From positions 1 to 64,000 of the forward strand of contig NZ_JAMHGA010000012.1 in the NCBI RefSeq assembly GCF_023660105.1: DNA of 64,000 bases. The letters are read 5' to 3'. This DNA is from Desulfovibrio aminophilus (GTDB taxonomy: Bacteria; Desulfobacterota; Desulfovibrionia; Desulfovibrionales; Desulfovibrionaceae). A program made the position numbers and the translations under genes. The notes beneath the pieces were generated by a model. The model did no database searches. It was not told where the DNA came from and worked only from the letters and a program-made list of their open reading frames with translations. How positions within the stretch are numbered: the first letter of the stretch is position 1; every line of letters starts with the position of its first letter. Shown piece by piece: positions 1 to 64,000 of the stretch.

Positions 1-41
1 CACGTGGATCGTCGGCAGCGTCAGATGTGTATAAGAGACAG
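1..41 (+). other. Illumina Nextera read-1 adapter with Tn5 mosaic end (contamination)
   Basis: Bases 9-41 match the Nextera read-1 adapter I know, and bases 23-41 are the 19-bp Tn5 mosaic end AGATGTGTATAAGAGACAG. Bases 1-8 occupy the place of an i5 index. This is library-preparation sequence left on the contig end, not genome. Translating it gives the familiar artefact peptides MCIRDR and MYKRQ on the plus strand and SLIHI on the minus strand. Any gene call starting inside bases 1-41 is wrong. Confidence 0.97.
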
Positions 42-42
42 G

Positions 43-492
43 TTCCGCGCCGAGTCGCGCGCCGAGGCCGAGCCCGAGACCGAGCCCGGGGACGACGCCG
101 AGCCGGACCCCGCCGCAGCGGAGCGCGTTGCGCCGCCGGACTGGGACGGCTTCGTGGAGTTCCTGGTGCGCAAGAACGGCCAGGCCGAATCCAAGGTTCC
201 CGGCCTGCGGCAGCTTTCCGGAGCCCTGGAGGGCCGCACCCTGGTGGTGCGCTGCCCCACGGCCTATCTGGCCAACCGTCTGAGCACGCCCGAGTGCCTG
301 AAGGCCCTGACCCGCTTCACGCGGGAGTATTTCGGCCCGGACATGAGCGTCCGTCTGGACCGCGCGCCCGAGGAGCAGCGCCGCAGTCTGGAGGAGCTCC
401 GGACCGAGGCGATGGAGGATCCGGGGGTTCGCCGGGTGCTGGAGTCCTTTCAGGCCAAGGTCCTGAACGTGGAACCCCGCCGCCCGGGCTGA
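43..492 (+). CDS. dnaX: DNA polymerase III subunit gamma/tau, C-terminal fragment
   Basis: This is a 3' fragment of about 149 codons, cut on the left by the contig end and adapter. It begins with an acidic Ala/Pro/Glu-rich linker (residues ~1-35). A compact alpha/beta segment follows, starting WDGFVEFLVRKNG, of the kind that ends gamma/tau proteins. The identification rests on this ending plus the order dnaX-ybaB-recR, which is one of the most conserved bacterial gene clusters. The clamp-loader ATPase domain is not in the window, so no catalytic motif can be checked. The spacing of 68 bases to ybaB fits one operon. The true start lies off the contig. Confidence 0.8.
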   Translation, partial: FRAESRAEAEPETEPGDDAEPDPAAAERVAPPDWDGFVEFLVRKNGQAESKVPGLRQLSGALEGRTLVVRCPTAYLANRLSTPECLKALTRFTREYFGPDMSVRLDRAPEEQRRSLEELRTEAMEDPGVRRVLESFQAKVLNVEPRRPG

Positions 493-560
493 ACCGACCG
501 TTCACCGAAAAAATCGCGACATCCGCGATCCCAATCCGTAAGCACGCTGGAGGTTCATTG

Positions 561-872
561 ATGAAGGGCATGAATGAGATGCTGCGGCAGGCGCAGATCA
601 TGCAGAAGAAGCTGCTCGCCACCCAGGAGGGCCTGAAGGCCAAGGTCGTGGAGGCCGCCAGCGGCGGCGGCATGGTCACGGTCCAGGCCAACGGCGGCCA
701 GGAGCTCGTCTCCGTGGCCATCGATCCCTCCGTGGTCGCCTCGGGCGACGTGGAGATGCTCCAGGATCTGGTCCTGGCCGCGGCCAACGAGGCCCTCAAG
801 AAGGCCAAGGAGCTCATGGAGCAGGAGATGGGGCAGGTCACGGGCGGCATGCGCATCCCGGGCCTGTTCTAG
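561..872 (+). CDS. ybaB: YbaB/EbfC family nucleoid-associated DNA-binding protein
   Basis: A 103-residue protein starting at ATG 561, preceded by GGAGG at 550-554. It has the family layout: a Met-rich amphipathic N-terminal helix (MKGMNEMLRQAQIMQKKL), a short beta hairpin with GGGMVTVQANG and a second helix, ending GGMRIPGLF. YbaB/EbfC proteins are small dimeric DNA-binding proteins that coat the nucleoid. The gene sits between dnaX and recR as in many bacteria. Its stop codon is part of the recR Shine-Dalgarno sequence (AGGAGG at 871-876), so the two genes are probably translationally linked. Confidence 0.95.
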   Translation: MKGMNEMLRQAQIMQKKLLATQEGLKAKVVEAASGGGMVTVQANGGQELVSVAIDPSVVASGDVEMLQDLVLAAANEALKKAKELMEQEMGQVTGGMRIPGLF

Positions 873-880
873 GAGGCGGC

Positions 881-1486
881 GTGGACAAGCTTCCCGGTCC
901 CCTCAAGGACGTGGTGGAGCGGCTCACGCGGCTGCCGGGCATCGGTCCGAAGTCGGCCCTGCGCATCGGCCTGCATCTGCTCAAGCTGCCCAGGGAGTCG
1001 GCCCAGAACTTCGGCCGGGGCATCATCGAGCTGCGCGAGCGGCTCTGCCTCTGCGAGGAGTGCGCCAGCCTGGCGGAGACGAGCCCGTGCCCCTTGTGCG
1101 CGGACCCGGCGCGGCTGGCCGACCAGCTCTGCCTGGTGGCCGACTGGGACTCGCTCCTGAGCATGGAGGAGATGGGCCTGTACAAGGGCCGCTACCTCGT
1201 GCTGGGCGGGCTGCTCTCGCCCCTGGACGGGGTGGGGCCGGGCAACCTGGAGTTCGAGCGCCTGCGCCGCCGCCTGGCGCGCGGCGAGGTGCGCGAGATC
1301 GTCCTGGCCCTGGGCGCGACGCTGGAGTCCGAGACCACGGCGTCCTACGTCAAGAACCTGGTGGAGGCGGATTTCCCTCGGGTGGCCGTGAGCCGCCTGG
1401 CCCAGGGCATCCCCATGGGCGCGGAGGTCAAGTACATGGACAGGGAGACGCTCAGGCAGTCTCTCCTGTACCGTCAGAAGGTCTAA
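881..1486 (+). CDS. recR: Recombination mediator protein RecR
   Basis: A 201-residue protein, the usual RecR length, starting at GTG 881 behind AGGAGG. In order it shows a helix-hairpin-helix (LTRLPGIGPKSALR, ~15-28), a four-cysteine zinc motif (C58, C61, C70, C73) and a Toprim domain from ~80 with VADWDSLLSMEE. It ends in the conserved basic tail. RecR works with RecF/RecO to load RecA onto SSB-coated single-stranded DNA at gaps. All structural motifs are intact. Confidence 0.97.
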   Translation: MDKLPGPLKDVVERLTRLPGIGPKSALRIGLHLLKLPRESAQNFGRGIIELRERLCLCEECASLAETSPCPLCADPARLADQLCLVADWDSLLSMEEMGLYKGRYLVLGGLLSPLDGVGPGNLEFERLRRRLARGEVREIVLALGATLESETTASYVKNLVEADFPRVAVSRLAQGIPMGAEVKYMDRETLRQSLLYRQKV

Positions 1487-1528
1487 CGGCCGGGGGAGTC
1501 CCGGCCCAACCACGGAGCGGGGACGACC

Positions 1529-2074
1529 ATGATCGAGATTCGCATTCACGGCAGGGGTGGACAGGGCGGCGTGACCTCGGCGGAACTGCTGGCCCGGGCG
1601 GCCATCGCCGACGGGCGTTTCGCCCAGGCCTTCCCGAGCTTCGGGCCCGAGCGGCGCGGCGCGCCGGTGCAGGCCTTCGTGCGCGTGGACGGCAAGAAGA
1701 TCCGCCTGCGCGAGAAAATCTACGAGCCGGACTTGGTCCTGATCCTGGACCCCACGCTCCTGGACATCGTGAACGTGGCCGAGGGGCTCAAGGAGGGCGG
1801 CATGGTCGTGGTCAACTCGGCCCAATCCGCCGACGAGCTCAAGCGCAAGTACGGCTGGCCCAAGGCCGCCTGCGTGGACGCGGGCAAGGTGGCCCTGGAG
1901 GAGCTGGGCGTGCCGATCACCAACACGACCATGCTCGGGGCCCTGCTCAAGGCCTCCGGGCTCCTGGGCGTGGACGGCATGCGCGAGGTCATCGACGAGC
2001 GCTTCGGCCCCAAGCTGGGACCCAAGAACTACAAGGCCCTGGAGCGCGCCTTCCGGGAGACCGCCGTCGCCTAG
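1529..2074 (+). CDS. 2-oxoacid:ferredoxin oxidoreductase, stand-alone gamma subunit
   Basis: A 181-residue protein starting ATG 1529. The N-terminal IRIHGRGGQGGVTSAELLARAA is the classic gamma-subunit nucleotide-binding turn of pyruvate/2-oxoacid ferredoxin oxidoreductases. FPSFGPERRGAPVQAFVR and TTMLGALLKASG are further family signatures. In the four-subunit enzymes this subunit joins alpha, beta and a ferredoxin-like delta in coenzyme A-dependent 2-oxoacid oxidation. No alpha, beta or delta gene is adjacent: upstream is recR and downstream, after a hairpin, is recD2. The korAB pair at 5500-8059 already carries its own fused gamma domain, so the partner of this subunit is unknown. Confidence 0.88.
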   Translation: MIEIRIHGRGGQGGVTSAELLARAAIADGRFAQAFPSFGPERRGAPVQAFVRVDGKKIRLREKIYEPDLVLILDPTLLDIVNVAEGLKEGGMVVVNSAQSADELKRKYGWPKAACVDAGKVALEELGVPITNTTMLGALLKASGLLGVDGMREVIDERFGPKLGPKNYKALERAFRETAVA

Positions 2075-2097
2075 CCAAACGCGGCGATGATTGCTAC

Positions 2098-2124
2098 AAG
2101 GGGCCGGTCGACCGGCCCTTTTTC
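2098..2124 (+). terminator. Hairpin with T-tract between gamma subunit and recD2
   Basis: GGCCGGTCGACCGGCC forms a self-complementary stem, extended by A-T/G-T pairs, and is followed by TTTTTC. This is a plausible Rho-independent terminator for the gamma-subunit gene. It ends only 18 bases before the recD2 GTG, so it may also act as an attenuator for recD2 if no promoter lies downstream. Confidence 0.7.
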
Positions 2125-2141
2125 ATTTCCCGAGGAACTTC

Positions 2142-4337
2142 GTGCCCGAAACCATCACCGTCGAAATCCATACCGTCGTCTTCTCCAACCCGGACAACGG
2201 CTACACCGTGGCCCGGGGCCGCTGCAAGGACGAGCCCGGCCTGACCACCATCGTCGGCTGTCTGGGCCGCCCCTCCCCGGGTGAGTCCCTGATCCTCACC
2301 GGAGAGTGGAAGTTCCATCCGCGCTTCGGCCGCCAGTTCGAGGTCCAGACCTTCGAGCAGGGCCGCCCTGCCACGGAGAACGGCGTGATCCGCTTCCTGG
2401 CCTCGGCCGCGATCAAGAACGTGGGCCCCAAGCTGGCCGAGCGCATGGTGGCCAAGTTCGGCATGGAGGTCCTGGACATCCTCGACGAGGAGCCCGAGAA
2501 GCTCCTGGAGGTGCGCGGCATCTCCAAGAAGAAGCTGGTGGACATCGTGGATTCCTGGAGCCGCCAGCGGGAGATCAAGAACCTCATCGTCTTTCTGCAC
2601 AGCCACGAGGTCCCGCCCACCTTCGCCCCGCGCATCTTCCAGCTCTGGGGCGCGCAGGCCGTGGCCAAGCTGCGCGAGAATCCCTACGAGCTGGCCTACG
2701 AGATCAGGGGCGTTGGCTTCAAGACCGCCGACAACATGGCCCTCAAGCTGGGCTTCGCCCCGGACGCGCCCGCGCGCCTGGAGGCCGCCGTGGTCTATGC
2801 CCTGTTCTCCCTGAGCGAGCGGGCCGGGCACCTCTTCTGCCCCAAGGACAAGCTCTTCGAGGAAGTCTCGCGCATGCTCGGCGGCGGCCTGGACCCCCAG
2901 GCCCTGGACGACGCCCTGGCCGCCCTGGAGGAGAAGAAGCGGGTCCGGGTGGAGCCCCTGCCCGAGCTGGAGATCGACGACGCCGTCTACCTCCAGCACT
3001 TCTGGAAATGGGAGCGCGAGACCGCCCAGCGCCTCTTCGGCCTGGCCGCCCACCCCACGCCCGTGAGCCGGGGCAAGGTGGAGGCCACCCTGCCCAAGGT
3101 GGAGAAGGTGGTGGGCATCGAGCTGACTCCAGAGCAGCGCGAGGCCGTGTTCGGGGCCTGCGTGAACAAGTCCTTCATCATCACCGGCGGGCCGGGCACG
3201 GGCAAGACCACCATCACCCGGGCCGTGGTGGCCACGCTCAAGGAGCTGGGCCTGAAGATCAAGCTGGCCGCGCCCACGGGCCGCGCCGCCAAGCGCATGA
3301 CCGAGGCCACGGGCTTCCCGGCCCAGACCGTGCACCGCATGCTCCAGTATCAGCCCGACGGCTCGTTCCACTACTGCGAGGAGCAGAAGCTCAAGGCCGA
3401 CGTGCTCGTGGTGGACGAGGCCTCCATGCTCGACGCCCAGCTCTTCCTCTCCGTGCTGCGGGCCCTGCCCCTGACCTGCCGCCTCGTCCTGGTGGGCGAC
3501 GTGAACCAGCTCCCCTCGGTGGGGCCCGGCAACGTGCTGGGCGACCTGCTGGAGAGCGGGGCCGTGCCCTCGGCCGTGCTCACGCACATCTTCCGCCAGG
3601 CCCTGGAGAGCTGCATCATCCGCAACGCCCACAGGATCAACGCCGGACAGTTCCCGGTGCTCGACCCGCGCAACGCGCCCGAGGCCGACTTCTTCTGGGT
3701 CGTGCAGGAGGACCCGCAGCGGGTCCAGGGCATCATCCTGGAGACGGTCTGCCAGCGCATTCCCGAGCGCTACGGCCTGGACCCCCTGCGTGAGGTCCAG
3801 GTGCTCACGCCCATGCACAAGGGCGAAGTGGGCACCCAGGCCCTCAACGAGGTGCTCCAGGACCGCCTGAATCCCCGCCTGGGCCCGGAGATCAAGCGCG
3901 GCAACTGCCGCTTCCGGGTCGGCGACCGGGTTCTGCAGCTGCGCAACAACTATGACAAGGACGTGTTCAACGGCGACCTGGGTTGGATTCTTGATCTGGA
4001 CCCGGAGGAGGGCTCCCTGGTGGTGGACTTCGAGGGCGACGCCGTGCCCTATGAGTCCTCGGAGCTGGACGACCTGGCCCTGGCCTACGCCGTGAGCGTG
4101 CACAAGTCCCAGGGCAGCGAGTACCCGGCCGTGGTCATGCCCGTGGTCACCCAGCACTATCTCCTGCTCCAGCGCAACCTGCTCTACACCGGCCTGACCC
4201 GGGCGCGGCGTCTGGCCGTGCTGGTGGGCAGCGAACGGGCCCTGCGCATCGGCCTGAACAACGTCACCGCGGGCCGCCGCCAGACCTATCTGCGCCACCG
4301 CCTGCGCGAGGTCTTCGCCAACAGCCTCCTGGCTTGA
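2142..4337 (+). CDS. recD2: RecD2-type ATP-dependent 5'-3' DNA helicase
   Basis: A 731-residue superfamily 1B helicase. GTG 2142 is chosen because CGAGGAA lies 5-11 bases upstream; the frame could open 51 bases earlier, but only inside the terminator hairpin. Residues ~1-75 form an OB-like N-terminus and ~80-200 the helix-hairpin-helix region (VGPKLAERMV, GVGFKTADNMA) typical of RecD2 rather than RecD. Walker A GGPGTGKT is at ~349-356 and Walker B VVDEASM near 425. The C-terminal SH3-like and helicase motif (AVSVHKSQGSEYPAVV, TGLTRARRL) is intact. RecD2 acts without RecB/RecC in DNA repair; no recB or recC gene is present here. Confidence 0.95.
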   Translation: MPETITVEIHTVVFSNPDNGYTVARGRCKDEPGLTTIVGCLGRPSPGESLILTGEWKFHPRFGRQFEVQTFEQGRPATENGVIRFLASAAIKNVGPKLAERMVAKFGMEVLDILDEEPEKLLEVRGISKKKLVDIVDSWSRQREIKNLIVFLHSHEVPPTFAPRIFQLWGAQAVAKLRENPYELAYEIRGVGFKTADNMALKLGFAPDAPARLEAAVVYALFSLSERAGHLFCPKDKLFEEVSRMLGGGLDPQALDDALAALEEKKRVRVEPLPELEIDDAVYLQHFWKWERETAQRLFGLAAHPTPVSRGKVEATLPKVEKVVGIELTPEQREAVFGACVNKSFIITGGPGTGKTTITRAVVATLKELGLKIKLAAPTGRAAKRMTEATGFPAQTVHRMLQYQPDGSFHYCEEQKLKADVLVVDEASMLDAQLFLSVLRALPLTCRLVLVGDVNQLPSVGPGNVLGDLLESGAVPSAVLTHIFRQALESCIIRNAHRINAGQFPVLDPRNAPEADFFWVVQEDPQRVQGIILETVCQRIPERYGLDPLREVQVLTPMHKGEVGTQALNEVLQDRLNPRLGPEIKRGNCRFRVGDRVLQLRNNYDKDVFNGDLGWILDLDPEEGSLVVDFEGDAVPYESSELDDLALAYAVSVHKSQGSEYPAVVMPVVTQHYLLLQRNLLYTGLTRARRLAVLVGSERALRIGLNNVTAGRRQTYLRHRLREVFANSLLA

Positions 4338-4382
4338 CGCTCGCGGCGCGGGCCGATTTTTTCTTCCCAAGCGGGGGCATTT

Positions 4383-4391
4383 TGCTACTAT
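4383..4391 (+). promoter_or_regulatory. Possible extended -10 promoter for the ferritin operon
   Basis: TGCTACTAT is an extended -10-like element (TG-N-TACTAT) about 33 bases before the ferritin ATG, in an AT-richer patch. The matching -35 (CTTCCC, 17-base spacer) is poor. No clear Fur or PerR box is seen. The prediction is from pattern alone. Confidence 0.3.
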
Positions 4392-4424
4392 GGGGCCAAC
4401 GCACCCATACAAGGAGAATCCCCC

Positions 4425-4931
4425 ATGCTCGGCAAGAAGATGGAAAAAGCCCTCAACGACCAGATCACCTGGGAGTTCTATTCCGGCTACGTCTACCTCT
4501 CCATGTCCGCCTGGTTCCAGTCCCAGGGCCTGCCCGGCTTCGCCAACTGGATGGAGGTCCAGAACCAGGAGGAGGTCTTTCACGCCACCAAGATGTTCCG
4601 CTACGTCCTGGAATCCGGCGGCACGGTGGAACTGGGCGCCATCGCCAAGCCCAAGGCCGCCTGGAAGAAGCCCCTGGACGCCTTCCAGGACGCCCTGGCC
4701 CACGAGCAGGGCGTGACCGCCAGGATCAACGCCCTGGTGGACCTGGCCCAGAAGGAGAAGGACCACGCCACGAACAACTTCCTGCAGTGGTTCGTGTCCG
4801 AGCAGGTGGAGGAGGAGGCGGGCGTCTCCGACATCATCTCCAAGCTCAAGCTGGTGGGCGATGGCGGCGCGCTGTTCATGCTGGACAAGGATTTGTCCAC
4901 ACGGGTGTTCACGCCTCCGGTAGGAGCCTAG
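4425..4931 (+). CDS. ftnA: Ferritin (non-haem, FtnA-type)
   Basis: A 168-residue ferritin starting ATG 4425, preceded by AAGGAG at 4411. The ferroxidase residues are all in the expected places: E17, E50, H53, E94, Q127, with E49/E126/E129/E130 around the third site. It is therefore expected to oxidise Fe(II) and store ferric mineral in a 24-subunit shell in the cytoplasm. It heads a run of closely spaced genes (ferritin, ferritin-like protein, korA, korB, DsrE-like). This suggests a link between iron handling and ferredoxin-dependent metabolism, although co-regulation is inferred from spacing only. Confidence 0.96.
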   Translation: MLGKKMEKALNDQITWEFYSGYVYLSMSAWFQSQGLPGFANWMEVQNQEEVFHATKMFRYVLESGGTVELGAIAKPKAAWKKPLDAFQDALAHEQGVTARINALVDLAQKEKDHATNNFLQWFVSEQVEEEAGVSDIISKLKLVGDGGALFMLDKDLSTRVFTPPVGA

Positions 4932-4963
4932 CGCCGCGACCTGGACGCGGCCGGGAGGAAGCC

Positions 4964-5485
4964 ATGAGCGACCAGTCCCAACGCATGCTCTGCAAGGCCC
5001 TGGAGCTGGCCGAGAAGAGCGCGGAGTTCTACGAAGGCAACATCGACGCCTGTCCCGACGGCCTGGGGCGGGAAGCGTTCGAGATGATCCGCGAGGCCGA
5101 GCGCGACCACCTGGAGCGGGTGAAGGAGATCCACGACGCCGTGACCGGGGGCGCGGCCTGGGACTCGGCTTGCGTCCTGGACGAGGCCGACGAGGAGGAC
5201 GCCCTGTCCGTGTTCCGGGGCATCGCGGCCCAGTACGAGACCGACGATTCCTGCTCCACCGAGGTGGAGGCGCTGAACATGGCCCTGGACCTCAAGCTGG
5301 CTCTGGTGACCTTCTACGAGGAGTGGCTGGAGGAGGCCGAGGACGAGATCGAGCGCGAGTTCGTCGAGCGCATGGTCCAGGAGCAGCGCGGCCACTACAT
5401 CGTGCTCTCCGACCTCCAGTACTACTACGAGGACCCCGAGGGCTGGGCCCTGGACCAGGGCGGCGGCTCCCTCGACGGGGTCTAG
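4964..5485 (+). CDS. Ferritin-like/rubrerythrin-family protein with incomplete diiron site
   Basis: A 173-residue acidic helical protein from ATG 4964 (GGGAGGA upstream). It has the four-helix ferritin-like plan: a first helix with ELAEKSAEFYEG, a second with EAERDHL (ExxH) and a long third/fourth pair ending in the rubrerythrin-like DPEGW. Helix 3 reads ALDLKLALVTFY, without the usual glutamate. Helix 4 reads QEQRGH, with Gln where the ExxH glutamate normally sits. The diiron centre therefore looks partly lost. There is no rubredoxin domain. It may be a structural or single-metal relative of rubrerythrin; function unknown. Confidence 0.75.
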   Translation: MSDQSQRMLCKALELAEKSAEFYEGNIDACPDGLGREAFEMIREAERDHLERVKEIHDAVTGGAAWDSACVLDEADEEDALSVFRGIAAQYETDDSCSTEVEALNMALDLKLALVTFYEEWLEEAEDEIEREFVERMVQEQRGHYIVLSDLQYYYEDPEGWALDQGGGSLDGV

Positions 5486-5499
5486 GGCCGGGAGGCGTC

Positions 5500-7197
5500 A
5501 TGAACGGACCGGACATCAACATCGTCATCGGCGGCGAAGCCGGGCAGGGGCTGGTGACGGTCGGCGACACCCTGTCCCGGGCCCTGACCCGCGCCGGATA
5601 CGAGATCGTCGTCACCCAGGACTACATGTCCCGCATCCGGGGCGGCCACAACACCTTCGCCATCCGCACCGGGCCGGACCCGGTGTCGGCCCCCACGGTG
5701 GACATCGACATCCTGGTGGCCCTGGACCAGGAGAGCGTGGACCTGCACGCCGGGCAGCTCACGGCCCGGGGGCTCATCGTGGCCGGGGACGACCTCCGGC
5801 TGCCCGACGCGCCCTGCCTGCGGGTGCCCTATCGCCGCCTGGCCCCCAAGCCGCTCTACGACAACGTGGCGGCCTTGGGCGTGCTCGGCTCGGCCGTCTG
5901 CAACGACCTGTCCATCCTGGAGCGGCTCGTGTCCGAGGCCTTCGAGAAGAAGGGCCCGGAGGTGGTCGAGGCCAACCTCTCCGTGCTCCGGGCGGCTTAC
6001 GCCTGGGTCAGGGAGCAGGAGCACCCCTTCGCCTGCATGCCGCCCGCGCCGGCCGACGCGGGCCCCCGGATCATGCTCAACGGCAACGAGGCCATCGCCC
6101 TGGGCGCGCTGGCCGGAGGCTGCGACTTCCTGTCCTTCTATCCCATGACCCCGGGCACCTCCGTGGCCCTGGCCCTCATCGACAAGGGCCGCGAGACCGG
6201 GCTGGTGGCCGAGCAGGCCGAGGACGAGATCGCGGCCGTGAACATGGCCCTGGGCGCGGCCTATGCCGGGGCCCGGGCCATCGTCTCCACCTCGGGCGGC
6301 GGCTTCGCCCTCATGTGCGAGGGCGTGAGCCTGGCGGGCATGCTCGAACTGCCCGTGGTCATCGTGGTGGCCCAGCGTCCCGGCCCGGCCACGGGCCTGC
6401 CCACCCGCAGCGAGCAGGCCGACCTGAACCTCGTGCTCTACGCCGGGCACGGCGAGTTTCCCCGGGCCGTGTTCGCCCCCGGCGGGGTGGAGGACTGCTT
6501 CTACCTGACCCACCGGGCCTTCGAGCTGGCCGAGCGCTACCAGTCCCCGGCCTTCGTGCTCACGGACCAGTTCCTGGCCGATTCCTACCGCTCCGTGGCC
6601 CCCTTCGACCTGGACGCCCTGCCCGAGCCGCCGGAACACCTGCTTCGGCCGGAGGAGGGCCGGGCCTACAAGCGCTACCGGATCACCGAGGACGGGGTGT
6701 CGCCCCGGGCCATTCCCGGGTTCTCCGAGGCCCTGGTGGTCTCGGACTCCGACGAGCACACCGAGGACGGCAAGCTCACCGAGGACCTGTCCGTGCGCAC
6801 GGCCATGCAGGACAAGCGCTTGCGCAAGGGTTACGGGCTCATCGAGGAGGCCGTGCCGCCGGACTACTACGGCCCGGACCGGCCCGACCTCCTGTTGGTC
6901 TGCTGGGGCTCGACCCTGGGCGCGGCCCTGGAGACCCTCCGGCGCCTGGAGGGGCGCCGGACCCGCGCGGCGGTCCTGCACTTCCGGCAGGTCTGGCCGC
7001 TCAACGGACGGCAGTTCCTGCCCTTCCTGGAGGAGGCCGCTCGGGTGGTCATGGTGGAGGGCAACTCCACTGGCCAGCTGGCGGCCCTCATCCGCCAGGA
7101 GACCGGCTTTCTCATCGACAACCTGATCCTGCGCTACGACGGCCTGCCCTTCACCGCCGCCTTCATCCTGGCCGGTCTGGGCTCGCTGGACGCCTGA
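5500..7197 (+). CDS. korA: 2-oxoacid:acceptor oxidoreductase subunit alpha (KorA), gamma-alpha fusion
   Basis: A 565-residue protein from ATG 5500 (GGAGG at 5491). Residues ~1-175 are a gamma-type domain (IVIGGEAGQGLVTVGDTL, SRIRGGHNTF). Residues ~190-565 are the alpha subunit with FYPMTPGTSVALAL, EQAEDEIAAVNMALGAAYAGARA and TSGGGFALMCEGVSLA. This gamma-alpha order is the KorA architecture of 2-oxoglutarate/2-oxoacid:ferredoxin oxidoreductases, which decarboxylate a 2-oxoacid with CoA and reduce ferredoxin. The beta subunit follows after 10 bases. The exact 2-oxoacid cannot be read from sequence. The enzyme is oxygen-sensitive in known members, in keeping with an anaerobe. Confidence 0.93.
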   Translation: MNGPDINIVIGGEAGQGLVTVGDTLSRALTRAGYEIVVTQDYMSRIRGGHNTFAIRTGPDPVSAPTVDIDILVALDQESVDLHAGQLTARGLIVAGDDLRLPDAPCLRVPYRRLAPKPLYDNVAALGVLGSAVCNDLSILERLVSEAFEKKGPEVVEANLSVLRAAYAWVREQEHPFACMPPAPADAGPRIMLNGNEAIALGALAGGCDFLSFYPMTPGTSVALALIDKGRETGLVAEQAEDEIAAVNMALGAAYAGARAIVSTSGGGFALMCEGVSLAGMLELPVVIVVAQRPGPATGLPTRSEQADLNLVLYAGHGEFPRAVFAPGGVEDCFYLTHRAFELAERYQSPAFVLTDQFLADSYRSVAPFDLDALPEPPEHLLRPEEGRAYKRYRITEDGVSPRAIPGFSEALVVSDSDEHTEDGKLTEDLSVRTAMQDKRLRKGYGLIEEAVPPDYYGPDRPDLLLVCWGSTLGAALETLRRLEGRRTRAAVLHFRQVWPLNGRQFLPFLEEAARVVMVEGNSTGQLAALIRQETGFLIDNLILRYDGLPFTAAFILAGLGSLDA

Positions 7198-7207
7198 GGA
7201 GTCCGTC

Positions 7208-8059
7208 ATGGTCGGCATGGAAGACTACGGACAGTTCGAGACGGCCTGGTGCCCGGGCTGCGGCAACCACGCCATTCTCAAGGCCGTGAAAAAGGCCTTG
7301 GCCGGGCTGGGGCTCGCGCCCCACGAGGTCCTGCTGGTCACGGGCATCGGCCAGGCGGCCAAGGCCCCGCTGTACATGAACTGCAACATGTTCACCGGAC
7401 TGCACGGCCGGTCGCTGCCGGCGGCCACGGGCGCGCGCCTGGCCAATCCCGGGCTGACCGTCATCGCCGAGAGCGGCGACGGGTGCAGCTACGGCGAGGG
7501 CGGCAACCACTTCCTGGCGGCCTTGCGGCGCAACGTGAACATCACGCTCCTGGCCCACGACAACCAGGTCTACGGCCTGACCAAGGGCCAGGCCAGCCCG
7601 ACCACCATGCAGGGCATGAAGACCAAGGCCCAGCCCTTCGGCCAGCCCTCCCTGGCCTTCAATCCCGTGGCCGTGGCCGCGGCCATGCGCGCCGGTTTCG
7701 TGGCCCGGGGCTTCTCCGGAGAGATCGAGCACCTGGCCGGACTCATCCAGGAGGCCGTGCGCCATCCGGGCTTCGCCCTGGTGGACATCCTCCAGCCCTG
7801 CGTCTCGTTCAACAAGCTGAACACCTTTTCCTGGTACAAGGAGCGGGTCTACAGGCTCGGCCCGGAGCACGATCCCACGGATTTCGCCCAGGCCATGAGC
7901 AAGGCCCAGGAGTTCGGGGAGCGCATCCCCATCGGCGTGATCGCGCGCAACGACCGGCCCCCGTTCGAGGCGGGCGTGCCCGGGCTGGCCCGTGGGCCGC
8001 TGGCCGCCCGGAGCCTGGACCGGGACGCGCTGCGCCGGATCGTGGAGTCCTATGCCTGA
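7208..8059 (+). CDS. korB: 2-oxoacid:ferredoxin oxidoreductase subunit beta (KorB)
   Basis: A 283-residue TPP-binding beta subunit starting ATG 7208. WCPGCGNHAIL (C15, C18) begins the set of cluster cysteines. The thiamine-diphosphate motif runs from GDG at 90-92 to DNQVYGLTKGQ near 118-128. CVSFNKLNTFSWYKERVYRL is a KorB signature. It forms the catalytic core with KorA, passing electrons through a [4Fe-4S] cluster to ferredoxin. The downstream DsrE-like gene begins just 13 bases after its stop. Confidence 0.94.
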   Translation: MVGMEDYGQFETAWCPGCGNHAILKAVKKALAGLGLAPHEVLLVTGIGQAAKAPLYMNCNMFTGLHGRSLPAATGARLANPGLTVIAESGDGCSYGEGGNHFLAALRRNVNITLLAHDNQVYGLTKGQASPTTMQGMKTKAQPFGQPSLAFNPVAVAAAMRAGFVARGFSGEIEHLAGLIQEAVRHPGFALVDILQPCVSFNKLNTFSWYKERVYRLGPEHDPTDFAQAMSKAQEFGERIPIGVIARNDRPPFEAGVPGLARGPLAARSLDRDALRRIVESYA

Positions 8060-8072
8060 GGAGGTGAACGCG

Positions 8073-8420
8073 ATGTCGAAGGTTCTGCTGGCCGCGTTTC
8101 GCGGCGACCTGCTCTGTTTCGTGCACGTGCTGCTGAACGCCCTGGATCTGAAGGAGCGCGGCGTCGAGGCGCGCATCCTGTTCGAGGGCGCATCCGTGAC
8201 CCTGGTGGCCCCCCTGGCCGATCCCTCGGGGAATTTTCACACGCTCTACGCCAAGGCCAAGACCGCCGGGCTCATCGAGGGCGCGTGCCGGGCCTGCTCG
8301 GCCAAGCTCGGGGCCCTGGAGGCGGTGCAGGCCGAGGGCCTGGCCCTGCTGGGCGAGATGAACGGCCATCCGGCCCTGGGCCGTTACCTGGCCGATGGCT
8401 ACACCATCCTGACCTTCTAG
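8073..8420 (+). CDS. DsrE-like small cytoplasmic protein
   Basis: A 115-residue protein from ATG 8073. An in-frame ATG at 8052 overlaps korB, but GAGGAGG at 8059-8065 favours 8073. It has the alternating beta/alpha pattern of the DsrE/DsrF-like fold (KVLLAAFRGDLLCFVHVLLNALDLKERG, then VEARILFEGASV) and a CRACSAK motif near residue 73. Some relatives handle sulfur or are of unknown function; no specific reaction is claimed. It closes the ferritin-korAB unit before a strong terminator. Confidence 0.7.
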   Translation: MSKVLLAAFRGDLLCFVHVLLNALDLKERGVEARILFEGASVTLVAPLADPSGNFHTLYAKAKTAGLIEGACRACSAKLGALEAVQAEGLALLGEMNGHPALGRYLADGYTILTF

Positions 8421-8443
8421 CCCGGGCTTTCCCCGGGAGAAAC

Positions 8444-8468
8444 GGGCGGCTTTCGGGCCGCCTTTTTT
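8444..8468 (+). terminator. Rho-independent terminator after korAB operon
   Basis: GGCGGC and GCCGCC form a 6-bp stem around TTTCGG, directly followed by six T. It ends the ferritin-korAB-DsrE unit and isolates the next gene. Confidence 0.9.
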
Positions 8469-8492
8469 GCGTTTATTTTTCTTTATTCATCT

Positions 8493-8519
8493 TAAGATCG
8501 GGCCTCCATGCGCCGATAG
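8493..8519 (+). promoter_or_regulatory. Sigma-28 (FliA)-like promoter
   Basis: TAAGATCG (8493-8500) and GCCGATAG (8512-8519) are separated by exactly 11 bases. The known FliA consensus is TAAAGTTT-N11-GCCGATAA. The -10 matches 7 of 8 positions and the -35 matches 4 of 8. It lies about 22 bases before the next ATG, the right distance for a promoter with a short leader. No good sigma-70 alternative is obvious, although the region just upstream is AT-rich. Confidence 0.55.
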
Positions 8520-8541
8520 GAAAGGAAAGCAGGAGGCAGCC

Positions 8542-9738
8542 ATGCAAATCGCCAAGCTCGGTGGACTTGTCACGCAACTGCCGACATCCATCCCCACCAT
8601 CGAGCCCTCAACCTTCGAAAACGATGTCGTGCTGTCCGGCGATACGTTGACCCTGAGCCGAGAGGCCAGGCTCCAAATGGCCTACGCCAAGGGGCAGGAT
8701 ACCGGCGCGGCCCAGGGGACCGGATTGCGTCTGGATGCGTCGCGCCAGGAGGCCGAGAACGCCAAATCCCCGGTGTGGGTCGTGCGGCAGGCCGTGAGCA
8801 AGACGGCGGACTACCTCCAGGGGCGGCTGGACGATCTCATCGGACGGCTGAACGACGGCGGCTTCGAGGGTGGCCTGGCCAAGGATATGCAGGCTCTCGC
8901 CCAGAAGATGCAGGAGGCCCAGGACCAGGATGACGGGGCCCGGGCGTTGCGGCTCTTGAAGGAGCAGGGCGGCAAACTGGCCGAAGAACTGAAGCCCGCG
9001 CTCGAAGGCCTGATGGACGACACACGTCAGTACTTCAACCAGTCTTTGACCATGTCCTTCCGCTCCCTGCGGATCATCGACCTCACGGGCAAGAGCATCG
9101 GGCAGGACCTGCTCGGCCTGGGGCGGCATCCCGACGTGGACGCCGAAACCGCCGCCGCCCTGGTGGAGAAGTACGATTTCATCCCCGAATCCTCCAAGCT
9201 GAACAAATACGCGGCCGGGGATGGCGTGCTCTACGAGTCGCAGGACGACCCCACGCTCAGGAACCTGTTCGACTCCATCCAGGCCTCCTTCAGCGAGACG
9301 CTGGACGACTTCTTCGGCGACCCGAACGAACTGGCGGTGAGCCTGGACCAGGGCTTCATGGACCAGGCCCAGGCGAGCTTCTTCAAGGAGCGCCGCGACG
9401 GCGACCCGGACATGGCCCAGGCCCTCGGCTCCGGCCTGGAATCCCTGCTTGATCGCCTGAGCGGCGACGCCGGGGTGAAGGGCCTCAAGGAGAGCATGGA
9501 CGAGCAGGTGAAGCGGGCCGTGGAGAACTTCAAGCCCAAGAAGGGATTCCTGACCACGGTGTCCGTCACCGCGGACATGGACGATCAGACCGCCGAGGCG
9601 GCCAAGACCCTCGACGCGTTGCGGGAGATCGTGGCCCGGGCCAAGGCCGAGCGCGAGGCCGCCGAACAGGATGCCCTGGACGCCTCGGCCGCCGCCTCCG
9701 CGGAGACGGGCGCGGCCCCGGTGGACATCATGGTCTGA
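8542..9738 (+). CDS. Unrecognised cysteine-free helical protein, possibly motility-related
   Basis: A 398-residue protein from ATG 8542 with AGGAGG at 8531-8536. I do not recognise the family. It contains no cysteine, no signal peptide and no membrane segment. It is acidic and mostly helical, with heptad-like stretches at ~95-165 and ~330-385 and an Ala-rich tail ending APVDIMV. A disordered-looking N-terminus (residues ~1-45) precedes the helices. It stands alone between two terminators behind a sigma-28-like promoter. Absence of cysteine and a flexible N-terminus are common in flagellar-exported proteins, so a motility role is a reasonable inference, but nothing in the sequence proves it. 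Confidence 0.85.
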   Translation: MQIAKLGGLVTQLPTSIPTIEPSTFENDVVLSGDTLTLSREARLQMAYAKGQDTGAAQGTGLRLDASRQEAENAKSPVWVVRQAVSKTADYLQGRLDDLIGRLNDGGFEGGLAKDMQALAQKMQEAQDQDDGARALRLLKEQGGKLAEELKPALEGLMDDTRQYFNQSLTMSFRSLRIIDLTGKSIGQDLLGLGRHPDVDAETAAALVEKYDFIPESSKLNKYAAGDGVLYESQDDPTLRNLFDSIQASFSETLDDFFGDPNELAVSLDQGFMDQAQASFFKERRDGDPDMAQALGSGLESLLDRLSGDAGVKGLKESMDEQVKRAVENFKPKKGFLTTVSVTADMDDQTAEAAKTLDALREIVARAKAEREAAEQDALDASAAASAETGAAPVDIMV

Positions 9739-9765
9739 GCGGAGCCCGGATGCGCGATCATGACG

Positions 9766-9790
9766 GGGCGGCCTGCGGGCCGCCCTTTTT
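9766..9790 (+). terminator. Rho-independent terminator
   Basis: GGGCGGCC and GGCCGCCC form an 8-bp stem with loop TGCG, followed by five T. It ends the cysteine-free protein gene. The last T is shared with the stop codon of the convergent EAL-GGDEF gene. Confidence 0.9.
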
Positions 9791-12087
9791 CATGCGCAGG
9801 CCGCGGCCTCCTCGCTGCCCAGGGGAGGGCGGCGGTCGCGGGCGAAGGAGTTGCCCGGAAAGGACTTGGCGTATTTCTTGATGTGCGCCGCGCGTTCACC
9901 GATCTCCAGCAGGGTGCACTTGCCGCCGATTTCCATGATGCCGAGGGAGATGGACACCAGGGGGAACTGGCGTTCCATGCCGTCGCGGCCCACGGCCTGG
10001 ATCCAGCCCTTCTGGCGGTCGGCCAGGCAGTAGCAGTTGCGCACCAGGCGCTTGAAGCAGCGGATCGTGCCCCGGCTGATGGCCTCGGCCGAGTCGTTGG
10101 AGCTCAGGATGACGAAGTCGTCGCCGCCGATGTGGCAGAGCCGGGCGTCGCCCGGCCCGTACTTCTTCACCGCCCAGGCCAGGATGTCGGCGGCCAGCTT
10201 GATGATCCGGTCGCCGTTCTTGAATCCGTAGGAGTCGTTGTAGACCTTGAAGTGGTCCAGGTCGGCGTAGATCAGGCTGAAGGCCTTGTTGCGGGCGATG
10301 CGGGCCTCGATCTCCTGTTCCAGGAGCACGTTGCCGGGCAGGCCGGTGAGCGGGTTGGTGCCCTTGGCCATCTCCACCTGGACCTGGGCCAGGGTGTTCA
10401 TGATTTTCTGCACCGTGACCACGCCGAAGAGTTTGCCCTTCTTGGTCACGATGACGTCGTCATAGGCCTTGAGGTGCTCGCGCTGCATGGCCTGCTTGGC
10501 CACCAGCTCCACGGCCGCGGCCTCGTCCACCACGAGCGGGTTCTCGTCCATGACCGAGTCCACCGGCCGCTTGAAGAACAGGGCCACGCCGTACTGCGAG
10601 GAGAGCTGGCGGTTGAGGTGGTACTCCATGATCAGGCCCTTGGGCGTGTCGTCGCTGGTCACCACCAGGCTGGAAAACGCACGGTTCTTTTCGAAGAAGT
10701 GCTGGGCCTCGGAGACGAGGAATTCCGGCTGGACCGCGTGCGGGGCCTCGGCCAGCTTGCCCACGGGCATGGAGCAGCTGAACGATTTCTGGGACAGGTC
10801 GCCCACCAGCCGGAGTTCGTCGGCCTCCACGGCCAGGCTGGGGCGGGGAAAGGCGGGCCGGGCCAGGAAGTAGCCCTGGCCGTAATGCACGCCGATGTCC
10901 AGGAGACAGATGGCCTGGGCCCGGGTCTCGATGCCCTCGGCGATGATCTTGGCCCCGATCTTCTCCGCGAAGGTGGTGATCGTCTCCAGCAGGGCCCGCT
11001 TCACCGGGTCGCGGTCCACGTTGTTCACCAGGGACATGTCGATCTTCATGTAGTCCGGCTGGATCTCGGCGATGGAGGAGAGGCCCGAGTAGCCCGCGCC
11101 CACGTCGTCCACGGCCACGTGGAAGCCCTGGCTGCGGTAGTGCTCCAGGGTCCGGTGGAAGAGGCCGAAGTCCTGCAGGCTGTGGCGTTCCGTGATCTCG
11201 AAGACGATGTTCCCCGGCTTCATGCCCGCCTGTTCGAGGAGCTGGAGCGTCTTGCCCGGGGTGAACTCGGGGTCGACCATGGTGCGGGGATGGATGTTCA
11301 GGAACAGCTTCTGGTCCGGGGCCAGCTCGCCCAGGTTCATGATCGCCTTTTCCCGGCAGAGTTCCTCCAGGGCGAAGAGCCGCTCCAGCTGTTCGGCCAG
11401 CTCGAAGAGCATGATCGGCGACTGGAAGGAGGAGCCCGCCGGGCCGCGCGCCAGGGCCTCCCAGCCCATGATCGTGCCCGTGGAGAAGTCCATGATGGGC
11501 TGGTAGAAGGCGCTCACGGCCTTGGAGCGCAGGAGTTCGTTGAAGCGCGCGGCGATTTCCAGGCGGGAGAGGTCCATGCGCGAGCGGGCCGAACGCCGGG
11601 CCTCGGTCACGGCCTGCAGGAAACGTTTTTCCCAGTCCCCCCGGCCGCTCGTGCCGAAGCGGGCGAAGCCGATGCCCAGCTCCACCTCGCGGCCGGTCCA
11701 TTTGAGCATGGTCCGCTTCAGCTCGTTCTGGGCCTTGATCTTCATGGCGTAGGACAGGTCGGCCAGGTTCTCGCCTTCGGCGGAGGGCCAGACCAGGAGG
11801 TATTCCCCGGACTCGGAGGTCAGGCAGTGAATGTCCTCCTCACGGGCCAGGTCCGCGCCGCAGGCCAGCAGCGAAAGCCGGAGCTGGTCCTCGATGTGGC
11901 GCACGAGGTCTTCGCCGAAGAGTTCGCTGTAGAGGTAGTGGTCCTGGATGGCGAAGAGCACCAGGCTGATGGATGGGGCGCGGCGGAGAACGCCGCCGAG
12001 GGGAGGGCGCTCCGGTTGCCGCTGGTCGTCCTTGGCCTGCCTGCCGCGCCGTGAGAGCCGCCCGGAATGAAAGATGGTCTCGAGCAT
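9790..12087 (-). CDS. EAL-CBS-GGDEF cyclic-di-GMP signalling protein
   Basis: A 765-residue protein, ATG at 12087 with GAGGCGG upstream. Residues ~165-410 are an EAL phosphodiesterase domain with WEALAR, FLNIHP, FEITER, VDDVGAGYSGLSS, PDYMKIDMSLV and AEGIET, so the c-di-GMP-hydrolysing site looks complete. Residues ~450-575 resemble a CBS pair (KGLIMEYHLNRQLSS, DVIVTKKGKLFGVVT). Residues ~580-740 are a GGDEF domain whose signature is GGDDF rather than GGDEF. The N-terminal ~150 residues contain no recognisable membrane segment. It probably acts in the cytoplasm as a phosphodiesterase, with the CBS pair sensing an adenine nucleotide (inference). The gene stands alone. Confidence 0.92.
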   Translation of the reverse strand: MLETIFHSGRLSRRGRQAKDDQRQPERPPLGGVLRRAPSISLVLFAIQDHYLYSELFGEDLVRHIEDQLRLSLLACGADLAREEDIHCLTSESGEYLLVWPSAEGENLADLSYAMKIKAQNELKRTMLKWTGREVELGIGFARFGTSGRGDWEKRFLQAVTEARRSARSRMDLSRLEIAARFNELLRSKAVSAFYQPIMDFSTGTIMGWEALARGPAGSSFQSPIMLFELAEQLERLFALEELCREKAIMNLGELAPDQKLFLNIHPRTMVDPEFTPGKTLQLLEQAGMKPGNIVFEITERHSLQDFGLFHRTLEHYRSQGFHVAVDDVGAGYSGLSSIAEIQPDYMKIDMSLVNNVDRDPVKRALLETITTFAEKIGAKIIAEGIETRAQAICLLDIGVHYGQGYFLARPAFPRPSLAVEADELRLVGDLSQKSFSCSMPVGKLAEAPHAVQPEFLVSEAQHFFEKNRAFSSLVVTSDDTPKGLIMEYHLNRQLSSQYGVALFFKRPVDSVMDENPLVVDEAAAVELVAKQAMQREHLKAYDDVIVTKKGKLFGVVTVQKIMNTLAQVQVEMAKGTNPLTGLPGNVLLEQEIEARIARNKAFSLIYADLDHFKVYNDSYGFKNGDRIIKLAADILAWAVKKYGPGDARLCHIGGDDFVILSSNDSAEAISRGTIRCFKRLVRNCYCLADRQKGWIQAVGRDGMERQFPLVSISLGIMEIGGKCTLLEIGERAAHIKKYAKSFPGNSFARDRRPPLGSEEAAACA

Positions 12088-12227
12088 GTCCGCCTCGTTG
12101 TCCTCGAAAGGTCGGCCCGGCGCGGAAAGGCCCGCGCCGCAACCGCAATTCTCCTATCCCGGGCGCGGCGAGGCGATGTGACGAAGGAGTGACGGAACGG
12201 CGTTTTTTGTGTGCCGCTTTGCGGACC

Positions 12228-12250
12228 CCCCGCCGGGAATCCCGACGGGG
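12228..12250 (-). repeat. Hairpin after the carboxyltransferase gene
   Basis: An 11-bp near-perfect inverted repeat (CCCCGTCGGGA / TCCCGGCGGGG on the minus strand, one G-T pair) lies 7-30 bases past the carboxyltransferase stop. It lacks a T-tract on that strand, so it may be a weak terminator or an mRNA 3' stabiliser. Confidence 0.45.
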
Positions 12251-12257
12251 TGGGTGT

Positions 12258-14522
12258 TTAACGGTAGTAGAGGTTGCGGCCGCCCATGGTCTGGAAGACC
12301 TGCTGGAGATTCTTGCGGATCTCGCGGCGGTCCCAGATGTCCTGGATGTGTCCCCGGGACAGGGCGCTGTGGGCGCTGTGGTAGTTGGGCGGGATGTCCA
12401 GGCCCGTGGTCTCCTTGATGACCCCGGGACCGGCGAAGCCGATGCGTGCCGAACGCACGGCGAACTGGTAGGGAGAGCAGCCCAGGAAGCTGGCCACGGG
12501 ACCGGCGTAGGAATTGGTGTCGTAGAGCACGATGTACAGGCCGCCGGCCTCGATGTAGCGCCGCACGGCCAGGGTGCAGCGGGGCATCTGGATCAGGCCG
12601 TTGAGGCCCTCCTGGATGCGGATTCCGGCCGTGCCGTGGACGTAGGCCAGGAAGGGCTGGTGCCGCTTGCGGGCCAGGGCCAGGGAGCGGATGAACTTCT
12701 CGCCCTCGGCCGCGCCCACGGAGCCGCCCCGGAAATTGGCCACCAGCATGGCGCAGGTGAGCTGGATGCCGTGGATGGCCGCCGAGAAGGTCATGCAGGC
12801 GCTCTGCATGCCGTTCTTCTCCTTGGCCTCCTGGATGCGCTGCTCGAAGCCGGGGAAACCGGTGGGGTTGCCCGCGGCGATGTTCTTGTTGAATTCGTGG
12901 ATGGAGTCCGGGTCGAAGACGTTGGCCAGGTACCACTGGTACTCCATGGGGAAGTGGTGCCCGCAGTTGGGGCAGGCCCCGCCGAACTCGCCGTAGAGGT
13001 CGCGGGCCCAGATGTCCAGGCAGCCGCGCTTGTCCGCGTGCGGGCAGCTGATCTCCCGGTCCTCCTTGGCCTTGGGCGAGAGGTAGCTGACGCAGTTCTC
13101 CACGCCCGTGGCGCAGGCCGAGGGCTCGGACAGGCTGGTCAGGGCGTCGGCCGCGGCGTGGTCGCCGGCCACGCCGAGCTTCTCCATGGTGGACTTGCGG
13201 AAGCGGCGGAACTTGTCCGTGACCACCTGGATCTCGTCGATCATGTCCTCGGTCCATTCGCCGACCTTCTTCTTGAACTTGCGGAAGAGGTCGTAGCGGA
13301 TGGCCGAGTGGGCGGAGGCCAGGAAGCCGATTCGCGCGGAGGCCATCTTTTCCAGCAGGCTGCGGTTGTCCGAGAAGGCCCGCTGGGCCATGCGGCGGTA
13401 CTTGCGGTAGCGCCGCCAGATGAGCCGTTCCTTGGCCCTGTGGGAGAGTTCCCAGCGCACGATGATGTTCTCCACGCTGGAGCCGTTGCGTCCGGCGCGC
13501 ATGGCCGCGCGGCGGAAGACGCGCATGCCGCGCACGGACAGGGCCACCTCGTCGGTGGCGCGGATGACCTCGGCGCGCAGGCGCTTGAAGAATTCGAAGT
13601 GCTCGGGCCGCGCGCCCAGGGGCGGCTCCTGCACGATGCCGTCGATGTAGCCGTTGCGCAGGTTGTCCTCGGCCGTGATCTGCTGGGAGGCGGCGCAGCG
13701 CTCGATGAGTTCGGCCGGAGCGCGCTGCCCGCCGCGCAGGCGGCCCTCGATGGCCGCAGCGCCTTCCGGCGAGATGACCGAGTAGTAGCCGTGGGAGAGC
13801 ATGAGGCGCTTGTCGGCCAGGCCGATGGCCTCGGCCCCGCCCGAGCCGCCCTCGCAGATGACCGAGACGATGGGCACGGGCAGGCCGCCCATTTCGTAGA
13901 TGTTTTCCGCGATCTGCTGGGCCGCGCCGGGGAAGTCCTCGATGGGGTAGGACCCGGGGGTGAAGACGTAGGCGTGGATCGGGATGTTCTCCCGGGCCGC
14001 GACCTTCATGTACTTGAGCGCCTTGGAGTTGCCCCAGGGCTTGATGGAGCCGCCGTTGCGGAATTCCTCGCCGTGCCCCTTCTCCTGGCCCACGACCATG
14101 ACCGGATGGTTGATGACCCGGTCGCCCACGCGGCGGCTGATGTAGGCCCGGGCGATGCACATGCCCGGGTCGATGTTCACTTCGCCCTTGCCGCCGATCT
14201 CGGTGTAGTTGTCGTAGACGTTCTCCAGGATGTCCTTGAGGCAGACATGCTGGGGGTGGCGGACGATGCGCACCTTGTCCATGGGCGAGAGCTGCTGGTC
14301 GAGGCTCTCCTCCAGGGCGGAGAGGCGCTGCTCCAGGGCGGAGGCCTGGTCGCGGAGCTCCTCGGCCGAGGTGGAGGCCGCGCGGGCCATGACCTCGTCC
14401 AGGTGCTGGGCGAAGGCCATGAGCTTCTTGTTCTGCTTCTCGCCCAGGATGTCCTGGGCGTAGCGCACCCGCTCGGTCAGTTCCTGCAGGCGCTTGTCGG
14501 TGTCCATGAACGCTGATGCCAT
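12258..14522 (-). CDS. Fused AccA-like/AccD-like acyl-CoA carboxyltransferase
   Basis: A 754-residue protein, ATG at 14522. Residues ~10-80 are predicted coiled coil. Residues ~80-300 resemble the AccA alpha subunit (EGGSGGAEAIGLADKR at ~224-239, YYSVISPEGAAAI at ~247-258). A basic linker (~300-450) follows. Residues ~490-754 resemble AccD: a zinc-type cysteine set (C493, C501, C517, C520), a TAGIRIQEGL oxyanion turn and RIGFAGPGVIKETTG. Fusion in the order alpha-beta, and a CX7C...CXXC ribbon instead of two CXXC pairs, set it apart from canonical acetyl-CoA carboxylase. It should transfer carboxyl from carboxybiotin to an acyl-CoA. It lies 13 bases downstream of the biotin carboxylase gene. 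Confidence 0.87.
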   Translation of the reverse strand: MASAFMDTDKRLQELTERVRYAQDILGEKQNKKLMAFAQHLDEVMARAASTSAEELRDQASALEQRLSALEESLDQQLSPMDKVRIVRHPQHVCLKDILENVYDNYTEIGGKGEVNIDPGMCIARAYISRRVGDRVINHPVMVVGQEKGHGEEFRNGGSIKPWGNSKALKYMKVAARENIPIHAYVFTPGSYPIEDFPGAAQQIAENIYEMGGLPVPIVSVICEGGSGGAEAIGLADKRLMLSHGYYSVISPEGAAAIEGRLRGGQRAPAELIERCAASQQITAEDNLRNGYIDGIVQEPPLGARPEHFEFFKRLRAEVIRATDEVALSVRGMRVFRRAAMRAGRNGSSVENIIVRWELSHRAKERLIWRRYRKYRRMAQRAFSDNRSLLEKMASARIGFLASAHSAIRYDLFRKFKKKVGEWTEDMIDEIQVVTDKFRRFRKSTMEKLGVAGDHAAADALTSLSEPSACATGVENCVSYLSPKAKEDREISCPHADKRGCLDIWARDLYGEFGGACPNCGHHFPMEYQWYLANVFDPDSIHEFNKNIAAGNPTGFPGFEQRIQEAKEKNGMQSACMTFSAAIHGIQLTCAMLVANFRGGSVGAAEGEKFIRSLALARKRHQPFLAYVHGTAGIRIQEGLNGLIQMPRCTLAVRRYIEAGGLYIVLYDTNSYAGPVASFLGCSPYQFAVRSARIGFAGPGVIKETTGLDIPPNYHSAHSALSRGHIQDIWDRREIRKNLQQVFQTMGGRNLYYR

Positions 14523-14535
14523 GCTCTGCGGATCC

Positions 14536-15954
14536 TTAGAACTCGAGCAGTCGCCCGGTCTTGGTCTTGAGGAAGTCGAGGTTCGACTTCATGGTCGTGC
14601 CCGCGCCGTCGATCCCTTCGAGTCGGAAGGCGTCCAGGACCGCCACGCCCCGGGCCTTGGCCTGTTCCAGGTCCTCGCCCCAGAGGATGGCCAGGGCCAG
14701 GTTGGGATCGTACTCCGTGGGAATCTGGTAGGCCGTTCCACGCGGCACGTGGCTGTGCACGGAGAGCCAGGGCTCGGCGTTCCAGTCCATGCGCTCGATG
14801 CGCCCGGCCCAGGGAGTGAAGCGGTTGGCCGTGTCCTCGGCGATGATCCGGTACTCGATGGACACGCCCTCGAAGGTGATGTCCTCCTGGCCGTAGCCCA
14901 GGGGTTCGCCCAGGCCGATGCGGATCTGCTCCCGGATGAGGTTCACCCCGTTCTTGCCCCGGACCCTCGAAATGGCCGCCGAGACGCCGTTCTCCACCTG
15001 GATGCGAGTATTCACTTCCATGAGAAAGGGTTCGCCTTTCGGGGTCACGATCCACTCCCAGGTGCCCACGTTGTCGTAGCGGATTTCGCGGGCCATGCGC
15101 AGGGAGTGGGTGGTGATGTCGTCGAGAACCTTTTCGGCGTCGAAGGAGTACTGGATACCCTGGGGGAAGAAGCCGGGGGCCACTTCGATGCGCTTCTGCA
15201 GGCCCGGGCTCTGCACCGAGCAGTTGCGGGTGCCGAAGTGCACGGGGTTGCGGCCCGAGCGGTCCGAGACCACCTGCACTTCCAGGTGGTTGAAGTTGAA
15301 GATGCGCTGCTCGATGAGCACGCCCTCGTCGTTGAAGGTGCGCGCGGCGTAGTTGCGGATGCGGCGGTAGGTCTGGCGGAAGCGGTCCATGTCGTGGACC
15401 TCGTCGATGCCCATGCCGCCGCCGCCCGCGGAAGCCTTGACGAGCACGGTGGGACGGCCCACGCCCTGGCGCTCCTGGAAGTCGAAGAGCTGGCGGGCGA
15501 TGTCCTCGGCCTCCATCTCGTCGTAGATGGCCCGATCCGAGCCCGGGATGGTGGGCACGCCGAGGCCGCGCGCCAGGCGCTTGGTGTTGATCTTGTCGCC
15601 CAGGTCCCGGATGACCCACCAGGAGGGCCCGATGAAGGCCATCGCGCGGGTGCGTTCCGTGACCCGGCGGGCGAAGCGGAAGTTCTCCGAGAAGAATCCG
15701 TAGCCGGGATGCACGGCGGTGCACTGGGCCTCGTCGCACACGGCCAGGATGTCCCCGGCGTCGATGTAGTTGTGGATGCGGTAGGCCGCGCCGTCGCCAC
15801 CCCATTGGCGGGCCAGGGCCACGTGGCCGGAGTCGGCGTCTTCGCGCGTGTACACGCAGACGAACTCGTGCCCCAGCTCGCGGCAGGCTTCCATGATGCG
15901 GATGGCGATTTCGCCTCGGTTGGCGATGAGAATTTTGTGCTTGGTTCGGCTCAC
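14536..15954 (-). CDS. Divergent biotin carboxylase-family ATP-grasp protein
   Basis: A 472-residue protein starting GTG at 15954. It has the biotin carboxylase order: N-terminal fold (KILIANRGEIAIRIMEACRELG), HPGYGFFSEN (~82-91), the ATP-grasp lysine and glycine loop (VLVKASAGGGGMGI, ~170-183) and MEVNTRIQVEN (~312-322). Several canonical residues differ. The usual ERDCSxQRRHQK motif reads TRNCSVQSPGLQK, losing the His, and NTRIQVEHPVTE reads NTRIQVENGVSA. It has no biotinyl (EAMKM-type) domain. It is expected to carboxylate a carrier-bound biotin with bicarbonate and ATP, feeding the fused carboxyltransferase that follows. The substitutions make exact activity uncertain. Confidence 0.87.
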   Translation of the reverse strand: MSRTKHKILIANRGEIAIRIMEACRELGHEFVCVYTREDADSGHVALARQWGGDGAAYRIHNYIDAGDILAVCDEAQCTAVHPGYGFFSENFRFARRVTERTRAMAFIGPSWWVIRDLGDKINTKRLARGLGVPTIPGSDRAIYDEMEAEDIARQLFDFQERQGVGRPTVLVKASAGGGGMGIDEVHDMDRFRQTYRRIRNYAARTFNDEGVLIEQRIFNFNHLEVQVVSDRSGRNPVHFGTRNCSVQSPGLQKRIEVAPGFFPQGIQYSFDAEKVLDDITTHSLRMAREIRYDNVGTWEWIVTPKGEPFLMEVNTRIQVENGVSAAISRVRGKNGVNLIREQIRIGLGEPLGYGQEDITFEGVSIEYRIIAEDTANRFTPWAGRIERMDWNAEPWLSVHSHVPRGTAYQIPTEYDPNLALAILWGEDLEQAKARGVAVLDAFRLEGIDGAGTTMKSNLDFLKTKTGRLLEF

Positions 15955-16031
15955 GTCGATGCAGATCTCCGATCAAAGATTTCCGGCACCCCAGGGATAG
16001 CCGTTCTTGGCTCGAATGGCAATAGCCCTAT

Positions 16032-16054
16032 TTTTAATGAAAATGTAATTAAAA
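16032..16054. promoter_or_regulatory. AT-rich palindrome, candidate operator
   Basis: TTTTAAT-N9-ATTAAAA is a perfect 7-bp inverted repeat within a ~50-base AT-rich patch (about 16020-16070). The patch lies in the 269-base gap between the divergently transcribed biotin carboxylase and metallophosphoesterase genes. It is about 80 bases upstream of the carboxylase GTG. The shape suits a dimeric repressor site, possibly controlling the carboxylase pair. No promoter hexamers there are convincing on either strand. Confidence 0.4.
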
Positions 16055-16223
16055 CGAAGTGTTGTAAATATGCCCCGGGAGTATTGCCGTTCCTGGATTC
16101 GCGTGCTGAAGCCTTTCGCGGCAATGCTTCCCACGTGAGGTCGCGGCTTGATGGAAATCCTTGGCCTCGGACGCGGACGATGGTAAGAGGTTCTAACGGC
16201 AACCGCAAGCCAAGGGGGAGACC

Positions 16224-17219
16224 ATGCGCCCGTCCGCCCTGTTCCGGTCCCTGTCAGCGTTTCTGCTCCTGCTGCTCCTGCTTCTGACGGCGAATCCGTC
16301 CCTGGCGCTGCGCTTCGCGGTCATTTCCGACACCCAGGGCCTGGACACGCGGCACGTGGTCAACACGCAGGTGCTGCGGGAGGTCCAGGACCGCATTCTG
16401 GAGCTGTCCCCCAGGCCGTCCTTCGTGGTGGTCACCGGCGATCTGGCCATCGTGGGCGGCGAGCCGGACGGCCGGACCCACTTCGCGGACTGGACCCAGG
16501 CCATGCGGCCCCTGGCCGAGGCCGGGATCGCGGTTTGGCCGGTGGTGGGCAACCATGACCTGTACGTCAACGGCATATTCGGCATGCAGTACCGCTGGCT
16601 CCAGGACGCCTTCATCAAGGCCTTTCCGGACGTGCCCCGCAATGGCCCCGAGGATTATGAGGGCTTGGCTTATTCCTTCGAGGACCGCGATTCCGGCTCG
16701 TTCTTCGCCGTGATCGACACCTACCATATCCCCAAGGCCATGGAGGACATCGTCTACACCCGGCGTGGACACCTGCGCGACGAGCAGCTGAACTGGCTGG
16801 ACGAGAAGCTGGCCGAGACCAAGGCCAAGCACCGCTTCGTCTTCGGCCACAATCCGGTGTTCTCGCCCCTGGACCACGAGCAGGCCTGCGCCGGGAACTG
16901 GTGCGATTTGTGGAAGATCATGAGCCGGGGCGGGGCGCGGGTCTATTTCTGCGGCCATGACCATCTCTACTCCCGCAAGGTCATCGAGGCCGGAACCCAT
17001 CCCTCGGCCGAGTCCGGCATGCTCCAGGTCATCACGCCCACGGCCGGGGGCAAGCCCACCAAGATCGACAAGCTGACCCTGGACGACTCCTGGCATCTCT
17101 GGAGCGGCCACGGCTTCGTAGTGGTGGACGTGGATGGCGACACGATCTCGGTCACGGCCTGGGGGCGCGGCCCCCACGGCTGGGAGCACATCGACGGATT
17201 CGACATCAAGTCCTACTGA
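16224..17219 (+). CDS. Exported calcineurin-like metallophosphoesterase
   Basis: A 331-residue protein from ATG 16224 (GGGGGAGA upstream). Residues 1-29 are a signal peptide with a long Leu run (FLLLLLLLLTANPSLA). The metal-binding motifs follow in order: SDTQ (~34-37), GDL (~73), GNHD (~109-112), GHNP (~210) and GHDH (~246). The first motif has Gln where many members have His (D-x-H). It is likely a periplasmic phosphohydrolase with a dinuclear metal site; the substrate cannot be inferred. The gene is monocistronic and is followed by the terminator of the opposing tRNA gene. Confidence 0.88.
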   Translation: MRPSALFRSLSAFLLLLLLLLTANPSLALRFAVISDTQGLDTRHVVNTQVLREVQDRILELSPRPSFVVVTGDLAIVGGEPDGRTHFADWTQAMRPLAEAGIAVWPVVGNHDLYVNGIFGMQYRWLQDAFIKAFPDVPRNGPEDYEGLAYSFEDRDSGSFFAVIDTYHIPKAMEDIVYTRRGHLRDEQLNWLDEKLAETKAKHRFVFGHNPVFSPLDHEQACAGNWCDLWKIMSRGGARVYFCGHDHLYSRKVIEAGTHPSAESGMLQVITPTAGGKPTKIDKLTLDDSWHLWSGHGFVVVDVDGDTISVTAWGRGPHGWEHIDGFDIKSY

Positions 17220-17313
17220 TTCCGGCCCGGATCGGCGGGGCGGCCCCGGCGTTGCCTCGCGGTCCGAGGCGCGCTATCGTCGCTGGAGCGGGCGCGGGGC
17301 CCGGAAACGCGAA

Positions 17314-17338
17314 ACGGACGCTCCGTCGGAGCGTCCGT
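17314..17338. terminator. Perfect palindromic hairpin between metallophosphoesterase and tRNA-Arg
   Basis: ACGGACGCTCCG and its exact complement flank a single central T, giving a 10-12 bp stem. T-rich sequence follows on the plus side (CGTTTTGTTCCTCG), so it can end the phosphoesterase transcript. It also sits about 18 bases beyond the 3' end of tRNA-Arg on the minus strand. Confidence 0.75.
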
Positions 17339-17355
17339 CGTTTTGTTCCTCGTTT

Positions 17356-17432
17356 TGGCGCGCCCGGGAGGACTCGAACCCCCGACCAAGAGCTTAGAAG
17401 GCTCCTGCTCTATCCACCTGAGCTACGGGCGC
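17356..17432 (-). tRNA. tRNA-Arg(UCU)
   Basis: On the minus strand the gene folds as a 77-nt cloverleaf. The acceptor stem is GCGCCCG/CGGGCGC with discriminator G and an encoded CCA. The D-arm has AGCTCAGGTGGATAGAGC, the anticodon loop CTTCTAA gives anticodon TCT, and the T-arm is GGGGGTTCGAGTCCTCC. All stems pair. Confidence 0.97.
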
Positions 17433-17494
17433 GCGGGGAGGATATTCCTAATCAAGCGGACGGCGCGGGTCAAGGCCCGTCGGCATGGAGCGGC

Positions 17495-18724
17495 ATGAGA
17501 CGATTCAAGGATTTCCCGGAATTCGAAGCGCATCTGGATTCGCTCGGCCTGTTCCGCATGGACCTGACGCTGGGCCGCATGGAGGCCTTTCTGCGGGCCT
17601 CGGGCGAACCGGAATTCCCGGCGGTCCAGGTGGTGGGCACCAACGGCAAGGGCTCCACCGCCACCTTCCTGGCCGCGCTGTTTTCAGCTCATGGCCTGCG
17701 CGCCGGGCTGTACACCTCGCCGCATTTCGTCAGCATCCGCGAGCGCCTGCTCGTGGACGGGGCCATGCTCCCGGAGGCGGAGTGGGTCGAGCTGGCCGAC
17801 GCGGCGACGGCGCTCGCCGATGGGCTGGACCTGACCTACTTCGAGCTGCTGACCTGCATGGCCGTGCTCGGGTTCCGGCGCGCCGGGGCGCGGGCCGCGA
17901 TCTGGGAGGCCGGGCTGGGCGGCTCCTGGGACGCCACCCGGGCCCTGCCCGCCGACATCGTGCTTTTCACGCCCATCGGCCTGGACCACGAGGCTATTCT
18001 CGGCCCGGGCCTGGAGCGCATCGCCCGGGACAAGGCCGGAGCCATGCGGCCCGGCGGCCTGGCCCTCACCGGCCCCCAGGAGCCGTTGGTGCTGGACGTC
18101 CTGTTCCGGCGGGCCGAGGAGGTGGGCGCGACCCTGTTGCGTTCCGAGGACCTGGCGGACCTGCCACCCGCCGCGAGCCTGGGACTGGCCGGTCCGCACC
18201 AGCGCGAGAACGCCCGTCTGGCCCTGGCCGCCTGGCGGCTGCTGGTGGAGGGGCAGGGCTGGAGCCGCGACCCCGAGGCCCAGGAGCGGGCCCTGTCCCG
18301 GGCCTTCATCCCCGGCCGCATGCAACGCGTGGCCCACGACCCGCCGCTCATCCTGGACGGGGCGCACAACGCCCACGCCCTGGCCGCCCTGGCCGCGGCC
18401 TTGCGCGAGGGCGGGGTGCGTCCGGCCGCGACGGTCTTCGCCTGTCTGAAGGACAAGGACCTGGAACCCATGATCCCGCTGATCCTGGCCCTGGGCGACG
18501 GGCCGATCCTGGTGCCCGGCATCCCGGACAACGAGCGGGCCATGCCGCCCGAGGAGCTCGCCGCGCGCCTGGGGCCCCGCGCCCGGCCGTGGGCGGACCT
18601 GGGCGCCGCGCTGAACCCGTTGGCGGGTTCATCCGGCCCTGTCCTGGTCTGCGGTTCCTTGTATTTACTGGCCGAGTTCTATAAACAAAACCCTTGGTCC
18701 CTCACGCGGCCCCAGGCCGCCTGA
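17495..18724 (+). CDS. folC: Bifunctional folylpolyglutamate/dihydrofolate synthase family protein
   Basis: A 409-residue Mur-ligase-fold protein from ATG 17495 (weak GGAG upstream). The ATP loop VGTNGKGSTATFLAALFSAHG is at ~46-66 and YTSPHFVSIRERL follows. FTPIGLDHEAILG and ILDGAHNAHAL are further FolC signatures. It adds glutamate to folates and, in many bacteria, to dihydropteroate. Its 3' end overlaps the longest possible selA frame, and the likely selA start is 17 bases past its stop. The frame can be extended upstream through the tRNA, but that is not credible. Confidence 0.93.
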   Translation: MRRFKDFPEFEAHLDSLGLFRMDLTLGRMEAFLRASGEPEFPAVQVVGTNGKGSTATFLAALFSAHGLRAGLYTSPHFVSIRERLLVDGAMLPEAEWVELADAATALADGLDLTYFELLTCMAVLGFRRAGARAAIWEAGLGGSWDATRALPADIVLFTPIGLDHEAILGPGLERIARDKAGAMRPGGLALTGPQEPLVLDVLFRRAEEVGATLLRSEDLADLPPAASLGLAGPHQRENARLALAAWRLLVEGQGWSRDPEAQERALSRAFIPGRMQRVAHDPPLILDGAHNAHALAALAAALREGGVRPAATVFACLKDKDLEPMIPLILALGDGPILVPGIPDNERAMPPEELAARLGPRARPWADLGAALNPLAGSSGPVLVCGSLYLLAEFYKQNPWSLTRPQAA

Positions 18725-18741
18725 CCCCCGAGGAGCAACTC

Positions 18742-20142
18742 GTGGCCAGCCTGTACCGACACCTGCCGTCCGTGGACCACGCCCTGGCGGCCCTGACCCG
18801 CGACCAGGAGTTCGCGCGCCTGCCCCGGCCTCAGCTCAAGGAGCTGGTGAACCGTTTCCTGGACCTCTGCCGCGAGGAAATCCGCTCCGGCGTGCTGGGC
18901 GAGGCCAAGGCCCTGAAGCTGGACGCGCTCCTGCCGCGCTTGGCGGCCTATGTCCGCAGCCACTCGCGGCCGCGCTTCCGCCGCGTGCTCAACGCCACGG
19001 GCGTGGTGGCCCACACCAACCTGGGCCGCTCCCTGCTGGCCGAGGGCGCGGTGGAGGCCGTGGCCGCCGCCTGCCGCCACTACTCCAACTTGGAGTTCGA
19101 CCTGGACACCGGGCGGCGCGGCAGCCGCTACTCCCACGTGGAGGAACTGCTTCGCCGCATCACCGGGGCCGAGGCCGCCTTGGTGGTGAACAACAACGCC
19201 GCCGCCGTACTTCTGGTTTTGGATACCCTGGCCAAGGATCGCGAGGTGATCGTCTCGCGCGGCCAGCTGGTGGAGATCGGCGGCTCGTTCCGCATCCCCG
19301 AGGTCATGGCCCGCAGCGGCGCGATCCTGCGCGAGGTGGGCGCCACCAACCGCACCCATCCCCGCGACTACGAGCAGGCCGTGGGCTCCCAGACCGCCGC
19401 CCTCATGCGCGTGCACGCCTCCAACTACCGCATCCAGGGCTTCACCAGCGAGGTGGGCCGCGAGGACCTGCGCGTCCTGGCCGACCGCTATGGCCTGATG
19501 CTCATCGAGGACCTGGGCAGCGGCAGCCTGCTCGACTTCTCCGAGTTCGGCCTGCCCGGCGAGCCCACGGTGCGCGCGGTGGTGGCCGCCGGGGTGGACG
19601 TGGTCACCTTTTCCGGGGACAAGGTCCTGGGCGGGCCGCAGGCGGGCGTCATCGTCGGCCGGACCGAGGCCGTGGAGGCCATCAAGCGCAACCCCCTGAA
19701 CCGGGCCCTGCGCATCGACAAGATGACCCTGGCGGCCCTGGAGGCCACCCTGCGGCTCTACCTGGATCCGGAGCTGGCCCGGCGCGAGGTGCCGACCCTG
19801 CGCATGGTGGCCACGCCCCTGGCCACGCTCAAGACCCAGGCCGGACGGCTGGCCCGGCTGCTCAAATCCGAACTTTCGCGGCACCTGGAGGTGTCCACGC
19901 GCGCGGGCGTGTCCCGCGTGGGCGGGGGCGCCTTCCCGGAACAGGACCTGTCCACGGTCCTGGTGGCCCTGACACCCCGCGATGGGCGGGGCGTGGAGGC
20001 CTTGCGCGAGGCCCTGCTGCACACCGACCCTCCGCTGGTGGGCCGGGTGGAGGGCGACGCCTTCTGCCTGGACCCGCGCACGTTGGAAACCAAGGAATTC
20101 GCCCTGGCGGCCCGGGCCCTGGCCCAGGCGCTCGGGGCATGA
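18742..20142 (+). CDS. selA: L-seryl-tRNA(Sec) selenium transferase
   Basis: A 466-residue PLP enzyme. GTG 18742 is chosen because AGGAG sits at 18731-18735; a TTG 48 bases earlier would overlap folC and has no ribosome site. The N-terminal LYRHLPSVDHAL matches the SelA start. RVLNATGVVAHTNLGRS, DTGRRGSRYSHVEELL and the PLP-lysine loop FSGDKVLGGPQAG are diagnostic. SelA converts Ser-tRNA(Sec) to Sec-tRNA(Sec) using selenophosphate. selB lies two genes downstream, so this locus supports selenocysteine incorporation. selD and selC are not seen in the window. Confidence 0.96.
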   Translation: MASLYRHLPSVDHALAALTRDQEFARLPRPQLKELVNRFLDLCREEIRSGVLGEAKALKLDALLPRLAAYVRSHSRPRFRRVLNATGVVAHTNLGRSLLAEGAVEAVAAACRHYSNLEFDLDTGRRGSRYSHVEELLRRITGAEAALVVNNNAAAVLLVLDTLAKDREVIVSRGQLVEIGGSFRIPEVMARSGAILREVGATNRTHPRDYEQAVGSQTAALMRVHASNYRIQGFTSEVGREDLRVLADRYGLMLIEDLGSGSLLDFSEFGLPGEPTVRAVVAAGVDVVTFSGDKVLGGPQAGVIVGRTEAVEAIKRNPLNRALRIDKMTLAALEATLRLYLDPELARREVPTLRMVATPLATLKTQAGRLARLLKSELSRHLEVSTRAGVSRVGGGAFPEQDLSTVLVALTPRDGRGVEALREALLHTDPPLVGRVEGDAFCLDPRTLETKEFALAARALAQALGA

Positions 20143-20155
20143 CGAGGAGCGCATC

Positions 20156-21541
20156 GTGACCAAGAAGAAAACCCCGGAATTGGAGTTGAAGCCGCAAAGC
20201 TGTTGGGACGTCTATGCCTCCAAGGCCCAGCGCGCGGCCATGGACGAAGTGGCCGGACGCTACGTGGATTTCCTGTCCCGCTGCAAGACCGAGCGCGAGA
20301 CCGTGGACTACGCAGTGGCCCGGGCCGCCGAGGCCGGGTTTCGCGAGGAGTTCAAGGGCAAGGCCGTGTACCGGATCATGCGCGGCAAGAGCCTGTTCCT
20401 GGCCCGCAAGGGCAAACGGCCGTTGTCGGAGGGCTTCCGGCTCGTGGGGGCCCACGGCGACACGCCGCGCCTGGACTTCAAGCAGCACCCTCTCTACGAG
20501 GAGGTCCAGGTGGGCCTGGCCAAGACCCACTACTACGGCGGCATCCGCAAGCACCAGTGGCTGGCCCGGCCCCTGGCCCTGCACGGGGTCGTGGTCAAGG
20601 CCGACGGCCGCGCCGTGCCGGTGGTCCTGGGCGAGGACCCGGCGGACCCGGTGTTCACCATCGCCGACCTCCTGCCGCACCTGGCCTACAAGCAGGTGGA
20701 GAAGAAGCTCTCCGAGGCCTTCGAGGCCGAGAAGCTGAACGTCATCCTGGGCCATGCCCCGGCCGTGAAGGGCAAGGACGAGAAGGAGAACGGCCGGATC
20801 AAGAAACGCCTGCTGGAGCTCCTGCATGAGCGCTTCGGCATCGTCGAGGCCGACCTGCTGAGCGCCGAGCTCCAGGCCGTGCCCGCCGGTCCGGCCCGCT
20901 TCGTGGGCCTGGACGGCTCGCTCGTCGGCGGCTACGGCCAGGACGACCGCTCCTCGGTGTTCTGCGCCCTGGAGGCCCTGCTGGCCGAGAAGACGCCCGA
21001 GCACGCCCAGGTGGTGGTCATCTGGGACAAGGAGGAGATCGGTTCCGAGGGCTCCACCGGGGCCCAGTCCCTGTTCCTGGAATACTGCCTCCAGGACCTG
21101 CTGGAGGCCTGGGAGCCCAAGTCCCGCCTGTCCAAGGTCTTCCTGGCCTCGGAGGCGATCTCGGCGGACGTGCACGCGGCCGTGGACCCGGACTACCAGG
21201 ACGTGCACGAGAAGCTCAATTCGGCCTACCTCGGCTTCGGTCCCTGCTTCTGCAAGTACACCGGTCACCGGGGCAAGGTCGGTGCCAACGACGCCCATCC
21301 CGAATACATCGCCCGGCTGCGCCGCGTGCTGGACGGCGCGGGCGTGCCCTGGCAGATGGCCGAGCTGGGCAAGGTGGACCTGGGCGGCGGCGGCACCGTG
21401 GCCAAGCACCTGGCCCGCTACGGCCTGGACATCATCGACATGGGCACGCCGGTGCTCTCCATGCACAGCCCCTTCGAACTCACCAGCAAGGCCGACATCC
21501 ACGCCACGATCCTGGCCCTGCGGGCGTTCCTGAAGAGCTAG
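20156..21541 (+). CDS. M18-family aspartyl-type aminopeptidase
   Basis: A 461-residue protein from GTG 20156 with GAGGAG upstream. The M18 motifs are present: [12 protein letters not shown] near residue 96 (metal His/Asp), [17 protein letters not shown] (bridging Asp), [16 protein letters not shown] (catalytic Glu pair), [17 protein letters not shown] and a late METGxP-like [15 protein letters not shown]. It should be a cytosolic dinuclear-zinc aminopeptidase that removes N-terminal residues from peptides. It is placed between selA and selB, 13 bases after selA, with no obvious functional tie to selenium. Confidence 0.93.
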
Positions 21542-21568
21542 CGGCGGGCCTCCCGCCAAGGAGCGATC

Positions 21569-23488
<1,920 letters not shown>

Positions 23489-23492
23489 GACG

Positions 23493-23521
23493 AAAAAAAG
23501 GCCGGGTTGTCGCCCGGCCTT
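23493..23521 (-). terminator. Rho-independent terminator for tRNA-His
   Basis: On the minus strand AAGGCCGGG and CCCGGCCTT form a 9-bp stem with a 6-base loop, followed by TTTTTTT. It lies ~25 bases past the tRNA-His 3' end. The stem also lies just past selB but has no T-tract in that direction. Confidence 0.88.
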
Positions 23522-23546
23522 GGAAGGGGAAGGTTCCCCGGAAAAT

Positions 23547-23623
23547 TGGGGTGAGTGATGGGACTCGAACCCACGGCAACCAGAGCCACAATCTGGGACT
23601 CTACCAACTGAGCTACACTCACC
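23547..23623 (-). tRNA. tRNA-His(GUG)
   Basis: The minus-strand cloverleaf has acceptor stem GTGAGTG/CACTCAC, discriminator C and an encoded CCA. It carries the extra 5' G (G-1, base 23623) that identifies tRNA-His. The D-arm is AGCTCAGTTGGTAGAGT, the anticodon loop ATTGTGG gives anticodon GTG, and the T-arm contains GGTTCGAGTCC. Confidence 0.97.
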
Positions 23624-23731
23624 GCAGAAGGAAGATGCGTATATCCGAGGCCCGGGCGGCGGTCAAGTGATTTCGTGACCCGGGTCTTCACGGGCCCCCG
23701 TTCCGGGGCCGAAGAAACCAAGGAAAGGTGC

Positions 23732-24982
23732 ATGGACAAACTCATCATCGAGGGCGGGGTTCCCCTGCGCGGCCGCATCCGCGTGAGCGGCTCCAAGAAC
23801 GCCGCCCTGCCCATCCTCATGGCCTGCCTGTTGGCCGAAACCCCGGTGCGGCTGGCCAACGTGCCGCGGCTGCGCGACATCCGAACCACCCTGAAGCTCC
23901 TGAACATCCTCGGCTGCGAGAGCGAGTTCGAGGAGAACGTGGTGCGGGCCCAGGTGGTCCTGCTCAAGCCCGAGGCCCCCTATGACCTGGTCAAGACCAT
24001 GCGCGCCTCGGTGCTCTGCCTGGGGCCGCTCCTGGCGCTGCTGGGCGAGGCCCGGGTGGCCCTGCCCGGCGGCTGCGCCATCGGGGCCCGGCCCGTGGAC
24101 CTGCACCTCAAGGCCCTGGAGCGCATGGGCGCGGCCTTCGAGCTGACCTCCGGCTACATCCTGGGCCATTGCAAGAAGCTCAAGGGCGCGCACATCACCT
24201 TCGACTTCCCCACCGTGGGCGGCACCGAGAACCTGCTCATGGCCGCCAGCCTGGCCGAGGGCGAGACCGTGCTGGAGAACGCGGCCCGCGAGCCCGAGGT
24301 GGCCGATCTGGCCAACTTCCTGAACGCCTGCGGAGCCAAGATCAGCGGCCAGGGCACGAGCGTCATCCACATCCAGGGCGTCTCCTCCCTGCATGGCTGC
24401 GAGTACCGGGTCATGCCCGACCGCATCGAGGCCGGAACCTTTCTGGTGGCCGCGCCCATCACCGGCGGCGAGCTGGAGATCCTGGACTGCCCGTTCCAGG
24501 AGCTGGACGCCCTGGTCTACAAGCTGCGCGAGATGGGGGTATGGGTCCAGGAGGACGGCGAGCGGGTCATCGTGCGCCGGGACGGCGAGCTCACCGGCGT
24601 GGACGTGACCACCCAGCCGCACCCGGGTTTCCCCACGGACATGCAGGCCCAGATCATGGCCCTCATGTGCGTTGCCAAGGGCGCGGGCTCGATTCAGGAG
24701 AAGATTTTCGAGAACCGCTTCATGCACGTCCTGGAGCTGGTGCGCCTGGGCGCGAACATCAAGCTCAAGGACCGCACGGCCGTGGTGCGCGGGGTGCCCA
24801 AGCTGGTGGGCGCGCCGGTGATGGCCTCGGACCTGCGGGCCAGCGCCTCCCTCGTGCTGGCCGGGCTGGCCGCCGAGGGCACTACCGAAGTGCAGCGCAT
24901 CTATCATCTGGACCGGGGCTACGAGAACATCGAGGCCAAGCTCTCGGCCGTGGGCGCGCGCATCCGCCGCGCGCCGGAGTGA
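23732..24982 (+). CDS. murA: UDP-N-acetylglucosamine 1-carboxyvinyltransferase
   Basis: A 416-residue EPSP-synthase-fold enzyme from ATG 23732 (AAGGAAAGG upstream). The N-terminal [15 protein letters not shown] (~20-34) and the catalytic loop [14 protein letters not shown] with Cys at position 115 match MurA exactly. It transfers enolpyruvate from PEP to UDP-GlcNAc, the first committed step of peptidoglycan synthesis. The catalytic Cys is present rather than the Asp of fosfomycin-resistant forms. The gene is monocistronic and converges with the small cytochrome gene. Confidence 0.97.
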
Positions 24983-25002
24983 GGAGATTCCGCGTCGAGC
25001 GG

Positions 25003-25037
25003 GACGGCGGGGGAGGGGAGCCTCCCCCGACTCCGTC
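25003..25037. repeat. G/C-rich inverted repeat between murA and cytochrome genes
   Basis: CGGGGGAGG and CCTCCCCCG form a 9-bp stem with loop GGAG, extended by GACGG/CCGTC across a bulge. It occupies the gap between two convergent genes and may end both transcripts, but neither side has a T-tract. Confidence 0.5.
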
Positions 25038-25048
25038 CGCGCGCGGGA

Positions 25049-25333
25049 TCATTTCAGGCTGGAGTAGTAGGCGGCCAGATCCTGGATTTCGGCGTCGGAA
25101 AGCTTCTGGCCGATGCCGATCATGGATTTGGGTTCGCCCTTGCCCGCCTTGTAGTCCATCATCAGGCCGGTGAACTTCTTGGCGTCCATGCCGTTCAGGT
25201 TTTTCTTGGCGTTGTGGCAGCTGCACTTCTTGGCCAGGGCCTTTCCCGCCGCCGGGTCCGCGGCGGCAGCGATGTTCAGGCCCACGAACAGGGCCAGGGC
25301 GGCGATGCAGGATGCGAGAATGATGCGTTTCAT
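25049..25333 (-). CDS. Small periplasmic c-type cytochrome-like protein with CXCH motif
   Basis: A 94-residue protein, ATG at 25333 with GGAGG upstream. Residues 1-25 are a signal peptide ending IAAAA. The mature part has the single-domain cytochrome c plan: KALAKKCSCHNAKKNL at the N-terminus and a C-terminal helix LSDAEIQDLAAYYSSL, with a likely axial Met in KSMIGIGQKL. The haem motif reads Cys-Ser-Cys-His, one residue short of CXXCH. If real, haem attachment must be unusual; if one codon was lost in assembly it is an ordinary cytochrome. It is divergent from comEC, 70 bases away. Confidence 0.8.
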   Translation of the reverse strand: MKRIILASCIAALALFVGLNIAAAADPAAGKALAKKCSCHNAKKNLNGMDAKKFTGLMMDYKAGKGEPKSMIGIGQKLSDAEIQDLAAYYSSLK

Positions 25334-25403
25334 GGGTGCCTCCTGTTTTGAGGCACCCTAGCACGGTTTTCGGAAAAGCGCACGCCTGGAGGCGAAGCGG
25401 CGC

Positions 25404-27845
25404 ATGAATTCGGCGTTTTCGTCCGCTGCCGCGCCAGGGGGCTCCTCCCCGGCGCCGGGCCTCTTCGCTTGGCAGGTGCTCTTCCTGGCCTTCGTCCTCG
25501 GCCTGTTCTCCCTGGAGCATCCCGAGGCCGCCCTGGGCGCGCCGCTGCTCTGGCTGGCCGCGCGCGACCTGCGGGCCCGGCCCCTGGCCGCCTGGCTCCT
25601 GCTCCTGGCCTGGGCCCTGGGGCTCGGATACATGGCCCTGCGCGCGCCCGACCCCGCCCCCGAGACGCCCGCCTGGATGGAGAAGCGCGGAAGCGTTCCC
25701 CTGCGCGGGGTGGTGGAGGAGGTCCAGCCGCGTCCCGGCAAGCGGCTCGTGATCCTGCTGCACGACGTGGCCTGCACGGTGGACGGCGAGCCCTGGCGTC
25801 CGTCCGGCATGGTGGCCTGGACCTGGGAGTATCCCTCGGCCCGGCCGAGGCCGGGCCAGGAGGTGGAATTTTCCGCGCGCCCGCGTCCGGTGCGCGGCTT
25901 CGGCAACCCCGGGACCTGGGATTGGGAGGGCTTCTGGGAGCGCCGGGGCGTGGCCTGGCGGGTCTATACCCGGGGCGCTGACGAAAGCGTGGTCCTCGGG
26001 CCCGAGCCCCCGGCCGGTCCCGGCGGTCTGCGGCTCTTCCTGCGCGGCGCGGTGGAGGCACTGACCCCGCCGACTCCGGGCGGGGCGGTGGTCCTGGCCG
26101 TGACCACCGGCGACCGCTTCCTTCTCGACCCCGCCACCATCGAGCTCATGCGCGACGCCGGGCTGTCCCACAGCCTGGCGCTCTCCGGCCTGCATCTCGG
26201 CTTCGTCGCGGCCCTGGGGCTGGGGCTGGCCCATCTCCTGGGGCTCCTCCGTCCGAGCCTCCTCCTGCGCCTGCCCCGGCCCAAGCTGGCCGTGCTCCTG
26301 GCCGCGCCCCTGGTGCTCGGCTACGCCTGGCTGGGCCAGCCCGCGCCCTCGCTGCTGCGGGCCGCCTGCATGTTCGCCTCCTGGGGCGTCCTGCTCCTTC
26401 TGGACCGGGAGCGCGCGCTGCTGGACGGCCTGTTCCTGGCCCTGGCCGCCATCCTGGTGTTCGACCCCCTGGAGGTCCATGAATTGAGCCTCCAGCTCTC
26501 GGCCGCGGCCGTGGCCGGGATCGCCGTGTTCCTGCCGCCGCTGTGGCGGCTTCTGCCGGGGCGGAACCAGGGGGCCTGGCTGCCGCTGCGCTGGGCCTTG
26601 GGCATGCTGCTGGTGAGCCTGTGCGCCAACCTGGCCATCCTGCCGCTGCAGGCCTGGCACTTCGGGGCCGTGAGCCCCAATTTCCTGGCCAACCTCGTCT
26701 GGCTCCCGGTGCTCGGCCTGGGGGTCATGCCCCTGGGGCTGGCCGGGCTGGTCCTGGCCCCGTTTCTGCCGGGCCTGGCCGGGGCCTGCCTGGCCGGGGC
26801 CGCCTCCCTGTCCGACGCCGTGATGGGGCTCCTGGCCTGGGCCGATGGCCGGGGCTGGCTGCCCCTGGTCCTGACCCTGCGCCCGCTCTGGCCGGAACTG
26901 CTCGGCGGCGCGCTGCTCCTGGGCTGCCTGCCGCTGGTGCCGCGGGCGCGGCGGGTGCCTGTCCGGCTTCTGGGGCTCGGCCTGGGGCTCCTGTTCGTCC
27001 CGCACCTTTGGATCGCGGCCTCCGACGCCGTGGGCGGGACGCGCCTGGATCTCCTGGACGTGGGCCAGGGCCAGGCGGCGCTCATCGGCCTGCCGGGCGG
27101 GCGGCGCGTCCTGGTGGACGGCGGGGGATTCAACAGCCCGACCTTCGACGTGGGTTCCGCCGTGGTGGCCCCGGCCCTGACCTGGGGGAGGCCGCCCCGG
27201 CTGGAGGCCGTGCTCATGAGCCACCCGGACACGGACCACGCTCAGGGGCTCGGCGCGATCCTGCGCGGATTCGACGTGGGATTTTTCGCCTCGGCAGCCG
27301 AACCTCCCGAGGCCCTGCTCCGGGCCATCGAGGCCCGGGGCGTACCCCGGCGCGCCGTCCTGGCCGGGGACGTCCTCGGCCTGGGGCGCGGGCTGCGCCT
27401 TGAGGTGCTGCATCCGGAACAGGATGATCCGAAGCGCACCAACCGCGATTCGCTGATCCTGCGTTTGACCTGGGACGGCCGGGGTCTCCTCGTCCTGCCC
27501 GGGGACGTGGACCGGGTGGGGCTGCGGCAGGCGCTCGGCTCCGGCCGCGACGTCCGCGCCGAGGTGCTCGTGTTGCCGCACCACGGCAGCAAGGGGTCGC
27601 TGCTGCCGCGCTTCATCGACGCCGTCGGCCCGTCCACGGCCCTGGTTTCCTGCGGCTATCTCAACGGCTACGGCTTCCCCAACGGGGCCGTGGTGGACGA
27701 TCTGCGGGAGCGGGGCGTGGGACTTTGGAGCACGGCCCGCTGCGGCCGCCTGGAGGTCCGCTGGGCTCGGCCGGACGCGCCGGGCGCGCTGGAATTGTTC
27801 CGCCCCGAGCCTCCCGAGACGTCTTCGTCCGGTCTATTGCCATGA
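25404..27845 (+). CDS. comEC: ComEC/Rec2-family DNA internalisation protein
   Basis: An 813-residue membrane protein from ATG 25404. The N-terminal helices and an OB-like loop (~60-190) are followed by the competence domain with many transmembrane helices (~215-530; GLSHSLALSGLHLGFVAAL). The C-terminal metallo-beta-lactamase domain (~545-800) carries DVGQGQAALIG, SHPDTDHAQG and LPHHGSKGS. ComEC forms the inner-membrane channel for single-stranded DNA uptake in transformation, and the soluble domain is thought to degrade one strand. All three parts are present, so the gene looks functional, but no other competence gene is in the window. Confidence 0.93.
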   Translation: MNSAFSSAAAPGGSSPAPGLFAWQVLFLAFVLGLFSLEHPEAALGAPLLWLAARDLRARPLAAWLLLLAWALGLGYMALRAPDPAPETPAWMEKRGSVPLRGVVEEVQPRPGKRLVILLHDVACTVDGEPWRPSGMVAWTWEYPSARPRPGQEVEFSARPRPVRGFGNPGTWDWEGFWERRGVAWRVYTRGADESVVLGPEPPAGPGGLRLFLRGAVEALTPPTPGGAVVLAVTTGDRFLLDPATIELMRDAGLSHSLALSGLHLGFVAALGLGLAHLLGLLRPSLLLRLPRPKLAVLLAAPLVLGYAWLGQPAPSLLRAACMFASWGVLLLLDRERALLDGLFLALAAILVFDPLEVHELSLQLSAAAVAGIAVFLPPLWRLLPGRNQGAWLPLRWALGMLLVSLCANLAILPLQAWHFGAVSPNFLANLVWLPVLGLGVMPLGLAGLVLAPFLPGLAGACLAGAASLSDAVMGLLAWADGRGWLPLVLTLRPLWPELLGGALLLGCLPLVPRARRVPVRLLGLGLGLLFVPHLWIAASDAVGGTRLDLLDVGQGQAALIGLPGGRRVLVDGGGFNSPTFDVGSAVVAPALTWGRPPRLEAVLMSHPDTDHAQGLGAILRGFDVGFFASAAEPPEALLRAIEARGVPRRAVLAGDVLGLGRGLRLEVLHPEQDDPKRTNRDSLILRLTWDGRGLLVLPGDVDRVGLRQALGSGRDVRAEVLVLPHHGSKGSLLPRFIDAVGPSTALVSCGYLNGYGFPNGAVVDDLRERGVGLWSTARCGRLEVRWARPDAPGALELFRPEPPETSSSGLLP

Positions 27846-27865
27846 GATTGGTGACAGGCTATGAG
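27837..27865 (+). promoter_or_regulatory. Possible sigma-70 promoter for the MBL-fold gene
   Basis: TTGCCA (27837-27842) and TATGAG (27860-27865) are separated by 17 bases, matching TTGACA/TATAAT at 5 and 4 of 6 positions. It overlaps the end of comEC and sits ~70 bases before the GTG of the next gene. Confidence 0.4.
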
Positions 27866-27936
27866 TGGTGCCTGATGCGGAACACCATCTTCATAGGCCC
27901 GCGCGGGCGGATGCGCCGTTTCGGCGGGAGCGGCGC

Positions 27937-28791
27937 GTGATCGTCCGCTGCTGGGGCGCGCGCGGCTCCATTCCCGTGTCCGGGAAGGAGTACGTCAAGT
28001 ACGGCGGCGATACGACCTGCGTGGAGGTGCGCGGCGAGGACGGCCGCGTGGTCATCGTGGATTCCGGCTCGGGCCTCCGCCGCCTGGGCAACCACCTCCT
28101 GGCCGAGGGCCTCCTCGACTACGACCTGCTCTTCACCCACACCCACTGGGACCACATCCTCGGGTTTCCCTTCTTCAAGCCCATCTACATGGAGCGGGCC
28201 AAGCTGACGATCCACAGCTGCCGGAGCTTCCAGGGCGACATGGGCAAGCTCCTGGCGCGGATCATGGCCCCGCCGCATTTTCCCGTGCCCTTCGGGGAGA
28301 TCCGGGCCAAGCTGGATTTCGTCTCCACCTGCGGCGACGTCCTGCAACTGGGCGGGATGACCGTGCGGGCCATTCCGCTTTCCCATCCGAACATGGGGGT
28401 GGGCTACCGCTTCGAGGAGAACGGCGCGGCCTTCGTCTTCCTCACCGACAACGAGCTGTCGCACCGCCACCGGGGCGGCCGGAGCATTGAGGAGTACGTG
28501 GAGTTCTGCCAGGGGGCGGACCTGCTCTTCCATGATGCCGAGTACACCGAGGAGGAATACCTCCAGAAGCGGACCTGGGGCCATTCCCACTACCGCGCCG
28601 CCCTGGATCTGGCCATGTCCGCCGGGGTCCGGCGTTTCGGCCTGTACCATCACAACCAGGACCGCAACGACGCCGGGGTGGACCGCATGGTCCGGGCCTG
28701 CCGCAAGACCGTGGACGCCCTCGGCGGAGGGCCCGAATGCTTCGGCGTGCGCCAGGGCGACGAGTTCGAGGTCAGGCCGCCCCAGTCTTGA
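27937..28791 (+). CDS. MBL-fold metallohydrolase
   Basis: A 284-residue protein. GTG 27937 is chosen because GGGAG lies 7 bases upstream and the protein then opens MIVRCWGARGSIPVSG, the usual start of this family. An upstream ATG at 27865 is less likely. The zinc-binding THTHWDH is near residues 68-74, with later ligands in LSHPNMG, DNELSH and FHDAEY. It resembles the RNase Z/PhnP-like branch of the superfamily. The substrate is unknown. The receiver protein gene follows after 70 bases. Confidence 0.87.
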   Translation: MIVRCWGARGSIPVSGKEYVKYGGDTTCVEVRGEDGRVVIVDSGSGLRRLGNHLLAEGLLDYDLLFTHTHWDHILGFPFFKPIYMERAKLTIHSCRSFQGDMGKLLARIMAPPHFPVPFGEIRAKLDFVSTCGDVLQLGGMTVRAIPLSHPNMGVGYRFEENGAAFVFLTDNELSHRHRGGRSIEEYVEFCQGADLLFHDAEYTEEEYLQKRTWGHSHYRAALDLAMSAGVRRFGLYHHNQDRNDAGVDRMVRACRKTVDALGGGPECFGVRQGDEFEVRPPQS

Positions 28792-28861
28792 TTTTCACTG
28801 CCCGCCGCCTTACAACATACCTCGTTCCGACAGACTCCGACCCTTTCTCCCGGGAGGATCC

Positions 28862-29266
28862 ATGCGGGTTTTGATCGTTGAAGACGATTTCTACTGCCGC
28901 ACCATGCTGCACGACATCCTGCGGCCCTTCGGCCAATGCGACATCGCCGTGAACGGCGAGGAAGCCGTCTTCGCCTTCAAGCGCGCGCTGGAGGAGTCGC
29001 GACCCTACGACCTCATCTGCCTGGACCTCGTCCTGCCGGAGATGGACGGGCACCAGGCCCTGCGCGAGATCCGCGCCCTGGAGAACGACCTGGGCGGGAA
29101 TTCCGGCCGGGAGGTCAAGGTCATCGTGACCACCATGCTCGACGACAAGAAGGAGACCCACGACGCCTTCTTCCTGGGCGGCGCCGCCTCCTACCTGGTC
29201 AAGCCCATCTCCGAGGAGGCCATGCTGGAGGAGCTGCGCAACCTGGGCTTCCTCTCCGTGGAATAG
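28862..29266 (+). CDS. Stand-alone response regulator receiver (CheY-like)
   Basis: A 134-residue single receiver domain from ATG 28862 (GGGAGGA upstream). The acid pocket E7-D8-D9, the phosphorylation site D55 in LDLVLPEMDG, the switch Thr in VTTMLDD and the Lys in YLVKPI are all present. There is no output domain, so it should signal by protein contact as CheY or a phosphorelay intermediate does. No histidine kinase is nearby. FYCRTMLHDILRPFG places it among the receiver proteins common in Desulfobacterota genomes. Confidence 0.92.
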   Translation: MRVLIVEDDFYCRTMLHDILRPFGQCDIAVNGEEAVFAFKRALEESRPYDLICLDLVLPEMDGHQALREIRALENDLGGNSGREVKVIVTTMLDDKKETHDAFFLGGAASYLVKPISEEAMLEELRNLGFLSVE

Positions 29267-29368
29267 CGGCGTCGCGGTTTCCGGCCCGTTTGCTGTTTGC
29301 CTCGATCTGCGGTATGGCTCTCCACTTGCCCGCGGCCTGCGTGGGCCACTTTGCCCTTGAAGGACAGC

Positions 29369-30391
29369 ATGAGCCAGATACTTGGTGTTAAGTTCAACGA
29401 TTACGGACAAATATATTACTTCACCTCCGGTCCGTTCGTGGTCCAGGCGGGACAGTCCGTCATTGTCCGCACGGATCAGGGCATGGGCCTCGGCACGGTC
29501 GTGGACGTGCGGACCGGCGAGGCCGCTGCCGAGGGCGAGGAGCATGACTCCGAGATCAAGCCCATCTATCGGCTGGCCAACGAGGAGGACCTCCGGTCGG
29601 CGGCCGAAAACGAGCGCCTGGCCCGCGAGGCCTACCGCTTCTGCCGCGAGTGCATCCGCCGCCTGAGCCTGGACATGAAGCTGGTGGACGTGGAGGTGCA
29701 TTTCGACCGCGGCAAGATGATCTTCTACTTCACCGCCCCGGGCCGCATCGACTTCCGCGAACTCATCAAGGACCTGGTGCGCGAGTATCGCACCCGCATC
29801 GAGCTGCGCCAGATCGGCGTGCGCCACGAGACTCAGATGCTCGGGGCCATCGGCAACTGCGGCCAGCTCTGCTGCTGCCGCCGCTTCCTGCGCAAGTTCG
29901 CTCCCGTGACCATCAAGATGGCCAAGGAGCAGAACCTGTTCCTCAACCCCACGAAGATTTCCGGCATCTGCGGACGCCTCCTCTGCTGCCTGTCCTACGA
30001 GCAGCAGGGCTACGAGGAGTTCCACAAGCAGTGCCCGAAGATCGGCAAGAAGTACCAGACCACCCTGGGCCAGGTGAAGGTCCTGCGCTCCAACTTCTTC
30101 AAGAAGACCCTGACCCTGTGGGTCGAGGGGCTGGAGGAGAAGGAGATTCCCCTGGAGCAGTGGCAGCAGATTTCCAAGAAGGGCCAGCCGCAGGCCGAGG
30201 AGCGCCAGGAACCCGCGCCTCGGCCGGAACCCGCCCCGGCGGAGCCGGAAGCCGAAGAGGCCGACGTCGCCCCGGCCGAGGAGGGGGAGACCCCCCGCGA
30301 GGCCGGAGCCGGGGAGTCCCGGCGCGGCAAGCCCCGCAAGCGCCGCCGTTCCCGCCGCCCGGCGCGCGGCCCCAGGCCGGACGAATCCTGA
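29369..30391 (+). CDS. ricT: PSP1-domain protein, RicT/YaaT family
   Basis: A 340-residue protein from ATG 29369 (GAAGGA upstream). The PSP1 domain spans ~1-260, with MSQILGVKFNDYGQIYYF, QIGVRHETQMLGAIGNCGQLCCCRRFL and SGICGRLLCCLSYE. These cysteines are the kind that bind [4Fe-4S] in the B. subtilis Ric complex. The C-terminal ~70 residues are a disordered Pro/Glu-rich then Arg/Lys-rich tail (KPRKRRRSRRPARG), probably RNA-binding. In Firmicutes RicT helps RNase Y mature transcripts; its partners in this lineage are not in the window. Position directly before metG is a common arrangement. Confidence 0.9.
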   Translation: MSQILGVKFNDYGQIYYFTSGPFVVQAGQSVIVRTDQGMGLGTVVDVRTGEAAAEGEEHDSEIKPIYRLANEEDLRSAAENERLAREAYRFCRECIRRLSLDMKLVDVEVHFDRGKMIFYFTAPGRIDFRELIKDLVREYRTRIELRQIGVRHETQMLGAIGNCGQLCCCRRFLRKFAPVTIKMAKEQNLFLNPTKISGICGRLLCCLSYEQQGYEEFHKQCPKIGKKYQTTLGQVKVLRSNFFKKTLTLWVEGLEEKEIPLEQWQQISKKGQPQAEERQEPAPRPEPAPAEPEAEEADVAPAEEGETPREAGAGESRRGKPRKRRRSRRPARGPRPDES

Positions 30392-30421
30392 TCGTATTCC
30401 CAAGCCAAGGAGTGACGCGTC

Positions 30422-32347
30422 TTGGAACGCTTCTTCGTCTCCACGCCCATCTATTACGTCAACGCCAAACCCCACCTGGGACACGCCTACACCACGGTGG
30501 TGGCCGACACCCTGACCCGCTTCAACCTGCTCATGGGGGCCCAGACCTACTTCCTCACCGGCACCGATGAGCATGGGGACAAGATCGTCAAGGCCGCCGC
30601 GGCCTCGGGCCAGTCGCCCAAGGAGTACGCGGACCACATCAGCGCCTTGTTCCGCGACCTCTGGCCCAAGCTGAACATCTCCAACGATCAGTTCATCCGC
30701 ACCACGGACCCCAAGCACATCAAGGTGGTCCAGGAGGTGCTGCAGAAGGTCTACGACGCCGGAGACATCTATTTCGGCGAGTACGGCGGGCACTACTGCT
30801 TCGGCTGCGAGCGCTTCTACACCGAGAAGGAGCTGGTGAACGGCCTGTGCCCGGACCACCAAACCAAGCCGGAGTACATCGCGGAGAAGAACTACTTCTT
30901 CCGCATGTCCAAGTACCAGGACTGGCTCATCGAACACATCAAGGCCAACCCGGACTTCATCCGTCCCCGCCAGTACCGCAACGAGGTCCTGAGCCTGCTG
31001 GAGTCCGGCGCGCTGGAAGACCTCTGCATCTCGCGGCCCAAGTCCCGGCTCACCTGGGGCATCGACCTGCCCTTCGACACGGACTACGTCTGCTACGTCT
31101 GGTTCGACGCGCTCATCAACTACATCACGGCCCTGGGTTGGCCGCGCGGCGAGAAGTTCAAGAAGTTCTGGCCCTTCGCCAACCACGTCGTGGCCAAGGA
31201 CATCCTCAAGCCGCACGCCATCTTCTGGCCGACCATGCTCAAGGCCGCCGGGCTGACGCCGTACATGAGCCTGAACGTGCACGGCTACTGGCTCGTGCGC
31301 GAGGCCAAGATGTCCAAGTCCCTGGGCAACGTCATCGAGCCGCTGAAGATGGTCGATTCCTACGGGGTGGACGCCTTCCGCTATTTCCTGCTGCGCGAGA
31401 TGGTCTTCGGCTCGGACGCGGCCTTCTCCGAGGAGGCCCTGGTGGGGCGGCTCAACGCCGACCTGGCCAACGACCTGGGCAACCTCTTCAACCGCTCCCT
31501 GTCCATGTGCCACAAGTACTTCGGCGGCAAGATCCCCACGCCGCAGGAGGAGGGGCCCGAGGACGCCGAGATCAAGCGCCTGGGCCGCGAGGCCATGCAC
31601 AAGTTCCAGACGCACCTGGAGGAGGTCCAGTTCTCGCGCGGGCTGGAGGGCCTCTGGGAGCTGGTGCGCGGCCTGAACAAGTACATCGACGCCACCGCGC
31701 CCTGGACCTTGTTCAAGAACAAGAACACGGCCCGGCTGTCCACGGTCATGTATGTGCTGCTGGAGAACATGCGCAAGATCGCCGTGCACCTCTGGCCGGT
31801 GATGCCCGCCTCGGCCGAGCGCATGCTGGAGCAGCTGGGCATCACCTTCGACAAGGAAAAGGTCTACCTGCCCAAGGAGCTGGACGCCTGGGGCATCCTG
31901 GACAGCGGCTCCGAGGTGGCCGAGACCTCCACGCTCTTCCCGCGCGTGGAGCTGCCCGAGCCCGCGCCCACGCCCAAGCCCGAGGGCGCGCCCAAGCCCG
32001 CGCCCAAGGCCGAGCCCCTGGCCGAGGCCGAATTCGAGGACTTCCAGAAGCTGGACATCCGCGTGGGCACCGTGCTGGAGGCCCTGCGCCACCCGGACGC
32101 GGACAAGCTCCTGGTGGTGCGCGTGGACCTGGGCGAGGCCGAGCCCCGGCAGATCGTCTCGGGCATCGCCGAATTCTTCAAGCCCGAGGACCTGCCCGGC
32201 CGCCAGGTGGTGGTCGTGGCCAACCTCAAGGCCCGCAAGATCCGCAAGCAGCTGTCCCAGGGCATGATCCTGACGGTGAAGACCGAGGCGGGCATGGAAC
32301 TGCTCGCCACTCCGGGCCAGGTGCCCGGGGGGAGCAGGGTTTCCTAG
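30422..32347 (+). CDS. metG: Methionine-tRNA ligase
   Basis: A 641-residue class I synthetase, starting TTG 30422 (AAGGAG upstream). The HIGH-type motif is HLGH at ~18-21, zinc ligands are CFGC and CPDH (~125-145) and KMSKS is at ~295-299. A Pro/Ala/Lys linker (~515-540) leads to a C-terminal tRNA-binding dimerisation domain (DFQKLDIRVGTVLEA, KARKIRKQLSQGMIL). It charges tRNA-Met. The domain set and length are normal. A strong terminator follows directly. Confidence 0.97.
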   Translation: MERFFVSTPIYYVNAKPHLGHAYTTVVADTLTRFNLLMGAQTYFLTGTDEHGDKIVKAAAASGQSPKEYADHISALFRDLWPKLNISNDQFIRTTDPKHIKVVQEVLQKVYDAGDIYFGEYGGHYCFGCERFYTEKELVNGLCPDHQTKPEYIAEKNYFFRMSKYQDWLIEHIKANPDFIRPRQYRNEVLSLLESGALEDLCISRPKSRLTWGIDLPFDTDYVCYVWFDALINYITALGWPRGEKFKKFWPFANHVVAKDILKPHAIFWPTMLKAAGLTPYMSLNVHGYWLVREAKMSKSLGNVIEPLKMVDSYGVDAFRYFLLREMVFGSDAAFSEEALVGRLNADLANDLGNLFNRSLSMCHKYFGGKIPTPQEEGPEDAEIKRLGREAMHKFQTHLEEVQFSRGLEGLWELVRGLNKYIDATAPWTLFKNKNTARLSTVMYVLLENMRKIAVHLWPVMPASAERMLEQLGITFDKEKVYLPKELDAWGILDSGSEVAETSTLFPRVELPEPAPTPKPEGAPKPAPKAEPLAEAEFEDFQKLDIRVGTVLEALRHPDADKLLVVRVDLGEAEPRQIVSGIAEFFKPEDLPGRQVVVVANLKARKIRKQLSQGMILTVKTEAGMELLATPGQVPGGSRVS

Positions 32348-32369
32348 CCGAAACGCCTGGTGTTTCGAA

Positions 32370-32400
32370 AAGGCCGTCCGGTTCCGGGCGGCCTTTTTTT
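32370..32400 (+). terminator. Rho-independent terminator after metG
   Basis: AGGCCGTCCGG and CCGGGCGGCCT form an 11-bp stem (one G-T pair) with loop TT, followed by seven T. The final T belongs to the stop codon of the convergent gene. Confidence 0.92.
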
Positions 32401-33359
32401 CAGGCGTGGTTGCGCAGCTTCAGTTCCTGGGGATGGGGATTGAGGTAGACCTGCCCCGCCAGATACTCCTGGCCGTATTTCCGCACGTAGTGGTTGAGCA
32501 GGGTCACGGGCACGATGAGCGGGGTCAGCCCCCGGCCGTAGGCCCCGATGACCTCCAGAAGCTCCCGCTTCTCGTCCGGGCCGAGCGCCTTCTTGAAGTA
32601 GCCCATGACGTGCTGGAGCACGTTCACGTTCTTCTTTACCGTCGAGAGCAGGCCGAGGGCGCGGAAGAGCAGGGCGGCGTATCGTCCCGCGAGGGCATCC
32701 GCCTTTTCGCCGCCGGCCGAGGCCACCATGCGTCCCAGCTCCCGGTATGCCGGGATGCTGTGGGCCATGACCAGGAGCTTGTGCCTGGTGTGGAAGTCCA
32801 CCAGCGCGCCGGGCGAGAGACCGTGTTCCAGGAAGTCCCGCCAGCGGCGCATGACGAAGATGCGGGCCAGGAAGTTCTCGCGCAGCAGGGGATCGTGGAG
32901 CCGTCCCTCGTCCTCCACCGGCAACAGCGGGAAGCGCTGCATGAACAGGCGGGCGAAGACGCCCTCCCCGCGCCGGGACGGAACGCCGCCTCCGGGTGGG
33001 TAGACCTTGACCTGGGACATGCCGCTGGAGGGAGAGCCGTACTTGAAGACGAAGCCGCACAGCCCCTCGGCCTCCAATCGATCCAGGGCCTCCCCGGCCC
33101 AGGACGTCATGCGCTCGGTGTGGTCGATTCCGGTTTTCTGGGTCAGGAGGCGGGGTCGGTCGGGATCGCCGACCAGGCGCATGGCCTCGCGCGGAACCGG
33201 CAGGCCGCATTCCACTTCCGGGCAGACCGGGACGTAATGCACGAAGGGGCCCAGGGTGTCGCGCAGGAAACGGTCCAGCTTGTGGCCGCCGTCATAGCGC
33301 ACGTTCTCGCCGAGCAGGCAGCGGCTCACGCCGAGTTTCAGGATGGGGGCGTCGCTCAT
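32400..33359 (-). CDS. DUF523 and DUF1722 protein
   Basis: A 319-residue two-domain protein, ATG at 33359. Residues ~8-160 are DUF523, with GVSRCLLGENVRYDGGHK, VCPEVECGLPVPRE and GFVFKYGSPSSGM. Cysteines C14, C46/C52 and C100 are candidates for an iron-sulfur cluster, as in the thiouracil desulfidase TudS of this family. Residues ~190-310 are DUF1722 (FHTRHKLLVMAHSIPAYRELG), an all-helical domain often fused to DUF523. The substrate is unknown; a desulfidase-like role is only suggested by family. It precedes nothing in its operon and lies downstream of feoA on the same strand (49-base gap). Confidence 0.88.
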   Translation of the reverse strand: MSDAPILKLGVSRCLLGENVRYDGGHKLDRFLRDTLGPFVHYVPVCPEVECGLPVPREAMRLVGDPDRPRLLTQKTGIDHTERMTSWAGEALDRLEAEGLCGFVFKYGSPSSGMSQVKVYPPGGGVPSRRGEGVFARLFMQRFPLLPVEDEGRLHDPLLRENFLARIFVMRRWRDFLEHGLSPGALVDFHTRHKLLVMAHSIPAYRELGRMVASAGGEKADALAGRYAALLFRALGLLSTVKKNVNVLQHVMGYFKKALGPDEKRELLEVIGAYGRGLTPLIVPVTLLNHYVRKYGQEYLAGQVYLNPHPQELKLRNHA

Positions 33360-33408
33360 TGCCCCAGGAAAGCACCTCGGAATGGAAAAGGCAAGAAGGG
33401 AAGGCTGG

Positions 33409-33711
33409 TCAGGCCGGGCAGGCGGCCTCTTCCACGGCCAGGATCTTTTCCGCGATGCCCCGGCCCACCACGAGGTCCGAGCCGCGCACGCGGAGGCGGC
33501 AGGGGCCCGCGCTGGAAGAGAGGATCTCCACCGTGGTGCCTGGGGTCAGGCCCAGGGCGAAGACCCGGCAGCGGGGGCAGGCGCAGTCCTCGACGCGGGC
33601 GATGCGCACCACCGAGCCGTCGGGAAAGGAGGACAGGGAGCGGAGGCCGTCGTTTTCAGGCGCGGCAAGAGGATTCGAGAGGCCGTGGCAACCGCAGTGG
33701 TGGTGTCTCAT
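33409..33711 (-). CDS. feoA: FeoA-domain protein with His/Cys-rich N-terminus
   Basis: A 100-residue protein, ATG at 33711. Residues ~25-95 form the SH3-like FeoA domain (GSVVRIARV, ALGLTPGTTVEIL, LVVGRGIAEKIL). The N-terminus MRHHHCGCHG and the internal CACPRC could bind metal. FeoA proteins assist FeoB ferrous-iron uptake or act as regulators; no feoB is in the window. No ribosome site precedes the ATG, and a good promoter with an overlapping Fur box ends only 7 bases upstream, so the mRNA may be leaderless. DUF523 follows on the same strand. Confidence 0.85.
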   Translation of the reverse strand: MRHHHCGCHGLSNPLAAPENDGLRSLSSFPDGSVVRIARVEDCACPRCRVFALGLTPGTTVEILSSSAGPCRLRVRGSDLVVGRGIAEKILAVEEAACPA

Positions 33712-33717
33712 GGCCGT

Positions 33718-33736
33718 GAGAATAAGAATCAATTTC
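33718..33736. promoter_or_regulatory. Fur box upstream of feoA
   Basis: This 19-base stretch matches the E. coli Fur consensus GATAATGATAATCATTATC at 14 of 19 positions by direct count. It covers the -10 element of the feoA promoter, the expected position for iron-dependent repression. Confidence 0.65.
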
Positions 33737-33747
33737 GTGGCTGTCAA
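33719..33747 (-). promoter_or_regulatory. Sigma-70 promoter for feoA
   Basis: On the minus strand TTGACA (33747-33742) and TATTCT (33724-33719) are spaced by 17 bases: a perfect -35 and 4 of 6 at the -10. The predicted start of transcription coincides with the feoA ATG. Confidence 0.65.
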
Positions 33748-33799
33748 TGGGCAATCGACATGGCCCGGAAGCCTTGCGGGACGGGCGTTCAATTGGATG

Positions 33800-33828
33800 T
33801 TGCCCCCGTGGCGGTTCTAGGCTATCAG
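33800..33828 (+). promoter_or_regulatory. Possible promoter for carB
   Basis: TTGCCC (33800-33805) and TATCAG (33823-33828) with a 17-base spacer match sigma-70 hexamers at 4 of 6 each. It would give a ~100-base leader before carB, back to back with the feoA promoter. Confidence 0.3.
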
Positions 33829-33935
33829 GGGGGCCGTGCGTCAGCTCTCCCCCCTTGCCCTTCGCTTTGTGAATGCTTACCATCCGGTGTTTTCGGAACA
33901 TCCAGCGGAACCATCAAAACGACCCGGCGGAATCC

Positions 33936-37178
<3,243 letters not shown>

Positions 37179-37199
37179 GCCCCCAGGGCGGATTCGCGA

Positions 37200-38618
37200 A
37201 TGAAGAAGGAATACTGCGGCCTCTTCGGCGTCTACGGCCATCCCGAGGCCGCGCGCATGACCTATTTCGGCCTCTATGCCCTCCAGCACCGGGGGCAGGA
37301 GTCCGCGGGCATCGTCTCCTGGGACGGGAGCAAGCTCCGCGAGCAGCGGGGCATGGGCCTGGTGGCCGAGGTCTTCAACGAGCGGCACCTGGGCAAGGAG
37401 CTCAAGGGCGAAGTGGCCATGGGCCACATCCGCTACTCCACCACGGGCGTCTCCCTGCTGCGCAACGCCCAGCCCTTCATGGTCCGCTTCGGCGACTACC
37501 GCCTGGCCGTGGGCCACAACGGCAACCTGGTGAACACCTACGAGCTGCGCAAGGAGCTGGAGGCCCAGGGGTCCATCTTCCAGACCACCATGGACACCGA
37601 GGTCTTCGTCCACCTCATCGCCAAGAACATGAACGGCTCCACCCTGGAGGACGCCGTCATCAAGGCCTGCCAGAAGATCAAGGGCGCCTACTCGCTGCTC
37701 ATCATGGCCAACGACAAGCTCATCGCGGTGCGCGACCCGAACGGCTTCCGGCCCCTGGCCCTGGGCCGTCTCGGCACGAGTTACTGCTTCGCCTCCGAGA
37801 CCTGCGCCTTCGACCTCATCGAGGCCGAATACCTGCGGTCCGTGGAGCCCGGCGAGATGATCGTCATCCAGGGCAACCACATGCAGAGCTACCGCATCGC
37901 CGAGCCCACGCGCGCGAGCCAGTGCATCTTCGAGCTCATCTACTTCGCCCGGCCCGACTCCCTGGTCTTCGACGAGGTGGTCTACGAGCGGCGCAAGGAG
38001 ATGGGCAAGATCCTGGCCGGGGAGGCCCCGGTGGACGCGGACTACGTCATGCCCTTCCCGGACTCCGGCTCCTACGCCGCCCTGGGATACGCCCAGGCCT
38101 CCGGCCTGCCCCTGGAGTTCGCCATGATCCGCAACCACTACGTGGGCCGCACCTTCATCCAGCCGTCCCAGAACATGCGCGACTTCGGCGTGCGGGTGAA
38201 GCTCAACCCCGTGCGGAGCATGATCGCGGGCAAGCGCATCCTCATCGTCGAGGACTCCATCGTGCGCGGCACGACCATCCGCACCCGCGTGAAGAAGCTG
38301 CGCGAGCTGGGCGCGCGGGAGATCCACATGCGGGTCTCCTGCCCGACCATCAAGTTCCCCTGCTTCTACGGCATCGACTTCTCCTCCAAGGGCGAGCTCA
38401 TCGCGGCCAACACGCCGGTGGCCGACATCGCCCGTTTCATCGGCCTGGACTCCCTGCACTACCTTTCCATCGAGGGCCTGCTTTCCTCGGTGAAGAGCAG
38501 GGATTCCTACTGTCTGGCCTGCTTCAACGGGGATTACCCCGTGGCCCTGCCGGACCACCTCGGCAAGATGTGTCTGGAGGATCAGGCCGCTCCCGGCATC
38601 ATCAAGCAGTTCTGCTAG
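37200..38618 (+). CDS. purF: Amidophosphoribosyltransferase
   Basis: A 472-residue protein from ATG 37200. A five-residue propeptide MKKEY precedes Cys6, which becomes the N-terminal nucleophile of the glutaminase domain (CGLFGVYGHPEAARMTYFGLYALQHRGQES split by the usual spacing). The PRPP loop is LIVEDSIVRGTT. Cysteines in SQCIFEL, CPTIKFPC and YCLACFNG correspond to the [4Fe-4S]-binding set of the Bacillus-type enzyme. It catalyses the first step of purine synthesis. It is probably cotranscribed with carB and kdsD. Confidence 0.97.
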   Translation: MKKEYCGLFGVYGHPEAARMTYFGLYALQHRGQESAGIVSWDGSKLREQRGMGLVAEVFNERHLGKELKGEVAMGHIRYSTTGVSLLRNAQPFMVRFGDYRLAVGHNGNLVNTYELRKELEAQGSIFQTTMDTEVFVHLIAKNMNGSTLEDAVIKACQKIKGAYSLLIMANDKLIAVRDPNGFRPLALGRLGTSYCFASETCAFDLIEAEYLRSVEPGEMIVIQGNHMQSYRIAEPTRASQCIFELIYFARPDSLVFDEVVYERRKEMGKILAGEAPVDADYVMPFPDSGSYAALGYAQASGLPLEFAMIRNHYVGRTFIQPSQNMRDFGVRVKLNPVRSMIAGKRILIVEDSIVRGTTIRTRVKKLRELGAREIHMRVSCPTIKFPCFYGIDFSSKGELIAANTPVADIARFIGLDSLHYLSIEGLLSSVKSRDSYCLACFNGDYPVALPDHLGKMCLEDQAAPGIIKQFC

Positions 38619-38631
38619 GAGACGCACGCCC

Positions 38632-39648
38632 ATGAACAGCCTGGCCCCGGAACGCGACTGGCTGGCCCTGGCCCGCGAGGTCCTGGACATCGAGGTCGAG
38701 GGCCTGGCCGCGGCGCGCGGCCAGCTCGGCCCCGGGTTCCTCCAGGCCCTGCGGCGCATGGCGGGCTGCACCGGCCGGGTGGTGGTCACGGGCATCGGCA
38801 AGTCCGGCCTGGTAGGCCGCAAGATCGCGGCCACCCTGTCGAGCACCGGCACGCCGTCCTACTTCCTCCACCCCGTGGAGGGCGCGCACGGCGACATGGG
38901 CATGATCCGCGCCGATGACGTGATCCTGGCCCTGTCCAACAGCGGCGAGACCGACGAACTGCTGAACATCCTGCCCGCGTTTCGCGCCCTGGGCGCGTTC
39001 ATCGCGGCCATCACCGGCGACCCGGAGTCCTCGCTGGGCCGTCTGGCCGACGCGGTCATCCCGGTGCACGTGCCGCGCGAGGCCTGCCCCCTGGGGCTGG
39101 CTCCCACGGCCAGCACCACCGCGACCCTGGCCGTGGGCGACGCCCTGGCGGTCTGCCTCATGGAGTACAAGGGCTTCGACACGAACGACTTCCGCCGTGT
39201 GCACCCGGGCGGCAGCCTGGGACGCCAGCTCTCGCTCTCCGTGGGCTCGCTCATGCACTCCGAGAACCTCCCCCTGGCCCGGCTCGGCGAGCCGCTGTCC
39301 CGGGCCCTGGAGACCCTCAACCGGGGCGGGCTCGGCCTGGTGGCCGTCCTGGACGGCGAGGGCCGCGTGGGCGGGGTGCTCACCGACGGCGACGTGCGCC
39401 GCATGGTCTGCCGGGGCGGCTTCCGGCCCGAGGATCCGGTGGAGACATACATGACCCGCAACCCCCGGCGCGTGCGCGTCGGCGACTCGGCGGCCCGCGC
39501 CCTGGACATCATGGAGGCGCACCAGATTCTCGTCCTGCCCGTGGTGGGCGAGGACGACCGGCTGGCCGGACTCATCCACCTCCACGACCTGCTGGGCAAG
39601 GGCCGTTTCCGCTTCGCCCCTGGTCCGTCCGGCGGTTCCGGCGACTGA
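38632..39648 (+). CDS. kdsD: Arabinose-5-phosphate isomerase (KdsD/KpsF family)
   Basis: A 338-residue protein from ATG 38632 (TAGGAGA upstream). The SIS sugar-isomerase domain (~40-180) carries GIGKSGLVGRKIAATLSSTGTPSYFLHPVEGAHGD and SNSGETDELLN. Two CBS domains follow (~205-330). It converts ribulose 5-phosphate to arabinose 5-phosphate for Kdo, a lipopolysaccharide core sugar. Its stop is one base before the next ATG, so it is probably coupled to the Cys-rich gene. Confidence 0.95.
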   Translation: MNSLAPERDWLALAREVLDIEVEGLAAARGQLGPGFLQALRRMAGCTGRVVVTGIGKSGLVGRKIAATLSSTGTPSYFLHPVEGAHGDMGMIRADDVILALSNSGETDELLNILPAFRALGAFIAAITGDPESSLGRLADAVIPVHVPREACPLGLAPTASTTATLAVGDALAVCLMEYKGFDTNDFRRVHPGGSLGRQLSLSVGSLMHSENLPLARLGEPLSRALETLNRGGLGLVAVLDGEGRVGGVLTDGDVRRMVCRGGFRPEDPVETYMTRNPRRVRVGDSAARALDIMEAHQILVLPVVGEDDRLAGLIHLHDLLGKGRFRFAPGPSGGSGD

Positions 39649-39649
39649 C

Positions 39650-40219
39650 ATGGCGGAAACCCGAAGCCAGGCGGGCGACCCGGGCGTCTGCGCCCGCTGC
39701 GCCCTGCAAGGCCCCACCTGCTGCCGCACCGAGAGCGGCCGCGAGGAGTTCTGTTTTCCCCTGTCCGAGGCGGAGCAGGCCCGCATCCGCGAAATCCTGC
39801 CCCTGGCCGGAGGCTTCGCCCTGCAGGACAACACGGCGGCCTTCGTGGACGGGGTCTGCCGCCTGTTTCCCGGCGAGGACGCCGAGGTCCGGGCCCTGTT
39901 CCCGGCCCGCAAGCAACATTTCCGCCTGGCCCTGGACGAGCGGGGAGCCTGCCGGTTCCTCGGCGCCCAGGGCTGCCGCCTGCCCCGCGAGGGGCGGCCG
40001 TATTACTGCCGCCTGTTCCCGGCCTGGGTCACGGGCGGGGAGATCATGGTGTTCGACGCCCCGGGCTGCTTGGTCCGCCGGGAGTCCCGGAGCGTCGCCG
40101 GTCTTCTGGAACGGCTCGGCATGACCCGGGCCGAGGTCTTCGACCTGCACGGACGCCTGCGTCTGGCCTGGGGCCTGCCGCCCCGACGGGGCCTCGCGCC
40201 GGTTCCGCGCGGTTTCTGA
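39650..40219 (+). CDS. Cys-rich YkgJ-family zinc/iron-chelating domain protein
   Basis: A 189-residue protein from ATG 39650. Cysteines cluster in the YkgJ pattern: CARCALQGPTCCRTESGRE near the N-terminus, then CRFLGAQGCRLPREGRPYYCRLFP at ~100-125. These probably bind Zn or an Fe-S cluster. No enzymatic motif is visible and function is unknown. It is placed between kdsD and the penicillin-binding protein, 13 bases before the latter, so it may be linked to envelope synthesis by operon position only. Confidence 0.82.
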   Translation: MAETRSQAGDPGVCARCALQGPTCCRTESGREEFCFPLSEAEQARIREILPLAGGFALQDNTAAFVDGVCRLFPGEDAEVRALFPARKQHFRLALDERGACRFLGAQGCRLPREGRPYYCRLFPAWVTGGEIMVFDAPGCLVRRESRSVAGLLERLGMTRAEVFDLHGRLRLAWGLPPRRGLAPVPRGF

Positions 40220-40232
40220 TGACGAGGATGCG

Positions 40233-42584
40233 ATGAAGTTCTTGCGAATCCTGCTGGTTCTCCTGGTCTGCGGCGTGCTGCTCTCGGCCGCCGGGCTGTA
40301 CCTGATCGTGCACTGGGCCTCCCGCGACCTGCCCGGGTTCCAGAAGATCACCGACTACCGGCCGCCCCTGGTGACCACGGTGTACTCCTCGGACAATCAC
40401 GTCCTGGGCTACTTCTACCGCGAGAAGCGCTTCCTGGCCCGCCTGGACCAGATGAGCCCCTGGCTGCCCAAGGCCTTCCTGGCCGCCGAGGACTCCGGCT
40501 TCTACCAGCACGAGGGCGTGGACATCACGGCCATCCTGCGCGCCGCGCTCATCAACCTGAAGTCCGGGCACATCCGCCAGGGCGGCAGCACCATCACCCA
40601 GCAGATCATCAAGCGCCTGCTGCTGACCTCCGAGCGCAGCTACGAGCGCAAGCTCAAGGAAGCGATCCTGGCCTACCGCCTGGAACACTACCTGACCAAG
40701 GACGAAATCCTCACCATCTATCTGAACCAGATATTCCTCGGCTCCAACGCCTACGGCGTGGAGGCCGCCGCCCGCGAGTACTTCGGCAAGCACGTGAACG
40801 AGCTGACCCTGGCCGAGTGCGCCATTCTCGCCGGTCTGCCCCAGGCCCCCAGCCGCTACAGCCCCAACCGCGACCCCGAACTGGCCAAGAACCGCCAGAA
40901 GTACGTGCTCGAGCGCATGTTCGAGATGGGCTGGATCAACCGCGCGCAGTTCGAGGAGGCCCTGGCCCAGCCGCTGGTCTACAAGGGCATGCCGGACATC
41001 TCCTGGAAGGTGGGTCCGTACTACCTCGAAGAGGTGCGGCGCTGGCTCATCGACAAGTTCGGCGAGGACATGGTCTACGAGGGCGGCCTGCATGTCTCCA
41101 CGCCCTGTGATCTGACCCACCAGGCGGCGGCCGACGCCGCGCTCAAGCAGGGCCTCCTGGAGGCCGCCAAGCGCCGGGGCTGGGACGGCCCGGTCCAGCA
41201 CCTCGAACAGCACCAATTCCAGGCCTTCCTCGGCGACACGGACTACACCCCCGAGGACATCTGGCCCGGGCGTTGGATCAAGGTCCTGGTCACGGCGGTC
41301 GCGCCCACCCAGGCCCGGGTGCAGTTCGGCAGGCAGCAGGGGATCATCCCGGCGTCCAGCATGGGCTGGTGCCGCACGCCCAATCCCCGCCGCGCCCCGG
41401 AGGACGTGCCCAAGGTCACGGACGCCACCCGGGTGCTCAAGCGCGGCGACGTGGTCTGGGCCACGTTTTCGGAGAAACCCTCGCCGGAAAAGGGCGTGCA
41501 CCTGCTCGACCTGGAGCGCCTGCCCGGTCCCGAGGGAGCGCTCGTCTCGATCAAGCCCGACACGGGCGAGGTGGTGGCCCTGTCCGGCGGCTTCAGCTTC
41601 GAGCTGAGCCAGTTCAACCGCGCCACCCAGGCCCTGCGCCAGCCCGGTTCGGCCTTCAAGCCCCTGGTTTATTCGACGGCCATCGACAACGGCTTCACCG
41701 CCGCCTCCATCGTTCTGGACGCGCCCATCGTGTTCGAGAACGTGGAGCTGGGCAAGATCTGGAAGCCCGAGAACTACGAGGGCATCTTCTACGGGCCCAC
41801 GCTCCTGCGCACGGCCCTGGTCAAGTCCCGCAACCTGGTGACCATCCGCGTGGCCCAGAAGATCGGAATCCGCAGGATCATCGAGCGGGCCAAGGCCATG
41901 GGCCTGACCGCCGACCTGCCCGAGGACCTCTCGGTGGCCCTGGGCTCGGGCTCGGTGAGCCTGCTCAACCTCTGCCAGGCCTACACGCCCTTCGCCCGGG
42001 GCGGCACGACCATCAAGCCGGTCATGGTCCGCCGGGTGCTTTCGGCCTGGGGTGAGGAGTTGTACCGCTCCGAGCCCGAGATCAAGGACGCCATCAGCCC
42101 GCAGACCGCCTTCATCATGGCCACCCTGATGAAGGACGTGGTCCAGTACGGCACGGGCTGGCGCGCCAAGGAGCTCGGCCGACCCGTGGCGGGCAAGACC
42201 GGCACGAGCAACGACGAGCACGACGCCTGGTTCATGGCCTACACTCCCTATCTGCTCACCGGGGTCTGGGTCGGCTACGACCAACTTCAGCCCATGGGCC
42301 GCCTGGAGACCGGATCGCGTACGGCCAGCCCCATCTGGGTCTATTACCGCAAGCAGGTGGAGGACAAGTTCCCCTACCAGGACTTCGAGCAGCCCCCGGG
42401 CGTGGTCATGGTCCACGTGGACGCCAAGAACGGCCTCCTGGCCGGGCCCGGCACCACCGAGGACCTCTTCCTGCCCTTCAAGGAGGGCACGCAACCCACG
42501 GAGGTCTCGCGCGGCGGAGGCGACGTCTCCTCGGGCGGCGGGGCCTCGGGATCGGAAGAGGACTTGTTCAAGCAGGTCTACTGA
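40233..42584 (+). CDS. mrcA: Class A penicillin-binding protein (PBP1A type)
   Basis: A 783-residue bifunctional peptidoglycan synthase from ATG 40233. One N-terminal membrane helix (~5-28) anchors it. The GT51 glycosyltransferase (~50-235) has AAEDSGFYQHEGVD, RQGGSTITQQIIKRL and IYLNQIFLGSNAYGVEAAA. The transpeptidase (~430-720) has the SxxK serine in PGSAFKPLVY, SRN in VKSRNLVTI and KTGTS. An OB-like insertion (~320-420) identifies the PBP1A subgroup. The tail is Gly/Ser-rich. It polymerises and crosslinks peptidoglycan in the periplasm. Confidence 0.96.
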   Translation: MKFLRILLVLLVCGVLLSAAGLYLIVHWASRDLPGFQKITDYRPPLVTTVYSSDNHVLGYFYREKRFLARLDQMSPWLPKAFLAAEDSGFYQHEGVDITAILRAALINLKSGHIRQGGSTITQQIIKRLLLTSERSYERKLKEAILAYRLEHYLTKDEILTIYLNQIFLGSNAYGVEAAAREYFGKHVNELTLAECAILAGLPQAPSRYSPNRDPELAKNRQKYVLERMFEMGWINRAQFEEALAQPLVYKGMPDISWKVGPYYLEEVRRWLIDKFGEDMVYEGGLHVSTPCDLTHQAAADAALKQGLLEAAKRRGWDGPVQHLEQHQFQAFLGDTDYTPEDIWPGRWIKVLVTAVAPTQARVQFGRQQGIIPASSMGWCRTPNPRRAPEDVPKVTDATRVLKRGDVVWATFSEKPSPEKGVHLLDLERLPGPEGALVSIKPDTGEVVALSGGFSFELSQFNRATQALRQPGSAFKPLVYSTAIDNGFTAASIVLDAPIVFENVELGKIWKPENYEGIFYGPTLLRTALVKSRNLVTIRVAQKIGIRRIIERAKAMGLTADLPEDLSVALGSGSVSLLNLCQAYTPFARGGTTIKPVMVRRVLSAWGEELYRSEPEIKDAISPQTAFIMATLMKDVVQYGTGWRAKELGRPVAGKTGTSNDEHDAWFMAYTPYLLTGVWVGYDQLQPMGRLETGSRTASPIWVYYRKQVEDKFPYQDFEQPPGVVMVHVDAKNGLLAGPGTTEDLFLPFKEGTQPTEVSRGGGDVSSGGGASGSEEDLFKQVY

Positions 42585-42609
42585 GCGCCGCCGGCGGCGG
42601 GGAGGAACG

Positions 42610-43395
42610 ATGGAACTCGAGCTCTTCCAGGTGGACGCCTTCGCCGACCGGGTCTTCAGCGGCAACCCGGCGGCCGTGGTGCCGCTGAGGAAGTGGCTTC
42701 CCGACGCCACGCTCCAGGCCGTCGCCTCGGAGAACAACCTCGCCGAGACGGCCTTCTATGTGAAGAAGGGAGAGTACTACGAGCTGCGCTGGTTCACCCC
42801 CGAGACCGAGGTGGATCTCTGCGGCCACGCCACCCTGGCCACCGCGCACGTGCTTTTTGAGCACAAGAAGTATCCCGACGCCTGCATCGTCTTCGAGACC
42901 CAGAGCGGGCGGCTGTTCGTGGAACGCGAGGGCGGGCTGCTCTCCATGGACTTCCCGGCCTGGGAGCCGAAGCCTTTCCCCGTGCCCGAGCGGGTGGTCC
43001 GCGGCCTGGGGGCCAAGCCCCGGGAGATGTGGGCCACGCGCGACTACCTGGCCGTGTTCGACTCCGAGGAGGAGGTCCGGGCGCTCAAGCCGGACATGGG
43101 CCTGCTGGCCGAGTTGGAGACCATCTGCGTCATCTGCACCGCGCCGGGCCGCGACTACGACTTCATCTCCCGTTCCTTCGCCCCGGGCGTGGGCATCCCC
43201 GAGGACCCGGTCACGGGTTCCTCGCACTGCACCCTGGCCCCGTACTGGTCCCGCAGGCTGGGCAGGAAGACGCTCACCGCGTTCCAGGCCTCGGCCCGGG
43301 GTGGCGAGATCTTCTGCGAGGACATGGGCGACCGGGTCAAGATCGCGGGCCACGCGGTCTGCTACCTGAAGGGCGCGATCCACCTGCCGGATTGA
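42610..43395 (+). CDS. PhzF-family isomerase/epimerase-like protein
   Basis: A 261-residue protein from ATG 42610 (GGGGAGGAA upstream). It opens FQVDAFADRVFSGNPAAVVPL, the family start. The catalytic Glu is in ENNLAETAFYV (~46). CGHATLATAHVLFE and the second-half repeat GIPEDPVTGSSHCTLAPYW complete the diaminopimelate-epimerase-like double fold. Reactions vary widely in this family and none is assigned here. It ends 4 bases from the convergent U32 gene with no terminator between. Confidence 0.93.
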   Translation: MELELFQVDAFADRVFSGNPAAVVPLRKWLPDATLQAVASENNLAETAFYVKKGEYYELRWFTPETEVDLCGHATLATAHVLFEHKKYPDACIVFETQSGRLFVEREGGLLSMDFPAWEPKPFPVPERVVRGLGAKPREMWATRDYLAVFDSEEEVRALKPDMGLLAELETICVICTAPGRDYDFISRSFAPGVGIPEDPVTGSSHCTLAPYWSRRLGRKTLTAFQASARGGEIFCEDMGDRVKIAGHAVCYLKGAIHLPD

Positions 43396-43399
43396 GGGG

Positions 43400-45397
43400 C
43401 TAGAGCAGCCGCAGGCTCCAGTTGAACCGCCCCTGGCGGTCCGAGTGAGGCACGGTCTTGGGCCAGAACTCCCGGATGGTCAGCAGGCGGGAATAGCCCG
43501 CCTTTTCCAGCTCCGCCCGATGCGGCGCGAGATCCAGCTCCCAATTGGGGTAGATCCAGTGGTTCTGCCCGATGCGGCGGACCCAGAAGACCTCGTTCAT
43601 GGGGCTCTTCAGGGGCTCCTCCAAGTGCACGCCCTCGGCCAGGTGCCGCGACAGCCCCAGGGGCCAGAGGCCCTTGAGCACCACGCCGAGGGGCAGGGGG
43701 CTCTGGCCCGGCAGAGCCAGGAGGTCCTCGGCGGGCAGCTCGGGGCCGGCGTAGGCCGAGGTGAAGCCCATGCCCCGCAGTACCTCCAGGGCCAGGGCGT
43801 TGGCGATGTTGCAGAAGGGCCCGGCCGCGATCTCCAGTCCCTTGCGCTCGGGGAAGAGCGCGATCTGCCAGGGCGCGTTGCAGACGAAATCCCGTGCGCC
43901 CTTGCGGCGCAGCGATTCCAGGGCCTCGGCGCAGCGGGCCTCCTCCTCGGGCCAGAGCACGGGCGGCAGCCACCACTGCACGCGCGCGGCCATGCGCGGG
44001 GGCAGGGTGTGCAGGGCCTTGGGCTCCAGCCAGAGCGCCGGTTCGCCTTCCACGCGGCCCTTGGGCAGGACCCGGGAGAGGGTCATCTGCTGGGGACGGC
44101 GGCGCGGGGCCGGGGCGGGCAGGGCAGGGCGGAATTCCGAGGCGGCTTCCTCGCGCGGAGGACCGGAAGACACGACCATCCGCTCGAGTTCGTTGATGGC
44201 CCGAGCCAGTTCCGGCTCGCGGCGGTCCACCAGGAAGACCTTGCCTCCGGCGGGCGGCGCGGGCAGCCCCTTTTCCGGCCGAAGGTCCATGCGGCCGCGC
44301 TTGGGCACGTGCTGGCGGACCTTCACCGTGCGGTGCCAGGGCTCGTCCTCGCAGCCCAGGCGCAGCAGGTCGCCGGGCAGGAGCTCCTCGCGGGTCTGGA
44401 AGGAGATGCGGGTGATGGGTCGCCCTCCGGCCTTGGCCGTCTCGCGCTTGAGTGTGCCGAGGAAGAGGCCCGAGGCGGTCTCCTGGGAGCGGTCCACGGG
44501 CTGGTGCGGCCGCTGGGGCAGGAATCCGGCGTGGGTCCGGGGCCGTCCCAGGGCCTGGTCCAGGAGGCTCAGCGCGGCCTTGCGGGCCTCGGGCGTGTTG
44601 CCCTCGTCGCGCAGCAGGCGGTAGGCCTTGACCGTGTAATAGACGTAATGCGGCCCCTTCTTGCGACCCTCGATCTTCCAGGCCCGCACCCGGGGCACGT
44701 CCAGCAGCGGCCGGGCGAGCACGTCCAGGGAGAGGTCCAGGCAGGAGAAGAGCCGTTCGGGTCTGCCCTTGGAGCCCTGGCGGTAGAGGCGGCGGCAGGG
44801 CTGCACGCAGCGGCCGCGCAGGCCGCTCTTGCCGCCCAGCCAGCTGCTCCACCAGCAGCGGCCGGAGACGCAGTAGCAGAGGGCCCCGTGGACGAATATC
44901 TCCAGGTCCAGGCCGTGGGGGCAGGAGGCGGCCAGCATCTTCACCTCGTCCAGGCTCAGCTCGCGGGGCAGGACCACGCGGCTGGCCCCCAGGTCGGCGG
45001 CGGCCCGCAAGGCCGCGCCGTGGGTCAGGTTGGCCAGGGTGGAGAGGTGGATTTCGCCGGAAAATCCGGTCTGCCGGGCCAGGTTCACCAGGCCCAGATC
45101 CTGGACGATGATCGCGTCCGGCCGTACAAGGCGGTTCAGCCGGTCCAGCAGGCGGCCCGCGGCCTCGGGATCGTCGGGCTTGAGCAGGGTGTTCATGGCC
45201 ACGTAGACCCGGGCGTTCCGGTCGTGGGCCAGGTTTGCCAGCCGGGACAGTTGGCTGATAGAGAAGTTCTCGGCCTGCATGCGGGCCGAGAAGTGCTTGA
45301 GGCCCAGGTAGATGGCGTCGGCTCCGGCGGCCAGGGCGGCCAGGAAGGCCTGGACGTCTCCGGCCGGAGCCATGATTTCGGGTGTGGTCTTATTCAT
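43400..45397 (-). CDS. U32-family peptidase/RNA hydroxylation-type protein
   Basis: A 665-residue protein, ATG at 45397. The N-terminal ~320 residues are the U32 domain (PEIMAPAGDVQAFLAALAAGADAIYLGLK, EIFVHGALCYCVSGRCW, RGRCVQPCRRLY). The cysteines are those that probably bind an Fe-S cluster in this family. Known relatives such as TrhP and RlhA hydroxylate tRNA or rRNA with prephenate-derived chemistry. The long C-terminal region (~400-665) resembles the extension seen in RlhA-size members. The substrate is unknown. No ribosome site is evident before the ATG, and pyrK starts 20 bases away on the other strand. Confidence 0.88.
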   Translation of the reverse strand: MNKTTPEIMAPAGDVQAFLAALAAGADAIYLGLKHFSARMQAENFSISQLSRLANLAHDRNARVYVAMNTLLKPDDPEAAGRLLDRLNRLVRPDAIIVQDLGLVNLARQTGFSGEIHLSTLANLTHGAALRAAADLGASRVVLPRELSLDEVKMLAASCPHGLDLEIFVHGALCYCVSGRCWWSSWLGGKSGLRGRCVQPCRRLYRQGSKGRPERLFSCLDLSLDVLARPLLDVPRVRAWKIEGRKKGPHYVYYTVKAYRLLRDEGNTPEARKAALSLLDQALGRPRTHAGFLPQRPHQPVDRSQETASGLFLGTLKRETAKAGGRPITRISFQTREELLPGDLLRLGCEDEPWHRTVKVRQHVPKRGRMDLRPEKGLPAPPAGGKVFLVDRREPELARAINELERMVVSSGPPREEAASEFRPALPAPAPRRRPQQMTLSRVLPKGRVEGEPALWLEPKALHTLPPRMAARVQWWLPPVLWPEEEARCAEALESLRRKGARDFVCNAPWQIALFPERKGLEIAAGPFCNIANALALEVLRGMGFTSAYAGPELPAEDLLALPGQSPLPLGVVLKGLWPLGLSRHLAEGVHLEEPLKSPMNEVFWVRRIGQNHWIYPNWELDLAPHRAELEKAGYSRLLTIREFWPKTVPHSDRQGRFNWSLRLL

Positions 45398-45417
45398 TCA
45401 TGCCGGAAGGGTTGTTC

Positions 45418-46200
45418 ATGACGCGACGGACATGCCGCGAGATGACGGTAGGGGAACTGACCCCGCTTGGTCAATCGGAAAGACCGGGGGAATTTTACCG
45501 GCTGCGCCTGCTCGGTCCCGGATTCGGAACCTGGGAGCCCGGGCAGTTCGTCATGCTCCGGCCCGCGTCCTGGGACCTGGAGCTGTTGTGGGGACGCCCG
45601 TTCTCCCTGGCCGGGGCGGACGAGGAGGGCGTCTCCCTGTTCTTCCAGGTGGTGGGGCGCGGCACGCGGCGGCTGGCCGCGCTCGCGCCGGGTGAGAAGG
45701 TCACGGTCTGGGGTCCGCTGGGCAACGGCTTCGCCGTTGAGCCCGGCACGCGCACCCTGATGCTGGCCGGAGGCGTCGGACTGGCCCCGTTCCTGGGCTA
45801 CGCCGCCGCGCATCCCGCGCCGGAGAACCTGGAACTGCTCTTCGCCCATCGGCTGCCCCTGGACTGCTACCCATACGGGGAACTGGCCGCGCGGCTGCGG
45901 GCCGAGGCGGTCCACGAGGCGACCCCCGCGGACCTGCCCCGGGTCATTAGGCGGATCACGGAAAAAATCGCGGAATACGCGCCGGACGGGTTGGTGCTGG
46001 CCTGCGGGCCCACGCCGTTCCTGCGCACCGTGCGCCAGGCCGCCCTGGACCACGGGGTCCGGGCCCAGGTGTCCCTGGAGAACCGCATGGCCTGCGGCGT
46101 GGGCGCCTGCCTGGGCTGCGTCTGCCGGGACGGGCTGGGGCACCATGTGCAGGTGTGCACCCAAGGGCCGGTGTTCTGGGCCGGCGACGTGCAGCTCTAG
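45418..46200 (+). CDS. pyrK: Dihydroorotate dehydrogenase electron-transfer subunit (PyrK)
   Basis: A 260-residue protein. ATG 45418 is chosen because GGAAGG lies 7 bases upstream; another ATG at 45400 is possible. It has a ferredoxin-reductase FAD domain ([21 protein letters not shown]), an NAD-binding domain ([16 protein letters not shown]) and the [2Fe-2S] cysteines [11 protein letters not shown]...C at the C-terminus. It passes electrons from dihydroorotate through FAD and Fe-S to NAD. pyrD follows 10 bases later. Confidence 0.94.
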
Positions 46201-46210
46201 GAGGCAATGC

Positions 46211-47128
46211 ATGGACCTGACGACGGACATCACGGGCCTGCGGCTCAAGAATCCCGTGCTCACGGCCTCGGGCACCTTCGGTTTCGGCCTGGAGTTCGAG
46301 GACTACGGCGACCTGCGCGACCTGGGCGGCATCGTGGTCAAGGGGCTTTCGCTCAAGCCCCGCGAGGGCAACCCCATGCCCCGGCTGGCTGAGACGCCCT
46401 GCGGCATGCTCAACGCCATCGGCATCCAGAACCCCGGCGTGGAGTGCTTCCTTCGGGACAAGCTGCCGCGCCTGCCCTGGCGCGAGACCGCCGTCATCGC
46501 CAACCTCTATGCCTGCGGGGTGGAGGAGTTCGGCGAGCTGGCGGGCGTGCTTTCGGCCGAGGAGGGCGTGGCCGCCCTGGAGATCAACGTCTCCTGCCCC
46601 AACGTGAAGGAGGGCGGCGCGGCCTTCGGCCAGGATCCGCTCCAGATCGGCCGGGTGACCGAGGCGGTGAAGAAGCGCGCCGGGACCAAGCCGGTCATCG
46701 TCAAGCTCTCGCCCAACGTCACGGACATCGCGGCCTGCGCCCGGGCCGCCGAGTCGGCCGGGGCCGACGCCCTGTCGGCCGTGAACACACTTCTGGGCAT
46801 GGCCGTGGATGTCCGCACCCGGCGTCCCCGCCTGGCCAACGTGGTGGGCGGCCTGTCGGGACCGGCCATCAAGCCGGTGGCCCTGCGCTGCGTGTTCCAG
46901 TGCGTCCGGGCGGTCGGCATTCCCGTCATCGGACTGGGCGGCATCTCCTCGGCGGAGGACGCCCTGGAGTTCCTGCTGGTGGGGGCGGCGGCCGTCCAGG
47001 TGGGCACGGCCAATTTCCTGCGCCCGGACTTCGCCTTCCGCCTGGCCCGGGAGCTGCCGGAGGCCCTGGCCGCCGTCGGCGCGGCCGGCCTGGACGCGTA
47101 TCGCGGCGGGCTCGTCCTGCCGGAATGA
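46211..47128 (+). CDS. pyrD: Dihydroorotate dehydrogenase, class 1B catalytic subunit
   Basis: A 305-residue FMN TIM-barrel protein. ATG 46211 is preferred over the out-of-frame ATG at 46207, with AGGAGG at 46199-46204. [24 protein letters not shown] (catalytic Cys) and [29 protein letters not shown] are family signatures. The Cys base and adjacent pyrK mark it as class 1B, NAD-linked. It completes pyrimidine ring formation, linked in pathway to carB upstream. Confidence 0.97.
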
Positions 47129-47187
47129 AATGGCCTCCGGCCCCTTGCCAGGGAATCGGAATTGTATTAGGTAGACCTTCCTCTTGC

Positions 47188-47278
47188 GGAGAGGTGTCCG
47201 AGTTGGCTGAAGGAGCACGCCTGGAAAGTGTGTGTACCTTGACGGGTACCGGAGGTTCAAATCCTCTCCTCTCCGCCA
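47188..47278 (+). tRNA. tRNA-Ser(GGA)
   Basis: A 91-nt class II tRNA. The acceptor stem is GGAGAGG/CCTCTCC with discriminator G and an encoded CCA. The anticodon loop CTGGAAA gives GGA. A long variable arm (TACCTTGACGGGTA) marks it as tRNA-Ser. A -10-like TATTAG lies 17 bases upstream. Confidence 0.97.
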
Positions 47279-47289
47279 CATAGCATTCC

Positions 47290-47378
47290 AGGGAAGCCGG
47301 ACGGCGGGTGATTCGAGAACCCCGTCAGGTCCGAAAGGAAGCAGCGGTATCGCCTGATCCCGGGTGTCCGGCTTCCCT
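47290..47378 (+). ncRNA. ffs: 4.5S signal recognition particle RNA
   Basis: A ~90-nt hairpin closed by GGGAAGCCGGAC (47291-47302) and GTCCGGCTTCCC (47366-47377). The apical region contains GTCAGGTCCGAAAGGAAGCAGC, the conserved SRP domain IV loop bound by Ffh. It begins 12 bases after tRNA-Ser, so the two are probably processed from one transcript. Confidence 0.96.
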
Positions 47379-47380
47379 TG

Positions 47381-47417
47381 AATAAGGGCGCGTTGCACGA
47401 CACGCCCTTATTTTTTT
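47381..47417 (+). terminator. Rho-independent terminator after SRP RNA
   Basis: AATAAGGGCG and CGCCCTTATT form a 10-bp stem, followed by a run of T. It ends the tRNA-Ser/SRP RNA unit. Confidence 0.93.
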
Positions 47418-47449
47418 CTTCTGTTCCCCGCACCTGTCCTCGCGTTGTC

Positions 47450-47477
47450 CACCGCCGCATGGCGGTGTTTCTTTTTC
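47450..47477 (+). terminator. Second, weaker terminator
   Basis: CACCGCC and GGCGGTG form a 7-bp stem with loop GCAT, followed by TTTCTTTTTC. It backs up the stronger terminator 35 bases earlier. Confidence 0.7.
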
Positions 47478-47583
47478 TCGCGCGTGCTTGACGCATGACA
47501 TTTTTTTTGGAACTGTGCCCATTCATGTGCGACGAATCGTTCGATCGTATGTTCATGAGACATCAAGACGCGGAGGTGCTGCT

Positions 47584-48348
47584 GTGAAACGAATTCTTTC
47601 CATCCTCTCCGCGACCGCGCTCCTGCTGGGCGTGGCCGCCACCGCCTGGGCCCACTTCGGCATGGTCATCCCGAGCAAGCCCATGCTGGGCCAGGGCGAC
47701 AAGGCCGTGGACCTGACCATCTCCTTCTCCCATCCCATGGAAGGGAAGGGCATGGACATGGCCAAACCCAAGAGCTTCGCCGTGTATGTCGACGGCAAGC
47801 CGCAGGATCTGCTGGGCGCCCTGTCCGAAACCAAGGTCATGGAGCACAAGGCCTGGAAGGCCAACTACGCGGTGAAGAAGCCGGGCGTGTACATTTTCGC
47901 GGTGGAGCCCCAGGCCTACCCTGAACCTGCCGAGGACAACTACATCATCCACTACACCAAGACCGTGGTGGCCGCTTTCGGCGACGAGGACGGCTGGGAC
48001 GCGGACCTGGGCCTCAAGGCCGAGATCATTCCCCTGACCCGCCCCTTCGGCAACTACGCGGGCAATGTCTTCCAGGGCCTGGTCAAGTTCAAGGGCAAGC
48101 CCGTGGCCGGCTGCGACGTGGAAGTGGAGATGTACAACAAGGACGGCAAGTACGAGGCCCCCACCGAGTACATGAACACCCAGGTGGTCAAGACCGACGC
48201 CAACGGCGTGTTCACCTTCGCCTGTCCCAAGGCGGGCTGGTGGGGATTCGCGGCCCTGAATACCGACGACCAGAAGATCGAAGGCAAGGAAGTGGAAGTC
48301 GGAGCGGTGCTCTGGATCTACATGAACGACTTCAAGACCAAGAAATAG
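47584..48348 (+). CDS. DUF4198-family periplasmic protein
   Basis: A 254-residue protein. GTG 47584 is chosen with GGAGG at 47572-47576; the frame also opens at ATG 47488, but that would put the signal peptide inside. Residues 1-23 are a signal peptide ending ATAWA, so the mature protein would begin with His ([12 protein letters not shown]). The rest is a beta-rich DUF4198-type fold ([46 protein letters not shown]). Relatives are often associated with nickel/cobalt uptake; a CbiO/CbiQ pair lies 1.7 kb downstream. A metal role is an inference. The gene has its own terminator. Confidence 0.82.
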
Positions 48349-48372
48349 TATCGTTGTCTTTTCATCTGCTTC

Positions 48373-48406
48373 AAGGAAAAGCCGGGATTCCCGGCTTTTC
48401 CTTTTT
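48373..48406 (+). terminator. Rho-independent terminator after the DUF4198 gene
   Basis: AAGGAAAAGCCGGGA and TCCCGGCTTTTCCTT form a perfect 15-bp palindrome (loop in the centre), followed by T. This and the 48407-48674 leader make up the 326-base gap before the FadL-like gene. Confidence 0.93.
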
Positions 48407-48497
48407 CGTTTCTCTTGAAATCGCGCGGATTCGTTCATCTCCGGCAGGGCAGGGCGTGGTTTTTTCGCCGAAACTTCGGGCAAACGCTCACTTTTTC

Positions 48498-48524
48498 TTT
48501 ACAAATCTTATTGGATCATATAGT
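48498..48524 (+). promoter_or_regulatory. Possible promoter for the FadL-like gene
   Basis: TTTACA (48498-48503) and TATAGT (48519-48524) match sigma-70 hexamers at 5 of 6 each, but the spacer is only 15 bases. It lies in the only AT-rich part of the gap and would give an unusually long leader of about 140 bases. Confidence 0.4.
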
Positions 48525-48674
48525 TAGCCTTGCAAGCGAACACTCGCATTTTACAGGCTTGTCGCGAGCATGCCGCGTCTGTTCGTCCATCAAGTCATTT
48601 CGGCGGTCGCCGCCAGTTCTTCATTGATCGTTGTGATTCGGGGATACCGTAGGCCCAAGAAGGGGGGAAAGACC

Positions 48675-49916
48675 ATGAAAATGTGGAGGGGGGTCCGGCC
48701 ATCCTGGCTGGCCGCGTGCATGCTCGTTTGCGTCCTGGCGGCTCCCGGCGCGGCCGGAGCCGCTGGTTTCGCGCTCTATGAATACAGCGCCCGGGGCAAC
48801 GGCATGGCCGGAGCCCTTGCCGCCACGCAGCGGCCCGACGCCTCGGCCGTCGCTTACAATCCCGCCACGCTGACCCAGTTGACTCGGCCGCAGGCAATGG
48901 TGGGCACGACCGTCATCACGCCCACTGCCACGGTGGTCCGCAACGGCGTGGACCAGAAGATCAAGGACCAATCCTTCGTCGTGCCGCACGCCTATTACGT
49001 GCAGCCCCTGTCCGAGAAGGTGGTGCTGGGCATCGGCGAGTTCACGCGCTTCGGCCTGGGCACCAAATATCCGTATGATTGGGGCGGGGCGGCCAAGATG
49101 TACGATGTGCTCTTCGAGTCCTATTCCGTTGCCCCCACCCTGGCCTTCCGCTGCACGGACGACTTGAGCATCGGCGTGGGCCTTGAGGTCATGAAGGCCT
49201 CGGTGGACATCAGGCGGCACATCGCGGCGGGCGGCAGCGACTTCGATATGCATCTCCAATCCGAAGGCGTGGCCATCGGCGGCAACATTTCCGCTCTGTA
49301 CAAGTTCAACGAGGAATGGGCCGCTGGCCTCGTCATCCGTACTCCCATGGACCTCTACGGCTCCGGCACGGTGAGCTACTCCGGCGCCCGTGCCGCGCCG
49401 TTCAATGCCTATCGGGAGGGCGACATGAGCATGACCACCACCCTGCCCGACAGCTACACCCTGGCCGTAAGCTGGACGCCCAACGAGCAGTTCAGCATGG
49501 AGGCGGGGGCCACGTTCACCCGCTGGGAACAGTACGACAACTTCAAGTATGATTTCGACAACAACCCGCCCGCCGACACCACGGACTGGAAGTACTGGCG
49601 CAACGTCTGGCGATTGAACGTGGGCGCGGAATACTGGGCCACCGACTGGCTGGCCGTGCGCGCCGGTTACGTTTGGGACCAGGAGCCCATCCGTGACGGC
49701 TACGAGGACTACATGGTGCCTGGAAACGACCGCCAGATGGTCACCAGCGGCCTGGGCTTCAAATGGGATTCCCTGACCCTGGACCTCTCCTACCAGTATC
49801 TTTGGGCCAAGAATCGCGACAACTTCGCCATCTCGGAACCGTTCGCCACGCCCAACGTGAGTTTCAAGGACAACCACGTGCATCTCATCGGCGCGACCGT
49901 GGGATACCTGTTCTAG
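48675..49916 (+). CDS. OmpP1/FadL-family outer-membrane transport protein
   Basis: A 413-residue protein from ATG 48675 with AGGGGGG upstream. Residues ~1-28 are a signal peptide (WLAACMLVCVLAAPGAAGA). The mature N-terminus GFALYEYSARGNGMAGALAATQRPDASAVAYNPATL is the FadL hatch signature. The rest alternates hydrophobic/polar residues as a beta barrel and ends LIGATVGYLF with a terminal Phe. FadL proteins pass hydrophobic substrates such as long-chain fatty acids across the outer membrane. The substrate here is unknown. Confidence 0.92.
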   Translation: MKMWRGVRPSWLAACMLVCVLAAPGAAGAAGFALYEYSARGNGMAGALAATQRPDASAVAYNPATLTQLTRPQAMVGTTVITPTATVVRNGVDQKIKDQSFVVPHAYYVQPLSEKVVLGIGEFTRFGLGTKYPYDWGGAAKMYDVLFESYSVAPTLAFRCTDDLSIGVGLEVMKASVDIRRHIAAGGSDFDMHLQSEGVAIGGNISALYKFNEEWAAGLVIRTPMDLYGSGTVSYSGARAAPFNAYREGDMSMTTTLPDSYTLAVSWTPNEQFSMEAGATFTRWEQYDNFKYDFDNNPPADTTDWKYWRNVWRLNVGAEYWATDWLAVRAGYVWDQEPIRDGYEDYMVPGNDRQMVTSGLGFKWDSLTLDLSYQYLWAKNRDNFAISEPFATPNVSFKDNHVHLIGATVGYLF

Positions 49917-49942
49917 ACGCATCCGCTTCTTCCGGTCATACG

Positions 49943-49966
49943 CGGGGGGCTCCGGCCCCCCGTTTT
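49943..49966 (+). terminator. Rho-independent terminator after FadL-like gene
   Basis: CGGGGGG and CCCCCCG form a 7-bp stem around CTCCGG, followed by TTTTC. Confidence 0.85.
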
Positions 49967-50025
49967 CTTTCCAGCGGGGCCGTGCTAGCTCATAAGGACC
50001 GCATCCGGCCGACGAGGAACCCCGC

Positions 50026-50757
50026 ATGATCAGCGCCGAATCCATCTGTTTCTCCTATGATGGCGCGCAGGCTCTGCGCGACGTGAGCTTCGGGATAGAG
50101 GCCGGGAGCCTGACGCTCCTGGCCGGGGCCAACGGCGGGGGCAAGTCCACGCTCCTGACCCTGCTCGCGGGTCTGGCGAGTCCCGATTCCGGCCGCCTGC
50201 TCGTGGATGGACTGGCCATTCCCGGACAGGAGCGCGATCTGCGGCGCATGGGCCGCCTCGTGGTACAGGACGCGGACCTTCAGATCCTGGGGGCCACGGT
50301 GGGCGAGGACCTCCTCCTGGGACGGCTCGGGGCGGACGCGGACAGGGCCAGGGACATGGCCGCGCGCTTCGGCCTGGCCGAGACCTGGGACCAACCCGCG
50401 CAGGCCCTGTCCTGGGGCATGCGCCGCAAACTCTGCCTGGCCGCCGCCCTGTTGGACGATCCCCGCCTGCTTCTTCTGGATGAGCCCTTCGCCGGACTCG
50501 ACTATCCCGGGGCGCTGGAGATGCGGCGCATCCTCGCGGAAAACCGCCGGAACGGTCTGACCCAGGTGGTGGCGGTCCACGATCTGGACCCGGTGGCCGA
50601 TCTGGCCGACCGGATGCTCGTGCTCGACCAGGGGCGTCTCGTCCTCGCCGGTCCGCCCGCGGCGGTCATGGACGGATTGCTGCTCCACGGGGTGCGGCCG
50701 CCGTGCTCCTGGCTGGCCGGGAAGACGCTCTTTCCCTGGGACGAGAGCCGTGACTGA
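50026..50757 (+). CDS. cbiO: Energy-coupling-factor-type ABC ATPase (CbiO-like) with altered signature
   Basis: A 243-residue ATPase from ATG 50026. Walker A is GANGGGKST (~33-41), the Q-loop VVQDADLQILGATVGEDLLLG is CbiO-like, Walker B is LLLLDEP and the H-loop His is in AVHDLDP. The ABC signature, normally LSGGQ, reads LSWGM in QALSWGMRRKLCLAAAL. This is a marked departure and could affect ATP hydrolysis. The next gene, overlapping by 8 bases, is the CbiQ/EcfT membrane partner. A nickel or cobalt substrate is likely by family, but no substrate-binding CbiM/NikM gene is adjacent. Confidence 0.88.
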   Translation: MISAESICFSYDGAQALRDVSFGIEAGSLTLLAGANGGGKSTLLTLLAGLASPDSGRLLVDGLAIPGQERDLRRMGRLVVQDADLQILGATVGEDLLLGRLGADADRARDMAARFGLAETWDQPAQALSWGMRRKLCLAAALLDDPRLLLLDEPFAGLDYPGALEMRRILAENRRNGLTQVVAVHDLDPVADLADRMLVLDQGRLVLAGPPAAVMDGLLLHGVRPPCSWLAGKTLFPWDESRD

Positions 50758-51457
50758 GGCCGCGCGGCGTCTGTTCGGCCTGGACCCCCGGCTCAAGCTC
50801 GGCTGGGCGCTGATCGCGGGAGGGCTGATCTGGCATGGAGGCACGCCCGGCCTCCTGGCCTGGATTCTGGTCTTGGGGGCCCTGGTGGCGCTGCTTCGGC
50901 CGCTGGGGCGCGACCTGTCCCGCCTCTGGCGCGGCGGCGCGTTGTTCGCCCTGTTCTGGGGCGCGCTCCAGGCCGGATTGCTCTGGTTGGACGGGGCTCC
51001 GTCCCTCCTTGTTCTGGGGCAGGCCTCCCAGCTGGCCCTGCGGCTTTTCGCCCTGGTGCTGCTGGGCCTGGGCCTGGTTCTGTCCACCCCGCCGAGGCAG
51101 AGCGGACTGGCCCTGGCCTGGGCCGGACGGCCCGTGCTCGGGGTCCGCGCCTGGGAACCGGCATTGGCCCTGACGCTCATGATCCATTTTCTGCCCCAGT
51201 GCCGGCGCGCCATGCGTGGGGTGCGGCTCGGGCTGGAACAGCGGCGGCTTGGCCTGCCGCTTACGCGCCGTTGGGCCCTGTTCGCCTCGGCCGTGCTGCG
51301 GGCCCTGGGGCGGCGGACCTGGGAGCAGACCCTGGCCGTGGCCTCGCGGGGTCTGGATGATCCCGAGGCCTGGATCGGAAGATTCCCGCCGCCGGACCGG
51401 AGCTGGCTGGCGGCCGGGGCGTTGCTGGCGCTACTCGGCGTGTTCTCGTTTTCGTGA
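50750..51457 (+). CDS. cbiQ: CbiQ/EcfT-family ECF transporter transmembrane subunit
   Basis: A 235-residue integral membrane protein, start GTG 50750 within the cbiO stop region. It has the EcfT plan: hydrophobic helices at ~15-110, a cytoplasmic coupling segment (RLGLEQRRLGLPL and VASRGLDDPEAW, the latter resembling the Ala-Arg-Gly coupling motif) and a final helix. It links the ATPase to a substrate-binding S component not seen here. Its last 27 bases overlap the 3' end of the convergent MauE-like gene. Confidence 0.85.
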   Translation: MTEAARRLFGLDPRLKLGWALIAGGLIWHGGTPGLLAWILVLGALVALLRPLGRDLSRLWRGGALFALFWGALQAGLLWLDGAPSLLVLGQASQLALRLFALVLLGLGLVLSTPPRQSGLALAWAGRPVLGVRAWEPALALTLMIHFLPQCRRAMRGVRLGLEQRRLGLPLTRRWALFASAVLRALGRRTWEQTLAVASRGLDDPEAWIGRFPPPDRSWLAAGALLALLGVFSFS

Positions 51458-51853
51458 GAGCGACAATACGGCCAGGGACAGGAGGAGCAGGCCGCTGTCG
51501 CGCAGCAGGGCCAGCGAGAGGTTGCTCGCGTTCGAGGGGTCCGTGCTGAAGCAGCCGCAGGCGATGTCCAGGCCGCGCCAGAGGGCCGAGGCCTCGGCGG
51601 AGAGGAAGGTCGCCATGAGCAGCGAACAGAGCAGGGCCGCGCCGCCGGACAGCGCGCCCACGACCAGGGACAGGCCGCAGAGCAGCTCCACCCAGGGCAG
51701 GAGCACGGCCGACGGGCCCACCAGCGCGCCGGGCAGGATGCGGTAGTTCAGGATGATTTGGCCGAAGGCCTCGGGGTGGAGCAGCTTGTCCCAGCAGGCG
51801 GCCAGGAAGACCAGGCCGAGCGCTACGCGGAGCAGGAGCGCGAACCGTTTCAT
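51431..51853 (-). CDS. MauE/DoxX-family redox-associated membrane protein
   Basis: A 140-residue protein, ATG at 51853, with four membrane helices (~5-25, ~45-70, ~72-95, ~115-133). LRVALGLVFLAACWDKLLHPEAFG is the DoxX/MauE start and DIACGCFSTDP near ~100 holds a Cys pair typical of MauE-like redox partners. It overlaps the rhodanese gene by 4 bases (ATGA), so the two are cotranslated and probably act together in periplasmic thiol/sulfur chemistry (inference). Confidence 0.82.
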   Translation of the reverse strand: MKRFALLLRVALGLVFLAACWDKLLHPEAFGQIILNYRILPGALVGPSAVLLPWVELLCGLSLVVGALSGGAALLCSLLMATFLSAEASALWRGLDIACGCFSTDPSNASNLSLALLRDSGLLLLSLAVLSLSRKREHAE

Positions 51854-52338
51854 TCGGAACGCTCCAGCGGGCCCCGGGTCATGATCCAGCCCTCGATGCC
51901 GTTTTCCAGCACGGCCACGTCCAGGCCGTGGCGGAGCAGGGCCTCGGCCACCGCGTGGCTCGCGCCGCAGGCCATGCCGTCGCAGTAGACCACGATGGTC
52001 TTGTCTCGGGGAAGATCGGCGCCCTTGCCCTCGGCCGCCTGCTTCGGGGGCAGGCTGACGGCCTTGGGCACGTGGGCCATGGCGTAGGCCTCGGGCTCGC
52101 GTGCGTCCACGAACACGGCCCGGCCCTCGCTGAGCAGGGCCGCCGCCTGGAGCGGGGAGAGGGTCTTGAAGCGGAGGCGCATGGCCTCGGCCTCGCGCTG
52201 GGCGAAGTTCTCCAGCAGGGGAATGCCGTCGGGACGGAGTGCGTTGACCCCGGCCGCCAGGGGCAGGGCCAGGAGCAGCAGGAGCATCGCCTCCTTGAGC
52301 ATGCGGCGCGTGGAACGGGAACTCATGGCGGGATTCAT
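51850..52338 (-). CDS. Membrane-anchored periplasmic rhodanese-like protein
   Basis: A 162-residue protein. ATG 52338 is chosen; ATG 52326 and TTG 52362 are alternatives, none with a good ribosome site. One N-terminal hydrophobic helix (EAMLLLLLALPLAAGVNAL) anchors or exports it. The rhodanese domain (~55-160) has AVFVDAREPEAYAMAHVPKA and the active-site loop VVYCDGMACGASHAVAEAL, with the persulfide Cys in YCDGMAC. It should move sulfur or act in thiol redox outside the cytoplasm. It is coupled to the MauE-like gene. Confidence 0.85.
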   Translation of the reverse strand: MNPAMSSRSTRRMLKEAMLLLLLALPLAAGVNALRPDGIPLLENFAQREAEAMRLRFKTLSPLQAAALLSEGRAVFVDAREPEAYAMAHVPKAVSLPPKQAAEGKGADLPRDKTIVVYCDGMACGASHAVAEALLRHGLDVAVLENGIEGWIMTRGPLERSE

Positions 52339-52406
52339 ACTGAAACGCGGGCTTTCTTGCAATGCCGCCGTCGGCGCGGTATTTTGACCAGGATGGAGGT
52401 GCCGCC

Positions 52407-53246
52407 ATGCTGCAGATGACCGCCGAAGAGGCCCGAACCTTTCTGGAAAGCCGTTCGGCCGAGGAACACACCCTGTTGGATGTCCGGCAGCCCTTCGAAT
52501 ACCAGGAGTTTCATCTGCCGGGAGCGCGCCTCGTTCCCTTGGAGGAACTGGCCGAGCGGGCTGGCGAACTCCGGCCGGACAAACCCCTGCTCGTCTATTG
52601 CCGCTCCGGGCGCCGCAGCATGGCCGCCGCCGGACTCCTGGAGGGCCTGGGTTTTTCCCGGGTGATCAACCTGCGGGGCGGCATCGCGGCCTGGCGGGGC
52701 GGAGTGGCCGTGGGACCGGACCATCAGGGGTTGGAGTTCTGCCTCGCGGCGGCGGGCAAGGGCGATGTGCTGCTGCTGGCCTGCGGAATGGAGATGGCGC
52801 TTCAGGAGTTTTACGAGGACCTCATGGCCCGGGCCGAGAGCCAGGACGTGCGGCTGGCGTTCCGGCAGCTGGCCGGGTTCGAGGTGCGGCATCGGGAGCG
52901 GCTTTACCGCCTTTACGCCAAGGAAACCGACGGGAGCCTGGACCGCGAGGCGTTCGAGGCCGAGGCCCTGGTCCGGGCCCGGACCGCGCGCGGCGAGGCC
53001 CTGGCCGAGGGCGGCGTCGAGCCCGGGCATTTCCTGGAAGCCGGCCCGCGCGTGGCCGATCCCCGGGACGCTCTGGAACTGGCCATGCAGTTCGAGGCCC
53101 AGGCCCTGGATTTCTATCTGCGCTGCTCCGATCAGGAGCACGCCGACCAGGGGACGGCCAAGATGCTTCTGCAACTGGGGCAGGAGGAACGGGCCCATTT
53201 GCGCATGCTCGGCGCGTTGCTGGAACGTCGGGCCGAGCAGGCTTGA
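52407..53246 (+). CDS. Rhodanese-ferritin-like diiron fusion protein
   Basis: A 279-residue protein from ATG 52407 (GGAGGT upstream). Residues ~1-105 are a cytoplasmic rhodanese (TLLDVRQPFEYQEFHLPGA, LLVYCRSGRRSM with active Cys). Residues ~115-275 are a ferritin-like four-helix domain carrying a full set of candidate diiron ligands: Glu in MEMALQEFY, ExxH in EVRHRERLY, Glu in MQFEAQALDFY and ExxH in EERAHL. It joins sulfur transfer with a rubrerythrin-like centre in one chain. It is divergent from the rhodanese-MauE pair with 68 bases between starts. Confidence 0.88.
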   Translation: MLQMTAEEARTFLESRSAEEHTLLDVRQPFEYQEFHLPGARLVPLEELAERAGELRPDKPLLVYCRSGRRSMAAAGLLEGLGFSRVINLRGGIAAWRGGVAVGPDHQGLEFCLAAAGKGDVLLLACGMEMALQEFYEDLMARAESQDVRLAFRQLAGFEVRHRERLYRLYAKETDGSLDREAFEAEALVRARTARGEALAEGGVEPGHFLEAGPRVADPRDALELAMQFEAQALDFYLRCSDQEHADQGTAKMLLQLGQEERAHLRMLGALLERRAEQA

Positions 53247-53253
53247 CGGCCCG

Positions 53254-54147
53254 TCAGGCGGTTTTCGTCCCCATGGCCTTGCGGGCCGTGAGCATGCGGG
53301 CGTTGGGCAGGATGATTCCGGCCACGATGAAGACCACGCCGAAGAGCTGCAGGGCCACCACCTGCTCGCCGAGGATCAGCCCGGCCGCCGCCAGGGTGGC
53401 CACCGGCTCGAAGGTGGAGAAGATGGAGGTCCAGGCGCTGCCGATCTTCTCGATGGCCAGGTAGAGCAGGGAAATGGCCAGGGCCGTGGGCACGATGCCG
53501 AGGCTCAGGCCGATGCCCAGGCGCTCGAAGGTGTTCAGCTGGAAGATCGTTCCCGGGCCGTTGATCACGGTGAAGGCCAGGGCCGCGAACAGGACCACGA
53601 AGAAGGTGGCCTGGAGCGGCTCTTCGTTTTTCAGCAGGAGCTGGACCGCGATGAGATAGGCGGAGAACAGGAGCATGGAGACCAGGGCGTAGAACACTCC
53701 CGCGCCCGAGAGCCCCTTGAGGAAGGCGTCGTAGAAGACCAGGGCGCAGCCGAGCATGACCAGGGTGAGGGAGGCGACGACGCAGCGGTCGATGCGCAGT
53801 CGGAAGATCAGGGCCGAGAGCAGGGTCACGGCCACGGGATAGAAATAGAACACCAGGGCCGTGGTGGAGGCCGGAATCCGCTCCAGGGCCATGAAGAAGA
53901 GCACGCTCTGGAGGACGTAGAACACGCAGCCCAGCAGCGCGGCCTTGGCCAGAAGGCGGGGGCTCGGCCGCAGGGCGGCGGGATTGCGGATGAGCAGGAC
54001 CACGGCCAGGATGAGCGCGCCGAAGGCGAAGCGGTGCTGGAGCATGCCCCAGGTGTCCATGCCCGCGGCGAAGCCGAGCTTGGCCATGATGGCCATCATG
54101 CCGTAGCAGATGGCCGAAATGACGGAATAGACCATTCCCCGGATCAT
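53254..54147 (-). CDS. EamA-family (DMT) transporter
   Basis: A 297-residue integral membrane protein, ATG at 54147 with GGAGGA upstream. It has ten predicted helices in two EamA repeats (FVYYP-type pattern TTALVFYFYPVAVTLLSALIF and SIFSTFEPVATLAAAGLILGEQV). EamA proteins export metabolites such as amino acids, but the substrate is not predictable. It is the last gene of the long rpsF-to-eamA unit, 25 bases after tlyA. Confidence 0.9.
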   Translation of the reverse strand: MIRGMVYSVISAICYGMMAIMAKLGFAAGMDTWGMLQHRFAFGALILAVVLLIRNPAALRPSPRLLAKAALLGCVFYVLQSVLFFMALERIPASTTALVFYFYPVAVTLLSALIFRLRIDRCVVASLTLVMLGCALVFYDAFLKGLSGAGVFYALVSMLLFSAYLIAVQLLLKNEEPLQATFFVVLFAALAFTVINGPGTIFQLNTFERLGIGLSLGIVPTALAISLLYLAIEKIGSAWTSIFSTFEPVATLAAAGLILGEQVVALQLFGVVFIVAGIILPNARMLTARKAMGTKTA

Positions 54148-54172
54148 GGTTCCTCCAACAAAGGAGGGGACC

Positions 54173-54940
54173 CTACTCTGGAAGCTCCTGACTGCCAAGC
54201 CTTTTGAGCAGGACGAGATATTCCTGGTTGCCCTTCGGGCCCTGGAGGCCGGCCGGAGCCGTTCCGAGGCAGGCCAGGCCGAGCTGCTCCGAACAGAAGC
54301 GCAGCACCGCGTCCACGGCCTCTTGCCGGTCCGCCTCGTCGCGCACCACGCCCTTGTCGGTGCGGCCCGGGCCCAGCTCGAACTGCGGCTTGACGAGGAC
54401 GGCGGCCACCCCGCCGGGCTTGAGGAAACGCAGGCAGCCTTGCAGCACGCGGGTCACGGAGATGAAGGACACGTCGGCGGTGATGCAGTCCACGGGCTCG
54501 GGCAGGAGGTCGTCCGGCGGCTCCTTGAGGTTGACCCGTTCCAGGACCACCACGCGCGGATCCTGGCGCAGCTTCCAGTGCAGCTGGCCGTAGCCCACGT
54601 CGGCGGCGTAGACGCGCAGCGCGCCGTGCTGGAGCAGGCAGTCGGTGAAGCCGCCGGTGGAGGCCCCGGCGTCCAGGCAGACCATGCCCGAGGGATCGAG
54701 GCCCAGGCGCTCGATGGCCGTGAGCAGCTTGAAGCCGCCCCGGCTGACGAAGCGCTCCACGCCCTCGACCAGGAGTTCGGCGTCGGCCGGGAGCATCTGG
54801 CCGGGCTTGGCGATGGGCGTCTTCTGCCCGCGTTCGATGACGAAGGCCTGGCCCGCCATGACGAGGCGCTTGGCCTTCTCGCGGCTTTCGGCCAGGCCCC
54901 GCAGCGCCAGGAGCTGGTCGGCCCGCTCCCGCGCGGCCAT
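54173..54940 (-). CDS. tlyA: TlyA-family rRNA (cytidine-2'-O)-methyltransferase
   Basis: A 255-residue protein, ATG at 54940 overlapping the thrC stop by one base (TGATG). An N-terminal S4 RNA-binding domain (RERADQLLALRGLAESREKAKRLVMAGQAFV) is followed by a Rossmann methyltransferase (VCLDAGASTGGFTDCLLQHGA, ADVSFISV). Known TlyA methylates 16S and/or 23S rRNA and is also called a haemolysin. It is predicted to be cytoplasmic. Confidence 0.93.
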   Translation of the reverse strand: MAARERADQLLALRGLAESREKAKRLVMAGQAFVIERGQKTPIAKPGQMLPADAELLVEGVERFVSRGGFKLLTAIERLGLDPSGMVCLDAGASTGGFTDCLLQHGALRVYAADVGYGQLHWKLRQDPRVVVLERVNLKEPPDDLLPEPVDCITADVSFISVTRVLQGCLRFLKPGGVAAVLVKPQFELGPGRTDKGVVRDEADRQEAVDAVLRFCSEQLGLACLGTAPAGLQGPKGNQEYLVLLKRLGSQELPE

Positions 54941-56385
54941 CAGCGTTTCGTCAGGCCCAGGCGGCGGACCACATTGGCGGCGGCCTTGGCCGTGTATTCC
55001 TCCGGGCTCAGGGCGGCCTTGTCCCCGGGCTGGAGGATCAGCTCGGGCCGGTTGGCCAGGGCCGGGTCGGGCGTGATGCCGAACTCCGGCGGGAAGGTGT
55101 TCTCGAAGTACTGCTGCTGGAAGCCCACGAACTTGAGGTGGTGGGCAGTTGCGTCCAGGATGCAGGACTCACCGGCCGAAACCAGGCCGAGTTCCTTGGC
55201 TCGGCGCGCGCCCGCCAGGCATTCGCCGCCCTGGGTGCAGGCGATGTGGCCGTGGCGGTTGGCCAGGAGCATGCCCTCGATGATGGCCTGTTCCGTGACC
55301 TGGACCACCTGGAAGGAGTTCTCCCCGCCCAGGGCCTCGTAGCGCTCGGCGAAGTGCTTCACGCGGGGGAAGGAGACCGGGTTGCCGATCATGGCCGCCT
55401 GGGCCACGCTCGGGGTCACGGGCACGGGCGCGTAGGTCCGCTTGGCCGGGTCGTCCACGGCGTAGTAGCGGTAGACCGGGTCCGCGTGGTGCGACTGCAC
55501 GCCGAAGATGCGCGGCAGGGTCTCGATGATCCCCAGGTCCAGGAGCTTGAGGAACCCGGCCATGACCGCCGTGATGTTGCCCGCGTTGCCGATGGGCACG
55601 AAGACGCACTTCCCGGCCATGTCCCAGCCGTACCACTGGGCCACCTCGAAGGCGTAGGACTCCTGGCCCAGGATGCGCCAGGCGTTCTTGGAGTTGAGCA
55701 GGGCCACGCGGTAGTTGTCGGCCAGGTACTCGACCACCTTCATGCAGTCGTCGAAGACCCCCGGGACCTCCAGGACGATGGCTCCGCTGCCCAGGGGCTG
55801 GGCCAATTGCTGGGGCGTGACCTTGCCGTGGGGTAGGAGGACCACGCTCTTGATCGGGCCGCCGACGTAGGCCGCGTAGAGGGCCGCCGAGGCCGAGGTG
55901 TCGCCCGTGGAGGCGCAGACCGTGAGCACCTGGTCCCAGCCCTGGCGGCGGATGCAGTGGCGCAGGTAGCTGAAGGCGCAGGCCATGCCCCGGTCCTTGA
56001 AGGACGCGCTCGGGTTCTGGCCGTCGTTCTTGTAGGCCGTGCGCAGCCCGGTGATCTCCCGCAGGGCCGGGCTGGACTCCACGATGGGCGTGTTGCCCTC
56101 GCCCAGGCAGACGATGTCCTCGGGCTCCAGCACCGGGGCCATGAGTTCGTAGAAGCGGAAGATGCCGCGCAGGGCCGGATCCTTGGAGGCCGCGCGGGCG
56201 TCGAATATCTCCCGCCATTCCCGGCCGGAGGTCTTCTTCAGGCTGTCGAAGGTCGTGTCGCGCAGCAGGAAGACGCCGCCGCATTCGGGACAGGTGTAGA
56301 GCAGCTCGTCGATGCCGTAGGTCTTGCCGCAGCCCAGGCAGTGGTATTCCATGACGCCGCGGTAGGTGGGAAAGTGCGGTTTCAT
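54940..56385 (-). CDS. thrC: Threonine synthase
   Basis: A 481-residue PLP enzyme, ATG at 56385. A zinc-ribbon-like start (YHCLGCGKTYGIDELLYTCPECGGVF) precedes the catalytic domain. The PLP Lys is in NPSASFKDRGM (~130) and the phosphate-binding loop is STGDTSASAAL; VPIGNAGNITA is a further signature. It makes threonine from O-phosphohomoserine. It starts 19 bases after the DUF456 gene. Confidence 0.95.
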   Translation of the reverse strand: MKPHFPTYRGVMEYHCLGCGKTYGIDELLYTCPECGGVFLLRDTTFDSLKKTSGREWREIFDARAASKDPALRGIFRFYELMAPVLEPEDIVCLGEGNTPIVESSPALREITGLRTAYKNDGQNPSASFKDRGMACAFSYLRHCIRRQGWDQVLTVCASTGDTSASAALYAAYVGGPIKSVVLLPHGKVTPQQLAQPLGSGAIVLEVPGVFDDCMKVVEYLADNYRVALLNSKNAWRILGQESYAFEVAQWYGWDMAGKCVFVPIGNAGNITAVMAGFLKLLDLGIIETLPRIFGVQSHHADPVYRYYAVDDPAKRTYAPVPVTPSVAQAAMIGNPVSFPRVKHFAERYEALGGENSFQVVQVTEQAIIEGMLLANRHGHIACTQGGECLAGARRAKELGLVSAGESCILDATAHHLKFVGFQQQYFENTFPPEFGITPDPALANRPELILQPGDKAALSPEEYTAKAAANVVRRLGLTKR

Positions 56386-56404
56386 CCGGGGTCTCCGAAT
56401 TCGG

Positions 56405-56914
56405 TTAGGGCCAGACGCGCGGCATGCTCAGGATGACCATGACCGCGCCCAGGCTCATTTTCAGGGTGGTGCCCAGGGCCTTGCCCCAGAAAGCGCCCGT
56501 GGCCGCGCGCCGGGCCGCCGGGAAGTCCTTGCCCTGGATGAGTTCGATGAGCAGGCAGCCGGCGAAGGCCCCGGCCAGGGAGCCGGCGAGCGCGCCCAGG
56601 CCGAAGAGGAAGGGGGCCCCCAGGATCGCCCCGGCGATGGCCCCGACGATGCCGCCCAGGTTGCCCTTGGCGCTGGCGCCGTACTTGCGCGCGCCGTGGG
56701 CCTGGGCCGCGAACTCGGCGGCCTCTCCCGCCAGGGTCAGGGCCAGGAGCAGGCCCATGAACAGCCAGGTCATGCCGCCGGGCTGGGCCGGATGCAGCCA
56801 GGTCCAGGCGGCCAGCAGCGTCAGGGCCACCCAGTTGGCGGGCAGGCCGAAGACGTGCAGGAACTGCACGGCCGTGACCAGGGAGAGGAAGAGCGCGGCC
56901 CAGACATGGTCCAT
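56405..56914 (-). CDS. DUF456-family membrane protein
   Basis: A 169-residue protein, ATG at 56914 overlapping the paaK stop by one base (TGATG), with GAGGAA upstream. Four to five hydrophobic helices alternate with glycine-rich stretches (GNLGGIVGAIAGAILGAPFLFGLGALAGSLAGA read across the region). It matches the DUF456 layout, a family without known function. Coupling to paaK suggests shared expression. Confidence 0.82.
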   Translation of the reverse strand: MDHVWAALFLSLVTAVQFLHVFGLPANWVALTLLAAWTWLHPAQPGGMTWLFMGLLLALTLAGEAAEFAAQAHGARKYGASAKGNLGGIVGAIAGAILGAPFLFGLGALAGSLAGAFAGCLLIELIQGKDFPAARRAATGAFWGKALGTTLKMSLGAVMVILSMPRVWP

Positions 56915-58206
56915 CAGGCGTTCCTCAGGTCCAGCACGCGCTTGGCCTTGCCCTCGCCCTTGGGAATGGAGTCGTGCTGCACGAGCTCCACCCGGGGCGT
57001 GATGAGCAGTTCGTCGCGCAGCCGGTCGGCGATGCGCTTCTGGAGCTTCTGCAGGGCGCGCATGTCTTCCACGAAGTATTCTTCCTTGATCTCCACCTTG
57101 ACGCGCATCTGGTCGATGAATTCCTCGGTGAAGAGCTCGATGACGTAGTTCTGGCCCACCTCGGGCAGACACATGAGGGCCTGCTCCACCTGCATGGGAT
57201 AGATGTTCACGCCCTTGATGATGAGCATGTCGTCGGCCCGGCCGGTGATCCGGTCGATGCGGCGGTGGGTCCGGCCGCAGGCGCATTCGCCGGGCAGGAA
57301 GCGGGTCAGGTCCCGGGTGCGGTAGCGCAGGATGGGCATGCCCTCGCGGGTCAGGGTGGTCATGACCAGCTCGCCAACTTCGCCCTCGGCCACGTGCTCG
57401 CCGGTCTCGGGATCGACGATCTCCGCCAGGTAGGAGTCCTCCCAGAGGTGCATGCCGTTCTGGCGTTCGCACTCGAAGGCCACGCCCGGGCCGTTCATCT
57501 CGGAGAGGCCATAGGAGTTGTAGGCCTTGAGGTGGAGCAGTTCCTCCACGCGGCGGCGCACCTCCTCGGTGTGGGGCTCCGCGCCGATGAGCGCGATGCG
57601 CCACTTGAGATCCGCCGGGTCGATGCCCTCGGACTTGAGGAAGGCCCCGAAGTACAGGGCGTAGGAGGGGATGATGTGCACGGCCGTGACGCCGAAGTCG
57701 CGGATGAGCTTGACCTGGCGCTTGGAGTTGCCTGCTCCGGCCGGGATGGTCAGGCAGCCGAGCTTCTCGGCCCCGTAGTGGATGCCCAGGCCGCCGGTGA
57801 ACAGGCCGTAGCCGCTCATGTTCTGGAAGATGTCGCCCCGGCGCATCCCGGCGGAATACATGCTGCGGGCCATGAGGTCGGCCCAGCGGTCCAGGTCGGG
57901 CTGGGTGTAGAAGATGGCCGTGGGCGACCCGGTGGTGCCGGAGGAGGCATGCAGCCGTACGAACTCGTCCAGGGGGCGGCAGAGCAGGCCGTGGGGATAG
58001 TTCGCGCGCAGGTCGTTCTTGGTGGTGAAGGGCAGGCGGCGCACGTCGTCCACGCTCTTGATGTCCTCGGGACGGACACCGGCCTTGGCGAGGTGCTCCT
58101 TGTAGAACGGGGAATTGACGGCGTTTTCCACCACGGCCCGCAGGCGCTCGGCCTGGAGGCGAAGCAGGTCCGCGCGGGGCAGGGTCTCCTCCGCAGTGTA
58201 GAACAT
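56914..58206 (-). CDS. paaK: Phenylacetate-CoA ligase family protein
   Basis: A 430-residue adenylate-forming enzyme, ATG at 58206 (GGGAGGA upstream). The ATP loop SSGTTGSPTAIFYT (~87-100), YNSYGLSEMNGPGV and RYRTRDLTRFL match PaaK. The C-terminal lysine region is GEGKAKRVLDL. PaaK makes phenylacetyl-CoA, but members in anaerobes often activate other aryl acids. No phenylacetate pathway gene is adjacent, so the substrate is open. It lies 16 bases after dnaB. Confidence 0.9.
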   Translation of the reverse strand: MFYTAEETLPRADLLRLQAERLRAVVENAVNSPFYKEHLAKAGVRPEDIKSVDDVRRLPFTTKNDLRANYPHGLLCRPLDEFVRLHASSGTTGSPTAIFYTQPDLDRWADLMARSMYSAGMRRGDIFQNMSGYGLFTGGLGIHYGAEKLGCLTIPAGAGNSKRQVKLIRDFGVTAVHIIPSYALYFGAFLKSEGIDPADLKWRIALIGAEPHTEEVRRRVEELLHLKAYNSYGLSEMNGPGVAFECERQNGMHLWEDSYLAEIVDPETGEHVAEGEVGELVMTTLTREGMPILRYRTRDLTRFLPGECACGRTHRRIDRITGRADDMLIIKGVNIYPMQVEQALMCLPEVGQNYVIELFTEEFIDQMRVKVEIKEEYFVEDMRALQKLQKRIADRLRDELLITPRVELVQHDSIPKGEGKAKRVLDLRNA

Positions 58207-58222
58207 GGGTCCTCCCGACTGG

Positions 58223-59662
58223 TTATTCGTAGGGCGACTCGGACGGGTAGGGCGTGGCGCTCAGGTTCTCGAACGCGGTGTACTTCTTGAGGAAGGCCAG
58301 CTCCACCTCACCCACCGGGCCGTTGCGCTGCTTGCCGATGATGATCTCGGCGATGCCGGCCTTCGGGTTGTCGTCCTTCTTGTTGTAGAATTCGTCGCGG
58401 TACAGGAAGATGATCACGTCGGCGTCCTGCTCGATGGCGCCGGATTCGCGCAGGTCCGAGAGCATGGGGCGCTTGTTCGTGCGCTCCTCCACCTTGCGGT
58501 TGAGCTGGGACAGGGCGATGACCGGGATGTTCAGCTCCTTGGCCAGGGCCTTCAGGTTCCGCGAAATGTCCGAAATTTCCTGCTCGCGCGAGTCGATGTT
58601 GCGGCTGGAGCGCATGAGCTGGAGGTAGTCGATGACCACCAGCCCGAGCTTGTGCTCGGCCTTGAGGCGACGGCAGCGGGCGCGCAGTTCCAGGGTGGAG
58701 AGCGCCGGGGTGTCGTCGATGAAGATGGGCGCCTTGCCGAGCACGTCCGCGGCGTCCTGGAGCTTGGCCCAGTCCGAGTCCTCGATGAAGCCGCTGCGCA
58801 GGCGGGACAACTCGACCATGCCCTGGCAGGCCAGGAGACGGGTCATGAGCTGTTCCATGCTCATTTCCAGGGAGAAGACCGCCGTTGGCACCTCGGACTT
58901 GACCGCCGCGCGCAGGGCGAGATTCAGGGCGAAGGCCGTCTTGCCCATGCTCGGGCGGCCCGCGACGATGATCAGGTCGGAGTTCTGCAGGCCCGAGGTC
59001 ATCTCGTCGAAGCGCACGTAGGTGGTGGCGATGCCCGTGACCGCGGACTTGTTCTCGTAGCGTTGCTCGAGCTGGTCGAAGACCCTGTGCACCAGGTCCT
59101 TTGAGGCCATGTAGGTGCTCTGGGCCTTGGCCTCGGCGATCTCGAAGATCTGCTTCTCCGAGGCGTCCAGCAGGGCGTCCACGTCCCGGGCCTCGTAGCA
59201 CTCGGAGATGATCCCGCTGGAGACGTCGATGAGGCGGCGCAGCACGGACTTGTCGCGCACGATGCGCGCGTGGTGCAGGGCGTTGGCCGCGCTCACCGGG
59301 GAGTCGGCCAGCTCGGCCAGATAGACCGGGCCGCCCACCTGGTCCAGCTCGCCGGACTGCTTGAGGGCGTCCGTGACCGTGACCAGGTCGATGGGCCTGT
59401 TCAGGTTATAGAGGTCGATGAAGCACTGGAAGATGGCCGCGTGGGCCGGGGAGTAGAAGTCGTCGGGACCGACGAGGTCCACCAGGGAGTTGAAGAGGCT
59501 GTTCTTCAAAAAGACACCCCCCAGAACCGCCTGTTCGGCTTCCAGGTTCTGGGGGGGGACCTTGCGCAGGAGATCGGAGGAGGCCCTGGGCTGGGCCTCC
59601 CCCGATGGATTTCTGTCGCGGCCCCTAGGCCTGCTGGTCGTTTCCTTCCGTCCGCTGTTCAT
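58223..59662 (-). CDS. dnaB: Replicative DNA helicase
   Basis: A 479-residue protein. ATG 59662 overlaps the rplI end by 38 bases and is the first plausible start. The N-terminal ~35 residues are polar and disordered. The DnaB N-domain (VPPQNLEAEQAVLGGVFL) is followed by the RecA-like motor with Walker A GRPSMGKTA, SLEMSMEQLM, VVIDYLQLM and SQLNRKVEERTNKRP. It is the hexameric fork helicase. Its place after rpsF-rpsR-rplI is conserved in many bacteria. Confidence 0.97.
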   Translation of the reverse strand: MNSGRKETTSRPRGRDRNPSGEAQPRASSDLLRKVPPQNLEAEQAVLGGVFLKNSLFNSLVDLVGPDDFYSPAHAAIFQCFIDLYNLNRPIDLVTVTDALKQSGELDQVGGPVYLAELADSPVSAANALHHARIVRDKSVLRRLIDVSSGIISECYEARDVDALLDASEKQIFEIAEAKAQSTYMASKDLVHRVFDQLEQRYENKSAVTGIATTYVRFDEMTSGLQNSDLIIVAGRPSMGKTAFALNLALRAAVKSEVPTAVFSLEMSMEQLMTRLLACQGMVELSRLRSGFIEDSDWAKLQDAADVLGKAPIFIDDTPALSTLELRARCRRLKAEHKLGLVVIDYLQLMRSSRNIDSREQEISDISRNLKALAKELNIPVIALSQLNRKVEERTNKRPMLSDLRESGAIEQDADVIIFLYRDEFYNKKDDNPKAGIAEIIIGKQRNGPVGEVELAFLKKYTAFENLSATPYPSESPYE

Positions 59663-60152
59663 CGGTCGTCTCGGGAGCGGACTGCTCCGGCTCCTCGGCA
59701 ACATGGCCTTCACGAACCACGGAGAGCTTGATGGCGGCGTGGACGTCGGGGTGCAGCTTGACCTCGATCTCGTACTCGCCCAAGGCGCGGATGGCTTCGG
59801 CCAGGACGATCTTGCGGCGGTCGATCTCGATGCCCTTCTCGGAGGCCAGGACGTCGGCGATGTTGGCCGAGGTCACGGAGCCGTAGAGCTTGTCGTTCTC
59901 GCCCACGCGCACGGCGATGGTCAGGGCCACGCCGTTGATGCGCTCGGCCACGTCGGCCGCGCCGGTGCGCAGCTTGTCGGCCTTGGCCTGGAGCTTCTTG
60001 CGCTCCAGTTCGAACTGCTTCAGGTTCGCCTCGGTGGCGGGCATGGCCAAGCCCTGGGGCACCAGGTAGTTGCGGCCGTAGCCGGGCTTGACGGTGACGA
60101 TCTGACCGAGGCGGCCGAGGGCCTCCACGTCGGCACGCAGAATGAGTTTCAT
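59625..60152 (-). CDS. rplI: 50S ribosomal protein L9
   Basis: A 175-residue protein, ATG at 60152. It begins MKLILRADVEALGRLGQIVTVKPGYGRNYLVPQGLA split by the usual L9 N-domain, followed by a long charged helix and a C-domain. The acidic tail (~150-175) is longer than in E. coli L9 and overlaps dnaB. Confidence 0.98.
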   Translation of the reverse strand: MKLILRADVEALGRLGQIVTVKPGYGRNYLVPQGLAMPATEANLKQFELERKKLQAKADKLRTGAADVAERINGVALTIAVRVGENDKLYGSVTSANIADVLASEKGIEIDRRKIVLAEAIRALGEYEIEVKLHPDVHAAIKLSVVREGHVAEEPEQSAPETTDEQRTEGNDQQA

Positions 60153-60162
60153 CTCCGGCCTC

Positions 60163-60423
60163 CTACAGGGTACGCTTCTTCACGTCCGTGCTGTGCACGG
60201 TGGTGTAGAAGAGCAGCGCCATCTGGCGGGCGCGCTTGATTTCAGTGGTCAGCTGCCGCTGGTGCTTGGCGCAGGTGCCGGTGATGCGGCGGGCGATGAT
60301 CTTGCCGCGCTCGGTGATGTAGTCCCGAAGGATGTCGGCGCGCTTGTAGTCCAGGGGCAGGTTCTTGTCCGCGCAGAAGCGGCAGAACTTCTTGCGGGGG
60401 GTGAACTTCTTGCGGAATGCCAT
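60163..60423 (-). CDS. rpsR: 30S ribosomal protein S18
   Basis: An 86-residue protein, ATG at 60423 with GGAGG upstream. The core [25 protein letters not shown] is S18. The N-terminal [11 protein letters not shown] carries a CXXC pair as in zinc-containing S18 forms. It pairs with S6 on the platform of the 30S subunit and lies between rpsF and rplI. Confidence 0.98.
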
Positions 60424-60435
60424 GGCCAGTCCTCC

Positions 60436-60738
60436 TTACGCCGCGGTCGTGTCCGACAGGCGGACGGTGACGAACTTGAAGATGCCGTCGGTGATGCGGA
60501 TGTTGCGCTCCAGCTCCGCGACGAGCGGGCCGGGGCCGGCATACTCCAGGCGCACATAGTAGCCACGGGTCTGCTTCTGGACCGGATAGGCCAGGGTGCG
60601 GATTCCCCAATCGTCGACGACGTTCACCTTGCCCCCCTCGCGGTCCACGATGGCGGAGAGGTTGTCGATGAGCGTCTTGCGGTTCTCCTCGGCCAGCTCG
60701 GGCGAGAGAAGAACCAGCGTCTCGTAGGTCTGAGACAT
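60436..60738 (-). CDS. rpsF: 30S ribosomal protein S6
   Basis: A 100-residue protein, ATG at 60738 with AAAGGAGGAA upstream. It shows the S6 core: YETLVLLSPELAEENRKTLIDNL, WGIRTLAYPVQKQTRGYYVRLEY and a short C-terminus without the long glutamate tail. It heads the long minus-strand unit ending at eamA. Confidence 0.97.
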   Translation of the reverse strand: MSQTYETLVLLSPELAEENRKTLIDNLSAIVDREGGKVNVVDDWGIRTLAYPVQKQTRGYYVRLEYAGPGPLVAELERNIRITDGIFKFVTVRLSDTTAA

Positions 60739-60763
60739 GCGTTCCTCCTTTTGGTCTATGGCC

Positions 60764-60779
60764 CTTCCCGTCGGGGAAG
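60764..60779 (-). promoter_or_regulatory. Hairpin in the rpsF leader
   Basis: CTTCCC/GGGAAG forms a 6-bp stem with loop CGAC in the ~50-base predicted rpsF leader. S6:S18 complexes are known to bind an rpsF leader hairpin in other bacteria. Whether this is that element is a guess. Confidence 0.25.
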
Positions 60780-60796
60780 AGCAAGGCAGAACGGGC

Positions 60797-60825
60797 AACT
60801 TATTCGCTTGCCCCGCTGCTGTCAA
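60797..60825 (-). promoter_or_regulatory. Probable promoter of the rpsF operon
   Basis: On the minus strand TTGACA (60825-60820) is a perfect -35, with TAAGTT after 17 bases as a weak -10. It is the only TTGACA in the 142-base gap upstream of rpsF. Confidence 0.5.
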
Positions 60826-60881
60826 GGCCGTTTCGTCTTGTCCGTGTCGGGCGGCGTCCAGCCGCACTCCTTCTTCGGCCC

Positions 60882-60968
60882 TCAGCCGAGGCCCAGGTTC
60901 GAGAGGGCCTTGCGGCAGAGCCAGAAGGACACGGCCAGGACGGCCAGGACGATGAGTCCCTTGAGCAT
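60882..60968 (-). CDS. Possible 28-residue single-helix membrane peptide
   Basis: ATG at 60968 is one base past the fabI stop. The peptide starts MLKGLIVLAVLAVSFWLCRKA, a clear membrane helix with a positively charged C-side, and ends LSNLGLG. GGGGAT is the only possible ribosome site. Such tiny coupled proteins are often real, but also occur by chance at this size. Confidence 0.35.
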   Translation of the reverse strand: MLKGLIVLAVLAVSFWLCRKALSNLGLG

Positions 60969-60969
60969 C

Positions 60970-61734
60970 TCAGATCCCCATGATGCTGAAGCCGGAGTCC
61001 ACGTAGAGCACTTCCCCGGTGATTCCGGCGGCCAGGGGGGAGGCGAGGAACAAAGCCGTGTTGCCGACATCCTCGGTGGTCACGTTGCGGTGCAGCGGGG
61101 CGTGCTCCTCCACGTGGGCCAGGATGCTCTTGAAGCCGGAGATGCCCGAGGAGGCCAGGGTCTTGATCGGCCCGGCGCTGACGGCGTTGATGCGCACGCC
61201 CTTTTGGCCCAGGTCGGCGGCCAGGTAGCGCACGCTGGCCTCCAGGGCGGCCTTGGCCACGCCCATGACGTTGTAGTTGGTCACCACCTGGGTGGAGCCG
61301 TGATAGGTCATGGTCAGGACCGAGGCGTCGGGGCTCAGCAGTTCCTCGTAGGCCCGGCAGAGGGCCACCAGGGAGAAGGCCGAGATGTCCAGGGCCAGCT
61401 TGAAGCCGTCGCGGGAGGTCTCGATGTAGCGGCCCTTGAGGTCGTCGCGGTTGGCGAAGGCCACGGAGTGCACGAGCACGTCCACGCCGCCCCATTTTTC
61501 GCGCACCATGTCCACCGAGGCGCTGATGCTCGCGTCGTCGGTCACGTCGCAGGGGAAGACGAATTCGCCGCCCAGAGCCTCGTTGATGGGCTCGACCCGC
61601 TTCTGGATGGCCTCGTTCACATAGCTGAAGGCCAGGCGGGCGCCGTTCTTCTTGAACGCCTCGGCGATGCCGTAGGCGATGCTCTTGTCGTTGGCCACTC
61701 CGAAGACGAGGGCCCTCTTTCCTTGCAGAAGCAT
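60970..61734 (-). CDS. fabI: Enoyl-[acyl-carrier-protein] reductase (NADH)
   Basis: A 254-residue short-chain dehydrogenase. ATG 61734 is preferred to TTG 61740 because AAGGAG then has normal spacing. The cofactor-binding VFGVANDKSIAYGIAEAF and the catalytic Tyr-x6-Lys (YNVMGVAK, preceded by TYHGST) match FabI. It performs the last reduction of each fatty-acid elongation cycle. It is 29 bases after purC on the same strand. Confidence 0.96.
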   Translation of the reverse strand: MLLQGKRALVFGVANDKSIAYGIAEAFKKNGARLAFSYVNEAIQKRVEPINEALGGEFVFPCDVTDDASISASVDMVREKWGGVDVLVHSVAFANRDDLKGRYIETSRDGFKLALDISAFSLVALCRAYEELLSPDASVLTMTYHGSTQVVTNYNVMGVAKAALEASVRYLAADLGQKGVRINAVSAGPIKTLASSGISGFKSILAHVEEHAPLHRNVTTEDVGNTALFLASPLAAGITGEVLYVDSGFSIMGI

Positions 61735-61763
61735 GTTCAATCTCCTTGGTTCGTCTCGGAAGG

Positions 61764-62666
61764 CTAAACCGCCAGCTCCGTTCCGGTCAACAGGCGATAG
61801 GCTTCCAGATATTTCTCCTGGGTCTTTTCGGCGATCTCCGCCGGGATGCGCGGGGCCGGAGGCCGCTTGTCGAAACCGATCTCCTCCAGCCAGTCGCGCA
61901 GGAACTGCTTGTCGAAACTCGGCTGGCCCCGGCCGGGGGCGTAGCCGTCGGCGGGCCAGAAGCGCGAGGAGTCAGGGGTCAGGACCTCGTCGATGAGCAG
62001 CAGCCCGTCGGCGGTGGCGCCGAACTCGAACTTGGTGTCCGCGATGAGGATGCCCCGCGTCCGGGCGTGGGTCCGGGCCCGGGAATAGATCGCCAGCGAG
62101 AGATCCTGGACCTTGCCCATGAGCTCCGGTCCGAGCATGGCCGCGGCTTGGTCCACGGTGATGTTCTCGTCATGCTGGCCGATCTCGGCCTTGGTGGAGG
62201 GCGTGAACAGGGGCGTTTCCAACATGTCGGACTCGCGCAGGCCCTGGGGCAGCTTGTGCCCGCTGACCATGCCGGTCTTCTGATAGTCCTTCCAGCCCGA
62301 GCCGGTGATGTAGCCGCGCACGATGCACTCGATGGGCAGGGGCTTGGCCTTGCGCACCAGCACCGAGCGGCCCTTGAGCATGGCCGAGTAGGGGGCCAGG
62401 GCCTTGGGGAAGTCGGCGGCGTCGGCGGCCAGGATGTGGTTCCCGATCAGGTCCTCCATCATCTTCATCCAGAACAGGGTGATCTGGTTCAGGATCACGC
62501 CCTTGAGCGGGATGGGGTCGGGCATGACCACGTCGAAGGCCGAGATGCGGTCCGTGGTCACGATGAGCAGGGTGGAGGGATCGATCTCGTAGATGTCCCG
62601 GACCTTGCCCCGCGAGGCCAGCTTGAATTCCTTGATGTCGGTGGTGACGACGGCGGGTGCGCTCAT
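61764..62666 (-). CDS. purC: Phosphoribosylaminoimidazole-succinocarboxamide synthase
   Basis: A 300-residue protein, ATG at 62666 with GAGGT upstream. [30 protein letters not shown] is the SAICAR synthetase nucleotide-binding start and [18 protein letters not shown] and DTKFEFG are further signatures. It condenses CAIR with aspartate in purine synthesis. It begins 4 bases after the hisD stop. Confidence 0.97.
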
Positions 62667-62670
62667 GGTG

Positions 62671-63990
62671 CTACCTCTTTTTCTTCTTGGGGATGCGGCA
62701 TTCCACGGAACGGGCGTGGGCCTCCAGGCCTTCCAGCCGCGCCAGCCGGGCGATCTTGGCCCCATGCGCGCCCACGAAGGCCGGGGAGGCTGCCACGATG
62801 CTCGACTTCTTGCAGAAGGTCTGCACGGACAGGGCCGAGGAGAACCGCGCCGTGCCCAGGGTGGGCAGAACGTGGTTGGGGCCTGCGAAATAGTCGCCCA
62901 CGGGCTCGGGACAGTGGTGGCCCATGAAGATGGCCCCGGCGTGGCGGATGGACGGCAGCAGAGCCCAGGGCTCGGCTACGGCCAGTTCCAAGTGTTCGGG
63001 GGCCAGGCGGTTGACCATGTCCACGGCCGTGGACAGGTCCGGGGTGAGGACCAGCGCGCCCCAGTCGGCCAGCGACTTGGCGGCGATCTCGGCGCGCGGC
63101 AGGCTCTTGAGCTGGGCGGCCAGCTCGGAAGTCACGGCCTTGGCCAGCTTTCTGTCCGGCGTGGCCAGGACGCAGGCGGCCAGGGGGTCGTGCTCGGCCT
63201 GGGAGAGGAGGTCCGCCGCCAGCCAGGCCGGATCGGCCGAGGCGTCGGCCAGGACCGCGATCTCGCTCGGCCCGGCCACCATGTCGATGCCCACCTCGCC
63301 CACCAGGAGCGACTTGGCCGTGGCCACGTAGATGTTGCCCGGCCCGGCGATGACGTCGCAGGGACGGATGGTCCTGGTGCCGTAGGCCAGGGCCGCCACG
63401 GCCCAGGCGCTGCCCGAGAGGTGGACCTCGTCGATGCCGAGCAGGGCGGCCGTGGCCAATATATAAGGATTGAGCGTGCCGTCGGCCCGGGGCGGGGAGA
63501 CGACCGCGATCTCGCGCACTCCGGCCACCTGGGCGGGCACGGCGTTCATGATCAGGCTGGAGACCAGCGGGGTCTCGCCGCCCTGTCCGCCCGGGACATA
63601 CAGGCCCACGCGGTCCACGGGCAGGACCAGCTGGCCCAGGATGGCGCCGTCCGGGGACGTGGTCAGCCAGGAGTTCTCGCGCTGGCGTTCGTGGAAGGCC
63701 CGGACATTGGCGATGGCTTCGGCCAGGATGGCCGCGTCCTCGGACGGAACGGCCTTGAGGGCCTTGGCGATGGCGGTCTTGGACACGCGCTGCCGGGCCG
63801 CCGTGAAGGTCGGGCAGTCGAAGCGGCGGGTGTAGTCCGCCAGGGCGGCGTCGCCGCGTTTCCGCACCTCGGCCAGGATGCCGCGGACCACGTCCCGGAC
63901 CTTGGATTCGGGATTGCGGCGGCCTTCCAGCCGCTTGTTCAGCGCGGGCCAGTCCCCGGGGCCCGAGTAGACGATCTGTTTGAGGGGCAT
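62671..63990 (-). CDS. hisD: Histidinol dehydrogenase
   Basis: A 439-residue protein, ATG at 63990, 10 bases from the window edge. [20 protein letters not shown], the zinc ligands in [10 protein letters not shown] and the late [14 protein letters not shown] motifs match HisD. It oxidises histidinol to histidine in two NAD-dependent steps. It is the first visible gene of the hisD-purC-fabI unit; anything upstream is off the window. Confidence 0.97.
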
Positions 63991-64000
63991 GGGTGTTCCG

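Follow-up and report, generated by a model that had tools for sequence, protein, structure and literature searches.

The open reading frame at 8542–9738 (plus strand, stop included) of the window, by which is meant the whole stretch of 64,000 nucleotides analysed from Desulfovibrio aminophilus, is, as judged from its reading frame and its orthologue, a real, fast-evolving gene. According to ORF reading, profile searches and the orthologue, it encodes a 398-residue cysteine-free protein of no known family, and it lies behind a FliA (sigma-28)-like element at 8493–8519. The explanation favoured here, held tentatively and as a whole at a little under an even chance, would make the gene a sigma-28-linked, genus-restricted and optional motility accessory.

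Gene, neighbourhood and distribution

The ATG at 8542 is preceded by the Shine-Dalgarno sequence AGGAGG (8531–8536, plus strand; read directly), the last four bases of which (GAGG) are kept in the orthologue. An alternative ORF with a TTG start from 8467 would add one cysteine, and this extension overlaps the promoter element. The upstream neighbours, all on the same strand, encode 2-oxoacid:acceptor oxidoreductase subunits and a small protein that matches DsrE below the threshold, and this run is closed by an intrinsic terminator at 8444–8468 (plus strand; 8-pair stem at 8444–8463 and T run). Another intrinsic terminator follows the gene at 9765–9790 (plus strand; 9-pair stem at 9765–9786 and T run; repeat D3). 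The upstream terminator is a 25-nt direct repeat of the downstream one, with 88% identity, and the count of two terminators is little above the shuffle mean of 1.3. No sigma-70-like promoter was found in 8380–9860. Given this and the terminators on both sides, the gene is probably transcribed as a single unit, set apart from the upstream run by the terminator. The downstream neighbour is convergent and encodes an EAL-CBS-GGDEF protein. The neighbourhood consists of metabolic or c-di-GMP genes, and no flagellar gene adjoins.

A second species of the genus (G001) has an orthologue of 401 residues at the collinear position, flanked by the same neighbours. The amino acid identity between the two species was 77% for the gene and 91–96% for the neighbours. 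Also the dN/dS ratio (0.20 vs 0.07–0.15 for seven neighbours) and dS (0.74 vs 0.18–0.48) were higher in the gene. The raised dS points either to a faster overall divergence of the gene or to the exchange of one copy. Faster evolution is common for accessory or exposed proteins.

The initial annotation had suggested a search for homologues, and searches gave two clear carriers among 348 genomes of the order, the own genome included. The same two were found among 288 genomes of the family, likewise two matched among 59 relatives including the own genome, and from 395 genomes drawn from the phylum only the own genome was recovered. The family search also included 13 weak matches (E 9e-4 to 0.04), six of which recurred in the order. 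They covered scattered parts of the query and lay in unrelated-looking frames (chemoreceptor-, DUF4197-, lipoprotein-like and others, read by eye), and were therefore treated as composition noise. In a genome contig collection, nine pattern stretches were found with the single protein as query and 398 with a two-row alignment, and in a viral contig collection 171; none of these was confirmed, in scans that detect only relatives keeping short peptide words. Neither were any matches found from phages and plasmids with tblastn. On the genomes sampled, the gene appears restricted to the genus, with two closely related carriers so far.

In the third member of the genus (G002, 87% complete) the neighbours are present and the gene is missing. 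This empty site consists of about 70 bases between the DsrE-like and EAL genes (L017:8253–8324) and keeps one terminator-like repeat, in comparison to the two near-identical terminators of the window. Profiles identified FliA and FlgM in this genome, and inspection by eye showed a flagellin gene with a FliA-like site before it (L040). The gene missing here is therefore probably dispensable for flagella. G006 has another gene in the equivalent gap, read by eye as an ABC-F-type ATPase, and for this reason gain and loss of the gene cannot be polarised. Recombination between the 88%-identical flanking terminators is suggested as a route of either loss or gain; similar terminators are common. The co-occurrence with flagellar genes that the initial annotation had pointed to holds in both carriers, which have FliA and FlgM, and with only two positive genomes this test has almost no power.

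The FliA-like element and its conservation

A sigma-28-like promoter with the −10 almost intact and the exact spacer had been proposed for the gene, and the element was confirmed at precisely that place. Read directly from the plus strand, TAAGATCG-N11-GCCGATAG occupies 8493–8519, with TAAGATCG at 8493–8500, the N11 at 8501–8511 and GCCGATAG at 8512–8519, and the ATG begins 22 bases 3' of it. The −10 half resembles GCCGATAA in seven of eight consensus bases, as would be expected of a regulon member, and the 11-base gap from the −35 octamer is the exact FliA spacing. The −35 half includes four of the eight bases of TAAAGTTT and has TAAG instead of TAAA in both species. The promoter reading is supported by the −10, the spacing and the retention in the orthologue, and weakened by the poor −35 half and by a score far below the FliA-type sites of the genus. 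Taken together, a FliA-like promoter appears plausible but weak.

Three sites in the window reach a consensus score of 11/16 with a −10 of 7/8. An E. coli matrix of FliA ChIP sites was built from 26 rows of Table 2 in PMC4183435, which has 52 (25 rows with a fold-above-threshold value above 4 according to our own reading, and galK at 2, included inadvertently). By this matrix the element scored 13.3 bits, which is within the range of the mapped sites, seven of the 26 scoring lower in a leave-one-out comparison. It was the third in the window, where three of 127,944 positions, itself included, reached at least 13.3 bits. The chance of such a site is about 0.002 for any one upstream stretch of 100 bp, and about 0.1 that at least one of the 52 crude calls in the window has it, so that on the window data alone the match may be coincidental.

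The matrix of the genus was constructed from 12 sites picked from pattern hits, mostly fronting motility or glycosyltransferase genes. With this matrix 6.1 bits were obtained for the element and 3.2 for the G001 site, in comparison to 25–31 for the training sites. The gap is overstated, since the training sites represent about six promoters that are independent of each other and no leave-one-out was applied in scoring them. Altogether 37 of 127,946 window positions scored at least as high as the element, and its score is not comparable to those of the genus's own FliA-type promoters. Among the sites with the pattern TAAR-N16-CCGAT in the three genus genomes, 24 of 30 had TAAA and six TAAG, and the TAAG type was not enriched. 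The counts for the pattern were close to those of a reversed control (10 vs 9 in G000, 12 vs 7 in G001 and 8 vs 7 in G002), and the pattern as such is thus hardly commoner than the control.

The comparison with G001, the sole orthologue available, showed that both half-sites are kept: TAAGA (5/5) and CCGAT (5/5) are identical, 10/10 altogether, and their spacing is equal. The homologue shares the candidate promoter. Only four of the 15 bases between these blocks are identical and 11 have changed. The site is the sole one of its type common to both species in the compared window parts (about 42–17220 and 17355–48192); the G001 stretch used for comparison and scoring has no counterpart of window 48193–64000. 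The G001 site had 7.5 bits by the E. coli matrix, a value reached by 25 of 187,946 positions in 94 kb. Retention in a second species strengthens the case for a FliA-like element. The AT-rich block upstream of the element is also conserved (17/26 identical), and as TAAGA continues this block, it may belong to another element.

That block would hold an unrecognised promoter in the main alternative, in which the gene is a lineage-restricted orphan with a non-flagellar function and the FliA-like match is coincidental. We consider this nearly as probable as the favoured explanation. It would agree with the conserved block directly upstream, the low score by the genus matrix, the lack of enrichment of TAAG-type sites, the absence of flagellar neighbours and the empty site of G002, which encodes FliA, FlgM and flagellin. 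It agrees less well with the exact spacing, the −10 of 7/8, half-sites kept across a diverged spacer and the lack of a sigma-70 match. Control of the gene by FliA is, in our judgement, somewhat on the probable side.

Composition, predicted structure and affinities of the protein

The length of 398 residues and the absence of cysteine, both given in the initial annotation, were correct, and the orthologue likewise has no cysteine. None of the 30 crude calls of at least 300 residues in the window was cysteine-free as called, and one of 30 was after the start of this gene alone had been corrected to the ATG, the other 29 crude starts being used as called. The cysteine-free state is unusual in the window. 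With a net charge of −26 the protein is acidic, and hydrophobic segments are lacking, the best 19-residue mean hydropathy being 0.69. Its N-terminus had been described as flexible, and in a model from one sequence residues 1–74 (8542–8763, plus strand) have pLDDT below 50 and look disordered. This region includes the conserved blocks LVTQLPTS and DTLTLSRE-RLQMAY and is a candidate export region. Residues 75–330 (8764–9531, plus strand) are predicted to form a bundle-like core of long helices, with a mean pLDDT of 65.5 and pTM of 0.58 when the core was modelled alone, and a mean pLDDT of 52.8 for the full-length protein, both from a single sequence. The models are best read as a soluble, acidic protein of helical build, of which roughly the first 75 residues are flexible.

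The searches agree with the earlier statement that the family was not recognised. Pfam gave no families even at E 10, including FlxA-like (PF14282), FlgM (PF04316), flagellin and other flagellar families. The best NCBIfam value, 0.026, was far below the family cut-off. No family match was found in PHROGs (best E 0.081), no match in PADLOC at E 1, none among PDB sequences (best E 0.56), and none with Foldseek against the PDB at E ≤0.001 with either the full-length or the core model. Several alpha-pore-forming toxins rank high in the Foldseek list of the full-length model, at E ≥0.016 and TM ≤0.28, and a pore-former reading was rejected because the protein has no hydrophobic segment; designed bundles also rank high in the full-length list, at E 0.016 or worse. 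The top rows of VIA-align, a designed bundle (Z 14.2, rmsd 3.5) and Mx/dynamin stalks (Z about 10–12, rmsd 4–5), were set aside as those expected for any helical bundle according to the tool's own note.

About 55 residues (about 304–361) are similar to some members of DUF4197 (PF13852), with no domain-wide match. Kinship with this family through that stretch is very improbable. Three of the 13 weak matches (L042, L043 and L051) are DUF4197-like by eye over the same query stretch, and hhalign gave a probability of 67–71% when such rows were included (taken from 3 and then from 7 of 11 DUF4197-like loci). The value was 15% for rows that had not been selected by their match (five out of eight being usable), Pfam gave no DUF4197 hit for the protein, and the similarity covers only about 55 of 398 residues and was chosen after the fact. 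No DUF4197 was found in the own genome.

The N-terminus also has a visual likeness to that of FlgM, with an M-[EQ]-I start and a D-x3-LS-x2-A motif. This likeness was discarded as near chance, being reached by 53 of 2000 shuffles in G000 and 347 of 2000 in G001. A search with residues 1–56 against the three genus genomes at E 10 did not retrieve FlgM and gave one other match (G000:C22, E 0.298), and no FlgM domain was found in the protein by Pfam.

Possible flagellar role and related loci

A FliA that scores above the TIGR02479 cut-off is encoded in the own genome, as are FlgM and flagellins. In the genus, recognisable promoters of the FliA type precede a flagellin, a motA/motB-like run (by eye) and an FlgO-domain lipoprotein. 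From the sequence data we infer FliA control and a motility role for the gene. According to the favoured explanation, a genus-restricted accessory gene would be transcribed alone and at a low to moderate level, with sigma-28 RNA polymerase as the probable enzyme, and expressed late in flagellar assembly, after the export of FlgM. The soluble, acidic and cysteine-free product is predicted to consist of some 75 flexible N-terminal residues and then long helices in a bundle. Most likely it would be an optional factor that modulates the completed flagellum or the motile state, acting inside the cell or, if the flexible N-terminus serves as a signal, after export by way of the flagellar channel. 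Flagellar export is possible, as a guess. The flexible N-terminus and the lack of cysteine would fit it, and plain coiled-coil proteins have both too; likewise the pLDDT below 50 for residues 1–74 (one sequence) and the maximum hydropathy of 0.69 are traits common to many cytoplasmic proteins. The earlier suggestion of a motility factor or flagellar-associated protein gains from the lack of a family, the retained FliA-like element and the presence of FliA and FlgM in the carriers, and loses from the weak −35 half, the score far below those of the genus's own FliA-type promoters, the absence from G002, and the lack of flagellar neighbours and of exported homologues.

Among published genes the closest kind seems to be the sigma-28-dependent accessory genes, such as flxA of E. 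coli (PMC4183435) and Fed of Campylobacter (PMC5223770). The FliA-dependent trg promoter of E. coli reads TAAG-N15-GCCGATGA, the same TAAG-N15-GCCGAT arrangement as in the window element, and trg expression falls from 108 to 4 without fliA (PMC4183435). Also flxA, ves and ynjH of E. coli have a FliA-type site before a non-structural gene, and they differ from the present gene in having ChIP peaks and partly shown FliA dependence (PMC4183435). For FlxA itself, the protein has no match in Pfam.

Production and secretion of the Campylobacter Fed proteins are sigma-28-dependent, and Fed, FspA and Cia share the idea of sigma-28-dependent proteins leaving via the flagellum (PMC5223770). The likeness to them is one of description, and host interaction is not implied for the organism of the window. 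A protein of this class, flagellar type III-exported and acting outside the flagellum, is an unlikely identity for the product: the regulatory idea is the same, the protein is cysteine-free without a hydrophobic segment and its first 74 residues are unstructured in the model, but it has no homology to exported proteins, its likeness to the FlgM N-terminus is near chance, and a cysteine-free helical protein equally fits ordinary coiled-coil proteins. Similarly improbable is the fullest form of the favoured explanation, a fast-evolving, optional sigma-28-dependent family of one genus, exported by or docked on the flagellum and gained or lost as an entire cassette between near-identical terminators.

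If the FliA dependence is true, a lineage-restricted gene would be added to the poorly mapped late-flagellar regulon of a Desulfovibrio-type bacterium, for which no FliA regulon study was recognised by title among the papers listed in searches of the open literature, and the gene would be an example of the recruitment of optional proteins to the flagellar programme. At present the case consists of a single orphan gene behind a plausible switch.

Other loci with FliA-type sites were also seen. At L025:201–529 (G000 C38) an 84-residue cysteine-free protein without a Pfam or NCBIfam family is encoded behind a strong FliA-type site, TAAAGTTTTTAAAAAAACCGCCGATAG, i.e. TAAAGTTTT-N10-GCCGATAG, and its orthologue in L033 (G001), of 93 residues, lies behind a like site. 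As judged from these sites, it appears a better-supported undescribed sigma-28 target than the 398-residue gene. Glycosyltransferase-like genes lie behind FliA-type sites at L027, L031 and L034, the first with a Pfam hit and the other two read by eye, and flagellin glycosylation is possibly under sigma-28 at these loci. Two small proteins (L020:6234–6689 and L047:1468–1869) have sub-threshold FlxA-like matches and an N-terminal D-x-V-x-I-S motif, and one of them lies near the EAL-protein homologue of G035. At the contig start, positions 1–41 of the window look like an untrimmed Nextera-type transposase adapter, which we presume them to be, and the ORF at 4–492 (VDRRQRQMCIRDR...) consequently has a false N-terminus.
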